A stretch of 64,000 nucleotides of DNA. It comes from Voacanga thouarsii. Its lineage: Eukaryota > Streptophyta > Magnoliopsida > Gentianales > Apocynaceae. The notes beneath the pieces are model-generated. The model saw only the letters and a program-made list of their open reading frames with translations, ran no database searches and was not told where the DNA came from. Position 1 is the stretch's first letter; every line of letters starts with the position of its first letter. Shown here one piece after another: positions 1 to 64,000 of this stretch. The position numbers and the translations under genes are program-made. The stretch spans positions 496,001 through 560,000 of the forward strand of contig JANUWF010001937.1 in NCBI GenBank assembly GCA_026120185.1. The letters are read 5' to 3'.

Positions 1-3000
1 GCCTACAAGATAAAGGGTTCTATCAATTCTTATGATGATACCACAGTTCTATAATGACTATACTCTGATATCAATTCTAACAGCCCTACTAAAAGTAACA
101 GCAAAAGCATATCAAAATTGGGTATCACTCTGTAAAGTTACCAAGACAAAGGGTTCTTATAACGAAGAACCAAAATAGTAACCAAGGCCCTGACTGATAC
201 AATAACTCATACTGATGGTCATATACATATATAACAAAGAATCTCATATATATAATCTCCATACTACATCAGTAATAAAGTACATAATCGAAAGAGAAAG
301 CGTCCGGACCTAGACTGTTGTCACTGTGGTATCATCTCCCTATCCATATGTCTGATCAACTTCGGATCCTATAAAAGAGAAAGATAAAAGACACATATTA
401 GTGAAAAATCACCCAGTGAGTCCCGTGTATGCCAGTGCTTTATGAAAATAGATAAAGTAAAGTAATATCACGTTTTCGTCCCCAAAACGACACTATAGAA
501 AGGTTTTCTTTTCTTTTTTCCACTGAAATCAATTCCAAAACTCCCTAACGAAGAGTTTATTCAGAACTCAATCATTTTTGGAAAATAGTGTTTCAATTTC
601 AAATCATGGCCCAATTTCCACATTATAATCACTTCTCCAACAAAAGGTCGGCCTACATGCAATGCTCACAAGACTTCGCCTTTGACGCCACGTCTTTTTT
701 TGCTAAGACCATAGTCAACAGCACTTAACTGTGTCAACAAAGGGTAAGTATACCGCAGTGTACTATTGAGAAAGAATAACAAATATACCGCATCATACTA
801 AATGTATCACAGTATACTAAATCTTTTACTTACTACCATAAGTGAAGGGGACCTAATCCTGACATCATTCACCATCGAGGTGGCAAGGGGTTGAACAAGG
901 ATAGATGTCCAGCCTAGCCAGTGAACAACCCAAATCAAAGTGTACACAAGGCACGACAATTGCCAAGCACTAGATGGCTAGCCAGAACAACTCATCTCAA
1001 TGTCCTGTCACCTTACTTAGAGTAAGACAATCTCCAGAACTACCTAGGTTACTTTGGGTCGTCTATCTCTAACATGAGTTAGTACAAAGATCAAAGTCCT
1101 TGTTGAGTACCCAATGTTACCAATACCAATACCAATCCCTACTAACTGATCAGGCCAAAGGGTTATTTGTTCCTGTAGGATTTTCAAATCAAACATTTTT
1201 TGGGCCAAAATATCATTTTCCAGAAATTAATCCCACTGACTCACAAGTTAGATAATTATTCCCATAGGCTCCATAGGGCCAATCAGTTCATTCCATAGGC
1301 ACATCAGGCCAATAAAGTAATTTTCAAGATTAAAATATCATTTTTCAAAAGTCAATCTCATACCGAGAGATTATTTTCCAAAATTGTATCGAAACAGGGT
1401 AAAGAGTTCTTTTTCACATTAAAATAAGTTTTCATGAGTATTCAGGTCATTTTTCCTGTACTTGATAACAAAAGTAATTTCCAAGGGTATTCGGGTCATT
1501 ATACCCATACCCGATTCCAAAAAAACTTTTCAAGGGTACTCGGGTCATTTTCCCCTTACTCGATTTGAAAAGTGCTCACAAAAGTTCCAATAATAATATT
1601 TTGGTCATTTACCGAACTCCCGATTCCAAAGTTTTCCAATGAATATTCCAATAAGAACATTGGGATTATTTTCCAATAACACGATTTCCAAAGGAACTTA
1701 TTTCAAGATATCTAGAATTCTATTCCTAAAAGATAATTAAATTCAAAGTTTCCATTCATATTTCCATAGAATGTTTCAATAAGGGCATTGTAGTCAATTT
1801 GTGAATACTTAATTCCAAAAATTACCATTTTTCGAAAATCTCAAGTATTTAATCCAAAAAGGACTAAATTCACAAAATTCGTGATTAAATCATCCATTAA
1901 GGTTTCCAAGCCAATTATGATGTTCATTCGAGCCCAAAATAATATAAAAATAAATCTTGCTCATATAAACCTTAAATATTTTTATAGATTTCCAAAATGG
2001 TGTACAATGTAGCATTTCATGGAAAAATGAAGCATACTAGCTTTCAAAAGGTTTTAGAAATCAAAAAGACTCAGCTCGTGTCTTAAACAAGCTTTTATCA
2101 TTCACGCCGTTCAACTAACATTTTTACCATTCCAATGTGTCGTTGGCCATTTACTACAAACCTATATCAAACATTGTTTTTACATATAGTTGGGTTTGGT
2201 TGAAAAGTAGCCGATGGTTAGCAGACGTGCCCGATGGTTAGCCGACGTTTAAGAAAAAGCACAATGGTCGTTCATACCGTTTTTTCGTCATTCGTTCAAT
2301 TCTTCCGTTTTCCTTTTTCCATATCCTTCCTATATTCATGAAAAAGGAATTATCTTCATGTTTCTCATTCATTTCATCCCAAAATCACACAATTAATCCT
2401 TCTTAAGTTCATTCACTTCCTAACGGAAATTCTGGAATTTCCTTTCTTAACGCACAATTTTGTTTTGCACATAACTTTCACTCCACAACTCCGATTAGGC
2501 TCTATGATATAACAAAATGATCATAATACTTTTAAATTTAATTCTATATAAACCTTTTCCTTTCATCAGATTTCTATGACATAATACAGAGGTAAAAACA
2601 GCCCCAGTAGTTTGTCCTAAATCAACCATTCATGTTATCCTTTGTTTTTCTTTGACCTTTAACACCTTGAGAACATTAAATTCATTCAATTTTCCCTTCA
2701 AATCATCTTTGACCCTTCAATTTTCAGATTCCAACAACTCATAAAAGTCATGTTTATTCAACACAAATTCACTTCCTTAAATCAAAAGTTAGCATAATTC
2801 ATCCTTCTAACCAAGTAATTCCCATTTTCATTCCATTTTTATCATCATCTTATCAACCCAAATCAACCTTTCGAACAACCATGAATATTCATTCCTTCAT
2901 CACACAAAACATAATCCATAAATCCCCTAAGCAGCCGACACACATAATCACACACAAATTTCACAAACAAAGTTTATGCACGCTAGTTTTTTATCCAAAA

Positions 3001-4144
3001 TCAAGACATGAAAATCATGTTTTCATGTTAAAATTAACATCAATATAGTCACCATTCACCCAACAATAATTTTAATTCTATATATAGAGCTCTTTGGTGT
3101 GATTTGCTCCAAAAATCTCTCAAGAACACACACACTACACTAGGAAAACAAACTATTCACCTTTTCTCTCTCTTTTTGCTAATTTCATTGATTTCTTTTC
3201 CTCTAGTTTTTTCTCCTCCAATGCTGCCGAAATTCTGGCTCTTTTTCAGACTTCTCACCACCACAATTCATCATAATTTTGGCCAAGAAATTTTTAATTC
3301 AATTAATTGTATGGTGGTTTTTATGTAGGTGTGTTCCAATCACAAAAATACACACCATTTCCCTTGATTTCTTTCTTATATTTTCTCTTCTCTTCATTCT
3401 TGTGGCTGCCAATTTTTCCAGTCAATCCACCACCTTTTCATGGAAAAATATTGGCCAAATAAATTGAGTAAGGTATTAATTAAATGGCTCTACAACTGAT
3501 GTGTTCCATCACAATTAAACACATTATTCTTTTATTTATTCTGTAAATCCTTAATTCCATATGTCTTGCAGGAATTCTTCATGCAACCTCTCATAAGTTG
3601 ACACATGTTCATGGTTACCAATCACAAAATGCCACACGTACCATTTCTTTTAACCGCGATTTTACTTTTTTTCCGAAATAATCAAAATTCGGGTCTGAAA
3701 TGAAAAAATATTTTATTTTACTATTCAACTCCAAAAATTTCACTGAATTCATTGGTAATAATTAAATTCTTTAATTCTTTCTTAGTTTGGTCAAAATCGC
3801 AGTCAAAATCGCAGGCACAGTTAAAATAATGAAAATGCCCCCAATAACCCGAATAACTTAATTCACACCAAAACGTGTATTCTATCGCACTGATCAATTT
3901 TTATTCTTAGCGTACCCTCAAATTCTTATTTTACAAATAGTAGTAGCCTTCTAAATATTTAGGGTACAGGTAGAACAATTTCAATAATTATATCCAACCC
4001 CCAACAACATGTTATTATATCCAAATATTCACTTCATTGTACTGATCATCTTTTTCTTTTCTTTTTTTTTTTTTTGTCATTGATATAAATTCTCATCTTA
4101 TTACAAGTAGTAGCCAATAAAAGGTTAAAATATAGGGTATTACA
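1..4144. mobile_element. Right part of a long LTR-like repeat (TGTAACACC / GGTATTACA group)
   Basis: No credible gene is seen. The segment ends in GGGTATTACA at 4144, the same kind of terminus as the LTR-like repeat ending at 14508. Near 400-440 it has a block around 'cagtgagtcccgtgtat' that resembles 'ctcagtaagtcttgtgtg' in the repeat at 11336 and 'ctcagtaagtccgtgtgt' in the one at 28611. I infer the 3' part of a long Ty3/gypsy-type LTR whose left end lies outside the window. Sequence 3' of 4144 looks like copia leader, so this LTR probably landed in copia-1. The target duplication cannot be tested without the left flank. Confidence 0.45.
1427..1700. repeat. Degenerate tandem repeat of about 50-58 bp, five units
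   Basis: Five successive units share the pattern 'aaggGTAyTCGGGTCATTtt' followed by 'tacyCGATTcCAAA', starting near 1427, 1480, 1530, 1588 and 1637. The middle units are most alike and the outer ones have drifted. It lies inside the LTR-like repeat and has no coding frame. Confidence 0.5.
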
Positions 4145-4512
4145 TTCGAGGTGGTCTTTATTGGTGTGCATCAACGACAATTTAAGATCGTCTTATCCTG
4201 CAAGAAGATTTGGTGTACCCATCACCTCAATAAGTGGGGTGAATAATTTCTTGAAGGCAAACCAATATTGAACGGGTGATTCAGTCTACGCTTTCAAAGA
4301 TAAGTCCTCACTTTATGTTTCATATTCGTTTACTTATTTGTTCATCCATTTTTATTCTGGCTTGTTTATACTATTTGGCCTCGTCGGCATCTTTGATAAC
4401 TGATAATTATGTTTGTTAGAGCCCTGGTCAGGTACAGGTAGTGCTTGTTCAATTCCATTGAGTTGTCTGTCTGTACTCTTTACCATTTATTTTTTTTAAC
4501 AGTCTTCAAGAA
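4145..4512 (+). mobile_element. Copia-1, left fragment (LTR end or untranslated leader)
   Basis: These 368 bases lie between the LTR-like repeat ending at 4144 and the CACTA transposon starting at 4513. Joined across the CACTA (GAA duplication at 4510-4512 and 15272-15274) they run into 15275 onward, where copia-1 gag begins near 15340. I therefore read them as the 5' LTR end or leader of copia-1. No LTR match to the 3' end was established, so the assignment rests on position only. Confidence 0.35.
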
Positions 4513-4527
4513 CACTACAAGAATCTG
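4513..4527 (+). repeat. Left terminal inverted repeat of the CACTA element
   Basis: CACTACAAGAATCTG, matching in inverse orientation the last 15 bases of the element (15257-15271). Preceded by the target duplication GAA. Confidence 0.95.
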
Positions 4528-4910
4528 GCCAATTAGTGACCGACGTCAAATTGGTCGCTATATTCGCAACCGCAAATCTTATCGGCTACCAATAGCGACC
4601 GATTAGTAACCAGTAGGTGATAAGGTTGCAAATCGATCCCTAATTAGTCAGAGAATTTCATGGTCAATTTGCGTGGTAGTAATTGTGATAGAACTGCACC
4701 ACTTTTTGCGACAAAATACCTTTTTTTTTATTTTTTGATTTATATTTGAAGATATATCATCGCAAAATAGTCATTAATTAGCGACCAATATTTTTTATCA
4801 CTAATTGTACACTATATAGCATCCGATTAGCGACCGAAATGAATATACTAGAAATGTTATTTTTTTGATTTTAGCTATTACCTACCGAAGTTTTAAATCG
4901 GTCGCTATTT
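4528..4910 (+). repeat. Left subterminal repeat region of the CACTA element
   Basis: Short motifs of the type TTGGTCGCTA, TAGCGACCGA and ATCGGTCGCTA recur in both orientations over about 380 bp. In En/Spm elements such arrays bind the TNPA protein; that role is inferred from the family. Confidence 0.75.
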
Positions 4911-6231
4911 TTAAGATCTATATCAAATCTTATATTCTTTCTTCCCTTCGGCCATCTTCTATTTCTAGCTTTTCCCTCTGCAATCTTCCAGTCGGAGTAC
5001 CCACAAAATCCTTGCCACCGCTGCAATCGCAGAACTGTTGGAGAAGCAGGCGAGCTGTCTTCCTTCGGCACCGCTACAGCTCTCCCTCACCACCGCTGCT
5101 ATCTTCCCTTACCACCACTGCACCACACCCTCACCGTCACTACTGTCTTTCCTTGTCGTAGCCACGCCACTGCAGGCCAAAAAGAGCTTCGGTGAGCTCT
5201 TTTTTTCTCTTCAATTATTACTCAATTTATGTGCAATTTATATAATCTTTAATTTGTTCCATTCAATTTGTCCTCTACCATTGAGATTTGTTTATTGGTA
5301 ATTTGAGGTATAATTTTTTCTCTTAAATGTGCTTTGGAAATGATAATTATTTTATAGTTTATGATTTTATAGTTTTTGCTTCATTTGTATCTTAAAATTA
5401 GTGGTGGTGGTGGTGGTGGATAATTGTTTATGAATATTGGAGATTGTTGGAGATTGGTAGTAAGGGATTGGTTGTTGTCTGTTGTGGTATGTTTATTTTG
5501 AGATGGCCTAGTGCCTGGAAATGAACAATTTATAGGGGAGACTCTACCAAAAAAATTTCAAAATTGTTTATGCGTTTAATGATTGATTTTTTTTTTTTTA
5601 ATCTCATACTTCATATGTTAAATTTTAATCTTATTGATTAGTTTTTTTAATTAATGTAAATGCGTTAAATAAAATTGAATAAAAATATGTATAGATTTGT
5701 AATAAAAATTGTTTATATGGTTCAAAAATCATATTTCATATTACATAAGTTATTTAAACTTTAATTTAATTAACCTTTAGCAATTGAGAAAAAAAAAATA
5801 ATATTAAATTATATTTTTAGTATAGTTTTTCCTTTTTGTAATAAATTAATTTTTTTTTGAAAAAAGTATGTAAATTTTAACTTCTACTCCTTTAATTTTT
5901 TTTTTAAAATTTTATAATACTTCTTTAATTAACAATATTAGTCTTTACTTATTTAATTAACATGTAAAAATAATAAGTTCCATACTTATTTAATTTAATG
6001 TTTGGTAATAAATATTATCTAATATTTATTTATTTTATTACGATTATGATTTATTTTATTAGTACTTAATTATTTAATACTTAACTAAATTATATGGTTT
6101 ATTTAGGTTAATTACATATTGTTTAGTCATTGAATATATTAGAATTAGTTTGTGATACCGGATTTCGTTAATTATTTGTTCTTCTGCATTATTTGAACGA
6201 TGATTTAGTAATTCCAATTAAACTAATTTAG
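4911..6231 (+). other. CACTA 5' untranslated region, no gene seen
   Basis: A pyrimidine-rich stretch (about 4930-5170, with a few short open frames of low-complexity composition) is followed by very AT-rich DNA to 6230. I see no conserved domain. It probably holds the promoter, leader and an intron of the transposase gene. Confidence 0.4.
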
Positions 6232-9200
6232 GTGGAAGATCATAGCTGGATGAATAGAATGTATGTTCCAGGAATAAGGGGACTTTCAGTTGAATTCATT
6301 AGTGGTGTTGAACATTTTGTTTTATAGGCGATTGCACATACAAAATGGCCGAGTACTGACCAAATTAGATGTCCTTGTTTTAAGTGTAAGAACAAGAAGT
6401 TTCAAGATATGGTTAGGGTTCATCTATATAGCAAAGGGTTTGTGAAAATTTATTATAATTGGACTTGTCATGGTGAATTGTTTATCCAAACTACACATCA
6501 GACACCGGCGTTTAGTACTGGCAGGATGGGTTAGAATTTAAGGTATAGTAATCCTTGTCATGTTATGGTTCTAGATGCATTAGGCAATGACAATCCCTTA
6601 AATTCTTTCCCACCAAATATGGATGAACCACCTAATCTCGATGCCCAGCGATTTTATGATATATTGACGGATGCAAATACGCCTTTATGGGATGGATGTA
6701 CAAATCACTAAGAGTTATCTATTGTGGCTAGGCTGTTAAACACTTAGTCTGAAAAATACATGTCAGAAAAATGCTTTAACGAAGTATCACAACTATTGAA
6801 TGAGGTTAGGCCAACTGACAACAAGATGCCAAATGATTTTTACAAAATGAAAAAGCTAGTTGGTATACTTGGACTACCAATACAAAAGATAGATGTATGT
6901 GTTAATGGTTGCATGCTCTATTGGAAGGAGGATAGTGGTTGTAGAGAATGTAAGTTATGTGGTATGCTCGGTATGCTCATAAAAAGAAAATGGGGAAGAA
7001 CAAAGTTCAAAATGATATTTCTTTGAAGAAGATGTATTATTTTCCACTCACTCCATGGTTACAGAGGTTTTATGCATCTAATACAATAGCCGAGCACATA
7101 CGGTGGCACGTAGAGAGTCAGGTTGAAGATAGGATAATAAATCACCTAAGAGATGGTGAGGCATGGCACCATTTCGATCGAACATATCCTGATTTCGCAG
7201 CAGAGCCACATAATGTTAGATTGGGATTGTCTACAGACGGTTTCTAGCCATTTGGGGTGTCAAAGAAACAATATTCTTGTTCGCCAGTCATAGTTACCCC
7301 ATAAAATCTACCATCATAGATGTGTATAAAAAATGTTGTGATGTTCTTGATGGTTTTAATTCCCGATCCAAAAAATCCGAAACAAAAGCTAGATGTCTAC
7401 TTGTAGCCGCTTATAGATGAGCTTTTGATGTTGTGGTATTTTGGTGTCTACACTTACGACATTTCTAAGAAATAGAATTTTCAAATGCGGGTTGCACTGT
7501 AGTGGACTATTAGTGACTTCCTTGCCTATGGGATGCTTAGCGGGTGGAGTACATCAAGAATTCTGGCATGCCCATATTGTAGGGAACATACAAAATCCTT
7601 CTAGTTACCTTTTGGAGGTAAGCAATCATAGTTCGACTGCTATCGACAGTTCCTGCCAATAGGGCATCATTTTCGGAGGGATAAAGTTTCGATTAGAATA
7701 GATAGAGATGTTGAACAATCATTACCTTCTATACGGTTAAATGGGGATCAAATGTGGAATACGGTGCGATTTCTTTCCAAAATCACAGACACAGCAACTG
7801 AACTTACGAGGGAAGATGGTAGAGGGGAATATCATAACTGGGTAAAATGAAGTATTTTTTGGGATTTGCAGTATTGGAGTACACATCTTCTTTGACATAA
7901 TATAGATGTTATGCATAATAAGAAAATTGTATTTGATAATGTGTTCAATACAGTGATGGATGTAAATGGCAATACGAAAGACAATATAAAGGCTAGATAT
8001 GATGTACGCAAATTTTGTAATCGTCCGGAATTATTCATTGATCCACTTTATCAAAGAAAGGGAGCAAAATTGAAAGCTTGTTACACATTGACAAAAGAAC
8101 AGAGAAGGCTTTTGTTAGAATGGATAAAAGATATTAGACTTCCTGATGGTTATGCTTCGAATTTAGGGCAGTGTGTTGATTTGAAACAACTGAAGATGTC
8201 CCAAATGAAGAGTCATGATTTTCATGTATTCATGGAACGATTAATGCCCATAACACTGTGGGAATTTCTCCCGTCTAAAGTATGGAATGTGTTAACTGGA
8301 GTCATTTGTACAAAGATTTATGTTCTCTAAAGTTGTCGTGTCACATATGCGTGATTTGGAGAATAATATTTCCTTGTTGGTATGCAAGTTGGAACGCATA
8401 TTTCCACTGGCATTTTTTGACGTTATGGAACATTTACTCGTTCATTTACCTTACAAGGCTAGAGTTGGTAGTCCAATGCAATACCGATAGATGTATCCCT
8501 TTGAGAGGTTTGTTTTTTCCTTTATGCTTTGTAGAATTTTCAAACATTTTATGATGTATACCAGAATGAAGAAATATGTGTTCGCCTGTTAAGTATTTAC
8601 ATAGTCTAAAAATGAAAGTGAGACACAAAGTTAGAGTTGAAGGCTAAATTTTCAATGCTTATCTTGTTGAAGAGGAGTCTACGTTCTTCTCCTACTACTT
8701 TACGTCTCATAACTAGTCAATTAGTAGAGTCCCAGCTCATAATGATGATAGTGCTTCAAATAGCTCACCCGAGGATGTATTATCTATATGTAGATTTGCT
8801 GGAAGAAAATCTGGCAAGATGAAGAGTCGATATTTGTCAGATCAAGAATTAAGAGTTGCCACAAACTACATACTACGCAATTGTCAGGAGGTGGAATTGT
8901 ATATTGAGTAAGAATAATTCAATATAGCCTCATGTTATACTTATAGTTTGGTAACGTATTAATCTTCATATGTATTTGTGCACAGAAAATTCAAGAACCA
9001 CTTGCATGATATGGTTGCTGGTATAAGTAATGAAGACATCGAAAAATGATTGACATATAGTTTACTGATTGGTTTTAGGATCATGTAAGTGTTAGTACAA
9101 GCTTGTCAAATAGTTCCTATACATACACAATTTAAGAACTCACCAATTTAATTTACTTTGATAGGTTCATGATCATTAGAATGGTATAGAAAATCATTTG

Positions 9201-9899
9201 TTGAAAAATCTTTCTTAGGGACCTTCAAGACATGTTCATTCCTTTAATGGATACGTGGTAAATAGCTATAGATTTCATACTGATGAGCAGTGCAAAGGAA
9301 AAAGGACAATCAATAGTGGAGTATGCGTGAAAGCAAGTGATGTTGGTGTTTTTGGTGGTGAATATTAAATATTTTGAACGAAATTAACGAAGTACAATTT
9401 CCCAGATCTCCAGATCAAAGTACCGTTTTATTCTTATGTGAATGGTTTGATCCAACACCTAATCGAGGAGTTAAGACGCATCGTCAACACAAGCTTATTG
9501 TAATCAACCATAAGAGGAAGTATCTAAGCTTCGATCCATTTATTTTGGCCTCCCAGGCTAATCAAGTGTATTATACTTCGTATCTAGGTTGTAAAAGACC
9601 TAAGACTGATTTGGTGGGCGCTGTGCAAGTCTAAGGCATGTCATGTTGTAGATGCTCTAGTGGTTGACACTGTTGTCTAACAAGATGTGAATGAATTAGT
9701 TGCTATTACTAAACTAGAGGTATTTAAAGACATGGGTCCCTTAGTGGATGAATCTGGTATAGCTGAGATTGTAGACTTATACGTTGATGAAGAATGCACA
9801 AGTAGAAAAGAAGGTGTTTATGATAGCGAGGCGGACACTGAAGATGATTTACTTGACGATGCTTTTGAGTATGAATTGGAAGAAGAATTAGATGATTAA
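6232..9899 (+). pseudogene. CACTA transposase (TNPD / Transposase_21 type), broken
   Basis: This is the relic of the large DDE-type transposase of En/Spm elements, which cuts at the CACTA ends. The start codon appears lost: GTG at 6232 stands where ATG is expected before 'EDHSWMNRMYVPG', the beginning of the transposase-associated domain, which continues to a cysteine cluster 'IRCPCFKCKNKKF' near 6365-6400. Around 7255-7470 reading pieces match the Transposase_21 core ('PKNPKQKLDVYLQPLIDELL'). From 7911 to 8550 comes the region before and including DUF4218 ('RLMPITLWEFLPSKVW'). Around 9374-9634 is DUF4216 ('FDPTPNRGVKTHRQHKLIVI'). It ends in an acidic tail at 9687-9899, as is usual. Stops and frameshifts separate all these blocks. 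Confidence 0.88.
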
Positions 9900-9989
9900 G
9901 TAAATTCTGCATGTCCAAGAATTTTTAATGTGCATCGACTGTTAATCTTCATTATATTCTATTAATATCTGTATGTCAATATTTCATAT

Positions 9990-12900
9990 ATGTCAAGAAG
10001 TTCTATTCCTGGTGCCAATTGAGGTTTCGTTGTGATCAGCCGCCTTCTGTGCCCACAGCACCATCCTCTTCTGTGCCACCACCGGCTTTTGCCTCGCCAT
10101 CTATACTACCATCATTTCTGCCATCATCGTTAGCTTCTACTGTCCAAGATGCTCCATCAGACAGTAGAGTACACATTGCTCCATATGGTGATACGTAAGT
10201 ATTCTTTAAATAATAAAATAATATAATTCTGTATCTCAATATTTATGTATTACATATTGTAACATATTATGGAATCATATGGCTCCAGTTTCACAAACCA
10301 CTCATCATATGCATAAGTCATTGCCTCCACATTTAGGGAGCAATTTTCTAGCCCATATCGTTCCTTCTAAGACATCCCACCTAATGTGTTAGATATATAG
10401 TTTGCAGAGTTTTCTGTAAGTAATTAAATATAAAACACTATCATTTAAGTTTGATTAAATAAGACCACTTAAATATTGAATTAATCTTTTATATTTAACT
10501 TGATTTTTTTTTTTTGAAACAATTTCAGAGGCACTTCAGATGGGATTTACAGCATGATGGACACATCCGCAGGGCATGGGAGTCCAGGTGTGCCAAGCAG
10601 CTAACTGACACTCTATTCAATATTCGTAGGAATGGACGGAGGCCCGCTTGGATGGCTGAGGCAGTCTACGACTAGCTTGTGCAGTATTAGAGGGTAAACG
10701 ATTTTCTGGAGCAGTCTAGGCATGCTATGGAGAACCAGGCCAATTCTCGTGATGGCTTAGGCCAATCACACCATACCGAAGGGTCGATATCATTCCCTAA
10801 GCACGAGGTAAAGCTGGTAAAATGACTTTTCAATTCATATATATATATATTGATATATCATTTTTAATATATCACTAATATTAAACTTTATATTTACATA
10901 CAACACAAGAAGATGGGAGACAAGTTTTCTCACCCTAAAGTATCGAAGCATTGTCACAAGCACTAGCACCCTGGGCCTAAACAATGCTAATTCGTAAACA
11001 CTAGACCTCAGCACACTTGGGTAAGCTCTACAATATAAATTTAATCTATTCATTTTTTTTAATCTTTTATATGAAATTGCTTTAACATGTATATGTTTAC
11101 AAATAATTTCAGGATCAATTTAACGAGTTGCTGCCACAAGCTTCACAATAGAGCCCTACTAATGGTGGGGTGGTACAGGATGAGAGGCCTTTGCTTGTGC
11201 AGGCTATAGAAGGCTTTAGGAAAGGCTCAGTGCTGAGTCTTCCCATCTCAGACCAAAGTATAGTCAGAGTGGCTATGCTCCTGGTGAGTCTTTAAGTTCA
11301 CATACTCAGGTTAAGCTGCAGAAGAAGGTAAAACGTGTAACACCCCACGACTACGTACCCTAAAAGGGCGGGGATGTCGCCCCGTCCCGTAGGACAAGGG
11401 GTCTTTAAAACAAGGTATAAAATATAAAGGCAATCTCCAAAAGAATCAACTTTGATAAATGAAGAAATGCTCTTATTACATCAGCTCAAATTGGAGCAAT
11501 ATGAAATAAAAGAAATATTGTTCAGAAGTATAAACGACAAAAGTCTCCTAGAACAGCATAGGAAAAATAGCAAAAGCCTCTACTGTTAAAGCCCCGCTGA
11601 CTCAGCACAATCTATCTCCTGAAAACATGATTTAAAACCGTGTGAGAATAAATCTCAGTAAGTCTTGTGTGTGCACATGGTGTTTTGAATAGTACGTGTA
11701 TGCAAAGTGTAAAACATTTGTAGAAATAATTTGGCAAGTCATAAACAATCTCTTTTCGCAAGGAGTGGGTTTTTCTCATTCTCACACTTTGTACAAAATA
11801 AATCCTCCACTCGAATAAACAGTCATGTCACCACACGTTGGGCTCCATGAGAACAAAATAGCCAAGGCACCACACTTTGTGCACCTTGTCCGGACCAGAT
11901 TACCATACGTTGGGCGTTCTGATCAAGGTGAGTGTACAGCTCACCGGGTGAGATACTCCTCCATCTCTACACCCAACAAAACCATCTGGGTGTCCATGCT
12001 GGGAATAAAAATAATACCATACCAGGTACAAATGCTAGCTCAAACTGGCCTAACCAACCAACACTGTCGCCTTTTCAAGCAGAGTTCATCTTCTGGAAGT
12101 GGCCTCCTGCCAGAAGACTTACGCTAGCCCTCCAAGACTAGTATTGTTAGCCTACCCTTATTGAGTACTCAACGAACATATCCGTCAATTCCTGATTCAA
12201 AATATCTCCACACCTTGGCTTTGTACAACGTGGTTTTTCTCTAAAAGAGTTTTCTAAAAATTTAGGAAAGAATAGTTTTCTTGATAAAATCATTAGTTTG
12301 ACAAAACCGTTTAAAGAATAATCATCCACGTTTACAACCCAAATAATCATAGTTCAACAATAGCTTTACAAAGCTTCACAACATAGACTTGCCATCACAA
12401 CATTTAACAAAAGAGTTTATACAAGGACTTATAATCACAACATTTAACAAAAGAGTTTATGCAAGGACTTACCTGATATGCTTCAGATAAATGAGATAAA
12501 ATCACAGCTTGCTTTTCTCAATTATCCTCCTGATCTAAACCATATAATATTATGATCAGGGTCTCAATTAATTCAAACATGCTCTAATCTCATTTATTTT
12601 CACAACAATTCGCAATCCCCTATTTAAATCCAAGTAAACTATCTAATCCCCAAAGATCATATACCATGACCATATGCTCATCCAACTAATAGATATCATT
12701 AAACCTTACTTTCGGCATCAAGGGTCGGTATTCCTTTACCTTGCAACAACCGGGTAATGAGGTCTCGATGCTTCTATGGTGATTGTCCCGAGTTCGCTTG
12801 AAAAGAAGAGAAAAGCTACCTCCTTTGCTCCTCTTAACCGAAAATTAAAGAAGAAGATGAAATCAGCCTCTATGTGGCATGATTTAAGGGAAGAAGAAGG

Positions 12901-14742
12901 AGAAAAGAATCATTAGAGAAAACGGCATCAAGAGGTTGAGAGGATTTTTGCTTACCTTACAGTGTGTTCGATTTTTGCTTAGAATAGTTCTTGAGTTTTT
13001 CGAGAATTTGCAGAGAGAATTTGCTGGAATTTTTGTGTGGTAAGGAGGGAGTGTCGGCTACTGTGATTTAGGTTTAGAGAAGTTTGATTTAGGGTTAGAT
13101 GGTGGTGCTAAGAAGGACTCCTAATGGCTTTTGGTTTCTTGGACAGCAAGGGCGAAAATTTGCAGCTTGTTGTACCTTTGATGCTGGCAGAATTTAAGAG
13201 GGATTAAGAGGAGAAAAGTGTTCTGAAATTGCTCCCTAGGCTGGCCGAAATAATGCTCAAGAGAAGGGTTGAGTGTGTTCAGGTTTTTTGGCCAAAATAA
13301 GAGAGAGTTTGTGTGAGTTTTGGTGATTGAAAATTCAGTGCAAGTGCTGTGCGAAAATTCTATGCAAGAGTGACTATTTTTGGACTGTTTTGGCTGCTGT
13401 TTTTGACGAAATTCCAGAGGAGAAAAGTGTGGTTTTTAGGTGTTGGAATTTGGCTTAATCAACAAAGAGTTTTGGTAGGTTTTGGAGTGCGAAGCTGTCG
13501 AAAATTCTGGGCATAAGCTGGATGAAAATTCTGGAATTTTTGGTGAAGAAAAATCTGATTTTGTGTTACTAGAGTAATCTGATTTGGTGGAGGTTGTTCT
13601 AGGTAATTTGAGCTAGGGTTTGAAGAGTTTGATTGCAATTAGAAGTGCAAGGATTTCGTGTAGCTTGTGCTTGCACAAAGCCGCCAAAATTCAGCTAGGA
13701 AAAGGGATTCTAATCCTCGTTGATTTAGGATTGAATAAAATCTGGTTTTATCAAGGATTTGGATAAGATTTCCTCTAGTCCTAGAAGAGTTTGGATTGAG
13801 CTAAAATTCCTCCAAGAAGTGGCGGCACTTGCTGGGAATTTTTCCAGATTTTTAGCTAACATTCTAGGGTTAAAATCAACAAGGTTTCCTACTAGGAAAA
13901 TGACTCATTAATTCCAACTATCCATGGCAACATCTATTAAGCTAAAATCAAGCTGAAATTTTAATTATTAGCTAGGGTTTTTTCGAAAATCCTAAGGAAT
14001 AAAAGCTGAAAATTAAAAGTGAACTTTATTCACATCAAAGTCCTTGAATTTAGGAAATAAATATAGAGACTTATTTCCTTGGAGTAATGGCACTAAAATT
14101 TCTCTAGGATTGCTATATCTTTTTCGGCCAAAACATGGAATCTCTAAGGAAAAGAATCTTCAAGAAGAGAAACTAAGATTCACAAGAGATAGGATTCAAA
14201 CTCGGGCCACCACGGAAAAATCACCATCCCCCCCCCGCTATTCCAAATCGATTCCAATACTAATTCTTCCTACAAGAAGTTCTTACCACCCCAATACTCA
14301 TCCTTCCAAATCTTCGACCAAACCTCCCTTAACCAAATCTTTAACAACACACTATTTCACCTCAATTAATTCAAATGCAAGAGCAACGGAAAAATTCACA
14401 TGCATCCATGCAAATAAAATAATTCTAATCTACCACATAAAATGTAAAATACTATGCAATGCATGACTTTTCCCCATAGTCAAAGGTAGTTTTGGGCGGG
14501 GTATTACAGAATGGGTGGAGTAGAGATTACAAGAGAAAGATCAGTATATTGCTTGTTTACACTCATTTATAAAAGGTATGACTAAGCATATTAGATTTTC
14601 ACATCCACTAGTACCACCACCTATAGCACCATCACCAACACCACTAGATGATCCAGATGGTGACATCCTAGATGATTCTGCTTATAATGCATGTTCTCAC
14701 CATACTTATGTTTCAGATTTTTCAGATACATTATTATTGTAG
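9990..14742 (+). pseudogene. CACTA second gene (TNPA / Transposase_24 type), broken and split
   Basis: A proline- and serine-rich stretch (about 10030-10195) is followed by a block around 10510-10810 reading 'NIRRNGRRPAWMAEAVYD' and, further on, 'NSRDGLGQSHHTEGSISF'. The latter is the hallmark of the plant Transposase_24 family, the DNA-binding partner protein of CACTA transposition. More pieces run to 11335, where an LTR-like element interrupts the frame. The frame resumes at 14509 with 'QEKDQYIACLHSFIKGM', a coiled-coil-like C-terminus, a proline-rich linker and an acidic end, stopping at TAG 14740-14742. Internal stops show it is dead. Confidence 0.75.
11336..14508 (+). mobile_element. Long LTR-like insertion (3.2 kb) inside the CACTA element, probably a solo LTR
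   Basis: It begins TGTAACACCCC and ends GGGGTATTACA, with TG/CA ends. It shares several blocks in the same order with the repeat at 28611-32996: 'gggatgtcgccccgt' plus 'aaggggtcttt' near the start, 'ctcagtaagtc', 'accacacgttgggc', 'cttattgagtactcaacga', and a 'ggattcaaactcggg' tRNA-like motif about 310 bp before the end. There is no coding capacity for gag or pol, so it is read as a solo LTR of a Ty3/gypsy-like element. The flanks (aaacg left, gaatg right) do not give a clean 5-bp duplication. It splits the second CACTA gene. Confidence 0.65.
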
Positions 14743-14867
14743 TTAATTTTATTTACTATTGTAAGGATAATTGTTATGTAATTTTATTTACTGTTGTAAG
14801 GATAATTGTTATGTAATTTTATTTAATATTAATAAGGATAATTAATTTCTAGAAAAATTAAAAAATA

Positions 14868-15256
14868 AAACAGCAACCGAAAATTTCGGTTGCTAAATTA
14901 AAGATGGAAGATCAACGACCGATTAATGACCAAAAAAATTAGCAACCAATTTTGGTCACTAATTTGGTATCGATATCAATATTTCGTTGCTACTTTGCAA
15001 CCAATTTTAGTGTCGAACTCTACCTGCAACGCTAATTACCGACCAATATCGTCAACTATTTTTTCAAAAATTTTGATTTGTTTCATTTATTTGTCACTTC
15101 TATAGCGATCGACTGGCGATCGCTAATTACCAACCGCTAGGTTTCTTTGGTCACTAATAATTTAGCTACCTTCAAAATAGCAGCTTTTGGTGTTTCGTCG
15201 CTAATCGGTCGTTGAATCCTAGTAATTAGTGATGAAAATTTTGGTCGCTAGTTAGT
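14868..15256 (+). repeat. Right subterminal repeat region of the CACTA element
   Basis: Many copies of CAACCGA, GCGACC, TTGGTCACTAA and TCGGTTGCTA-like motifs in both orientations, mirroring the left end. They are probable binding sites for the TNPA protein (inference from the family). Confidence 0.75.
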
Positions 15257-15271
15257 CAGATTCTTGTAGTG
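15257..15271 (-). repeat. Right terminal inverted repeat of the CACTA element
   Basis: CAGATTCTTGTAGTG, the exact inverse of the left end, followed by the target duplication GAA (15272-15274). Confidence 0.95.
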
Positions 15272-15339
15272 GAAGTTATTCTACAATTATTTGTTGATTA
15301 CTTGCGATAACTAGTTCGTCAAGTACTGTTTCTACTGCC

Positions 15340-16384
15340 TATAAGCCTTTGGTTAACTTGAATGGTCTACCAGACAAATTTGGTCTAGGGTAGAATTTTA
15401 GACGTTGACAACAACACATGAAAATTTGGTTGACCATAAGGGACTTAATATCAGCAGTGCAGGTTAATAGGCCAGTACCAACTGAAAGAAATCCTAGAGT
15501 AGTTGAGATTACTACGTAGGATGAAAAGAACGACGTAGGCAGAGGGGCAATTTTGTCAGCATTGACAAATCCTCTCTTTAACGTCTACAGTTATAATTCC
15601 TATATAGCAAAAAAACAATGGGTTGAATTAGATAGGAAATAAAATATCGAAGACCAAGGTCTTGAAAGGTATTATGTTTTTAAATTCCTAAAATTCTAGA
15701 TGGTTGTGAGCAAGTCTGTGACTAAACAGACTCAAGACCTATAGTTGATTATTCACTCTTTCTATAAAGCAGATATAGAACTTCCTAAGAAGTTCTAAAA
15801 AATTTACTAAGTCTTGGAAGGGTTTTAGCATGTTTCTAAAACACAAGACAAAGAAAACTTCTCTATACAATCTGATGAAATTAATATCCATTGAAGAGCA
15901 GCATAGGAAAAATAGTCATACTGTACCTCTGGAGTTTAAAGTGAGGAATGTGGGGGTTAATTCTAACTCTAAAACTATAAATAAGATAAAAGGCAAGGCA
16001 AAAAAGAAACCAAAGGCAAACAAAATTTGCAGGAATTTTGTTCAGGTTAGGCATTGGGCTAATGACTATCCATCCAAGAAGTTCAAAGTCAAAAAAGGAT
16101 CAAATTCTGAAGTACAAGTCAACGTAGTGGGAAAGGATACTAGTCGAATGGAAGCTGATTTGAGTACACACCATGCTGAGGTTTGTACCTTTGAGGTTGA
16201 GACTGGTATCACTACTACTAATGCTAAAGGAATGTATATTTCTATTAATCCAGAAGTCATTACTATTTATGGGCCACTTGAGTGGTTGATTAATACTGGA
16301 GTAAATATGTACGTTTGTGCTGATAAATTACTTTTTGAGTCTTATCAATCAAATAAAGGAAAAACTGTGAGAATGCGGAACTAA
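15340..16384 (+). pseudogene. Copia-1 gag to protease region
   Basis: Near 15360-15480, pieces such as 'RRQQHMKIWLTIRDLISAVQ' with a stop ('F*RR*QQ') mark the copia gag (UBN2-type) domain. An open stretch of 184 codons (15830-16384) carries a basic region and a degraded zinc knuckle: 'CRNFVQVRHWANDYP' has one cysteine and one histidine where CCHC is expected. It ends with a protease-like 'WLINTGVNMYVCAD', in which the catalytic DTG/DSG aspartate has become asparagine. Virus-like particle formation and processing would both fail. Confidence 0.7.
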
Positions 16385-16591
16385 ACTACAGCAAATGTGT
16401 TAGGAATTGGATGCGTGGACTTGAAATTTCCTTCAGGGCATATTATTTCTCTTCATAGGGCACATCATGTTCTAACAGTTCGTAGGAATATTCTTAGTGG
16501 TTCATGTTTAGTTAGGGAGGGTTATGATTTTACTTTCAAATATAATAAACTAGTGATTATACACTAAAATACTTTTGTTGGCAAAGGTTAT

Positions 16592-17236
16592 TTGTCAGAT
16601 GGTTTATTTAAATTAAGAGTTCAACTATTTATTTCTGATTTGAATAAAGCTTCTTCTGTTGACAATTCTATTAATCCTATGATGCATACTATTGAATCCA
16701 CTAATATTTGGCATAATAGACTTGGACATTTAAATTTAGATTCTATTAAGAGAATGATAAATTTAGATTTGATTCCTAAGCATGATATTGATAAGAAAAG
16801 CAAATGTCGAGTGTCTATAAAGCCTAAAACAACTAGGAAACCCTATCATTCAATTAAAAGGGATTCAGAAACACTTCTTTTAGTTCATATAGATATTTGT
16901 GAGTTCAATGGTTTGTTGACTAGGATTCATAAGAAATATTTGATTACTTTTATTGATTATTGCAGTAGATATTATCATGTTTATTTACTTAAACATAAAG
17001 ATGAAGCACTTAAAAAGTTTCTCATATTTAAAAATGAAGTTGAAACTCAAACTGACAAGAAACTTAAAATATTAAGATCTAATAGAGGTAGAGATTATAG
17101 GTCTAATCTATTTGTTGAATATTGCCAAAGTAATAGTAAATTCAAAAGGAGAGACCCCCTTATTCTCCATGGTCAAACGGGCCTGCTAAACAGAAAAATA
17201 GAATCTTTAAAGATATGGTTAAGTATCTGGTTTTGA
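16592..17236 (+). pseudogene. Copia-1 GAG-pre-integrase and integrase
   Basis: An open stretch of 214 codons begins downstream of the protease. 'IWHNRLGHLNLDSIKRM' is the histidine-containing pre-integrase (zinc-binding) segment. The integrase core follows, with 'LVHIDICEFNG' holding the first catalytic aspartate and 'LRSNRGRDYRS', where the second catalytic aspartate (normally SDRGGEY) has become asparagine. The frame breaks before the catalytic glutamate block. Degraded integrase C-terminal sequence continues to about 17720, where a piece of it (around 17430-17640) is present twice. Confidence 0.75.
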
Positions 17237-17429
17237 ATTTTAGATTGTCCAAGTATATGTGGGGAGAGGCTTTGAATACGACTTGCTATATTCTAAATAG
17301 AGTCCCTCACAAACATAAAAAGGTAACTCCATTTGAAGTTTCAAAAGGTAGGAACCTAACTTAAAATACTTACGTGTGTGGTGTTGTTTTGCAAATGTTC
17401 TAATCCCTGAACATAAAAGGAAAAAGTTA

Positions 17430-17650
17430 GGACCAGTGACTGTTGATGCCATCTTTCTTGGTTATATGGAAACAAGCTATGCTATAAGGTTTTTTGTAAT
17501 TAAGTCTGAAATACTTGGCATTAATGTTAGCACAAGAGGAAAAAGTTAGGACCAAAGAATATTGATGCCATCTTTTTTTTGTTATGTGGAAACAAGATAT
17601 ACTATAAGGTCTTTGGTAGTTAAGTCTAAAATACCTGGTATAGATGTTAA
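17430..17650 (+). repeat. Local duplication inside copia-1 (about 100-bp unit, two copies)
   Basis: 'ggaaaaagttaggaccag' followed by 'tgatgccatcttt', 'ggaaacaagctatgctataag' and 'taagtctgaaatact' (about 17421-17533) recurs as 'ggaaaaagttaggaccaaag', 'tgatgccatctttt', 'ggaaacaagatatactataag' and 'taagtctaaaatacc' (about 17538-17640). The copies have diverged, so the duplication is old. It explains the near-identical repeats in translations on both strands. Confidence 0.6.
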
Positions 17651-17939
17651 TACAATTGTTCAATACCGGGATACTACATTCTTTGAGAATATGTTTCCCA
17701 TGAAAGTTGGTCTGCCTCAAAATGTTTCTACTTTAGATTCAGCCTTAGCATCTGACTCTATTCCTAATCATATAGACAGAGTGAGAGATGTTGGGGCAGA
17801 TCCAAGGAGTTCCGATACTCAAACTGAGGAATTAGAAGAACTTAGAAGGAGTAAGAAAGCTAAGGTAGTCAAGGACTTTGGAAGCGATTTTGGCACATAC
17901 AATGTTGCGGACGAACCTTTAACCTTTTAGGAAGCCTTG

Positions 17940-19451
17940 TCTTCCTCAGAGCAGGGCATTGGAAAGGAATTGTCAAAAGTGAGATAGATTCCATTATCTC
18001 TAATGGGACAAGGGAATTTGTTGATCTCCTTCCTGGGTGTACTACATTTGGATGCAAATAGATTTTTACGAAAAAAAACTCAATATAGATGGAACCATTG
18101 ATAAGTATTAGGCCAGATTAGTTGCTAAGAGGTTTAGACAGAAAGAGAGAACAAACTATTTTTATACCTACTCTCATGTAGCTCGTTTAACTACAATTTG
18201 AGTGCTTATTACATTGGTTTCCATATATGGTTTTACTATCCACCAAATGTATGTCAAGACAGCTTTTTTTTTTTTTTTTTTGTGGTGATCTTGAAGAAGA
18301 GATATATATGGATCATCCTGCGGGATTTGTAGCTAAGTGAAATCAACGAAAAGCCTGTAAACTTGTTAAATCCCTATATAGTCTAATGCAAGCATCGAAA
18401 CAATGGCATGAAAATTTTGACAAAACTATTTAATCCTTTGGTTTCATTATAAATAAGCATAACAATTATATCTATTGTAAGATTAAGGGTAATGCATATA
18501 TTATACTATACTTATATGTGGATGATATCTTGCTGTTTAGGTCCAATATTGAGATAATTAATAAGATCAAATCATTCTTGAAAAGTAAGTTTCAAATGAA
18601 GAACATTGGCATTGCAAATGTGATTCAAGGTCTTAGGTTGATTCGCTTAATTAAAGAGATAACTTTTTCTCAATCTTACTATGTTGAGAGTGCTCTTGAG
18701 AAATATGGTTATTAAAATTGTAGAATTTCTAAAACCCCAAGAGACCCTTCTATAGCTTTGTTAAAGAATGAAAATGTTATTCCTATGCCTCAATTAAGAT
18801 ATTCTTAAATTATTGGTAGCTTGCAATATTTTTCAAATGACTCAAAGCCAAATATTTCATTTTCTGTGTCTAAGCTAGCTAGATATACAAGATTTCCTAA
18901 TCGAACTCATTGGAAGGCCTTGGATAGAGTACTAAAGTACTTAAAGGGAACAATTTCCCTTGGACTACACTATGGGAAATTCCCTACTACACTTGAAAGG
19001 TATAGTAATATAAGTTGGATTGCTAAGAACACTAGTAGCAATAGTTGCACTAGATATGTTTTTACATTAGGTGGCAGAATAGTCACCTGGAAGTCTTGTA
19101 AATAGACTTTGATAACTTGGTCAATCTTCGAGGCTGAGTTATGTGCTTTAGGTACCAGTGGAATGAAAATTGAATAGCTATATAGACTATTATCCTCTTT
19201 GCAAATGATTAGCAAGCCCATTATTGGTATATATGTGTACTGTGATAGTCAAACCACAATCACAAAGATAAATAGTACTAAGTATAATCAAAAGACCAAT
19301 AGGCTCCAAGTTAAACTTAGCCTATAAAGAAATTAGTGTCAGAAAGGGTAATGTTCGTTGATTTTGTTAGACCCAAAGAAACATTGCAAACCCCCTAACT
19401 AAGGGGTCAGAAACATCCTTGTTCCTTAAATCTAGATTAGGAATGTGACTG
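17940..19451 (+). pseudogene. Copia-1 reverse transcriptase and RNase H
   Basis: Broken reverse transcriptase pieces run from about 17940 ('ARLVAKRFRQKERTNY' near 18110). A T-run at 18266-18282 interrupts the 'TAFF' motif. The catalytic block 'LYVDDILLFRSN' lies at about 18509-18545. RNase H follows at 18821-19105 ('NISFSVSKLARYTRFPN', 'LKGTISLGLHY') and continues in shifted frame with 'EAELCALG' near 19130 and 'YCDSQTTITK' near 19240. The polyprotein ends near 19450. Multiple stops make it inactive. Confidence 0.78.
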
Positions 19452-20006
19452 ATAACCCATCAATGATTCATCTATAGTGGCAACCCAACTAAACAAGTAA
19501 AGATCTTACAAGAAAGTTCAATGTGGTATAAACAGGCTATCTGAGTGAATTGGACACCTATTTTGATACATTTGTATCCAAATCCTTTCCCTGAAAGTCT
19601 AAAGGTACATTTACTGCAAGTTTAGTAAGAGTTTTGACTCTAAATAGAATCAAGTTTATTAGATAGGATGCTAGCAGTACATCCTTGTAGATCACCAACT
19701 GTGTGAGTAGTGTTGTATGGCCACAACTAAAGAGAATTAGATTTTCTCTAGATACACTTATAAGACAGGATCAAAATACATGGCTATAACATGTCAACCC
19801 TAAAGATTGTCTCCATAACCAATAATCTGTTGGTTCTAATAAACACCATTACTTTTAAGGTTCAGATTCAATGCTTAAGACCATCTGTTCTTGTAAGGGC
19901 ATAAGTTAGATAACTTAGATAATGGTTCAAATCGGAAGGTAGCATTATTGAAAGACGATTATGTCAATCTTGGATAGTTTTTAACTCTAGATTTGTAGGG
20001 GATTAT

Positions 20007-20400
20007 TGGAAATAACAATTTTAGGAGTTTGTATTTTTTAACTCGTGGTTAGTTAGTCTAAAATAACTTTTGAGAGTTGTTCTTGTTATGTTAGAGATTG
20101 TCTTTGACTATGCTAGAAACCATTTTACTGGTGGGAATCTATAAGTAAATGATATTAAAGTTGAGTATTTAACTATTTGAGTACTCATATAATACATGAG
20201 TTCCACATGGGAAAAGTTGAGAATTAATGGAGTCTTTAGATATTAAAAGGTTTTCCATGGACTTGAAACAAAGCCCAATGTAGTACTCTACACTACCACA
20301 CACGCGTGCGTGCACCATCCTCCAAGCCCGAGCTTGGGGTTGGCTATGTTTCACACCCTCTTCTTTTATTTTATGCTAATTAATTCCAACTTGTACAGGA
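20007..20400 (+). repeat. Copia-1 3' LTR, truncated (right end uncertain)
   Basis: The start TGGAAATAACA directly follows a purine tract. The 550 bp between the end of RNase H and this point show no gene. A CG/CA-rich tract ('cacacacgcgtgcgtgcac') sits near 20295. The right end could not be fixed; a (GT)n tract and copia-2 follow. Confidence 0.4.
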
Positions 20401-20476
20401 AATTGAGGAAAAGGTGGAAGCAATTAATTGATTGGATTAGGTATCCTAGTCCAGATCAGTTTCGAGTTTCCTACGG

Positions 20477-20479
<3 letters not shown>

Positions 20480-20510
<31 letters not shown>
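20480..20510. repeat. (GT)n microsatellite
   Basis: About 15 uninterrupted GT units at the junction between copia-1 and the truncated start of copia-2. Confidence 0.9.
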
Positions 20511-20512
<2 letters not shown>

Positions 20513-20546
20513 TCTTTTTTACAGACAAAAATAAAAGAGATTAAGT

Positions 20547-21160
20547 TTGGATTGTTGACTCTGGAGCCACTGACCATATCTGTAACTCCTTGCAGGGAGT
20601 TCAGTAAGATAAGGCAACTCATTAAAGGAGAGTGTGGACTTAGAGTGGGTAACAAAGCACAAGTGTGAGCTGAAGCAGACTTGGAGCTTTTATTTGATTG
20701 TAATAGGATTTTAATTTAAATAATATATTATATGTTTCTAGTTTTAAATAGAATTTGATTTCAGTTTTTAAATTGATTAATCAATGATATTTTGTTTCTT
20801 TCCATTCTTGTATTTCAAATAGTAGAAATGGAAATATTATTTACTCTGGACCTATCAGTTGTCAAATAAAATAATACTCGAACGGAATCTAATAATAAGA
20901 ATAGAAAGACCACATCAAATAACTCATATTTATGGAACTTAAGATTAGGAAATATAAATCCTAATTGGACTCAGTGGTTAATCCAAAATGGATTTTTGGA
21001 CTCATTGGAATTGGAGGAATAGCCTCAGTGTGAATCTTATCTTAAAAGTAAAATGACCAAGAGGTCCTTTACTCAAAAGGTAGAAAGGGGCAAGAAAATA
21101 TTAGAGTTAGTTCATACTGATGTTTGTGATCCTATGTCTTCATAGGTTAGAGAATGTTAT
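20547..21160 (+). pseudogene. Copia-2 protease and pre-integrase region
   Basis: 'WIVDSGATDHICNS' keeps the protease DSGAT motif. After it, 'LNNILYVSSFK', 'NLISVFKLINQ' and 'SRNGNIIYSG' can be followed across stops, matching the same region of copia-3. The start of integrase ('ILELVHTDVCDPM') lies near 21100. Confidence 0.65.
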
Positions 21161-21210
21161 AATTACTTTATCCATTCATAGATGATCACTCGCATTTTGG
21201 TAATATTTAC

Positions 21211-21609
21211 TTGATAATGAGCAAGTCTGATTCCTTTGATATATTTAAGGAGTTTAAGGCTGAGGTGAAGCGTCAAACAAGTAAACTAATTAAAAAGCTA
21301 AAATCAGATCGTGGTGGAGAATATTTCCTTAGTGAATTCAAAGACTACTTGGCACATCAAGGTATAGTATCTCAACTAACTGTACTTGGGATTTCCCAGA
21401 AGAATGGAATAGCTGAGAGAAGAAATAGAACATTGATGGAAATGGTCAAAAGCATAATAAGTCATGCAACTATTCCTATTTCTTTTTGGGGATATGCTCT
21501 GGAAATAACAGCATATATTCTGAACTTGGTGTCTTCCAAGCCAGTGCATAGGACACGCTATGAGATGTGGATTGGACGAAAGCCCAGTATGAATCATCTC
21601 AAAGTATAG
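21211..21609 (+). pseudogene. Copia-2 integrase core
   Basis: A 132-codon open stretch carries 'LKSDRGGEYF' (second catalytic aspartate) and 'NGIAERRNRTLMEMV' (catalytic glutamate), then the conserved 'FWGYALEITAYILN'. The first catalytic aspartate lies upstream in another frame (21100-21120), so no complete integrase is made. Unlike copia-3, the catalytic glutamate is retained. Confidence 0.8.
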
Positions 21610-21663
21610 AGTTGTCCAACTTATGTACTAACTAAAGAAAGTAAGCTAGACCCAAGATTAAAA

Positions 21664-22646
21664 TTGTGCTACTCTATAGGGTATCCAAAAGGAATAAGGG
21701 AAGGATACTTTAATCATCTCCAAGAGCAAAAAGTACTTATTAGTACTTATGCTAGGTACTTAGAAGATAAACAAAGCGTATCCACTAAGGTTTCGAGTAT
21801 TGTGGAATTGGAAGAGAAGCTGATTGATGCCTCAACTTCTAGTACCCCAATTGAGGAACCAAAACAGGCATAACCAGATGTTCCCATACAGACTGAGCCA
21901 CGTCGTAATAGGAGGATATCTATGATTCCTAAGAGATGGACTGGAGAGGCTTTTGAGGTAGTCTCAGACTATCAGGAACAAGATCCCGCTAGATACGATA
22001 AGGCCATTGTTGATGTTGATGCGGACAAATGGCAAACTGCAATAGATGTTGGGATTGAGTCTATGTACTTCAATCAAGTTTGGGATTTTATTACTGCACC
22101 GAAAGGATTAAACTCATAAGGTGTAAGTGGGTATACAAGAGAAAGAGATGTGTGGATGAAGAGGTGGAAACCTTTAAAGTAAGGCTGGTTGTAAAATATT
22201 ATACTCAAAAAGAATGGATCGATTATGAAGATACCTTTTCACCTGTTGCCATGCATAAATCCATACGCATTCTCTTGGCTATTGCATGTTATTATAACTA
22301 CGAGATATGGTAAATAGATATCAAAACAGCTTTTCTTAATGTCTATCTTAGCGAAGACATCTATTTGTCCTAATCTGAAGACTTTATTGCAAAAGACCAA
22401 GAACATATGGTCTATAAGTTTAAGAAGTCCATTTATAGACTTAAGCAAGTATCACTAGTATGGAACATACATTTTGATAAGACTATAAAGTCTTATGATT
22501 TCATACAAAACGTGGATGAACCATGTGTATATAGAAAGTCAGATGGGAATAATGTGTCCTTTATGGTACTTTATGTAGATAATATTCTACTCATTAGAAA
22601 TGATATAGGGACATTGTCATCTATAAAAGTTTGGCTATCAAGTTAA
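21664..22646 (+). pseudogene. Copia-2 integrase C-terminus and reverse transcriptase
   Basis: Successive frames read 'YPKGIREGYFNHLQEQKVLI', the linker 'RWTGEAFEVVSDYQEQDPAR', the start of reverse transcriptase ('ESMYFNQVWDF', 'CKWVYKRKRCVDEEVETFKV'), 'SIRILLAIACYYNYEIW' and finally 'MVLYVDNILLIRND'. The polymerase motif is YVDN instead of YVDD: the second catalytic aspartate is lost. Frameshifts occur near 21880, 22115 and 22310. Confidence 0.8.
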
Positions 22647-22859
22647 TTTAGCATGAAGGATATGTGAAAAGCTAGCTACATTCTTGGTACTAAGCTTCTT
22701 AGAGATATGAAATAAAGAATGTTAAGCTTATCCCAATCAACATATATTGACAAGATACTGGCTAGGTTTAGCATAGATCAGTGCAAAAAGGCAATCATAC
22801 CCTTTAGGTACAGATTAACCTTATTTTTCAAGTAGTGTCCTAAGACACAGGAAGAAAAT

Positions 22860-23163
22860 GAGAGGATGATTAGGATTCCTTATACTTCGGAAGTGGAAAG
22901 TCTTATGTATGCCATGCTTTGTACTAAGTCAAATATCTATTTTTGTAGTAGCATGGTTAGCAAGTATCAGTCAAACCCTGAGAAAAACATTGGCAAGTTG
23001 TGAAGCATATACTCAAGTATCTAAAGGGAATGAGAGATTATATGCTAGTTTATAGAGCTAATGACTTCATTTCTACAAGTTATACGGACTCAGATTTTCA
23101 AGAGGATAAAGATGAAAGAAAATCCAATAGTTGATATGATTTCACTTTATCTGGAAGGGCTAT
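22860..23163 (+). pseudogene. Copia-2 RNase H, left part
   Basis: Pieces such as 'MIRIPYTSEVESLMYAMLCT' and 'TDSDFQEDKDERKSN' (frames broken) correspond to copia-3 RNase H at 25348-25668. The sequence stops at the GCTAT duplication where copia-3 inserted and resumes at 36755. Confidence 0.75.
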
Positions 23164-24956
23164 TGAAGGCACAGAAAGCAGGAAAACATAGGGCACGCAA
23201 CGGAAGCGAATATAAAAAAACTGAAAAAACACAACAGAGAGTTCCAATACAGGGCCGGCGCCGGCGCCGGTTACGCCCTGTCTAATTCCTGAGGTTTTAA
23301 AATTTTTACCTCTCCTTCTGGTTCTCAAAGGTGGCTGGACCGGAACGTGCGCAACCGGGGTAGGGGTGCTGGTGGAAGTCTCTGGTGCGATTCCTGCAAG
23401 CCTCCTACTCCTTTTTTGCATGTATGTGAACTCTGAACTCTCGGTTTTCTAGTATATGGCCTACCTAACTACCGTTTGGTGAACAACTAACAGGCTAGGG
23501 AATTTTTTTGGAGAAAGAGAGACGCCTGACCTTTCACAGAGAAGAAGCCGTCTCTTAGAGTGTGTGTTCTGTAACAACGATGTTATTTTCAATCCTCCTG
23601 TTTAACCAAAATAAAACCCTAGGTTAAACGGGATTGAGCCATTAGACTCTTAGTTTAACCTTTTGGGCTTAATTAATTATTCTAATTAGAACCAACCTAA
23701 TGGCCTAATTAATAATTAATTTTCTATCCCAAATAAACTAGTCCAATTAATAAGCCTATATTAGTTTAGTCCCAGGTTAATCTTTAATTATTCAAACTGG
23801 GTCAAAGCCCTAAATAATTAATTAACCCACGAAACTAATTTAATTAATTCTTTCTCTCCATGGACCTTTATTTTATTCTAGCCCAATAATTAAATCAAAC
23901 TACTTAAATAAAATAAATTCTATTTAATTTAAGATCAATTCCTTAACCCGTATTTAATTAGGACTCACGGTCTATACTGGAGACTAAAAGACACACCGCC
24001 TTGGCTACAAAAATAATCAAAATACCATTGCTATATAAATAGCTGTATTTTGCATTTTAAATATTTCCTAATATCACCATAAGAAAATATTAATCCCAAG
24101 GACAGTAATGCGTCAGCAAAGTCTCCGACCTACAAGTGTAATGACTAAAATACCCCTCTATACATCGTCGTACATTCAGAGAGGAAGAAGTGTACTAACA
24201 CATTTCTAAATAACATCTACCATCCTTAGGCCTCTAGTCCAATGATCCATGACTTCCTGGATTATTTCCGCTTTCCAATGGAGCTATCCTAAAACAAACA
24301 TCCAAGTCATGTTTCCCAGGGCCCTGGATATTTAGATCATTCAAACAACCACAAGGGGTGATATAGCATAGAAACTATCTTATACAAGTTTGTCTTAACT
24401 AATTAGTCACACATACCCATCATGCAAGTATATTGGCCCTACGATAGAACTTCAACTATAGCATATCAAAGCATATACTTCCAGTTTCGTCAGACCACCA
24501 ACTTATACTCAAGTCATAGAGTAGTAGTCCACGCTGTAGCGGTAGTAGTGTAGGTTTCTACCATATAGTACTTTTAGAAACCACTACTACAAGTCATATT
24601 CTACGTATTCAAAATACACTTATGTCATGAAGTGAGTGGACTACTTACTGGCTAAAGGTAAGTCATTCTCCATTTAGAATTCATAACATAATAACCTAGA
24701 CATAATGAGATTCCCATTCTTATCAATCGGTTAAGAACAAAAGTTTATGTGTTAAGTAACCCGTGATCCATACCTTCCTATGAAAGACCTCCATTCACAT
24801 GGATCACTTACTTAAATACAATGGGTCTTTTCTAAACGTAATTATGCACAAATAAAATTATAAATTCACAAACAATTTTTTAAAATAATTTTTTTTATTA
24901 AAACATTCGATTTTTTTACATCAGAAATCTAGTCTAAGAGGGCATACATCACAACA
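23164..24956 (-). repeat. Copia-3 3' LTR (left copy)
   Basis: 1793 bp, direct repeat of 34947-36754. On the plus strand it runs TGAAGGCAC to CACAACA. It contains a GC-rich block 'ggccggcgccggcgccgg' near 23254. Preceded by the GCTAT duplication. Confidence 0.93.
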
Positions 24957-24973
24957 ATCTCCCACTTGCACTC
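24957..24973 (-). other. Copia-3 polypurine tract
   Basis: On the minus strand GAGTGCAAGTGGGAGAT immediately precedes the LTR start TGTTGTG, the expected plus-strand primer site. Confidence 0.8.
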
Positions 24974-25039
24974 TAAGCCTAAGTAAGTCCGTAGGTACCC
25001 ACCGCTATGGTGTCTAAATATCTCTTGAAGACTCTCTCA

Positions 25040-26085
25040 GCCAAATGCTTGGTGAATGGATCTGCTAGATTGTTCTCGGAGGTAATCTATTCCACTACGA
25101 CTTTCCGTCTCTAGATGAAATCCCAGATCAGGTGGTACTTCCTCTCGATATGCTTCCCCTTCTTGTAGTTCCTGGATTCTTTTGATTGTGATACTACTCC
25201 AGTATTGTCACAATACATCACAATCATCCTGTCCATATGTGGCCTGACTCCAAGTTTTGAAAGGAACTTCCAGAGCCAGACTGCTTCCTTGGATGCCTCT
25301 GAAGCTACCACATACTCATCTTCCATGGTTGAGTCAGCAATGCAAGATTACTTGATACTCCTCCATGAAATAGCTCCTCCAGATAAGTTGAAGATATATC
25401 CACTAGTGAATTTTCTCTCATCCTTATCCGCCTGGAAGTCTGAGTCTGTGTATCCTATAGGAACCAAGTCATCAGCCCTGTTAACCAGTATATAATCTCT
25501 TGTTCCTTTGAGGTACTTGAGTATATACTTTACAACTTGCCAATGAACCTCCCTAGGGTTTGACTGATATTTGCTAACCCAGCCTATGGCAAAATAGATA
25601 TCTGGCCTAGTACATAGCATGGCGTACATGAGACTTTCCACAACCGAAGTGTAGGGAATCCTACTCATTCTGTCCTTTTCTTCTTAAGACTTAGGACAGT
25701 CCCTTGAAGAAAGTGATAACTCATGTTTGCAAGGAATTAGAGCTCCCTTGCATGAGTCCATGTTGTACCTGGCCAGCATCTTGTTAATGTATGCCGCTTA
25801 GGATAATCCTAACATTCGCTACTCCCTATTTCTAAGAAGTCTAATCCCGAGAATATAGTTGGCTTCTCCCAAGTCCTTCATATTGAATTGACTAGACAGT
25901 CAAACCTTTGTAGATGATAATGACCCTACATCATTTCCAATTAGTAGAATGTCATCCACATACAAGATAAGAAAAACCACATTAATGCCTTCAAGTTTCT
26001 TGTACACGCATGGTTCATCCTAATTTTGAACAAAACCATAAGACTTTATAGTCCGATCAAAACGAATGTTCCATGCTCTTAATGC
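25040..26085 (-). pseudogene. Copia-3 reverse transcriptase end and RNase H
   Basis: From right to left on the minus strand: the polymerase block 'LYVDDILLIGND' (near 25950), several stops, then RNase H at 25348-25668 ('RIPYTSVVESLMYAMLCTRP', 'YTDSDFQADKDERKFTSGY') and 25111-25326 ('EDEYVVASEASKEAVWLW', 'MYCDNTGVVSQSKESRN'). Stop codons at 26083-26085 and between the pieces inactivate it. Confidence 0.85.
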
Positions 26086-27492
26086 CTACTTAAGTCCAAA
26101 AATAGACTTCTTAAGCTTGCAAACCATATGCTCTTGGCATTTAGCAATAAAGCCTTCTGGTTGGGACATATAGATGTCTTCACTAAGATGGCCATTTAAA
26201 AATACTGTCTTGACATCCATTTTCCATATCACGTAGTCATAATGACACGCGATGGCAAGGAGGATACGGATGGACTTAAGTATGGCTACCGGGGAAAAGG
26301 TTTCCTCATAGTCGATTCCCTTTTTCTGAGTATACCATTTCGCCACAAGCCTAACTTTGAAAGTTTCCACCTTCTCATCTACTCTCCTCTTTCTCTTGTA
26401 TACCCACTTACACCCTATGGGTTTTATCCCTTCAGGTGAAGCTACAAGATTCCAAACCTGATTGAGATACATAGACTCAATCTCAGCTTTCATTGCTTCG
26501 TGCCACAAATTTGCATCGACATTAGCAATAGCCTCCTCGTATCTAGTGGGGTCTTGTTCCTGATGGTCGGAGACCAGCTCGAAAGCTTCTCTAGTCCATC
26601 TCTCTGGAACCCTAGACACTCTCCCACTACGACGAGGCTCCATTTGTACAGGCTCTTGAGGTTGTACCTCTTCTTGTTTCACAATCGGGTCAGAAGAAGT
26701 TGCTTCCGAAGATAACTTCTCCTCCAGTTTCAACCTAGTTGAACCTTTCGTGGAAGTACTTTGATCATCCTCTAAGTATCTAGCATTGGTACTAACTAGT
26801 ACTTTCTGCTCCTTAGGATGATAAAAGTAACCACCATTTGTCCCTTTTGGATACCCAACAAAATAGCATAATTCTGATCTTAGTTCCAACTTGTCTCCCT
26901 TGACTAGTACATAAGTTGGATAACTCCATATCCTGAGATGATTCAGACTTGGCTTACTCCCAATCCACATTTCATAAGGAGTCCTAAGTACTGACTTGGA
27001 AGGCACCGAATTCAGAATATATGCCGCTATTTCCAAGGCATATCCCCAAAAAGACACTGGAAGAGTAGCATGAGACATCATGCTTCGGACCATTTCCATC
27101 AATGTCCTGTTCCTTCTCTTAGCTACTCCATTCTGCTGAGGTGTTCCTAGCGCAGAGAGCCGGGATGCTATCCTATGATGTACCATGTAGTCCTTAAATT
27201 CACCAAGGAGGTACTTTTTACCACGATCCGATCGTAAGGTCTTGATCAATTTACCTGTCTGATGCTCCACTTCAGCCTTAAACTCTTTGAACTTGTCAAA
27301 AAAGTCAGACTTACGTCTCATCAGGTAAACGTAACCAAACCTTGTACAATCATCAGTGAAAGTGATGAAGTACTCAAAACCTCCTCTACCTGGTATAGAC
27401 AGGGGACCACATATATTAGTGTGAACAAGACTCAATACCTCCTTGGCTCTATTTACCTTAGGGGCAAATGACCTTTTAATCATTTTTCCCAT
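26086..27492 (-). pseudogene. Copia-3 integrase and N-terminal reverse transcriptase (468-codon open stretch)
   Basis: This is the longest open frame in the window. It starts inside the integrase: 'LSLVHTNICGPLSIPGRGGF' has asparagine where the first catalytic aspartate of copia integrases sits, 'LRSDRGKKYLLG' has the second, and 'QQNGVAKRRNRTLMEMV' has lysine in place of the catalytic glutamate. The conserved 'FWGYALEIAAYILNSVPSKS' and the GKGRR-type linker follow, then reverse transcriptase fingers ('CKWVYKRKRRVDEKVETFKV', 'SIRILLAIACHYDYVIWKMD'). It stops at the palm. Two of three integrase catalytic residues are lost, so it cannot integrate DNA despite the long frame. Confidence 0.88.
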
Positions 27493-27669
27493 CAGGTAAG
27501 ACTCACACTAAGGCCAATTTTTCAATCTCAATGAGTCCAAAGGCCCATCATGGATCAACCTCTGAATACTGGTTGAGTTAATATTCTCCAACCTTAGATG
27601 TCAAATATAAGAGTCATTGACATTAGTCTTTCTCTTCCTTGTTAAAGGTTCAGATCGAGCGTTATTTAA

Positions 27670-28605
27670 TTAATTGTTAATAGGGTTTAAGAAAAATAGA
27701 TTCCCATACATGTGCCCAGTACATAAAATTTCTCCATCTCTACTGATAGAAATACCAGAATGGAAAGATACAGAATATCCTTGATTTATTAGTTTTGCAA
27801 TCGAAATCAAATTCTGTCTAAATCCAGGTACATATAAAATATCTTTCAAAACCACTATTTTATTACAATCAAATACAAGATCCAACTCCCCCATTGCAAG
27901 GGCCCAAACTTGTGCTCCATTTCTCACACGTAGTCTATGTTTGCCCTTCTGGAGTCTTTTAATCTTTCTAAACCCCTGCAAGGAGTTACAGATGTGATCA
28001 GTGGCTCCTGAATCAACAATCCAAGTGGAAGTTGATCCAACCATTAATATGAACTCTAGATAGAAAACATTACCTGTGGGGTTTTTCTTGGCTTGAAGAT
28101 TTGGACACTCCTTTTTCCAGTGTCCCTTCAGTCCACACTTGAAGCACTTGCCCTTGGGTTTGTCTTTGAGCTGGGTCTTGGGCTGGACCGCTGCGTTCCA
28201 CTTCTTCTTCTTGAACTTTCTGGTCTTGGGCCCAATTCTAGAAGATGAAGCCTTAGCAATCATAGCCTTAGATTGTGGCTTTATAACCTTCTCCACCATT
28301 TGGAGCTCCTTCATCAACTCAGTCAAACCCATGTTCAACTTGTTCATGTTATAATTCAACTTGAACTGAGTAAAGGAACCCAGTAGAGATTCGAGAACCA
28401 TGTCCACTTGGCTCTCAGGGTCAATAACAACTCCTATGATTTCTACCTCCTCGAAAGCAGCAATCATCTTGAGCATATGCTCTCTGACTGATACTCCCTC
28501 AGCCATCTTAGTGTTAATGATGGTTCGAAGAGCCTCCTGCCTTGTGGGCCGACTCTTATCCGTGAACATCATGGCTAATGATTGAGTTATGTCATACGCA
28601 GTGAT
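27670..28605 (-). pseudogene. Copia-3 gag C-terminal part and protease
   Basis: An open stretch of about 312 codons on the minus strand. Gag (UBN2-type) reads 'ITAYDITQSLAMMFTDKSRP' onward. A complete CCHC zinc knuckle 'CFKCGLKGHWKKEC' follows a lysine-rich segment, then the protease 'WIVDSGATDHICNS' with the DSGAT active site. The apparent ATG at its right end lies in the CATGT target duplication. It is not a true start: the gag frame continues into 33002-33223 across the solo LTR. Confidence 0.88.
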
Positions 28606-30214
28606 CATGTTGTAACACCCTGCTACCTAGGCCCGCCAGGGCCAGGGATGTCGCCCCGTCTAAAGGATAAGGGGTCTTTATAACTAGGACACACAAATAT
28701 AATAGCGGAAATAAAATGATACTTCAACTTAAAATTTATTACAACCCAAAAAAAATAATAATAAATCCAAGAATACTCAAAACAAATCCATAATAAAAAT
28801 TCATCCGCTCTCAGCTCTCCCAACATTACACAAAATAAATCCTCAGAAAATTCTTCCAAAGTAGACAATATATAGCTACTCATGCCCACAGCAGGATGGA
28901 CTTGAAATCATGATAAAATGGTGGTGAGACAGAAATCTCAGTAAGTCCGTGTGTACTTCGGGTGTTTAGTGAAAACAGTTCGTGGATGCAAAGTGTGAAA
29001 CCTTTATAAGAGAAATACAGGCAAGCAATAACATTAATTAAAAACAAGAGTGGCATTTTGGCTTTTCCAGCCATACATAAGTAATAAAATCAACCACTCG
29101 AAAGAAAGGGATATGGGTTACCACACGTTGGGCCCCATAACCGGTCAGAATGCCAACGCTTTGTGTAGACTGACAAAAGTAGGTGATCGGCCTACTAGGC
29201 AAGATACTCCTCCTTCTCTATACCCAAACAACAACCGGGTGTCCATTCCGGCAAACCACAGTCACTTGACTGAAAACAAACTGCTAGCTCGGACCGGCAC
29301 GACTCACTGGACTGACATCTTATCCGGGAAGGACTCACCCCTCAGAGGTGGCCACCTACTGAGAGACTTACCCTAACCCTTCAAAGACTAGTCCTAGTAG
29401 TCCACCCTTATTGAGTACTCAACGACGTTTCCGACTTGGGATAAAATGAACAAAACACTATTCCACATGAAAATGGCAATTTATTAGTATTCCAAAGTCT
29501 TTAACAAAATCAGTTTTAGAAAGAGTTTGAGTTTGAGTAAATCTGCTCATTGGCTTTTAAATAATTCAAATGTTTGAAATAAGAAATGATTTAACCCTCA
29601 ATTGCCTTTACATAAATGAGTGTCCAAGCACTCTACACTTGGCTTGCCATAATAAACATTTTGCATCGAACAGGTTTTATGCAGGAGCTTACCTGATTCT
29701 TGCTCACAATAACAAGGTCTCCAACGGCAAACCTAACCCCACATGGGCAAATACAAATCACAATCAATTTCAAGCCACAAACTACTTCCTTAATTTTAAA
29801 TCGACTCAACTTAGTACTACCATGATCCTAATATCCCAAGCTTTAAGGTTAAACAATAAGTAAATAGGTTTAAGAGTTGAGCCTAGCACAATTATTTAAA
29901 ATAATTAATGGTTTGGGAAATAAATTTAATAAGTTGAAAGCTTAAATCTTGTTAGGGAAAATTTAGAGTTTATTTGATCAAGAGTTCTAGGTAGTATTAA
30001 ATAAAATATTGATTTATTAATAATTTAGTTGTTAGAAAATAATTGGTAGCTAAAATTAGTTGAAAATAAATTTAATGAGTCTCACTTGAACAATGTTAAA
30101 TAAATTCTTAAGGAGTTTTGATTAGAAGATAATAGCTATATTTTTAGTAATATATATTCTACTAATTGTAATTATTTTCATAAAGGCTTTAATTGATCTC
30201 ATTATATTAAGTAA

Positions 30215-30221
30215 TATATAC

Positions 30222-30252
<31 letters not shown>
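30215..30252. repeat. (TA)n-rich microsatellite in the solo LTR
   Basis: Imperfect TA repeats, 'catatatatatatatatata' and flanks. Confidence 0.85.
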
Positions 30253-30253
<1 letters not shown>

Positions 30254-30748
30254 TATTTTTCTAGCAAAAATCATTATTTGTTTGACTAAAATATCCTTTA
30301 TATATATGACAATCCAAATCTACCCTTCCTAGGGTTTTTTTTTTCGAAAATACTAAGAGAAATTATTTTATTGAATATTTTATTCATGAAATAAAAATTT
30401 GTTTGGGGACAACTAGATCATGATCAAATTCCTATGGCTAACCACAATCAATACATACACAATCCTTTAATTCATCAAATCATCCAAACCATGCATACAA
30501 GCATAGATCTCAATTTATCAACACATGATCTAACCCCTACTAGCATAAATATGATCATGGCTTCAATATTAATCCATCATGAATATAAACCCTATTCACC
30601 AAAGGTGACATAATCTCTAGCATACTTCATCACATATACTACTTATGACAAGCATCAACCTCAAATCATCATATAATCATCCGAGACAATCCTTCCATGC
30701 ATAAATCTCATCTCCTTTACAATCATACATATATTCATACTTCAATCT

Positions 30749-30753
<5 letters not shown>

Positions 30754-30792
<39 letters not shown>
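30754..30792. repeat. (TA)n microsatellite in the solo LTR
   Basis: About 19 uninterrupted TA units. Confidence 0.9.
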
Positions 30793-30793
<1 letters not shown>

Positions 30794-31010
30794 TCAAATC
30801 CTATCACCATCCACCTATTATCATTATCACCCTAGAGACATGCTTCTAGAGTTTACAAGAAGGATTGATGGTACTTACCTGGTTGATGAATGCCTTGAAG
30901 GAGTTTAGAGTAGATCTCAACTCCTAGGTGTCTAACTTTGTCCAAAGGAGATGGCGAGAGCATGATTATGGAGAAGAAGTCATCCGGCCAAGGGAGAGGA
31001 GTTTCGGCCG

Positions 31011-31056
31011 TGAGAGAGAGAGAGAGAGAGAAGAAGAAGAAGAAGAAGAAGAAGAG
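31011..31056. repeat. (GA)n(AAG)n microsatellite in the solo LTR
   Basis: Nine or ten GA units run directly into eight AAG units. It creates artificial poly-Phe/Ser-Leu open frames on the minus strand. Confidence 0.9.
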
Positions 31057-32683
31057 ATCATTAGTATGTTTATTCACATAGGTTCTCACTAGAGATCATG
31101 TTTGGAGAAGATGAAGTTGATAGAGTAAATTTACCTTGAAGATGTTCTTGTCCATCACAGAAATTTCTACTTTTGATCCAAAGTAGCAAGATGATTTGAG
31201 GAATTTGATGTTAATAACGGTGTTGATAGACCCACATCAGTGAGTAGGTCAAATCTGGAAGTTTTTGAGAGGATTTGAGATGGTTTTAAGGGGTATTAAG
31301 TGTAGGGAAGAGGTAGGTGTTCTTGGTGTAGTGTGTGTGTTCTTGGAGATTGAGAGATTTCGAGAGGTGGTTCTTGTGCAGCTGCCGAATTTTTGTGAGG
31401 GATAGGGCTGGCCGAATTTCTGTAGGGTTTAGGGAGTTGTTTCTCTGATTTGGAAGAGAAAATGAATGGTTAGTTGTCACAATCCTTGGAGAATATTTTT
31501 AGGAAGTGAATTTGGAAACTAAATATTCTAAGATATCTTGATAATTTGGAGAGCTTTGAAGGTCTCCTATGGCCGACTGGTTGAGCATCTTTTCTGAGGA
31601 ATTAAAGCTGATTCAAGGTGGCTTATGGTGGCTGAAACTAAGGTGCACAATGATGAAGAAGATGTCTGGTCATTTGAGTAAGATATTATGGAAGGTTGCT
31701 AAACAAGGATGGCTGGAACTTTGGAAACCAATCAAGCTAAATTGCAGGGATTTGTTGGAGAGATTTTCGGACAGCCATTGCTGAATTTCGTGTAGAAGCT
31801 TGAGGGAAACAATGGAGCTCTATTAATGGAGGTTTAAGGAAGTTTTTGACCGATTAAGGTTGGTGTTTCGGCTAAAAGAAAAATAGGAAACAAAGCTGGA
31901 AATTTGGACTGCCCAGCATTTCGCTGAACAGGAATTTTTCTGGGCAGATTTTCGGCTACCACTTCCATCCAATTTGCAGCGAGTTTTGAAGGGAATTTCA
32001 GGGGTATTCAAGGCTGGTTTCTAGCCTTTTTCATGAAGGAAAAACATGGCTAAGGTACTGAACAAGATCTAGAAGAAAACAGCTTGGTTTTGGACTCTCA
32101 AAACTGTTTTTCGTACAGGAATTTTTTCCTGTTTTGCTCCAGCTTTGAGCAGTCCGAAATTGGTTAAGAATTTTCAGGTTTCAAACTAATCCTAAAGATC
32201 ATTTTTCTGGCAGCATTTGGGAGGGAATGTTAGCTAAAAATTTCGACATTTTGAAGGTACAACAAGCTAGAAAATTTCAGCTCATGCCATGAAGGAAGAT
32301 GAACTAGTCTAGAGTGAAATTTCAGCAAGCTTACTAGAGGGATTTTTCCCCTTGGAATTTCCCACCATTCTTCCACATTTTTCAAACCATGAGAAGCCTT
32401 TTACTAGGTCATTTTGATCCCACAAGATCACAGCATTTTACTGAAATTTCTGAAAAGAAAATGGATAGAACATCTTGATCAAACTAAGAAGTTGAAACCT
32501 AAGGAAAACCAAAGATCAAGGGAACAAGAATTCCCTTTGGGAAATTCGAGTAGGGCAAAAGAGTGGAGTGAGAATACTCCTAGCATGTCTCTCTTAGGAC
32601 ATCATCCCTACCTTACTCTAAGCTCCTAAGACCGAAATTTCCTCCACTAAGCAAAAATAAAATTTAATCTAGCTAAAGCTTCT

Positions 32684-32760
32684 ATGATGGAATTTGAACC
32701 CAAGACCTCAAGAATTAATTCCAAAGCTCTAACCACTACACCACAACAACTCTTGTTGAT
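32684..32760 (-). other. tRNA-like segment (possible SINE or tRNA relic) in the solo LTR
   Basis: On the minus strand 'TGGTGTAGTGGTTAGAGC' looks like a pol III A box. About 30 bases later 'GGGTTCAAATTCC' looks like a B box (GGTTCRANNCC). The spacing fits a tRNA. I could not fold a full cloverleaf with discriminator and anticodon stem by eye, so this is a tRNA-derived relic, not a called tRNA gene. A similar B-box-like motif lies at the matching place in the other LTR (14184-14205). Confidence 0.45.
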
Positions 32761-33001
32761 ATTTTCACTAGAAATTATTTTCTATTCAATCCACAGGCTA
32801 TCTCACTATTTTCACCTCGGGCAAAAATTACCATCTTGCCCCTCTCACACAATACTCACCAACAAGACTTCAAGACAATAAAACCCGAATCCAAAACACA
32901 TAAAAAATCATATGAAAATATATTTAACTATGAAATAAAATATGATATGCATCTCAACCCCCTTTCTCTAAGGTTGGTTTTGACCGGGGTTTCACACATG
33001 T

Positions 33002-33223
33002 GCTCATGTTTGGATTGGAGCACATTAGACATATAGGCCAACATGTAACAACGAGCTATCTCGTCGGCCTTCTTCCATGCCTTCTCAACCTCACACTCCT
33101 TGGCGATGGAACCCTCCCCAATAATAGGGTAGGTTTTGTAAAGGATATACTTATACTCTTCCGCTATGAGTATTATGTCCATGTTGCGTTTTCAGTACAC
33201 ATAGTTTGGTCTCGTTAGCTTAT
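33002..33223 (-). pseudogene. Copia-3 gag N-terminal part
   Basis: On the minus strand this part reads towards 'CYMLAYMSNVLQSKHEHM', the start of the copia gag domain, directly upstream of the CATGT insertion point. An in-frame TGA at 33192-33194 (minus) replaces a codon in 'NYVY-stop-KRN', so gag translation would already stop here. The true start is not identifiable. Confidence 0.75.
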
Positions 33224-34932
33224 TCTCTCAGAGAATAACGGCCAATAGACTAAAAGAACCTCCCACCATTTCTAAAAAATCAAAAAATAAAAGAAAAAAG
33301 ATTCAATTTGTGAAAATAAAACAAATATGTGCACTTTATCCTTATTATCAAAACTGATAATAATCAATTTGGTTCTTAGGAAAACTGACATAGCTTCTTG
33401 GGAAGATTAACAGTTTCCTAAACTAAGTGTGTTAACCACCACAAATTAATTTCCCTTCTTGATAATGATCTAGAAGATAACTCCATCGAGGGGATGGCCG
33501 TTTCCTCTCATTTCCTATGGACATACCTCGCACTATGACTTCCAATGAGGGGCTGGTAGATTATAGTACGTGCCCCGAGTTATTAATTACATTTCTCCAT
33601 TAGATCTAGATCCTTGTGGTATCTCCATCCTATACAGGTTCACTCCCAGGGTGACGCGAGGGGACCCACGATCTCTAATGAGGATCATGATGGAAGCCAT
33701 AGGCCCGTTGGAACCCCTCTCCCACTTAGTCTTTTAAAATAAGGATTTTTTGAAAAATATCCTTTTGAAAATTTCCATTAAGTTTTCCCTTAACTCAAAA
33801 ATAAAATGTCTAAGTCCATAAAAATCTCTATGTCAAGGTTTATATCCTTTGAGAATTTTTCCTATGGACTAATTTTATTTAAGTTAAAAACTTAATGATT
33901 TAAAAAACTTTCCAATTAAAACTTTCTAGAAACTTTGGTCTCAAGTTTATTTGACAAAATAATTTTTCTTGTGCCAAACTAAAACAAAATGGTTTTCTAT
34001 TTTAAGCTTACAAAAATATCTAAATCCAATATATTTTCTATGTCAAGGATTAAATTCTTTGAGAAAATATATGAGGACTAATTTTTGTTCAAGCTAAAAT
34101 AACCATTTAATTTGTAGAAAAATGTTTTCCTTGTCAAAAACATTCCCAAAGACTTTGGTCTTTGAGAAAACATGCACATAGGTACCAAAAATTAATAGCA
34201 TGCTAAAAAGCAGTAAACGTTTTCATACTCATCTATTTTTAAACCTAAGTGCCCAGATAATATAATTAAAAATATTAAATAGTTAATTAATTAATGGTCT
34301 TGTTTAATCCTAAAATCCCTTACTAATATTTTTCATTCAAAAATATTCCTTGAATATTAACTATTGCAAAATATTAACTTCGCTTGGTATGGACCCCAAA
34401 ACCAAAAGAAAATTGCAAGAAAAATTACAAGGAAAATTTTAAAAAAAAAAAATTCCTTGGTCCACTGCACTGGATCAGCCACCCATCTGAACTGTGGTCC
34501 ACTGCACCCGCCGCACAGAACCAGGACACACGAGAAAATAGTGCAGACCGGCCTTCCAGACCCTAGCCGGTGTCGGTTGGGGCAGTCTAGCCTGTGCCGG
34601 TTTGGTTCTGGACGGCTCCTTCCTGCAGTTTTTTTTTTCTTGCGAATTTTTCCTGTTTTTCTGCACGGTTTTTAGTGCCATTGGCTCTCCAATTTCAATC
34701 TTAATACGATGAAATCAACCAAAACCAACAATCACCTATACCCATAAACATTGAACTTACACAATTTACTAAAAAAAATAGTAAATCACATATTCCTATA
34801 CCTCTACCCGCGAGGTTTAATAGAGAATTTATCCATACCACAAACAGCGAAAGATTACAATTTTAATCATACATATGTGTCCAGTTTTATTCATCTAGAT
34901 GCATGCTCCCTATATTTTCACAAAAGCTTCAT
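33224..34932 (-). other. Copia-3 leader between primer-binding site and gag
   Basis: 1.7 kb without a recognisable protein. The right third has a GC-rich patch (about 34455-34680) with short open frames on both strands of proline/arginine-rich composition that I do not believe. AT-rich DNA fills the rest. Confidence 0.5.
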
Positions 34933-34944
34933 GCTATGATACCA
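34933..34944 (-). other. Copia-3 primer-binding site
   Basis: Minus strand TGGTATCATAGC, two bases after the LTR end. It matches the usual plant copia site TGGTATCAGAGC, complementary to the 3' end of initiator methionine tRNA, with one change. Confidence 0.8.
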
Positions 34945-34946
34945 AT

Positions 34947-36754
34947 TGAAGGCACGAAAAACGGGAAAACATAGGGCACGCAGCAGAAGCGAATATAAAA
35001 AAATTGGAAAAACACAACAGGGGGTTCTAGGATAGGGTCGGCGCCGGCTCCGACTGCCCTGGCCGGCGCCGGTTGCGCCCTATCCAATTGCCGAGGTTTT
35101 AAAATTTTTACCTCTCCTTCTGGTTCTCAAAGGTGGCTAGACCGGAACGTGCGCAACAGAGGTTGGTGTGCTGGTGCGATTCCTGCAAGCCTCCTACTCC
35201 TCCTTTACATGTATGTGAACGTCGAACTCTCGGTCTTCCAGTATATGGCCTGCCTAACTACCGTTTGGTGAATAACTAACAGGCTAGGGAATTTTTCTGG
35301 AGAGAGAGAAAGAGAGAGAGACGCTTAGCCTTTCACAGAGAAGAAGCCGTCTCTTAGAGTGTGTGTTCTGTAACAATGATGTTATTTCCAATCCTCCCAT
35401 TTAATCTAAATAAAACCCTAGGTTAAATTGGATTGGGCCATTGGACTCTTAATTTAACCTTTTGGGCTTAATTAATTATTCTAATTAGAACCAATCTAAT
35501 GGCCCAATTAATAATTAATTTTTCAGCCCAAATAAACTAATCTAATTAATAAGCCTATATTAGTTTAGTCCCAGGTTAATCTTTAATTATTCAAACTGGG
35601 TCAAAACCCTGAATAATTAATTAACCCACTAAACTAATTTAATTAATTCTTTCTCTCCATGGACCTTTATTTTATTCTAACCCAATAATTAAATCAAACT
35701 ACTTAAATAAAATAAATTCTATTTAATTTAAGATCAATTCCTTAACCCGTATTTAATTAGGACTCACGGTCTATATTGGAGACTAAAAGACACACCGCCT
35801 TGGCTACTAAAATGACCAAAATACCCTTGCTATATAAATAGCTGTATTTTGCATTTTAAATATTTCCTGATATCACCATAAGAAAATATTAATCCCAATG
35901 ATAGTAATGCGTTAGCAAAGTCTCCGACCTACAGGTGTAATGACTAAAATACCCCTCTATACATCACCGTACATTTAGAGAGGAAGAAGTGTACTAACAC
36001 CTCTCTAAATAACATCTACCATCCTTAGGCCCTAGTCCAATGATCCACGACTTCCTAGATTGTTTTTGCTTTTCAAGGGAGCTATCCTAAAGCAAACATC
36101 CAAGTCATGTTTCCCAGGGCCCTGGATATTTAGATCATTCAGATAATTACAAGAGGCGATATAGTACAGAAACTATCTTGTATAAATTTGTCTTAACTAA
36201 CTAGTTACACATACCCAACATGCAAGTATATTGGCTCTACGATAGAACCTCAACTATAGCATATCAAAGTATATGCTTCTAGCTTCGTTAGACCACCAAC
36301 TCATACTCAAGTCGTAGAATACTAGTCCACGCTGTAGCGGTAGTAATCTAGGTTTCTACCATATAGTACTTTTAGAAACCACTACTACAGGTCCTATTCT
36401 ATGTATTCGAAATACGCTTATGTCATAAAGTGAGTGGACTACTCACTGGCTAAATATAAGCCATTCCCCATTTAGAATTCATAACATAATAACCTAGACA
36501 TAATGAGATTCGCATTCTCATCAATCGATTAAGAACAAAAGTTTATGTGTTAAGTAACCCGTGATCCATACCTTACTGTGAAAGACCTCCATTCACATAG
36601 ATCACTTACTTAAACACAATGAGTCTTTTCCAAATGTAATTATGCACAAATAAAATTGTAAATTCATAAATAATTTCTGAAAATAAATTCTTTTATTAAA
36701 ATATTCGATTTTTTTATATCAGAAACCTAGTCTAAGAGGACATACATCCCAACA
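34947..36754 (-). repeat. Copia-3 5' LTR (right copy)
   Basis: 1808 bp, direct repeat of 23164-24956. Plus-strand ends TGAAGGCACG and CATCCCAACA. Followed by the GCTAT duplication at 36755-36759. Confidence 0.93.
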
Positions 36755-37174
36755 GCTATTTCATGGAGGAGTGTTAAGCAATCTTGCATTGAGGATTCTA
36801 CTATGGAAATTGAGTATGTGGTAGCTTTATGAGCTTCTAAAGAAGCGGTTTTGGCGCCGAAAGTTCCTCACAGAACTTGGAGTTGTGCCATACATGGACA
36901 GGCCCATAACAATATATTGTGACAATTCTAGAGCTGTGTCACAATGTAAGAAGCCAATAAACCATAGAAATGGTAAGCACATTAAAAGAAAGTATCACTT
37001 AATCCGGGTGTTCATCCAAAAGTAGGAGATAGTGGCTGATCAAATTTCCTCAGCAAACAATCTGGCAGACCCATTTACCAAACCTTTGATGGAGAAGATG
37101 TTCAAAAGACACTTGGATGTCATAAAGGTAGGTGCATACGGACTATCATAGTCCATTTAGTGCAAATGGGAGAT
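36755..37174 (+). pseudogene. Copia-2 RNase H, right part, and polypurine tract
   Basis: Translation pieces 'EIEYVVAL', 'KPINHRNGKHIKRKYHLI' and 'NNLADPFTKPLMEKMFKRHL' are the C-terminal part of copia RNase H continuing from 23163. 'tgcaaatgggagat' (37161-37174) is the purine tract before the LTR. Broken by at least one shift and a stop. Confidence 0.8.
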
Positions 37175-38790
37175 TGTTGGAATATATGCCCAATATGTAC
37201 TATGTATTTCTGTATTTTGGAAATTAATAAAAGCTTCATTCATTAATGTTATTTGTTTACATATATTCGAGCACTAAAGGTCTAAGTGTGTTAGTAAATA
37301 ATCTATGTGATTGTGCCGTGCTTTCATAGTAAGATGTAGATTATGCGCTACTAACATATAAGTGAAAATTTGTTCTTGATCAATTGATAAAGCTAGGTAC
37401 TTTATCAAGGTTTAGATCATTATGCTATGATTTCTAAATAGGGAATGGTTTACCTTTAATCAGTAAGTAGTCCACTCACACCAATAGTGTAAGCGTATTT
37501 GAAATACGTAAAATTAGATCACGCAATAATAATCTTTATCAAAATACTAAAATAAATAAAGATTGATTTATCGCAGCTACTGTGTGGACAAGAACCCTAG
37601 GACTTGAGTGTAAGTCGGTAATCTGGTGAAGTTGAACTTGTACATTTTGATGCATATTGGGTGAGGTCTTATCGCAAGGCCAATAACTTTGTATGTTTGG
37701 TGTATGACTCTAGTTAATTAAAACGAACTTATACAACAGAGTTTTTATACTTCATTACATGAAGAAATCACCCCCTTGTGATTGTTCGGGATAATCTAAT
37801 AATCCAGAACCTTGGGAAACATGACTAAGTATATACACCTTTGGGTTGCTCCCTATGATAAATGGATACGCACTGGAAGTCGTGGATTATCTAACTAGTC
37901 ATCAAAGGATAGTAGATATCATTGAGAAATGTGTTAGTACCATTTTCCTATCTTAATGATGGGTGTTACGTAGAGGTGTATTTTTGCCATTACACTTGTA
38001 GGTTAGAGACACCGCACTTGCTATTTGTTAATATGTTCTCGAGGTCAATATTTTCATATGATGATAAAGTGAATATTTAAAATGATTAAAATATTGCTAT
38101 TTGTTAGCAAGTGTATTTTGTTCATTTTAGTAGCCAAGAATAATATGTCTTTTGGTTCCCAAAGTAACTCAAATAACTTTAGTAATTTTATTTACTATAT
38201 GGGCTTATTGGGTGAATTTATGATTGGAAGAATTATTCTAAGAGTCCAATTAATTATTTATTTGGGCTAGAATAATTAATTGGGCCAATTTATTTAATTA
38301 GTTTATTAATTAATTATCTTGAATAATTTTATATTAGATCCAAAGTAGCTTAAATAATTAATATAAGAACTAATTTAATTAATTGATTTATTAATTAATT
38401 ATCTTGGATAATTTTTTATTAGACCTAAGTAGATTAATTAATTAATAAGAGAACTATTTAATTAGTTATTTGACTAATTAATATTACATGGCCCATCAGG
38501 ATTTTGATGAAGCCGCCATGCACAAAGAAAAAAATATATAGAAACGAAAAGAAGAAAAAGGAAACGTGTCTTTGTTTTTGAAAAGAAAAAAAAAGGACAG
38601 CTAATTTTATTTAATAGGCATCTTGTGTGCCATGGAGTAAGTTGACCGAATTCCAAATTGAAAAAGTAGCTTTTGGTAGTTTTACTTAGAAAAATAGAAG
38701 CCGCCGTTTTCCTTCGTTTTCTTAACCGTTTTTAGCTCTTATGTTTTGTTCCAATTTTTCTTCACCCTAATTCTACTTTCACCAATAGAG
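37175..38790 (+). repeat. Copia-2 3' LTR (right end approximate)
   Basis: Starts TGTTGGAATATATG directly after the purine tract. The middle (about 37430-37980) resembles the copia-3 LTR read on the minus strand (phrases such as 'tagtccactca', 'gaaatacgta', 'gacttgag', 'aacatgact'). The 3' boundary near 38790 is a guess; no matching 5' LTR is present. Confidence 0.6.
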
Positions 38791-39559
38791 GTCCATAGTT
38801 GTTAAAGAATACTCTAAAAGGTCAAGAATTAGCAAACATGTTAAGTATTTAATGCGAATGAGCCGACAATTAGCTAGTGTTCCCGCAGAACAAGTAGACA
38901 TTCCTATTCAACAAGAGCTGTCAAACTCAAATCTATCTCCGGTTATGAAAGTTAGTCGCCCTAGAAATAAGTATTCCTAGACTTTGGCTCAAGAAAAATT
39001 TTAATTTGCTATCTTTCGCTGTGATTTAATTTCCCCACAATCCTTTATTAATAACAAATGGTTTGTGAAATTGCCTAGAGATAGGGATTTTGTAGCCTCC
39101 GGATGGTTTGAGATGATGAGTGATGAGTAATACACCTTTAGGTTTTGTTGGTTAGATAGAGATACCAATTATTCGAATTTGGATATAGAAATCTCATAAC
39201 TCAAGAAAGAGTCAGATTGATATTTGACTCATTCTAGTGCCTAGAATTAGGAATTATGGGTCTAAGGGATGCTCATTTCTTAGGTCTTGAATGGGGAATT
39301 CCTTTTGTTACATAGGTTATTGTCTTTCTTATTCCTTAAGGAAATTATGACTCTCTCTTGTTTGCAAGAACATGACCTCTCCTATTGTAGTTAGTGTTAT
39401 CCCTTACATTTACTTTTGGCTAAACAATGAGAAGAGAAAGAGGTAGGGGTGCCAGCAATATTCCATAAGATTCTTCGATACTTGCCAATAATACTAAACT
39501 ACACGATAGGTGCACTTGCCTATATCTATATGTTGTGTAATTCTAATTGGCATTTTAAT
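38791..39559. other. Unassigned degraded sequence
   Basis: Short conserved-looking phrases ('FVKLPRDRDFVASGWFE' near 39070, +) sit among many stops. It may be part of another retroelement, but I cannot name a domain. Confidence 0.3.
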
Positions 39560-40621
39560 TATTAAAACTTGTGTGTATGTAGGGCACAAGACTTGAATTT
39601 TCTTATCCGTGCAACATCCGCATCAAATGGTTACAAGACATTAATTATTGCTAAACTGAATAGATCTCTCCCAACTTCTCCCTTTAATAAAGCGGTGGGA
39701 AATTTCTATGGAATGCAAATTGTTGTAAGAATGTTACTCCAAAAATTTGACACTTTCTTTGGACGGCTTGTGATGATATTTTTCCTAAAAAGAGTAACAT
39801 TGCTAAGAAAATGGATTTTGATGAACAGTGTTCCCGTTGTGGCCATTCATGTGAAATTGATCACCATGCTTTGTTTGAGTGCTCATAGTCAAAGAAACTT
39901 TGGTCCTCAATGAGGTTTGGGCCAAGGATTCTTCACTTCCTAGTAGTCTCCTTTGCTGACTTATTAACCTTTGTATTGTTTTTGCTCCACGAGATGCTGC
40001 TGAGTTTTGTGTGTTTTCTTTGTTATGTTGGACTACTAGAAATTGCCAAATCTTTGAATTTATTGTGCCAACAGTGAATTCTCTACTTCATATGGGTGTT
40101 GTTGTGTTGGATGATTTTGGGGCCTCTTCATGCTAAGCTAGTTTAGCACCTTCTATTTGCCCTTTTGCTTTGTGGTCGCCGCAATATATAGGTTTCATTA
40201 AAGCTACCTCTTGCTTACATGCTTCAGCTACGGTTGGTGTTGTTTTGCGTGATTCTTCTGGTTACGTTCTTAGTGCTATGTCTACTAGAATTCCCCCTGT
40301 TGATATGGCAGCGCATGCCCTGCTTCTTGCCATCAGGTGGGCTGCCATGAATCAATATAGGAGAGTTATCTTGGAGGGTGACTGCCTTAGTCTTATTAAT
40401 AAGGTTAATTCTAAGGGTCCAGATTTCTCACCCTGTGGACATATCATAAGTGTCATTAAGGATATGTTGCATGTATTTGACTCTTTTGATGTCTTGTTTA
40501 TCCATCATGAAGGGAATGTGCCTAATCACTTATTGGCCCACAAAGACTTATCTTCGTCTATTCCTTTAGAATGGTATAATAATCTCCCTTCTGATGTACT
40601 ATTGGCCGTTATAGTTGATTT
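39560..40621 (+). pseudogene. LINE 3' end: zf-RVT region and RNase H domain
   Basis: Around 39700-39900, reading across frames, the pattern W-K-x-L-W, 'HFLWTACDDIFPKKSNIAKK' and 'CSRCGHSCEIDHHALFECS' is the zinc-binding zf-RVT segment that follows reverse transcriptase in plant non-LTR elements. An open 150-codon stretch (40170-40621) is an RNase H-like domain (RVT_3 type): 'TVGVVLRDSSGYVL', 'HALLLAIRWAAMN', 'VILEGDCLSLINKV', 'LFIHHEGNVPNHLLAH'. It is cut at 40621 by the young copia element; its end and a poly(A) tail lie at 45828-45871. Confidence 0.8.
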
Positions 40622-40988
40622 TGTTATGAATTATTGGAATCTCCATTAATTAGTGGAGGCTCCACTAATTATGGATTTATGTGAATTATTAGAAGATTTT
40701 TATGGATGTCCACCATTTAGTGGAGACACCATTAATTGAGATTAGTTGAATATGATGTATGCAATGATGTATTCCACTAATTAGAGCTCTATAAATAGAG
40801 CTATTCTCTAAGCTTGTAATACACCATCATTTTGTGAAAGAAAGATTAGTGAAAGAAAGATTAGAGAAAGAATTGTGAGAGAAAGAAAGAGAGAAGTTTG
40901 AAGAGAAATTCTTGTGCAAAGAATAGTTAGAATTTTCTTAGTGTGTAGTGTGTAGATTTTATTCTAACACTACCCTAATTTTATAACA
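40622..40988 (+). repeat. 5' LTR of the RKD-carrying copia element
   Basis: 367 bp. It contains inverted motifs (TCCATTAATTAGTGGA), a TATAAATAG box at 40790-40798 and a tandem 'gtgaaagaaagattag' doublet. Identical by eye to 45461-45827. Confidence 0.95.
40790..40798 (+). promoter_or_regulatory. LTR TATA box
   Basis: TATAAATAG in the 5' LTR; the 3' LTR has the same at 45629-45637. It would start the element's genomic RNA about 30 bp downstream, near 'aagcttgtaatacacc'. Confidence 0.65.
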
Positions 40989-41005
40989 CGTTATCAGCAC
41001 GAGTC
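40989..41005 (+). other. Primer-binding region of the RKD-carrying copia element
   Basis: 'cgttatcagcacgagtc' directly follows the LTR end. Its position fits a primer-binding site; I have not identified the tRNA. Confidence 0.5.
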
Positions 41006-41029
41006 TCTGCCGTTATTAAAGCCAGAAGA

Positions 41030-41650
41030 CAGGTACGCATTTATTGATCTCGCTAAATTCGAATTTGTAGCCCTTGATATTTCTGAAAAAAAAAATTTAT
41101 ATGTCATACAGAAATGCATCTAAATACTAAAAAAAAAAGGAGATCCATATGTCATGTGGATAAAAAAAAAAAAAAAAAAAAAGATTTGACCACCTGAAGA
41201 TGGTCGTACTACCCACTGCACGGTATGAATGGTTGCACCTGAAGTTGCAAGATTGTAAAACCGTGAACTCCGTGATGTATAAAACTACATCTTAGTTAAA
41301 AATTTTACGGAGAAAAAGTTATCGATGAAGTTATATTGGAGAAGACATTCTCCATTTTTCATGTTCTACAAGAATAATATCGATAAAAAGGGTATCCAAA
41401 ATTGACAGCTCTAACATGAGTTATTATTGAGAAATCATGAAGCCAGATGAACTGGCTCAACAGCACTCCGGAAGTGAATGTTGTTGGCTCCAGCAGAAGC
41501 CATCGTTATAGTCGTAGTTGTGGCAGTGGCCGTGGTTATGGTCATGGACACACTCGATATTTCCCTTATCACGAGAAATACCGCCACCGAAGTGGAACAG
41601 AAAAGATAATAAGGGAAAAAGATATTTCCATTAATAATAAGCATCACATC
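41030..41650 (+). pseudogene. Copia gag remnant of the RKD-carrying element
   Basis: The gag N-terminus is visible as 'DLAKFEFVALDIS' (about 41049-41086). It is followed by A-rich insertions and a jump (internal deletion) to 'HLKMVVLPTARYEWLHLKLQ' near 41190, then 'KPDELAQQHSGSE' and an Arg/Gly-rich stretch (41447-41620, 'RSCGSGRGYGHGHTRY'). The zinc knuckle that should come next is missing because the captured RKD segment starts about here. Frameshifts and stops prevent a functional Gag. Confidence 0.78.
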
Positions 41651-41661
41651 TTTTATTCATA

Positions 41662-43059
41662 TCAATAGTGTTCATATGAACTTGATGATACATGCTTATA
41701 GTTGCTCTTTTGTAATTGAGCTGACAAATGTAAGATGAAGGTTTGTAATTGTTCTTTTTCAATATTTACATTAGAGGATGACAAACAATTAGTAATTATG
41801 GACTTCAACTCCTCTTTTTCGACATCCTCCTCCTTTTCTTTCCCCTTTGAGCCAGCATCGAGACTAGTAGCAGGATTAGCCGTAAAATTACTGCGAAATG
41901 AGTCTTGAGATTTTATGATCTCCTTAAGTTTATTATATTTCTTATTATATTTGGCCTTGAAGCATGCTTGTCTCAATTTCTGTGTTTGGTCCTCTAACTG
42001 CGTATTAGGACTTTCTTCCACCAAATGTTTTTCACATTCTAGTATCGCAATGGCTTCTTGTAATTTCTTCTCAGCCATATGTCCTCCTTCTTCTTTATTT
42101 TGCATATCCTGTAAATCGAAGTGATATCATCGGTTATTTACTTATAAATCTTTCATAGTTTCATACTTGCAAATTATAAGTATGTATGAGAGAGAACCTG
42201 AACATTCTTAATTATGGTCTCCAAGCTCACCAACTTCCTGTGAGACCATCGACGAATTCCTAACTCCCTACATCTTTTCTTGAGACAGGTTATGCCAATA
42301 TTCAATTCTTTGGCTGCGCTCTTGATTGGTAGGTAAAAGTATTGAGAAATTGTTTCTCTTGATAGTGTCTGGGAGTTATTGCCCTTCTTCTCTCTCTGCC
42401 TCTTAATCATCTTCTTCTCCCCAAGAATTTTGTCTGCAATAATATCTTGAACTTCGATATTATGCATTTCATGAGTACTTACTCCGACTTCGTTGTCAAG
42501 ACCACTCATTATTTCTCCTAGAAAAATAAAATAATATAAGTAAAGGTAATACCATTCAAAATCCATGTTTAAATAGATAATAACCTGGAATCATATTCTG
42601 ACTTTGTTCAAAATCCATTAGAGAATAGAATGGATCATGCACAAGCATATCCTCATTCAAAGGAATAGCATCAAGAGGAACAGTATCAAAAGCAGTCTTT
42701 TGTAGGGGTAGATCAACTTGGTCCAAAGCAGTATGTTCAAAACTTCCACTGATTTACATCAAAAACAAACCAAAAGAGAGTTTAATTTCATTATCAAGCA
42801 CACTAAAAACAAATGGAAGCCATTAAAGGTATCTCACCTGAAATTAGGAGGAAGTGGTTGGTTTGGAAAGGAAAATATATCAAAATCTTCTGCGTTCGAA
42901 TTAGACAGAAGCGGTTGGTTTGAAAAGGAAAACATATCAAAATCTTCTGTGTTCGAATTAGGCAAAAGCGGTTGGTTTGGAAATGAAAATACATCAACAT
43001 CTCGTCGTAGAAACTAAGTCAAAATTTGACCATGTCTCAAATGAATTACGAGTCTCCAT
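41662..43059 (-). pseudogene. RKD: Captured RKD-type (RWP-RK) transcription factor gene, nearly intact
   Basis: Four exons on the minus strand: 43059-42838, 42748-42585, 42517-42198 and 42108-41662 (stop TGA). The three introns (89, 67, 89 bp) all have GT-AG ends. Exon 3 holds the RWP-RK DNA-binding domain: 'ISQYFYLPIKSAAKELNIGI', 'CLKKRCRELGI' and the signature RWSHRK, where serine replaces the usual proline. Exon 4 continues with the RKD C-terminal helix ('LEDQTQKLRQACFKAKY'). Exon 1 has a frameshift near 43000: ATG at 43059 leads to a stop after about 21 codons. From the in-frame ATG at 42935 the spliced frame is open for 342 codons. RKD proteins control egg-cell and early-embryo programmes. 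It lies antisense inside a copia element; whether it is expressed is unknown. I call it a pseudogene because of the shift, but it may be functional. Confidence 0.85.
42838..42989 (-). repeat. 57-bp coding tandem repeat in RKD exon 1
   Basis: Two full units (42989-42933, 42932-42876) and a partial third (42875-42838) encode the repeated peptide FSF(P/S)NQPLL(P/S)NSN(T/A)EDFD(M/I). The period is 19 codons, so changes in copy number keep the frame. Confidence 0.85.
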
Positions 43060-43331
43060 ATCTGCTTTGTGATTTTTGTTTTTGATGTTTACTAATGACT
43101 GATAACTGAGATATATATCGATACATACATATATATATATATATATATATCTGTATGAAGAAGAAGAAGAGGTAGATGGTAGGTAGAGGGTCGGAGGAGA
43201 AGAAAAGACAAGAGAGGAAGATGAAAAGTCGGTACCGGGAAGAGTGAAAAAAAAATAGATATTTTTCTTGGCATTTCCTGCTTGTCATCATTTTCTTATA
43301 TTTCTTTTCTTATTCTCTTGTGAAATCATTA
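43060..43331 (-). promoter_or_regulatory. Captured upstream DNA of the RKD gene
   Basis: About 250 bp between the first RKD ATG and the point where copia sequence resumes (43332). It contains a (TA)n run (43129-43150) and, on the minus strand, pyrimidine-rich sequence (about 43151-43250), typical of plant core promoters and leaders. It is neither copia coding nor RKD coding. A promoter role is inferred. Confidence 0.45.
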
Positions 43332-44815
43332 TTCCCTAAATTAAGGGGAGAACAGAAACAGTACAAGAAAGATCGTAATTGGACAACATCATTAAATTAT
43401 CTTGATCCGCATACAAGCGCATGTGAACTTGAAGTTCAAAAGATAATTCATTTGTAAAGCATTGCAAATCAAATGCCAGACGCTTTTGTTGACTCTAGAA
43501 GAGTAACAAAATCGCATATGCCAGCTATAAATGCTCCTATTCGAATTGAAGTTCCAGCAGAACAAAATATTATACCTATAGCTGCTGAGCCAAAAGCATG
43601 CCGTAAGCATGGTCGACCTCTTGGTTCTAAAGATAAAAATCCTCGAAAGAAAAGAGGATTAAATGATCCGAAGATCATATTGAAGAAAAGAATGATAAAG
43701 ACCAAGAGAGAACTCGATGACAAAGAACTAGAAGTTGATGAAAGTAACACCGAAATTTCTATCAATTATACCACTTCGGTAGAAGTTGGAATCGGATAGA
43801 AACCGTTATTGATGATATATTTGCATACAATATATCTCTTGATGTTACACAGGATAATGATGATCCCGAACCAATATCGCTTGATGAATGTCGGCATAGA
43901 AAAGATTGGCTGCAATGGAAAGATGCGATTCAATCGGAGTTAAATGCACCGACAAAACGTGAAGTCTTCGGACCTGCAGTCCGAATACCGTAAGGTGTAA
44001 AACCCGTTGGCTACAAATGGATATTTGTGTGAAAGCGCAATGAAAAGAGTGAAATCGTTCGATATAAAGCGCGATTAGTAGCCCAAGGTTTTTCACAAAG
44101 ACCAGGTATTGACTATGATGAAACTTATTCTCCCGTTGTTGATGCTATTACACTCCGATATCTTATCGGTTTGGCAAGACATGAAAAGATAGATATGCGC
44201 CTATTAGATGTTGTCACTCGCTTACTTGTATGGAAATTTAGAAAATGATGTTTACATGAAAATCCCCGAAGGATTTCATATGCCCGAAGCATATAAACAT
44301 TATCCTCGTGAAAATTACTCCATCAAGTTGCGTAAATCATTATATGGCCTCGAAGCAATCTGGGCGCATGTGGTTCACACGTCTTAGTGAATATTTATTG
44401 AAAGCGGGATTTAAAAATGACCAGGTATGTCCATGCGTTTTTATTAAGAAATCTGGTTCTAAATTTGTGATATTAGCTATATATGTTGATGATATTAATC
44501 TTATTGGAACTCCTGAAGAGCTCCAAGAAACAATTGATTATTTAAAAAGAGAATTCGAAATCAAGGATTTTGGTAAAACCAAAATTTGCCTTGGTTTACA
44601 AATTGAACATTTGGAGAGTGGAACATTTATTCATCAATCAACATATACAAGCAAAAGTGCTAAAAAGATTTTACATGGACAAAGCACATCCATTGAGTAT
44701 TCCAATGATCGTCCGATCATTAAATGTGGATAAAGATCCTTTCCGACCTCAAGAAAATGATGAAGAACTCCTTGGTCCTCGAAGTACCATATCTCAAGTG
44801 CAATTGGTGCATTGA
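43332..44815 (+). pseudogene. Integrase tail and reverse transcriptase of the RKD-carrying copia
   Basis: Copia sequence resumes with 'FPKLRGEQKQYKKDRNW' (43332 on) and 'LDPHTSACELEVQKIIHL', the integrase C-terminal region. The open stretch 43473-43799 has the linker ending in a GRPLGSKDKNPRKK basic motif. Reverse transcriptase starts near 43890 ('WLQWKDAIQSELNAP') and continues through 'RYKARLVAQGFSQRPGIDYD', with shifts near 43990 and 44215. It contains 'AIYVDDINLIGTPEE' with an intact YVDD at about 44476-44500. Several stops make it non-functional. Confidence 0.85.
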
Positions 44816-45336
44816 TGTATCTTGCTAATAACACACGGCCTGATATTGCTTTCGCTGTCAATTTATTAGCAAGATTTAGTTCTTCACCAACACGACGACA
44901 TTGGAATGGAATTAAACAAGTCCTTCGATATCTCCAAGCTACTTCTTCATATCATGCTGAAATTATAGCCATTCATGAAGCAAGTCGAGAATGTGTATGG
45001 CTAAGATCCATGATTCATTATATCCGAGAAAGTTGTGGATTATCATCAATCAAAGGTATTCCAACTCCTCTTTATGAAGACAATGCAGCTTGCATAGCTC
45101 AATTACGAGGAGGATATATTAAAAGAGATCGGACAAAACATATTTCACCAAAATTCTTCTTTACTCATGAACTCCAGAAGAAATGTGAAATTGATGTGCT
45201 ACAAATTCGGTCATGTGATAACCTCGCAGATATTTTCACGAAGACTTTACCGACGGCAACATTTGAAAAGTTGAGATATAAAATCGGTATGCGTCGGTTT
45301 AAAAATTTAAAGGAATCATCTCATCAGGGGGAGTAA
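44812..45336 (+). pseudogene. RNase H of the RKD-carrying copia, internally deleted
   Basis: The 174-codon open stretch starts at 'YLANNTRPDIAFAVNLLARF' and jumps from 'RYLQATS' straight to 'SYHAEIIAIHEASRECVWL'. In copia elements several dozen residues lie between these blocks, so the central part of RNase H is deleted. The C-terminal half is complete ('YEDNAACIAQLRGGYIKRDR', 'NLADIFTKTLPTATFEKL') up to the stop. Confidence 0.82.
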
Positions 45337-45447
45337 TAAACATACATATAGAATAGTGTACTCTTTTTCCTTCACTAGATTTTTTTTCCCACTGGGTTTT
45401 TATCTAGTAAGGTTTTAACGAGACATATTCTTTATGTATGGATGGAC

Positions 45448-45460
45448 ATCCAAGGGGGAG
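45448..45460 (+). other. Polypurine tract of the RKD-carrying copia
   Basis: 'atccaagggggag' immediately before the 3' LTR start TGTTATG. Confidence 0.8.
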
Positions 45461-45827
45461 TGTTATGAATTATTGGAATCTCCATTAATTAGTGGAGGCT
45501 CCACTAATTATGGATTTATGTGAATTATTAGAAGATTTTTATGGATGTCCACCATTTAGTGGAGACACCATTAATTGAGATTAGTTGAATATGATGTATG
45601 CAATGATGTATTCCACTAATTAGAGCTCTATAAATAGAGCTATTCTCTAAGCTTGTAATACACCATCATTTTGTGAAAGAAAGATTAGTGAAAGAAAGAT
45701 TAGAGAAAGAATTGTGAGAGAAAGAAAGAGAGAAGTTTGAAGAGAAATTCTTGTGCAAAGAATAGTTAGAATTTTCTTAGTGTGTAGTGTGTAGATTTTA
45801 TTCTAACACTACCCTAATTTTATAACA
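45461..45827 (+). repeat. 3' LTR of the RKD-carrying copia element
   Basis: 367 bp, identical by eye to 40622-40988; followed by the GATTT duplication. Confidence 0.95.
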
Positions 45828-45871
45828 GATTTTTCATTTTAATGATAATTTTCTTTTCCCTCAAAAAAAAA
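45828..45871 (+). mobile_element. LINE 3' tail with poly(A)
   Basis: Continues the LINE RNase H frame from 40621 after one GATTT copy, then ends in a 10-base A run (about 45862-45871). This is the poly(A) end of the non-LTR element. Confidence 0.65.
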
Positions 45872-46777
45872 AGTGATGGGTTACCATTGTGATATAAAAT
45901 AGATTAGGGCTAGATTATTTAATTTTGCAATTGGTAGTGTGCAAAGGGTTTGACAAGAAGGTGAGACAGCATGGGGATTCTAGGGGACAATGTCATGAGG
46001 GTGGGATGGTAGTTGGCATGAGATGGGAGCGAGGGCGGGTGGTTTAGATGTCGACAGTGTGACAGGCGGGGAAGAGGTATAGAACAGGGGCTGTTGTTGA
46101 GGAGAAGGGGGTAAGGCAAGGTTCTGGGTGAGGGTGGCGGTAAAGATTGGATAGAGTTAGACCAAGAGTTGTGTAAGTATGTACATTTGTTTTTTCTTAT
46201 TATATAATAAAAGTAAGAAAAATATTTGTTTTAAAAAAAAAGTTAAACGTAAGAAAAATCAACACCCATTGCCCGATTAAACCCATACCATTCTAAGTCC
46301 ATGTACAGATTGGAATCCATTTAATTATGTTAAAATCCTTTTGATATCCAAAATTTCATCTCTGAACTAATTATATGATTATGCATTGTATTAAAATCAC
46401 ATATTTGATCATTTTTAATTTCCTATTCTAGGGTCTAAAAGTGATGGATAATTTTTTTGAATCAAATTGAAATAAAACATATTTTTCTTTTCTAATAATT
46501 GACATTAATCTTCGCGAATTACTATGCATAAGCAACCTTACACGCCATTACTGTCACATGCGCAATAAAGTCTTCCCCCTCCCACCCAACCACACACACA
46601 GAAAAGAAAAAGGGAAGTGTGCCTGGCTTACTCAAAAAACGGAAAGGAAAAATAAAAAAAAGAAAAATGGGTCTTTCATAATACCTTACGCTAAAAATTT
46701 CTTTTTCGCCTGATCAAGTTGGTGTTCATAGGGTCTGATGAGGGTGAACTGTGAAGGTCTCCGTCCAGTGTGATAAG
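45872..46777. other. Intergenic DNA, no gene seen
   Basis: Mixed sequence with a G-rich strand around 45950-46140 ('gggatggtagttggcatgag'), then AT-rich DNA. The short frames here have no recognisable content. Confidence 0.5.
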
Positions 46778-47085
46778 TACTCCTTGTATTTTAAAATAAA
46801 TATTTATAAAATTTTTTATTTCATTTTAAAATAAATATATATACATATTTTTATAATTAATAATTAATTTTTTCCTATATTACTCTTATTTATTCTAAAT
46901 CAACTATATAACTTTTTAAAACTCTTTTTCTTCTTATTTTTTGAAAACTTTTACTAATCAATAGTTGTCGTATTTTTAATATAGGTAGAATGAGAATTTT
47001 ATCTAAATTGTAATATTACTTACAATACACTTAATTTGTATATAAAAAAATTTATAAATAAATATTTTGAAATAAAATGAATAAA
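46778..47085. mobile_element. MITE-like element, copy A (about 300 bp)
   Basis: Begins TACTCCTTGTATTTTAAAAT and ends in a rough inverse ('aaatattttgaaataaaatg'). It is AT-rich and non-coding. The interior phrase 'tattctaaatcaactatata' recurs at 47810 in copy B. The ends resemble Stowaway/Tc1-mariner MITEs (CTCC start, TA target). Confidence 0.55.
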
Positions 47086-47689
47086 TTATAAACTCAGGAC
47101 TACAAGCATATAAAACAAGAAGGATTTATTATTATCTTCAAACATATAATGCAATAATAAAAATGTAAGTTTCTAAATAACAGTATTCTCGTAATATTAG
47201 GAGTTCAATTACTAATTTTAAGTTATACATATTGTAGTCTACATTTTCTACACAACTATAGTTTAAACGCTCATATGCAGAATGCTTAAAGAAAGACAAA
47301 GCTAACCAAATGTACACGAAAGCAATTTCTCCGGACGAAATCTATAAATTTTATTTTGGAAACTGGACTTACGCGAATCTGAATATACGTGGGAACAGAT
47401 TCTTCGAGAAAAAGGAAAAAGGAAAAAAAAATAAAAAAAAGAGGAAGAAGAAGAAGAAAATATATTGGAAATGGACCCTACGAGAATCCCAGGAGCATGT
47501 GACTCGATCCATATTGACCAATTTGTAAAAGTTCAGTATTCACTCACCAACAACGCATGTGAGCTTTCCTTGAAAGATACGCCCAGGAAATCGGCGGGCA
47601 TTTATTTATTTTTTTCCTCCAGGACAAATATTGGAAAATGTAATTGATTTATTCATTTCACAATTTGCATGCAGTTGGTTTAAGTATAA
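47086..47689. other. Intergenic DNA between two MITE-like copies
   Basis: No gene supported. A lysine-rich frame at 47310-47528 comes from an AAG/AAA-rich tract at 47405-47460. Confidence 0.45.
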
Positions 47690-48004
47690 TATTATTTTAA
47701 TATTTTTTCATTTTAAAATATTTATTTATAATTTTTTTATTGTATTTTAAAATACTTATTTATGTATATATTTTTAAAATTAATAATTATTTTTTTTATT
47801 TTATATCTATTTATTCTAAATCAATTATATAAAATTTTAAAACTCATTTCTCTTCTTCCTGTCTGAGAATTTACACTACCAATAACTATTATATTTTTAA
47901 TATGCATAGAATAAGAACTTGATTTAAATTATAGTCTTGTTTTTTACACCCTTAATTTGTATGTAAATGACTTTATGAACAAGTATTTTGAAATGAGTGG
48001 AGTA
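47690..48004. mobile_element. MITE-like element, copy B (about 315 bp)
   Basis: Same family as copy A: 'tgtattttaaaatacttatt' near the left, 'ttattctaaatcaattatat' inside, 'aagtattttgaaatgagtgg' followed by AGTA at the right end. The right terminus is the inverse of the TACTCC start of copy A. Confidence 0.55.
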
Positions 48005-49464
48005 TCATATTTTTATTAATAAATTAAAGGTTTAATGAAATTAAAGTTTGTAAATTTGAAAATTAGATATTTAAATTTTAAATGTATAAAATTTAAAAAT
48101 AAAGTAATTATAATAATTAAATGACTCTCTAATATATTTAAATTTTAAAATTAAATAAGTTTCATCTTATTTAAAATCTATAATAAGATTTTAATATGTT
48201 TTAATTAATTAAAAGATAATAATATATTATTAGAGGATTAAATAAATTAAATATTATTTATTATTTATTATCAAATATATTTAATTAGATAAATAAATAA
48301 ATAAATAATTTAATTAATTAATTAATTAAATTATCAAACAAATTCGAATTGATTGAAAAGAAAAAGTGATATTTTAAAAAAATATATTTTTTATTTAACT
48401 TTGAGTTTAAAACTATAGTTTAATCTTTGCTGAAACTATGATTTCCCAAGGGCCTTGTGTCTGCATTGAAAATATCACATGAGACTTTCAGTTAGGATAT
48501 AGTCTTATTGCAAAGCATCTTTCCAACCTTAGCCCTGTTTAGTGTGTGACCGGGTGAGTTCTCCTTTGAAATTAAAGAAAATATTATTAATTAATGTCCG
48601 CCGAAACAGTAGAGTAGACGTCTGTCCACAACAGTGGTTGGGAAGTCTGAAATGCCCAGCATTGACGGAATTTTTCAATGTTACATTTTATTTTTTTTAA
48701 ATTAAAACTTTTTTAATATTTGTTCTAAAATATTACCTTTTATCTTTAATTTTTTTAAAAATTATAATATTATTCTAATATCATATTTTTTAATATAATT
48801 TTATTTTCTAACTTTAACTTTTGAATTCGGTCGTATTTAATAGCAAGCATATAAGTCACTGACAAAACTAGATGTTTTAAAAATAAAATATTTTTAATAA
48901 AATTGATTTTGTTAGAAATAATTTTCAAAATTTTATTTTTTGTTTTAAAAAATTTTTAAAAAATTATAACATTATTTTTTAATAAATATTTTTATATAAT
49001 TTGTTCCTTCGACTCTAAATTCTCAATTTCGTTCGGTGATATTGGTATTATTATTCCTAATTCTAAAGAAAGTTGAACAAGAGGAAAAGAAACAAATGCG
49101 CTCCTGGCAATTTGAATAAGTGTTCCAAATGCAATGAAATAATTATTCAAAGCAGTCTGTGCATGACGAATTATTTTTTCTTCTTTTTTCACCTTTTTGC
49201 CTTTTTCTAATTAGATACCGTGCATAATTATTTTTTGTATGTGCATTAATTGACTAAGCCCTAAGCTTCAACACTTCAATCTTCGCTCGTGTTTTACATG
49301 CCATATGGTCCCCACACACTGCCCTCGCCCTTTCCCTATTCTAACTGCACACTAGTCTTATTTTCAAATAATTGTGATGTAAGATTTTAACATAAAAAAC
49401 TCAAAAAAAGACTATATCATTTATTTTTAGAAATTAAAAACTAATTAATATGGTAATTTAATAA

Positions 49465-49504
<40 letters not shown>

Positions 49505-49671
49505 AAAGCGATAAATATTTAGAAATATGAATAAAATTAAAATAATAATTATTTTAAAATAGAAGAAGTATGTGCTGTCAAGCAAAATATGCGAAAAATC
49601 GTTAGGCAGTTGAAGATATTCGAAGATACAGTAATATTTAAGGTATTAATGATAAATTTATATTAGTTATA
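48005..49671. other. AT-rich intergenic DNA
   Basis: Very AT-rich with many short A/T runs; a tandem 'attaattaattaatta' type stretch lies near 48305 and a (TA)n run at 49471-49500. A 66-codon minus-strand frame at 48992-49192 has no recognisable feature. Confidence 0.5.
49471..49500. repeat. (TA)n microsatellite
   Basis: 15 TA units. Confidence 0.9.
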
Positions 49672-50022
49672 GTATACCTTCTCCGTCTTAAAGTATTTAA
49701 CAAAAATTTTGATTAAAAAATAGAAATTTTTGTTAATCTCACAAATTAAAAATAAATTTATTATGTATATTTTTAATTTATCTGTCATTCAATCAAGAAT
49801 ATATGCATTCCTAATAAATCATTAATGAATATATATATGAGAGAATAATTAATCAATGTTTATTTTTATTTAGAGGTATAATTAATTAATGTTTATTTTT
49901 ATTTAGAGGTATAATAGACTTTTTCTATTATAATTATATAAATTTTAATAATTCTTTAATTTATATATCATGAGCTAAATTGACGAGTATTTTGAGACCG
50001 AGAAAATATAAGAGTACCACTT
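49672..50022. mobile_element. MITE-like element next to the cyclase promoter
   Basis: The left end 'CTCCGTCTTAAAGTATTTA' (49681 on) is the inverse of the right end 'gagtattttgagaccgag' (about 49985-50002), the Stowaway-like CTCCGTC type of terminal repeat. The outer borders are approximate. It contains a roughly 33-bp direct doublet ('aattaatgtttatttttatt' at about 49851 and 49881). It is non-coding and ends about 150 bp before the likely TATA box of the cyclase gene. Confidence 0.6.
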
Positions 50023-50173
50023 TCTAATACGAAAATAAATTATTACAATGCATTAGAAGATGTCATTGCTACACTAAGCACTACAAGAACTCTTACTAGA
50101 ATTGTAACACCAACTGCAGTAGCTCCATGCCAAAAGGACATAGTCTCTCTCTCTTCCAAATTACATAACTCCG

Positions 50174-50183
50174 TATATAAAAG
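50174..50183 (+). promoter_or_regulatory. Probable TATA box of the oxidosqualene cyclase gene
   Basis: TATATAAAAG, 210 bp before the ATG, would place transcription start near 50205. A possible 5' UTR intron lies between (donor GT at 50286, acceptor TTTCAG ending 50378), which would explain the TTCTTTCAG just before the start codon. Both are inferences from sequence pattern. Confidence 0.45.
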
Positions 50184-50383
50184 GGTTCCTTCTCTGCCTG
50201 AAATTTGCACCACGATAGCTCTTTCATCATTCACGTCCGATACTCTTCCCAAGCCTTTGGAGTTCTGCATTTCAGAAGCCAAAAGGTACATTAATTATGC
50301 TGCCTTTGATAACCATGTAATTATGGCATCATCCATCAAATTGCAGACACACGAACAGTAATATATGTGTTCTTTCAGCAAAA

Positions 50384-51919
50384 ATGTGGAAGCTAAAGAT
50401 TGCAGAAGGCGATGGACCTTGGCTTACAACCACGAATAATCACATCGGACGCCAGCACTGGGAGTTTGATCCTCACGCTGGAACTCCCCAAGAACGAGCT
50501 GAGGTCGAAAGACTGCGTGAAGAATTCACCAAGAACAGATTCAGAATCAAGCAAAGTTCTGATCTTCTCATGCGTATGCAGGTAGAACACTATCTAAGCC
50601 ACAAAGCCCTTTCTCCTATAACACACAACCAATATTGTCTCACAATGAATTATGATTGATTCTTTAAACCAAACCATAGTATATTCACTTTTCGATCAGC
50701 TGCACTAGTGCAATTCCGGTGGTACATATGTTGTCATGCGTGAACATTTAGAGAGCTCTCTCTCAACTTTCCGTGTGTTTCAATAGCCCTTTTTGAGTTA
50801 CTTTCTTTCAGGGCATATTCTTAATCATTTGAAATAGGCAACTTTTAATTTCTTTTAAATAAAAATGTGTTTAGTTTGGTTCATGCTTACCTTTTTATTT
50901 AGAAAACTTGAAAAGAAACAGCTTGGACAAGCAACCCTAGCTACGGTTTTATTTGAAACAAATTTTGCTTATCGATGCTCTAATATTGCTTTAAAAGAGA
51001 TAGTTTTAATTCAAGTTAAAATTGAAGGTTGCTTTTAAGTGGTTTCAATTTCTTCTATTTTTCATTTTTCCTTTCCAAGAGGTGAAAAAGTAGCTTCGGG
51101 TAAGCAACCCTAAATATCCTTTCCAAGACTACATTGGTTTACCACTATTTTTTAAATAAAAAATATTATGTTAATTTGTGAAACAACTTTTCCCCTACAC
51201 ATATTTTTCATATGCTTACTAGAACTACAAACACTAAAATCAAGAAGGTTTATATTAATTTTGATCAATAAAAAAGAATAGTACCATTAAAATAATGAGT
51301 TGAATAGATCGAGAGACAAAATATATAAGAAAATTTATTATTATCTTACTAATTAATAATATCGTCAATCATATTTATATTTTATATATTTGTTTTATAC
51401 AAACAGTTAACTTGCGTGTTTGGATACAACGGATTTCCAATGTTTGGTTTATATTAGTGGATTTATATATAAGCCTTTTCTTAAGACACAATGCCAAATC
51501 TCATTTTGCATTTATATCCCTCAACCACAAAGCCGGTGAGACAGACCAAGTGAAACTTTCCCTTATTGGATCGACCTTATGGTGAGTTTAGGGGTAGATC
51601 TTTTCTTCTCTTTCTTTTTTTTTTTTTTTTACGGAAAGATTGTCCTGCCTTGTATATAGAAGGGGAAAAATTAGAAGTCAAGTTTGTATAACGTTATCTT
51701 CTTACACGGGTTATGCATGTCATTAGACATTTTTTCAAAAAAAAAAATAGAAATCGGGAATAAACAAAATAGAACACTCGAAAGCGCGGTCCATGAGCCT
51801 ATTGATCGGATTCCTCCTCACTAGCGTATGATCGTTCCAATAATTTGGGATAATAATTTTATTTTATATCTTTTAAAAGAATATAAATTAAATTTTAAAG
51901 TATATATGTTATCTGTGAT

Positions 51920-51969
<50 letters not shown>

Positions 51970-54900
51970 TCATAATTTCGAGTGAGCATACTAGTTTATG
52001 TAATTTTTGAAAAAAAAATTCAAAATTTTTAAACCACATTAGTTTTAAACAGAAAAAAAAAAAAAGAAAAAGTGGCGATTTTTTAATCTTGGGCAACCAG
52101 GATTGTATGAAAGCGACTGAAACACACAAAGTAGAATTCGATTGAGACATGTTAGTATAAGGAGATTTTTGTCTGACCCCTTCATTTGTCCTCTAAAAAA
52201 TAAACTGAAAAATATACTTTTTTTTTGGGTGGGTGGGGCGGGGAGGGGGGGGGTTTGGGGGGCGTGGGTTCTGATCAAACTATTAACTATCCTTCATGCT
52301 AATTTGAAACGATCAATCCGGTCAAATTCTTAACTGAGGTCAAGCTTGCTGCATTTGTTTTTCAGTATTTCTATTTTTTGCAAGAAGGGCGTGAGACCTC
52401 CTTTTTAATAGTGATATTCTTATTATATATGCATTGACAAATTACAAGACAAATTTAATGTTGTAAGTGTTTCTCTAATAAAAAGATGTTATGTTCTTTA
52501 TATTTTGAATCTGTAAATTCATTACCATGAAATGTCTCCAATAATATTCTCATATTGAAGGGAAACTACTTTCTGTCATTTTCAATGATGACTATGAGGG
52601 AAGTGTTGTTGGCAAACACAGTGTTAAAAGGGGTAGTATATTATGTACTCAATACATACTAATATTGTAGATGTTTATAATATTATACTCTATAATATTG
52701 TGCATAGTGTGCAATATATATACTCTATAATATACATTTTAGATAGAGATGGAATTATAACTTTAAACTTGGGAAGACAGGATTATTGAAAGAAAAAGAT
52801 AGAAGGCAATGTTATAATTTTTTAAAAAAAATTTAATAGGTAAAAAGTAAATTTATATAGATTTTTTTAAAATACAATTTTTTTAAAAAAAGAAATAAGT
52901 TATTTTGTAGGGCATGGGGGTTGAATGCCACCCATTCCTTTCCTCCAAAATCCGTTCTAGATTGTAATATGTACCAACCATTTTTAGCAATTAAAGTCTC
53001 AACAGCTACTGCCTGCTCCCTTCAACAATTGATAATGTTTGAATGACACCTGTTATCAAAGCTTTACTAATTTATTTATTCCCAATAAAAAAAAATGAAT
53101 CCAAATTTTCACGCTTTTATTTTATTTTTTAAAATTTTGTTCTCACAGCTGAGAAAGGAAAACCCATGTTGTCCAATTCCACCCCAAGTACAAGTCCAAG
53201 ACAACGAAGAAATTAAAGAGGAGGCCGTGACAACTACTCTTAGACGGGCCATTGGTTTTTACTCAACCATTCAGGCCCATGATGGACATTGGCCCGCCGA
53301 ATCTGCTGGACCACTATTTTTCCTCCCTCCACTAGTAAGCCTAACCCAATAACGATTTTTTTTTTTTTAAGGAAAAACAGAAAAGAAATTGATTACCACA
53401 ACAAGCCTTTTCCTTTTTTTTTTCTTTTTAATTTATGAAGCTAATAATTTTAAATCCCATATGATTTACAGGTTATGGCCTTGTATATTACGGGAGCAAT
53501 GAATACTATTCTAACACTAACACATCAAACAGAGATTAAACGATATATATATAATCATCAGGTTCGAATCAAAATTAATTATTAATTTTTTTTATATTGA
53601 TTAAGGAAAAATAGATTACATTTTTCAAGTTGTCTTCTTTGGATAGAATGAAGATGGAGGTTGGGGATTACACATAGAAGGCCACAGTACCATATTTGGT
53701 TCTTGTTTTAGCTACATTATTTTAAGGCTGCTAGGAGACGGGCCTGATGGCGGCGAGGATGGTGCCGTGGCCAAAGGCCGCAAATGGATTCTTGACCATG
53801 GTGGTGCTGTTGGAATACCATCATGGGGAAAGTTTTGGCTAACGGTAAAGTACTCCAAGATTGATATCTCGCATTTGTTTTTAACTATTTATCAATTCTT
53901 TTTATATGATTAGAATGAATTAGTGACATGGTAGTGATCAGTAAGCGAGTAAGCAAATATAACGTGAAAGTAGATAAAGTATTGTTTTTTCTTCTTTTGC
54001 TTTCCTTTGTTTCCTGCATTTTCTTTGACGATTTAATTAATCATTTTTTTGATGTATACAGGTTCTTGGGTTATATGAATGGGATGGCTGCAACCCCATG
54101 CCTCCAGAGTTCTGGCTGCTTCCGAAAATTTCCCCTATTCATCCAGGTTTTCTTAATGCACATTTCACAGGCTGATGCTAATCAGTTCTCTATTGATATT
54201 TTTGTTCTGCAACGAAATATGAATTAGAGCTGAAAAATCTGTATAATTCTTGTAATTTGTTTATTATATATGCAGGAAAAATGTTGTGTTATTGTCGCTT
54301 GGTTTATATGCCAATGTCATATTTATATGGGAAGAGATTCGTTGGACCGATAACAGGGCTGGTGCGATCTCTGAGACAAGAGCTGTATGTGCAACCTTAT
54401 CATGAAATCAATTGGAACAAAGCAAGAAACACCTGTGCCAAGGTTAGCTAAATTGATCATTCTATTTTAATGTTCCGTTTTTTCTTTTATTACAGCAAAG
54501 GTCAATCTTGAATATTTTCAAGCATTCCATCTCTGAGTTATTGGATAAATGGGTAGCCTGTAATTTGTGTTGTTTATCTGTTGTTGATATCAGGAGGATC
54601 TATACTACCCTCATCCTTTAGCGCAAGATATGCTCTGGGGATTCCTTCATCATTTTGCTGAGCCGATTCTGATGCGATGGCCATTTAAATCACTGAGAGA
54701 AAAGGCATTGAAGAAAGCAATGGAACATGTCCATTATGAGGACGAAAACAGCAGATATATGTGCATTGGATGCGTCGAAAAGGTATTGCAGAAATGAATT
54801 TGAATTGCTCATGAAAAGTATGACAAAAGGCATTCACAAAATTTGGCCTAATGCAGGTGCTTTGCCTGATTGCTTGCTGGGTGGAAGATCCTAATTCAGA

Positions 54901-57176
54901 TGCATACAAACGCCATCTTGCTCGTATACCTGATTACTTTTGGCTAGCTGAAGATGGATTGAAAATGCAGGTGATTCTATTCTCCAACCTATGCTTACGT
55001 GCCAATTTCTGGTTTCTCGTGTTTTTATCTTTGAGAGGAACTGTGAGGACAAGTATGGATGAGTTTCGTAAATGTCTGATATTTTTAGAGAAACTCTGCC
55101 CTCTCCTAGGACTAGAGCTATTTCTTACTGTAATAATCTTGGAAGTCTAAAAAATCACATATTTGATACTAAAATTTGCTGCAGAGTTTTGGCTGCCAAT
55201 CGTGGGATGCAACCTTTGCAATTCAAGCAATCTTATCAAGTAATCTTGCAGAGGAGTATGTGCCTACGCTGAAAAAGGCACATGAATTCATAAAAGCATC
55301 ACAGGTACAACGATATATCAGATAATGAAGAAAATACATAATAAGAGAAGCATGAAGTACTCCTAAAACTCATATTCCTTCATGCATTCAGGTTCGTGAA
55401 AACCCTTCAGGTAACTTCAGTGAAATGTATCGGCATATGTCTAAGGGTGCCTGGACTTTTGCAATGCAAGATCATGGTTGGCAAGTCTCCGATTGCACTG
55501 CTGAAGGACTAAAGGTAAACCTTCAATGCAGGTTTATTGTGGTGACTTCGTGTATTGTCAAGCATTATTCACTGGTTTTTCCTACCATTCCATGTTTTAT
55601 TTGCAGTGTGCGCTCTTATTTGCGCAAATGGCTCCTGAACTTTTTGGGGAAAAATCTGAAACTGAGCGTTTTTACGACGCAGTCAATGTTATTTTGTCTC
55701 TACAGGTATAACCTGATCATTCCTGATCATCTCAATCAAATTTGAAAGTCAATTTCTAGGATCCCCAATTCTTGCATATTTCCTTTGTCTCAGAAACCAG
55801 CATTTAACTTGCTTTTTTGAACTCAAATACAGAGTCCAAATGGTGGTTTTCCAGCATGGGAGCCTCAACGAGCATTTCGATGGATAGAGGTAACTGATTT
55901 TAGCCCATAAATTGCTTCAGTTTTCACATTCAATAGCAGATCTCTTAACTTGTTCCTCATTATTTCAGAAATTCAACCCTACCGAGTTTTTTGAAGATGT
56001 TCTAATCGAACGAGAGTAAATATTCCTCACTTTCTCCCCCTCTCAACATCCCAAAGAGTACCCTTTTTACATTGTAGAAAATCATAGATCACTGAACCTG
56101 ATTTTACATTCCAGGTATGTGGAATGCACTTCGTCAGCAATTCAAGGTCTAGCACTCTTCAAGAAGTGGCATCCAAACTACCGGAGAAAGGAAATAGAGA
56201 GCTGCATTTCTAGAGCACTAAAATACATTGAAGATGCACAAGAACCAGATGGCTCATGGTCTGCTTTCCATCATTGATGATTTCTGATTTCAAGCGATCT
56301 TATTCATCAATATTCTGGAATGAATACTAGCCATAAAGATTAATTTGAAGATTTGATTGCTCACAGGACTGGTAGCTGGGGGATTTGTTATACCTATGGA
56401 ACATGGTTTGCAGTGGAGGGGTTGGTTGCCTGTGGTAAAACCTATCAAAACTCTCCTACCCTGAGAAAGACATGTCAATTTTTGCTGTCAAAACAATTAC
56501 CTGATGGTGGATGGGGAGAGAGTTACCTTTCAAGTGCAAACAAGGTAAAATTTCATTTCACGGGACAGCGGTGAAAGTTTTATTTTTAGTTTTCTGCCTT
56601 CTTACTTCTTGTTCAATTTATATCGACTACTTATCGTAATAGGTGTACACTAATCTGGAAGGAAACAAATCAAATCTGGTGCAGACCTCATGGGCTCTGT
56701 TAGCTCTTATTGATGCTGGCCAGGTTAGTCCACCTCTTAAGAGGTCTACTTCACAAGCTTGAGGCATACCTTGATAAAATTTTAGAGAATTAAAAAAAAA
56801 AAAAAACCCCTTCAACCTTATAATAGAAGTCAGTTCAATAATTTCCAAAAGAAAATTCACACCTTAATTTCATTATTCTTTTTTTTTCTCTCTAAAGGCC
56901 GAGGTTGATCCAACACCAATACATCGCGGGATAAGATTGTTAATAAATTCCCAAGAAAGAGATGGAGACTTCCCTCAACAGGTATGTTATAAATTTTTTT
57001 ATTATTATTTGGAGATTAATATAACTGAATATATTCATATTATAAATACTTTATATTCTTTACAGGAAATTACGGGAGTATTCATGAAGAATTGTACCTT
57101 AAACTATTCCTCTTATAGAAACATATTCCCGATTTGGGCTCTCGGTGAATATCGTGGACGTATTCTCCTTCCATAA
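50384..57176 (+). CDS. LUS: Oxidosqualene cyclase, lupeol synthase-like, 18 exons, intact
   Basis: Cyclises 2,3-oxidosqualene to a pentacyclic triterpene, most likely lupeol, at the ER membrane. Exons: 50384-50581, 53149-53334, 53472-53561, 53647-53844, 54062-54146, 54276-54442, 54594-54782, 54857-54970, 55185-55304, 55392-55514, 55607-55705, 55833-55889, 55969-56015, 56115-56258, 56367-56544, 56643-56723, 56898-56981, 57066-57176. All introns are GT-AG and the joined frame is 756 codons, the usual length of plant cyclases. The start MWKLKIAEG is the family start. The catalytic DCTAE has its acid Asp at residue 483. MLCYCR has Leu256, where beta-amyrin synthases have Trp. QW-type repeats include DGHW (111-114), EDGGWG and PDGGWG (about 651-656). 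DGSW-Y is DGSW-T here (Thr607). No frameshift or stop. Product specificity is inferred from the MLCYCR signature; a mixed-product cyclase is possible. Confidence 0.95.
51923..51968. repeat. (TA)n microsatellite in cyclase intron 1
   Basis: About 22 TA units. Confidence 0.9.
52227..52268 (+). repeat. G-rich tract, G-quadruplex candidate, in cyclase intron 1
   Basis: At least six runs of three or more G separated by one to three bases ('gggtgggtggggcgggga' and on). On the transcribed pre-mRNA this strand is the sense RNA, so an RNA quadruplex is possible. Confidence 0.7.
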
Positions 57177-57606
57177 CTCATATTTGGAGCTAAAAATGGA
57201 AAGCTTGTGCTGTAACATCCTATGAAAGCCAGAGGATATTGCATGAAAGTGTGTTGTTTATGTTTATCTTTACGTTTATTGTGTATTTGCTAAGAACAGA
57301 AACAAATTTTGGAATTCCTTCAAATGTACGAGGCAGCATCTCACAACTATGCATTTAAAACCCAATAATTGAGAATTGAAGGATGCCAAGTGCAAATATT
57401 GATAATAGTGGGAAAGAAAAAGAAAATAACTCAATTCAAATTAACAGAAACTTATTAATTAGTTTTATTTAAAAAAAAAGGAAACTTATTTATTATATAT
57501 TATTTTATCGCTTCCTAAAAAATTGTTAGTTAATTTTAACTTAATTTAGTACTGAAATAACGTAACATATTAAATTAATGTATTATTTTACGTTTTGTAA
57601 TGAAAC

Positions 57607-57657
<51 letters not shown>

Positions 57658-58339
57658 GTATAAGAAATGTAGTTTTATTTCTAAAATTGCAAAAAGTCAA
57701 ATCAAAAGTCGGGCAATGGCAAAGTAAGAAAATCTGAAGAATAGGAAAAACAGGAAAGGCCGTGTAGAACGAGAAAGAAAGAATGGAGGAGAGCAAACTA
57801 GCTGGGGCAATACAGGAAAATGACATCTAAAGTGAAGGGCAATATTGTCAAACAGATTGGAATTCAGCATCAATATTGTCTTTCTTCCTTTTTTTTCTTG
57901 TTCCTAAATATTAATTTGTTATTAATTTCTAAAACTTAAATCGAGCTAAAATAAATGAAAAACTATTCGACTTGAAGTTTAATTATTATTCTAATGTCAT
58001 TTGAGTTTGTTTGATTAAAAATCGACTTTACATTCGTATTCGAGTTTGTTTACTTATTACTTAGTTTTCGTTTAAAAACTTCGAATAATATTTAAATTCA
58101 AATTGTTTAACTCACTCAAACTTGAATTCAATTATTTTATTTTTGAATTTTAATTAAGTCTACTGAATTAGTCAATATGATTAGTGCTGGAATTTTCACA
58201 CTAACATTTTAGGTTCAAAACTCTCTTAAGATATAAACCCTTTATGCAGTTGCGGGCCTTTATTTACAAATAAAAATTATTTACGTATAAATCATTAAAA
58301 AAATAAATATAAATAAATAAATAAAGATCCTTAGAGTTA
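57177..58339. other. Cyclase 3' region and AT-rich intergenic DNA
   Basis: The 3' UTR probably runs through the T-rich stretch near 57240-57300; no canonical AATAAA stands out there. A (TA)n(TGTA)n tract lies at 57610-57660. No other gene is seen. Confidence 0.5.
57610..57660. repeat. (TA)n(TGTA)n compound microsatellite
   Basis: About 18 TA units followed by TGTA units. Confidence 0.9.
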
Positions 58340-58657
58340 GACCTAGCATTGGCAAGTGATAAGTGGGCCGGTTAAGCCCGTTGGACCGACGTCAGGCCCA
58401 GCCCAAAGGTTGAACCAATCACTATTCACTGAGCCGGTCCGCGCCAGGCCATGGATAAAAATCCCTGGCCCAGACCGGCTAGCCCGCACTTGAGAGCCGT
58501 TGCACCCATGACTCTCGAGTTTTTTTTTTCTTTTTTTTCCCCCTAAAATGGCTATTAATATTTTTTTTTTAGTAATTTAGTCCCTAACGGTTATATTTTC
58601 CCCCCTAACCCCCAAAACTCTATAAATACCCCCAAATTCACCCCAAAACTCATCAAA
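58340..58657 (+). mobile_element. Possible hAT-type transposon terminus
   Basis: 'tagcattggcaagtg' followed by a GC-rich block of GGGCCGG / GGCCCAG / CCGGTC motifs, pyrimidine runs and 'tctataaatacccccaaatt' is the composition seen at the 5' ends of plant hAT transposons, including their TATA and leader. It breaks off at 58657, where a copia LTR starts. No transposase or opposite end is visible. Confidence 0.35.
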
Positions 58658-60181
58658 TGTTAGGATTCGTAGATTTCTAAACACGAAAAACATCCACGAA
58701 TCCCTTTCGAGGATCCAAGCCAAACGATTAAGATCAATTTAGGAGTTACAAAATTACCTCTGTTCGTCGTAATTAAGACATTTGTCTTCCAGTTATTTTG
58801 CATACATGCAACTCCAACGATCACCAGATGCTGCAATGTGCAAACGCCCTCTATCGAATACACATGGCGAATCAGCTCGTTACCCAGGAGTGTTAGCACC
58901 TAGGGTTTTGATAGGCTTAATTTTTTTTGGTAAAATTGAAGGCACGAATGTTTTGATAGAGAACTAATTTAAGAAGACGGCTAGGGTTTTCTTTTTAAAA
59001 TCACTCGAACCTCTTGGAGTCCAACTCTCATAATATTTTATTATATTTTATTTTAAATTCAAATAAAATTAAAACTAATATGATAAGATTCTGCCATTAT
59101 CTCGGTAATTTAACTAATTAATTTTCTGAGTAAGATTTTTATAATTTGGACATCCTCCAAATACATCGAATGTGGACCTATTTTTAGATTCATTGTAACT
59201 GGTCATTTTTCTAGGTTTAATAAACCTAAACGTATTTCAAGATACATCGAACCTGGTTATTAGAAATATAACCTAACGTGTTCGCTTAATATGTGACCTT
59301 ATAGGTTCATTTAACACTGGTAACATGCCCAAATCACATTTAAATGGCTCACAAGTTATAAACGATTTCTAACAAAATATTATAACTATCTAGGTTAAAT
59401 TAAAGATCAATGATCTCTTTGAACTAAACCATAACTTTATATATAGTCCTTTTGTCACACGATATCCAGATTAAGCATAAGGCACGGGGCATATCATCCT
59501 TATTAAGCTTAATCAACTATTTCTTGATCTCATAGTAGACTATTCAAATAAATGATATCAATATCTCAAATTGATATATTTGAGCACATCCATGCATTTT
59601 AATAGTCTAACTTATCAAGGGGTCCATTGACATCTCTCCCAAATTTGAGAGGGATAAATTCCTTTAATATCAATCATATTCCTCTCCCTAGTTTATTCTA
59701 TATCCAACCGTGATCTAATTTATTATCTGGTTAAAGACAACTTTAGACAACATCAAAATATAGAATTTATTAGGTAGGAAACTATGATGAATTCAGGTCG
59801 AAGGATTTCTAATATTATTATGGCTAGAAAGTACTTATGACATGTTCCATGAAGTACTCTCATAGTAGGTCATGTCTAATACAATGTTCTCTAATATTTT
59901 TTATGTTTTGACTTGATATCACATATATCCATGACCAGTAAAATATAGCCATCAAGTCATAAACATACTAATCTTAATTTATTATTGTTCCACTAATAAT
60001 AATCGATCATGGACAATTTAAGAATAGTCATTGTATTTGTTATAGGGTTTTACTATCAAGTTACGTACTTGATGACCACAAAACTAAATGCAATATTCAT
60101 AGAAAGAAATGCCTCATATTATTGCATAATACATAATGACAAGAATATAAGTACAAATTGTTTTAAGGTATATCCCTAACA
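58658..60181 (-). repeat. Copia-4 3' LTR
   Basis: On the plus strand it runs TGTTAGGATTCG to CCCTAACA, bounded on the right by 'atttctcacttgtac', the minus-strand purine tract GTACAAGTGAGAAAT. The left flank is TCAAA; the other flank of the element is not in the window. 1524 bp, no coding. Confidence 0.7.
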
Positions 60182-62917
60182 ATTTCTCACTTGTACTAAG
60201 ACCAATTTGACATAAATCATAATCCCATTGATCCAGTATGACTATTATGTTTAGACGATGGGAGAGGCTTTATCATTGGATCTGCAACATTGTCATCAAT
60301 TGATACCTTGCATACTTTTACATCTCCTCTATCAACAATTTCTCAAATAAGATGAAAACATCTAACTATATGTTTGGATCGTTGATGTGATCTTGGTTCC
60401 TTAGTTTGTGCAATGGCTTCATTGTTGTCACAATAAAGTTCCACTGGGTTCACAATACTAGGAACTACATCTAGTTCTATAATGAACTTTTTGATCCAAA
60501 CTGCTACTTTAGCTGCAGTTAAGGTAGCTACATACTCAACTTCTATAATAGAATCAGCCACAGTGTCTTGCTTTAAACTTTTCCAACTTTCAGCACCTCC
60601 ATTCAAACAAAATAGAAAATCTGGTTACGATCTGTAATCATCTATGTCGGACTGAAAACTAGCATCAGTGTAACTATTTACAACTAACTCGCCTTCTTGT
60701 CCTCCATAAATTAAGAACATATCTTTAATTCTTCTTAAGTACTTCAATATTTTCTTGACAGCAGTCTAGTGTGGCTCTCCAGGATTTGACTAGAAATTGC
60801 TCGTTATGCTTAATGCATATAAGACATCGGGTCGAGTACATAACATAGCATACATGATAGATTCTATAGCGGAAGCGTATGGTATCTTGTTCATGTGCTC
60901 TTCTTCTTCTTTCATGGAAAAAATTTGAGTTTTGCTGAGCTTAATGCTATGTGAAATTAATAAGAATCATCTCTTAAAGTCTTGCATACTAAACCTTTTC
61001 AGTACCTTGTCAACTTGCGCACTTTGACGTAAGCCAATTAGCTTTCTAGATCTTTCTCTATAGATCTGTACACTTAAAATATAGGTAGCTTCACCTAAAT
61101 CTTTCATTGAGAAACAATTTCCCATCCATGTCTTTAAACTTTGTATTGTTGGGATGTCATTTTCAATGAGTAAGATGTTATCAACATAAAGTACTAAAAA
61201 GATTATTGCATTCCCACTACTTTTCTTATAGACACAAGGCTCATCTTCATTTTTGATAAAGTTAATTCTTTAATTACTTCATCAAAATGAAGATTCCAGC
61301 TTCGAGATGCTTACTTCAATCCATAAATGGATCTTTAAAGCTTGCACACTTTATTAGAATTCAAAAGATCCTCAAAACCCTCAAGTTGTATTATGTACAC
61401 ATCCTCGAGTAAGTTTCTATTAAGGAACGCGATTTTGACATCCATTTGCCAAATGTCATAATCATAATATGCTGTTATGGTAAGAAGAATTCTAATAGAT
61501 TTAAGCATTACAACTGGTGAAAATATTTCATCATAGTTTATACCAAGAGTTTGTCTATAACCTTTTGCTACCAGTCGTGCTTTGTAACTATGCACATTTC
61601 CCTCCATGTCTATTTTCTTTTTGAAAACCCATTTACACCTAATGATTTTTTAACCTTTAGGTGGATTAACCAAAGTCCAGACTTGATTATCATACATGGA
61701 TTGCATCTTAGACTTCATAGCCTCTAGCCATTTTCCAGAGTCAAAACTCTTAATGGCTTCTTGATAGGAAGTGGGCTCATCATTAACCATGAGCTCCACA
61801 TTGTGATCATCAGTAATGAGGAATTCATATCTCTTAGATTGTTGACAAACCCAATCAGATCTGCAAGGTCCTTATTCTATAGAAGTAGGCTTATCTTGGA
61901 CTTATAAGCCATCTAATCGAGGTTCATTATTTTGTTCAGATACTAATTGTGGCTCTTAAATCTCATTAAGATGTATTTTACTCCAATTGATTCTTTTGGA
62001 AATAAATTCCTTTTCAAGAAAGAATCCATTTCGTGCAACAATTACTCTATTTTCTTTTGGGAGATAAAATTGATATCCTTTAGTTTCCTTAGGATACCAC
62101 ACAAATATGTATTTATCTGATTTGAGTGCAAGTTTATCAGACAATAGACGCTTTACATAAACTTCGCAACCCCAAATATTGAAAAATGACAAATTAGGTC
62201 ATCTCCCAGTCCATATCTCATATGGCTTTTTTTGAACCAATTTAGATAGAACCCGATTTAGTATGAATGCAGCAGTCTCTAGGGTAGAACCCCAAAAGGA
62301 GATTGGAAGATCAATTTGACTCATCATAGATCGAACCATATCTAAAAAAGTTCGATTTCTCAGTTCAAATACACCATTCCAGTAAGGTATTCCAGGTGGA
62401 GTTAATTGGGACATAATTCCACAATTCTTAAGATGCTCATCAAACTCGTGAATTAAATATTCACCACCTCGATATGATCGAAGTGTTTTGATACTTTTGC
62501 CAAGCTGATTTTGTACTTCATTTTGAAATTCTTTGAATTTTTGGAATGATTCAGATTTATGTTTCATCAGATATAGTTAGCCATATCTGCTAAAATCATC
62601 TGTAAATGTAATGATATACTAAAATCCTCCTTTAGCATGTGTATTCATTGTCTACATACATCAGTATGTATTAGGCCCAATAAATTAGTTGCCCTTTCAT
62701 TTTGTCCCTTAAAAGGTGCCTTAGTTATTTTTCCTAATAAACAAGAATAACATGTTTCGTAAGATTCTAAATCAAACAAATTAGAAGCTCATCATTATGA
62801 AGCCTTGTAATGTGTTTCTCATTTATATGGTCCAAACGACAATGCAGAATTAAGTCTAATTTAAATCGTTGGATTTCAATCTCTTAGTATTAATATTATA
62901 GATAGACTTGTTCAAAG
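60182..62917 (-). pseudogene. Copia-4 polyprotein relic (RNase H, reverse transcriptase, integrase)
   Basis: Minus-strand order from right to left: degraded pre-integrase (about 62650-62900), integrase at 62199-62567 ('KTLRSYRGGEYLIHEF', where the second catalytic aspartate has become tyrosine, and 'WNGVFELRNRTFLDMVRSMM', with the glutamate kept) and its C-terminal part at 61956-62192. Reverse transcriptase follows at 61335-61607 ('YKARLVAKGYRQTLGINYDE', 'SIRILLTITAYYDYDIWQMD') with a YVDN/YVDD-like block near 61170, then RNase H around 60343-60930 ('EVEYVATLTAAKVAVWIKKF', 'LYCDNNEAIAQTKEPRS'). Stops and shifts throughout. Gag and protease are missing because another LTR cuts in at 62918. Confidence 0.82.
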
Positions 62918-64000
62918 TGTTGGATTGTATGCCGTTTTAGACTAGATTTCTGATGTAAAATCGAATATTTTAATAAAAGAATTTATTTTCAGAATTTGTT
63001 TGTGAATTTACTTTTTGTTTGTGCACAATTTTTGTTTAGAACAGACCCATTGTGTTTAAATAAGTGATCCATATGAATGGCGGTCTTTCACAGTAAGGTA
63101 TGGATCACGGGTTATTTAACACATAAACATTTGTTCTTAACCTATTGATGAGACTGGGAATCTCATCATTTTTAGGTTATTATGTTATGAATTCCAAATG
63201 GGAAATGGCTTACCTTTAACTAGTGAGTAGTCCACTCACTTCATGACATAAGCGTATTTCGAATACGTAGGATAGGATCTGTAGTAGTGATTTCTAAAAG
63301 TACTATATGATAGAAACCTAGACTACTACCGCTACAACGTGGACTAGTACTCTACGACTTGAGTATGAGTTGGTGGTCTGACGAAGCTGGAAGCATATGC
63401 TTTGATATGCTATAGTTGAGGTTCTATAGTAGAACCAATATACTTGTGTATTGGGTATATGTAACTAGTTAGTTAAAACAGACTTATACAAGATAGTTTC
63501 TGTACTATATCACCCCTTGTGGTTGTCCGAATGGTCTAAAATGTCCAGGGCCCTAGGAAACATGACTCGGATGTTTGCTTTAGGGTAGCTCCCTTGGAAA
63601 GCGAAAAAACTCCAGGAAGTCGTAGATCATTAGACTAGAAGCCTAAGGATGGTAGATGTCATTTAGAGAGGTGTTAGTACACTTTTTCCTCTCTAAATGT
63701 ATGGCGATGTGTAGAGGGGTATTTTAGTCATTTCACCTGTAGGTCAGAGACTTTGCTAACGCAGCATTGTCCTTGGGGTCAATATTTCCTTATGGTGATA
63801 TTATGAAATATTTAAAATGCAAAATACAGCTATTTATATGGCAATGGTATTTTGGTCATTTTAGTAGCCAATGTGGTGTGTCTTTTGGTCCCTAGTATAG
63901 ACCGTGAGTCCTAATTAAATGCCAGCTAAAGAATTGATCTTAAAGTAAATGAAATTTATTTTATTTAAATAGCCTGATTTAATTATTGGGCTAGAGTAAA
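62918..64000 (+). repeat. Start of a copia-3-family LTR, + orientation
   Basis: Starts TGTTGGATTGTATG and follows, base for base with scattered differences, the minus-strand sequence of the copia-3 LTR (34947-36754), for example 'agactagatttctgat', 'aaataagtgatccatatg', 'gtggactagtactctacgac'. It continues past the window end, so it is either a solo LTR or the 5' LTR of a second copia-3-type element inserted in copia-4. Confidence 0.85.

Follow-up and report, generated by a model that had tools for sequence, protein, structure and literature searches.

Bs1 of maize is non-autonomous, and we know of no gene cargo in ONSEN. In the passages of the papers cited here, Bs1 is described as carrying segments of three genes, none of them full length (PMC13317346), and ONSEN as a heat-activated copia element of Arabidopsis (PMC3907296). 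NLR and other genes are reported inside LTR retrotransposons of pepper, potato, tomato and rice, with about 72% of the LTR-borne NLRs in non-autonomous elements and 1398–3898 genes per genome, MADS-box factors included, lying inside LTR elements (PMC5664825). Grande, RIRE2, Retand and PvRetro13 are plant LTR retrotransposons for which antisense additional ORFs are described (PMC7264820), and promoter MITEs of the resident CitRKD1/CitRWP gene have been linked to its expression (PMC9671666). The open-licence literature that we searched on RKD or RWP-RK together with retrotransposons yielded no description of an RKD gene inside a retrotransposon.

The locus considered here (40622–45827) lies in a 64,000-nucleotide stretch of the Voacanga thouarsii genome, hereafter the window. 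It very probably represents a recent insertion by a non-autonomous Ty1/copia family whose cargo is a whole RKD gene, captured once and in antisense.

Architecture of the element and its genomic copies

The element is delimited by two plus-strand LTRs of 367 bp with TG...CA ends (40622–40988 and 45461–45827) that show 0 differences, and the target-site duplication GATTT directly adjoins them on the left (40617–40621) and on the right (45828–45832); an earlier note on this DNA had described both features correctly. The 5′ LTR contains neither CG nor CHG sites and includes TATAAATA at 40790–40797. Directly after it, on the plus strand, come a primer-binding-site-like stretch, CGTTATCAGCACGAG (40989–41003), and a leader with a copia gag remnant that ends just short of the zinc knuckle (41004–41620). 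A tRNA scan gave 0 matches, as did a search of viral_contigs with a leader pattern. The captured RKD segment occupies 41621–43328 on the minus strand and is followed, again on the plus strand, by the end of the integrase, a linker, a reverse transcriptase (RVT_2) and an RNase H remnant (43329–45336), and by the polypurine tract AAGGGGGAG (45452–45460).

With its paired TG..CA LTRs, 5-bp target-site duplication and copia-type reverse transcriptase, the element is a non-autonomous member of a Ty1/copia family; the integrase-before-RT order of copia is seen in a native sister element, L010, upstream of the RT half. The left-side remnant is degenerate and without a Pfam match, and it can be identified as gag, as the earlier note had it, because native sister copies run on from it into the zinc knuckle; its identity to them is 73–82% over the longer matched pieces. 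On the right, where integrase, reverse transcriptase and RNase H had been claimed, the reverse transcriptase and an RNase H remnant stand, but the integrase core is absent and replaced by the RKD segment. Copia sequence resumes there at ~43325–43331 with the integrase end and the linker to RT, and a Pfam scan of five right-hand pieces of the element found no integrase domain. The scanned window pieces likewise gave no Pfam match to a Gag zinc knuckle, protease or integrase, and RKD fills that interval. RVT_2 was matched in two pieces whose frames are broken (Pfam E 3e-14 and 7e-17), stops and frame changes occur in 43329–45336 as assembled, and the window element lacks ~57 aa of core RNase H sequence, as does L022 (17 copies aligned).

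Searching the genome with the LTR gave 40 scored matches of 321 candidates, which resolve into 27 insertions: 15 RKD-bearing, 9 native sisters and 3 solo LTRs. As a count of LTR matches this is a lower bound, so that the genome holds at least 15 RKD-bearing insertions, in agreement with the earlier proposal that a copy of an RKD gene is travelling through it on a mobile element. The copies also lie at different sites, as that proposal called for: 11 of the 13 two-LTR RKD-bearing copies have exact 5-bp target-site duplications (10 different words) and the other two are off by one base. Comparison of the flanks of 18 copies revealed a single weak match, 62 bp at 77% between L016 and L036, and no convincing common flanks. 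LTR substitutions within the 13 two-LTR copies range from 0 to 8, with 0/367 in both the window element and L016. The window element is thus a recent insertion that moved as an LTR-bounded unit.

The RKD gene and its probable capture

RKD factors help define egg-cell and embryo identity. The gene in the window reads on the minus strand through exon 1 (42838–43059, with the native ATG at 43059), exon 2 (42585–42748), exon 3, which holds the RWP-RK domain (42198–42517), and exon 4, with an acidic RKD-type tail motif and the stop (41662–42108), separated by GT..AG introns of 89 bp (42749–42837), 67 bp (42518–42584) and 89 bp (42109–42197). The upstream stretch on the same strand (43060–43325) contains an AT-repeat TATA-like tract (~43123–43155), ~65–95 bp ahead of the ATG, as a possible core promoter. 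In exon 1, a 57-bp unit is present three times in the window copy (42842–43012) and in differing numbers in other copies. The apparent frame change near 43003, a site at which most copies read CTGCAGCAG, is likely a consensus error; in the open frame of the window copy the first in-frame ATG lies at 42935. Since the spliced RKD frame runs for 342 codons, compared with a longest open run of 122 in 2,000 base shuffles, and since the unit recurs at loci with other target duplications, it is not a product of chance.

Pfam recognised the RWP-RK domain on the minus strand with E values of 6.3e-20 (exon-3 frame) and 2.5e-19 (spliced protein), which, together with the acidic tail motif, bears out the minus-strand RWP-RK gene with an RKD C-terminal motif that the note had recognised. 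The W-S-N-F-like start and the acidic tail motif both occur as in RKD homologues. Among the 120 homologues listed, the best shares 45% identity over 91% of the query, and those with informative names are RKD-like or RWP-RK proteins, with one ‘Nin-like’ entry, many others being unnamed or hypothetical. Judged by its domain, the names of these listed matches and its terminal motifs, the predicted protein clearly belongs to the RKD subfamily of RWP-RK proteins and stands closer to it than to the NLPs. Its signature reads RWSHRK; of the 120 listed homologues, 119 have RWPHRK and one has RWPYRK. In a tree with 60 of those 120, the window RKD is placed among asterid sequences on a branch of 0.82 (median 0.23) and belongs to no starred set comprising half the rows or fewer. 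Comparison of the RKD protein with the PDB gave a best E of 0.99, and a viral_contigs search with it returned 46 pattern matches with 0 relatives. A lupeol-synthase-like gene was also noted, with matches at 85% at most; the best named matches of both genes are asterids.

The RKD segment begins at a left breakpoint of ~41612–41624 and ends at a right breakpoint of ~43325–43331. Read from the assembly, both junctions are alike in all 13 RKD-bearing copies compared, one of which (L014) has a short deletion across the right junction, and this concurrence argues for one capture. At the position of RKD, the native sisters, which have the same LTR and a matching RT half, carry gag-to-integrase sequence, so that the cargo stands in place of their gag zinc knuckle to integrase. 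Pieces of L010 match zf-CCHC (2e-5), gag_pre-integrs (5e-7) and rve (6e-8), and its interval has counterparts in all 8 remaining native copies, at 94–97% in L023, L030 and L031 and at 76% in L029. A search for short repeats at the junctions, which preceded knowledge of the breakpoints, found none longer than 8 bp. Intron loss was not seen: introns of 88–90, 67 and 89 bp are present in 13/13 copies, and in the junction alignment the 3′ end of RKD shows no poly(A) run, findings that led us to reject a spliced-mRNA retrogene. Capture may have proceeded by reverse transcription or by DNA repair, and we infer that the cargo was derived from a host gene.

We propose that a single antisense capture of RKD, with its four exons, three introns and TATA-like tract, replaced the gag zinc knuckle, protease and integrase, and that Gag, protease and integrase would come in trans from the native sisters. 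The antisense introns would stay unspliced in the genomic RNA of the element and, because RKD faces backwards, would persist every time the element is copied. Minus-strand transcription from the upstream sequence of the cargo could yield an RNA that is spliced to an RKD mRNA, splice sites permitting. This RKD-carrying family by itself suggests a simple rule, that antisense capture preserves introns and regulatory sequence through RNA-based copying, whereas retroduplication of spliced mRNA does not.

Condition and possible roles of the cargo

The lengths of the three introns are stable across the 13 copies (88–90, 67 and 89 bp, respectively), and the acceptor AG is present in 8/13, 12/13 and 11/13. 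An open 384-codon RKD frame is found in L018 and L024, each with one mutated acceptor (AA at intron 1 and at intron 2, respectively); as assembled, none of the 13 copies combines an open full frame with three canonical acceptors. Six copies are without nonsense codons, and the other seven, counting L026, whose one nonsense codon lies in the repeat block where the alignment is unsure, have 1–4 each. Seven of the 12 nonsense codons in total arise by a single C-to-T or G-to-A change. In L020, 45 nt of exon 2 are missing, and L025 lacks 10–11 nt in the repeat block. The signature reads RWPHRK in 6 of the 12 other aligned copies (L013, L016, L017, L018, L022 and L025) and RWPYRK in L024; in L014, L015, L019, L020 and L026 it is altered or interrupted as assembled.

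These nonsense codons, deletions and mutated acceptors, the loss of the P of RWP-RK from the window copy, and changes at 4–7 of 38 near-invariant domain columns (three copies tested) are consistent with a decaying passenger that has no effect, which we hold to be the case with slightly better than even confidence. Against such decay, short indels (1–2 nt) in the exons of the 13 copies, leaving aside the 57-bp repeat block, were seen at CHG sites and nowhere else. All 15 short-indel events in that part of the exons (31/31 cells) lie within 3 nt of a CHG, and CHG trinucleotides with their flanks make up 26% of RKD exon columns; the introns have 0/2 such events near CHG. For pol the figure is 57/69, with CHG and flanks at 29% of columns. 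Variants recur across unrelated copies. Because all 15 exon events occur at CHG, the apparent RKD frameshifts are probably consensus errors at what would be methylated CHG sites, and we no longer take the N-terminal frameshift and the many pol frameshifts as signs of decay. By way of warning, broken frames in repeats may, in assemblies of this kind, reflect consensus errors.

The cargo could instead act as a source of antisense or small RNA, with siRNAs that would silence either the element itself or the RKD gene of the host, a role that we consider possible but not probable. RKD lies antisense within the genomic RNA of the element, complementary to RKD mRNA, and the CHG-site error patterns hint at a CHG-methylated cargo. 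Captured sequences are described as siRNA reservoirs in the cited passages on maize (PMC13317346), and those on antisense transcripts propose the same role (PMC7264820).

That the element makes use of the RKD cargo, or that selection maintains it, with egg or early-embryo expression favouring germ-line transposition, appears unlikely. In the RKD frame, amino-acid changes are scarcer among shared than among private variants (0.25 vs 0.73, Fisher P 0.007), and the six copies without nonsense codons agree with such use. However, the pol control trends likewise (0.44 vs 1.04, P 0.006), shared RKD and shared pol variants do not separate (P 0.27), and masking of CHG-proximal codons leaves P 0.09 for the RKD contrast and P 0.24 for RKD against pol; the nonsense codons in 7/13 copies and the mutated acceptor in each open-frame copy weigh on the same side. 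It is more doubtful still that RKD produced from the antisense cargo biases transposition of the family in the egg or embryo, or that a dosage of at least 15 copies, or antisense RNA, shifts the reproductive programme of the host. Finally, although retained introns are what a DNA-level event would leave, entry of RKD into one copia copy after its insertion, as DNA repair filler or with another transposon and with nothing mobilised, is refuted by the same segment and junctions in 13/13 compared copies at unrelated sites, 11 of them with their own exact target-site duplications, and is given almost no credence here.

Comparison with described systems

A single antisense capture followed by multiplication remains our preferred account of the locus, which offers a datable natural case of a retrotransposon multiplying a transcription-factor gene that has introns and belongs to a reproductive family. 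Like Bs1, as far as the cited passages describe it, the element is an LTR retrotransposon with gene sequence, here probably transduced from a host; unlike Bs1, it carries, in at least 15 insertions, a whole transcription-factor gene that lies in antisense and has retained its introns. The pepper, potato, tomato and rice cases are similar in that a gene sits within a mostly non-autonomous LTR element, but in the cited account they read as captures of spliced mRNA with introns lost or reduced, whereas three introns are kept here and the gene is antisense (PMC5664825). With the Grande-type elements it shares an antisense gene in an LTR element, a possible promoter of its own and many copies. Their additional ORFs are described as lying between pol and the 3′ LTR with no clear cellular homologue (PMC7264820); the RKD cargo, in contrast, lies between gag and RT, replaces the zinc knuckle to integrase, and has clear RKD homology. 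CitRKD1/CitRWP is, in the cited passages, likewise an RKD gene tied to a transposon (PMC9671666), but here the retrotransposon itself carries and multiplies the RKD gene. The family thereby makes it possible to test whether transposon activity is linked to RKD dosage, an idea so far raised for resident RKD genes with promoter transposons.

An RKD gene inside a mobile copia element

The element at 40622–45827 is bounded by identical 367-bp LTRs (40622–40988 and 45461–45827) with GATTT on either side, as the earlier note had described, and has a polypurine tract and a PBS-like sequence at the due places. Pfam supports the reading of a minus-strand RWP-RK gene within a copia element, with an RWP-RK match on that strand and an RVT_2 match split into two pieces on the opposite, plus strand; the sole correction concerns the integrase placed at the right of the element, where the Pfam scan found no such domain. 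After removal of three GT-AG introns (89, 67 and 89 bp), the RKD frame runs for 342 codons from the ATG at 42935, versus a longest open run of 122 codons in 2,000 base shuffles; left unspliced, it reaches a stop after 33 codons. A protein search gave 500 relatives out of 2,559 candidates; among the best 120 of these, informative names are RKD-like or RWP-RK, many entries are unnamed, and the best match, from Fraxinus, has 45% identity.

A LINE-type RNase H (RVT_3) reading frame (40137–40649) comes to its end where the element lies. Elsewhere in the window are other copia remnants (15779–18958, 21163–22697, 25021–28626 and 60253–62576) and, at about 50381–57173, a lupeol-synthase-like oxidosqualene cyclase gene, 83–84% identical to those of Davidia, Nyssa, Cornus and Fraxinus.

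The 1.35-Gb assembly (1,848 contigs) was searched with the LTR, and the regions around the 40 scored matches (L-numbers; paired numbers denote one insertion) were compared piecewise with pieces of the window to class the insertions. Among these matches are 27 insertions: 15 with RKD (the window copy, L013–L020, L022, L024/L035, L025/L036, L026/L037, L027 and L032), nine native ones with gag-to-integrase sequence instead (L009–L012, L021, L023 and L029–L031) and three solo LTRs (L028, L033 and L034, the last two with exact target-site duplications). The 15 RKD insertions are a lower bound, as 281 of the 321 candidates were unscored. One RKD copy, L020, lacks nearly all of pol.

Both LTRs were retrieved for 13 RKD copies; 11 of these are flanked by exact 5-bp target-site duplications, in 10 different words (CATTT twice), and those of L019 and L020 have a one-base mismatch; with at least 15 RKD insertions, the claim that a mobile element is spreading RKD copies is upheld. 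When up to 250 bp on each side of 18 two-LTR copies were compared, the sole match between copies was 62 bp at 77% (L016 versus L036); in L018 a 21-bp stretch occurs in both of its flanks. The paired LTRs of the 13 RKD copies differ by 0–8 substitutions; the window copy and L016 both stand at 0/367. At 1.3e-8 substitutions per site and year, a rate from the available text of PMC5664825, zero differences date the window insertion to at most about 0.3 Myr (95%), or 0.6–1.6 Myr at slower rates. The window copy and L016 are not each other's nearest copies in cargo, and thus at least two lineages moved recently.

A single capture and its native sisters

Both breakpoints (left ~41612–41624, right ~43325–43331) are common to all 13 RKD copies, except that L014 has lost a short stretch spanning the right breakpoint and L026 has a gap immediately ahead of it; this argues for one capture. 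Cargo distance among these copies (mean 3.0%, maximum 4.1%, CHG-proximal columns left out) would place it at least about 1.1–1.6 Myr ago at 1.3e-8. Introns of 88–90, 67 and 89 bp are present in all 13. The gene could have been acquired through DNA repair or through template switching; spliced-mRNA retroduplication, as described in the available text of PMC5664825, differs in that here the introns are kept and the gene is antisense.

In the native copy L010, pieces of which were scanned with Pfam, the interval encodes a zinc knuckle, gag-pre-integrase and integrase, together with what we take to be a DSG protease-like motif, without a Pfam match. This interval matches all other native copies; that of the native-type L029 (C1030) is only 76% like L010, versus 94–97% for L023, L030 and L031. 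The RT half is 94–98% identical to the window in both native (L009–L012, L021) and RKD copies (L013–L019), whereas longer left internal pieces of native copies reach only 73–82%. This is a mosaic, perhaps from template switching, and the left-part pattern, including the mixed left parts of L014 and L015, suggests recombination between subfamilies. RKD copies are without the packaging and integration domains that their same-LTR sisters have, and so were likely mobilised in trans; with RKD antisense, the element's sense RNA would not present its splice sites.

State of the RKD gene and CHG sites

When the splice sites of the window copy are applied to all 13 copies, two of them, L018 and L024, have a 384-codon frame that is open throughout; they read AA at the intron-1 and intron-2 acceptors, respectively. 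The acceptor AG is kept in 8/13, 12/13 and 11/13 copies for introns 1, 2 and 3, and no copy of the 13, as assembled, combines the open full frame with three canonical acceptors. In four of the five copies whose intron-1 acceptor is changed, CAG, a CHG site, is replaced by CGA or CGC. Six copies have no nonsense codons and seven have 1–4 each, 12 in total, of which seven are single C-to-T or G-to-A changes; L020 is missing 45 nt of exon 2 and L025 10–11 nt in the repeat block. The number of 57-bp coding repeats in exon 1 (42842–43012) varies between copies. At 38 near-invariant RWP-RK columns the window copy departs at five, including P to S in RWP-RK itself, and L018 and L024 at four and seven; the 120 listed homologues have at most four departures, and 90 have none. 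Thus, the RKD gene is divergent in general.

Differences of 1–2 nt recur in unrelated copies at CAG, CTG, CCG and CGG (L009–L022 and L035–L037; pol half and cargo exons), and short indels outside the repeat block fall at CHG sites in 15 of 15 exonic events and neither of two intronic ones. We read these recurrent scrambles as errors of the consensus where CHG sites are methylated; the pattern hints that the cargo is CHG-methylated, and artefacts of this kind may account for many of the "broken" repeats in the assembly. The cargo and pol have 23–27 CHG per kb. The window LTR has no CG or CHG sites (mean 7.5 CHG in 2,000 dinucleotide shuffles, none reaching 0), and 30 of the 36 LTRs in 18 copies likewise have neither, the remaining six having one or two. 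Such a composition, reported also for ONSEN in the available text of PMC3907296, may help the family to escape maintenance methylation. Each LTR has a 25-bp palindrome with 12-bp arms, TAATTAGTGGAGGCTCCACTAATTA (40647–40671 and 45486–45510; partial second copy at 40717–40737), a possible regulatory site.

Nonsynonymous to synonymous variants per site were 0.73 (private) and 0.25 (shared; P 0.007) in RKD, and 1.04 and 0.44 (P 0.006) in pol of the RKD copies; shared variants did not differ between the two (P 0.27). Removing CHG-proximal codons gave 0.65 (private) and 0.22 (shared) in RKD (P 0.09), and 0.89 and 0.58, respectively, in pol (shared RKD versus shared pol, P 0.24). Pol has the same trend as RKD; we conclude nothing on selection.

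Comparison with known gene capture

Gene capture by LTR elements as such is already known: Bs1, Rider and others are well described (PMC13317346, available text), and in six genomes LTR elements are reported to harbour 1398–3898 genes (PMC5664825). According to the available text of PMC7264820, the usual orientation of transduced genes is that of gag-pol. Searches of open-licence literature turned up no description of RKD inside a retrotransposon. What is different here is the combination: a complete gene, antisense and with introns kept, replaces gag-to-integrase, there are many copies, the family has moved recently, and the cargo is an RKD gene.
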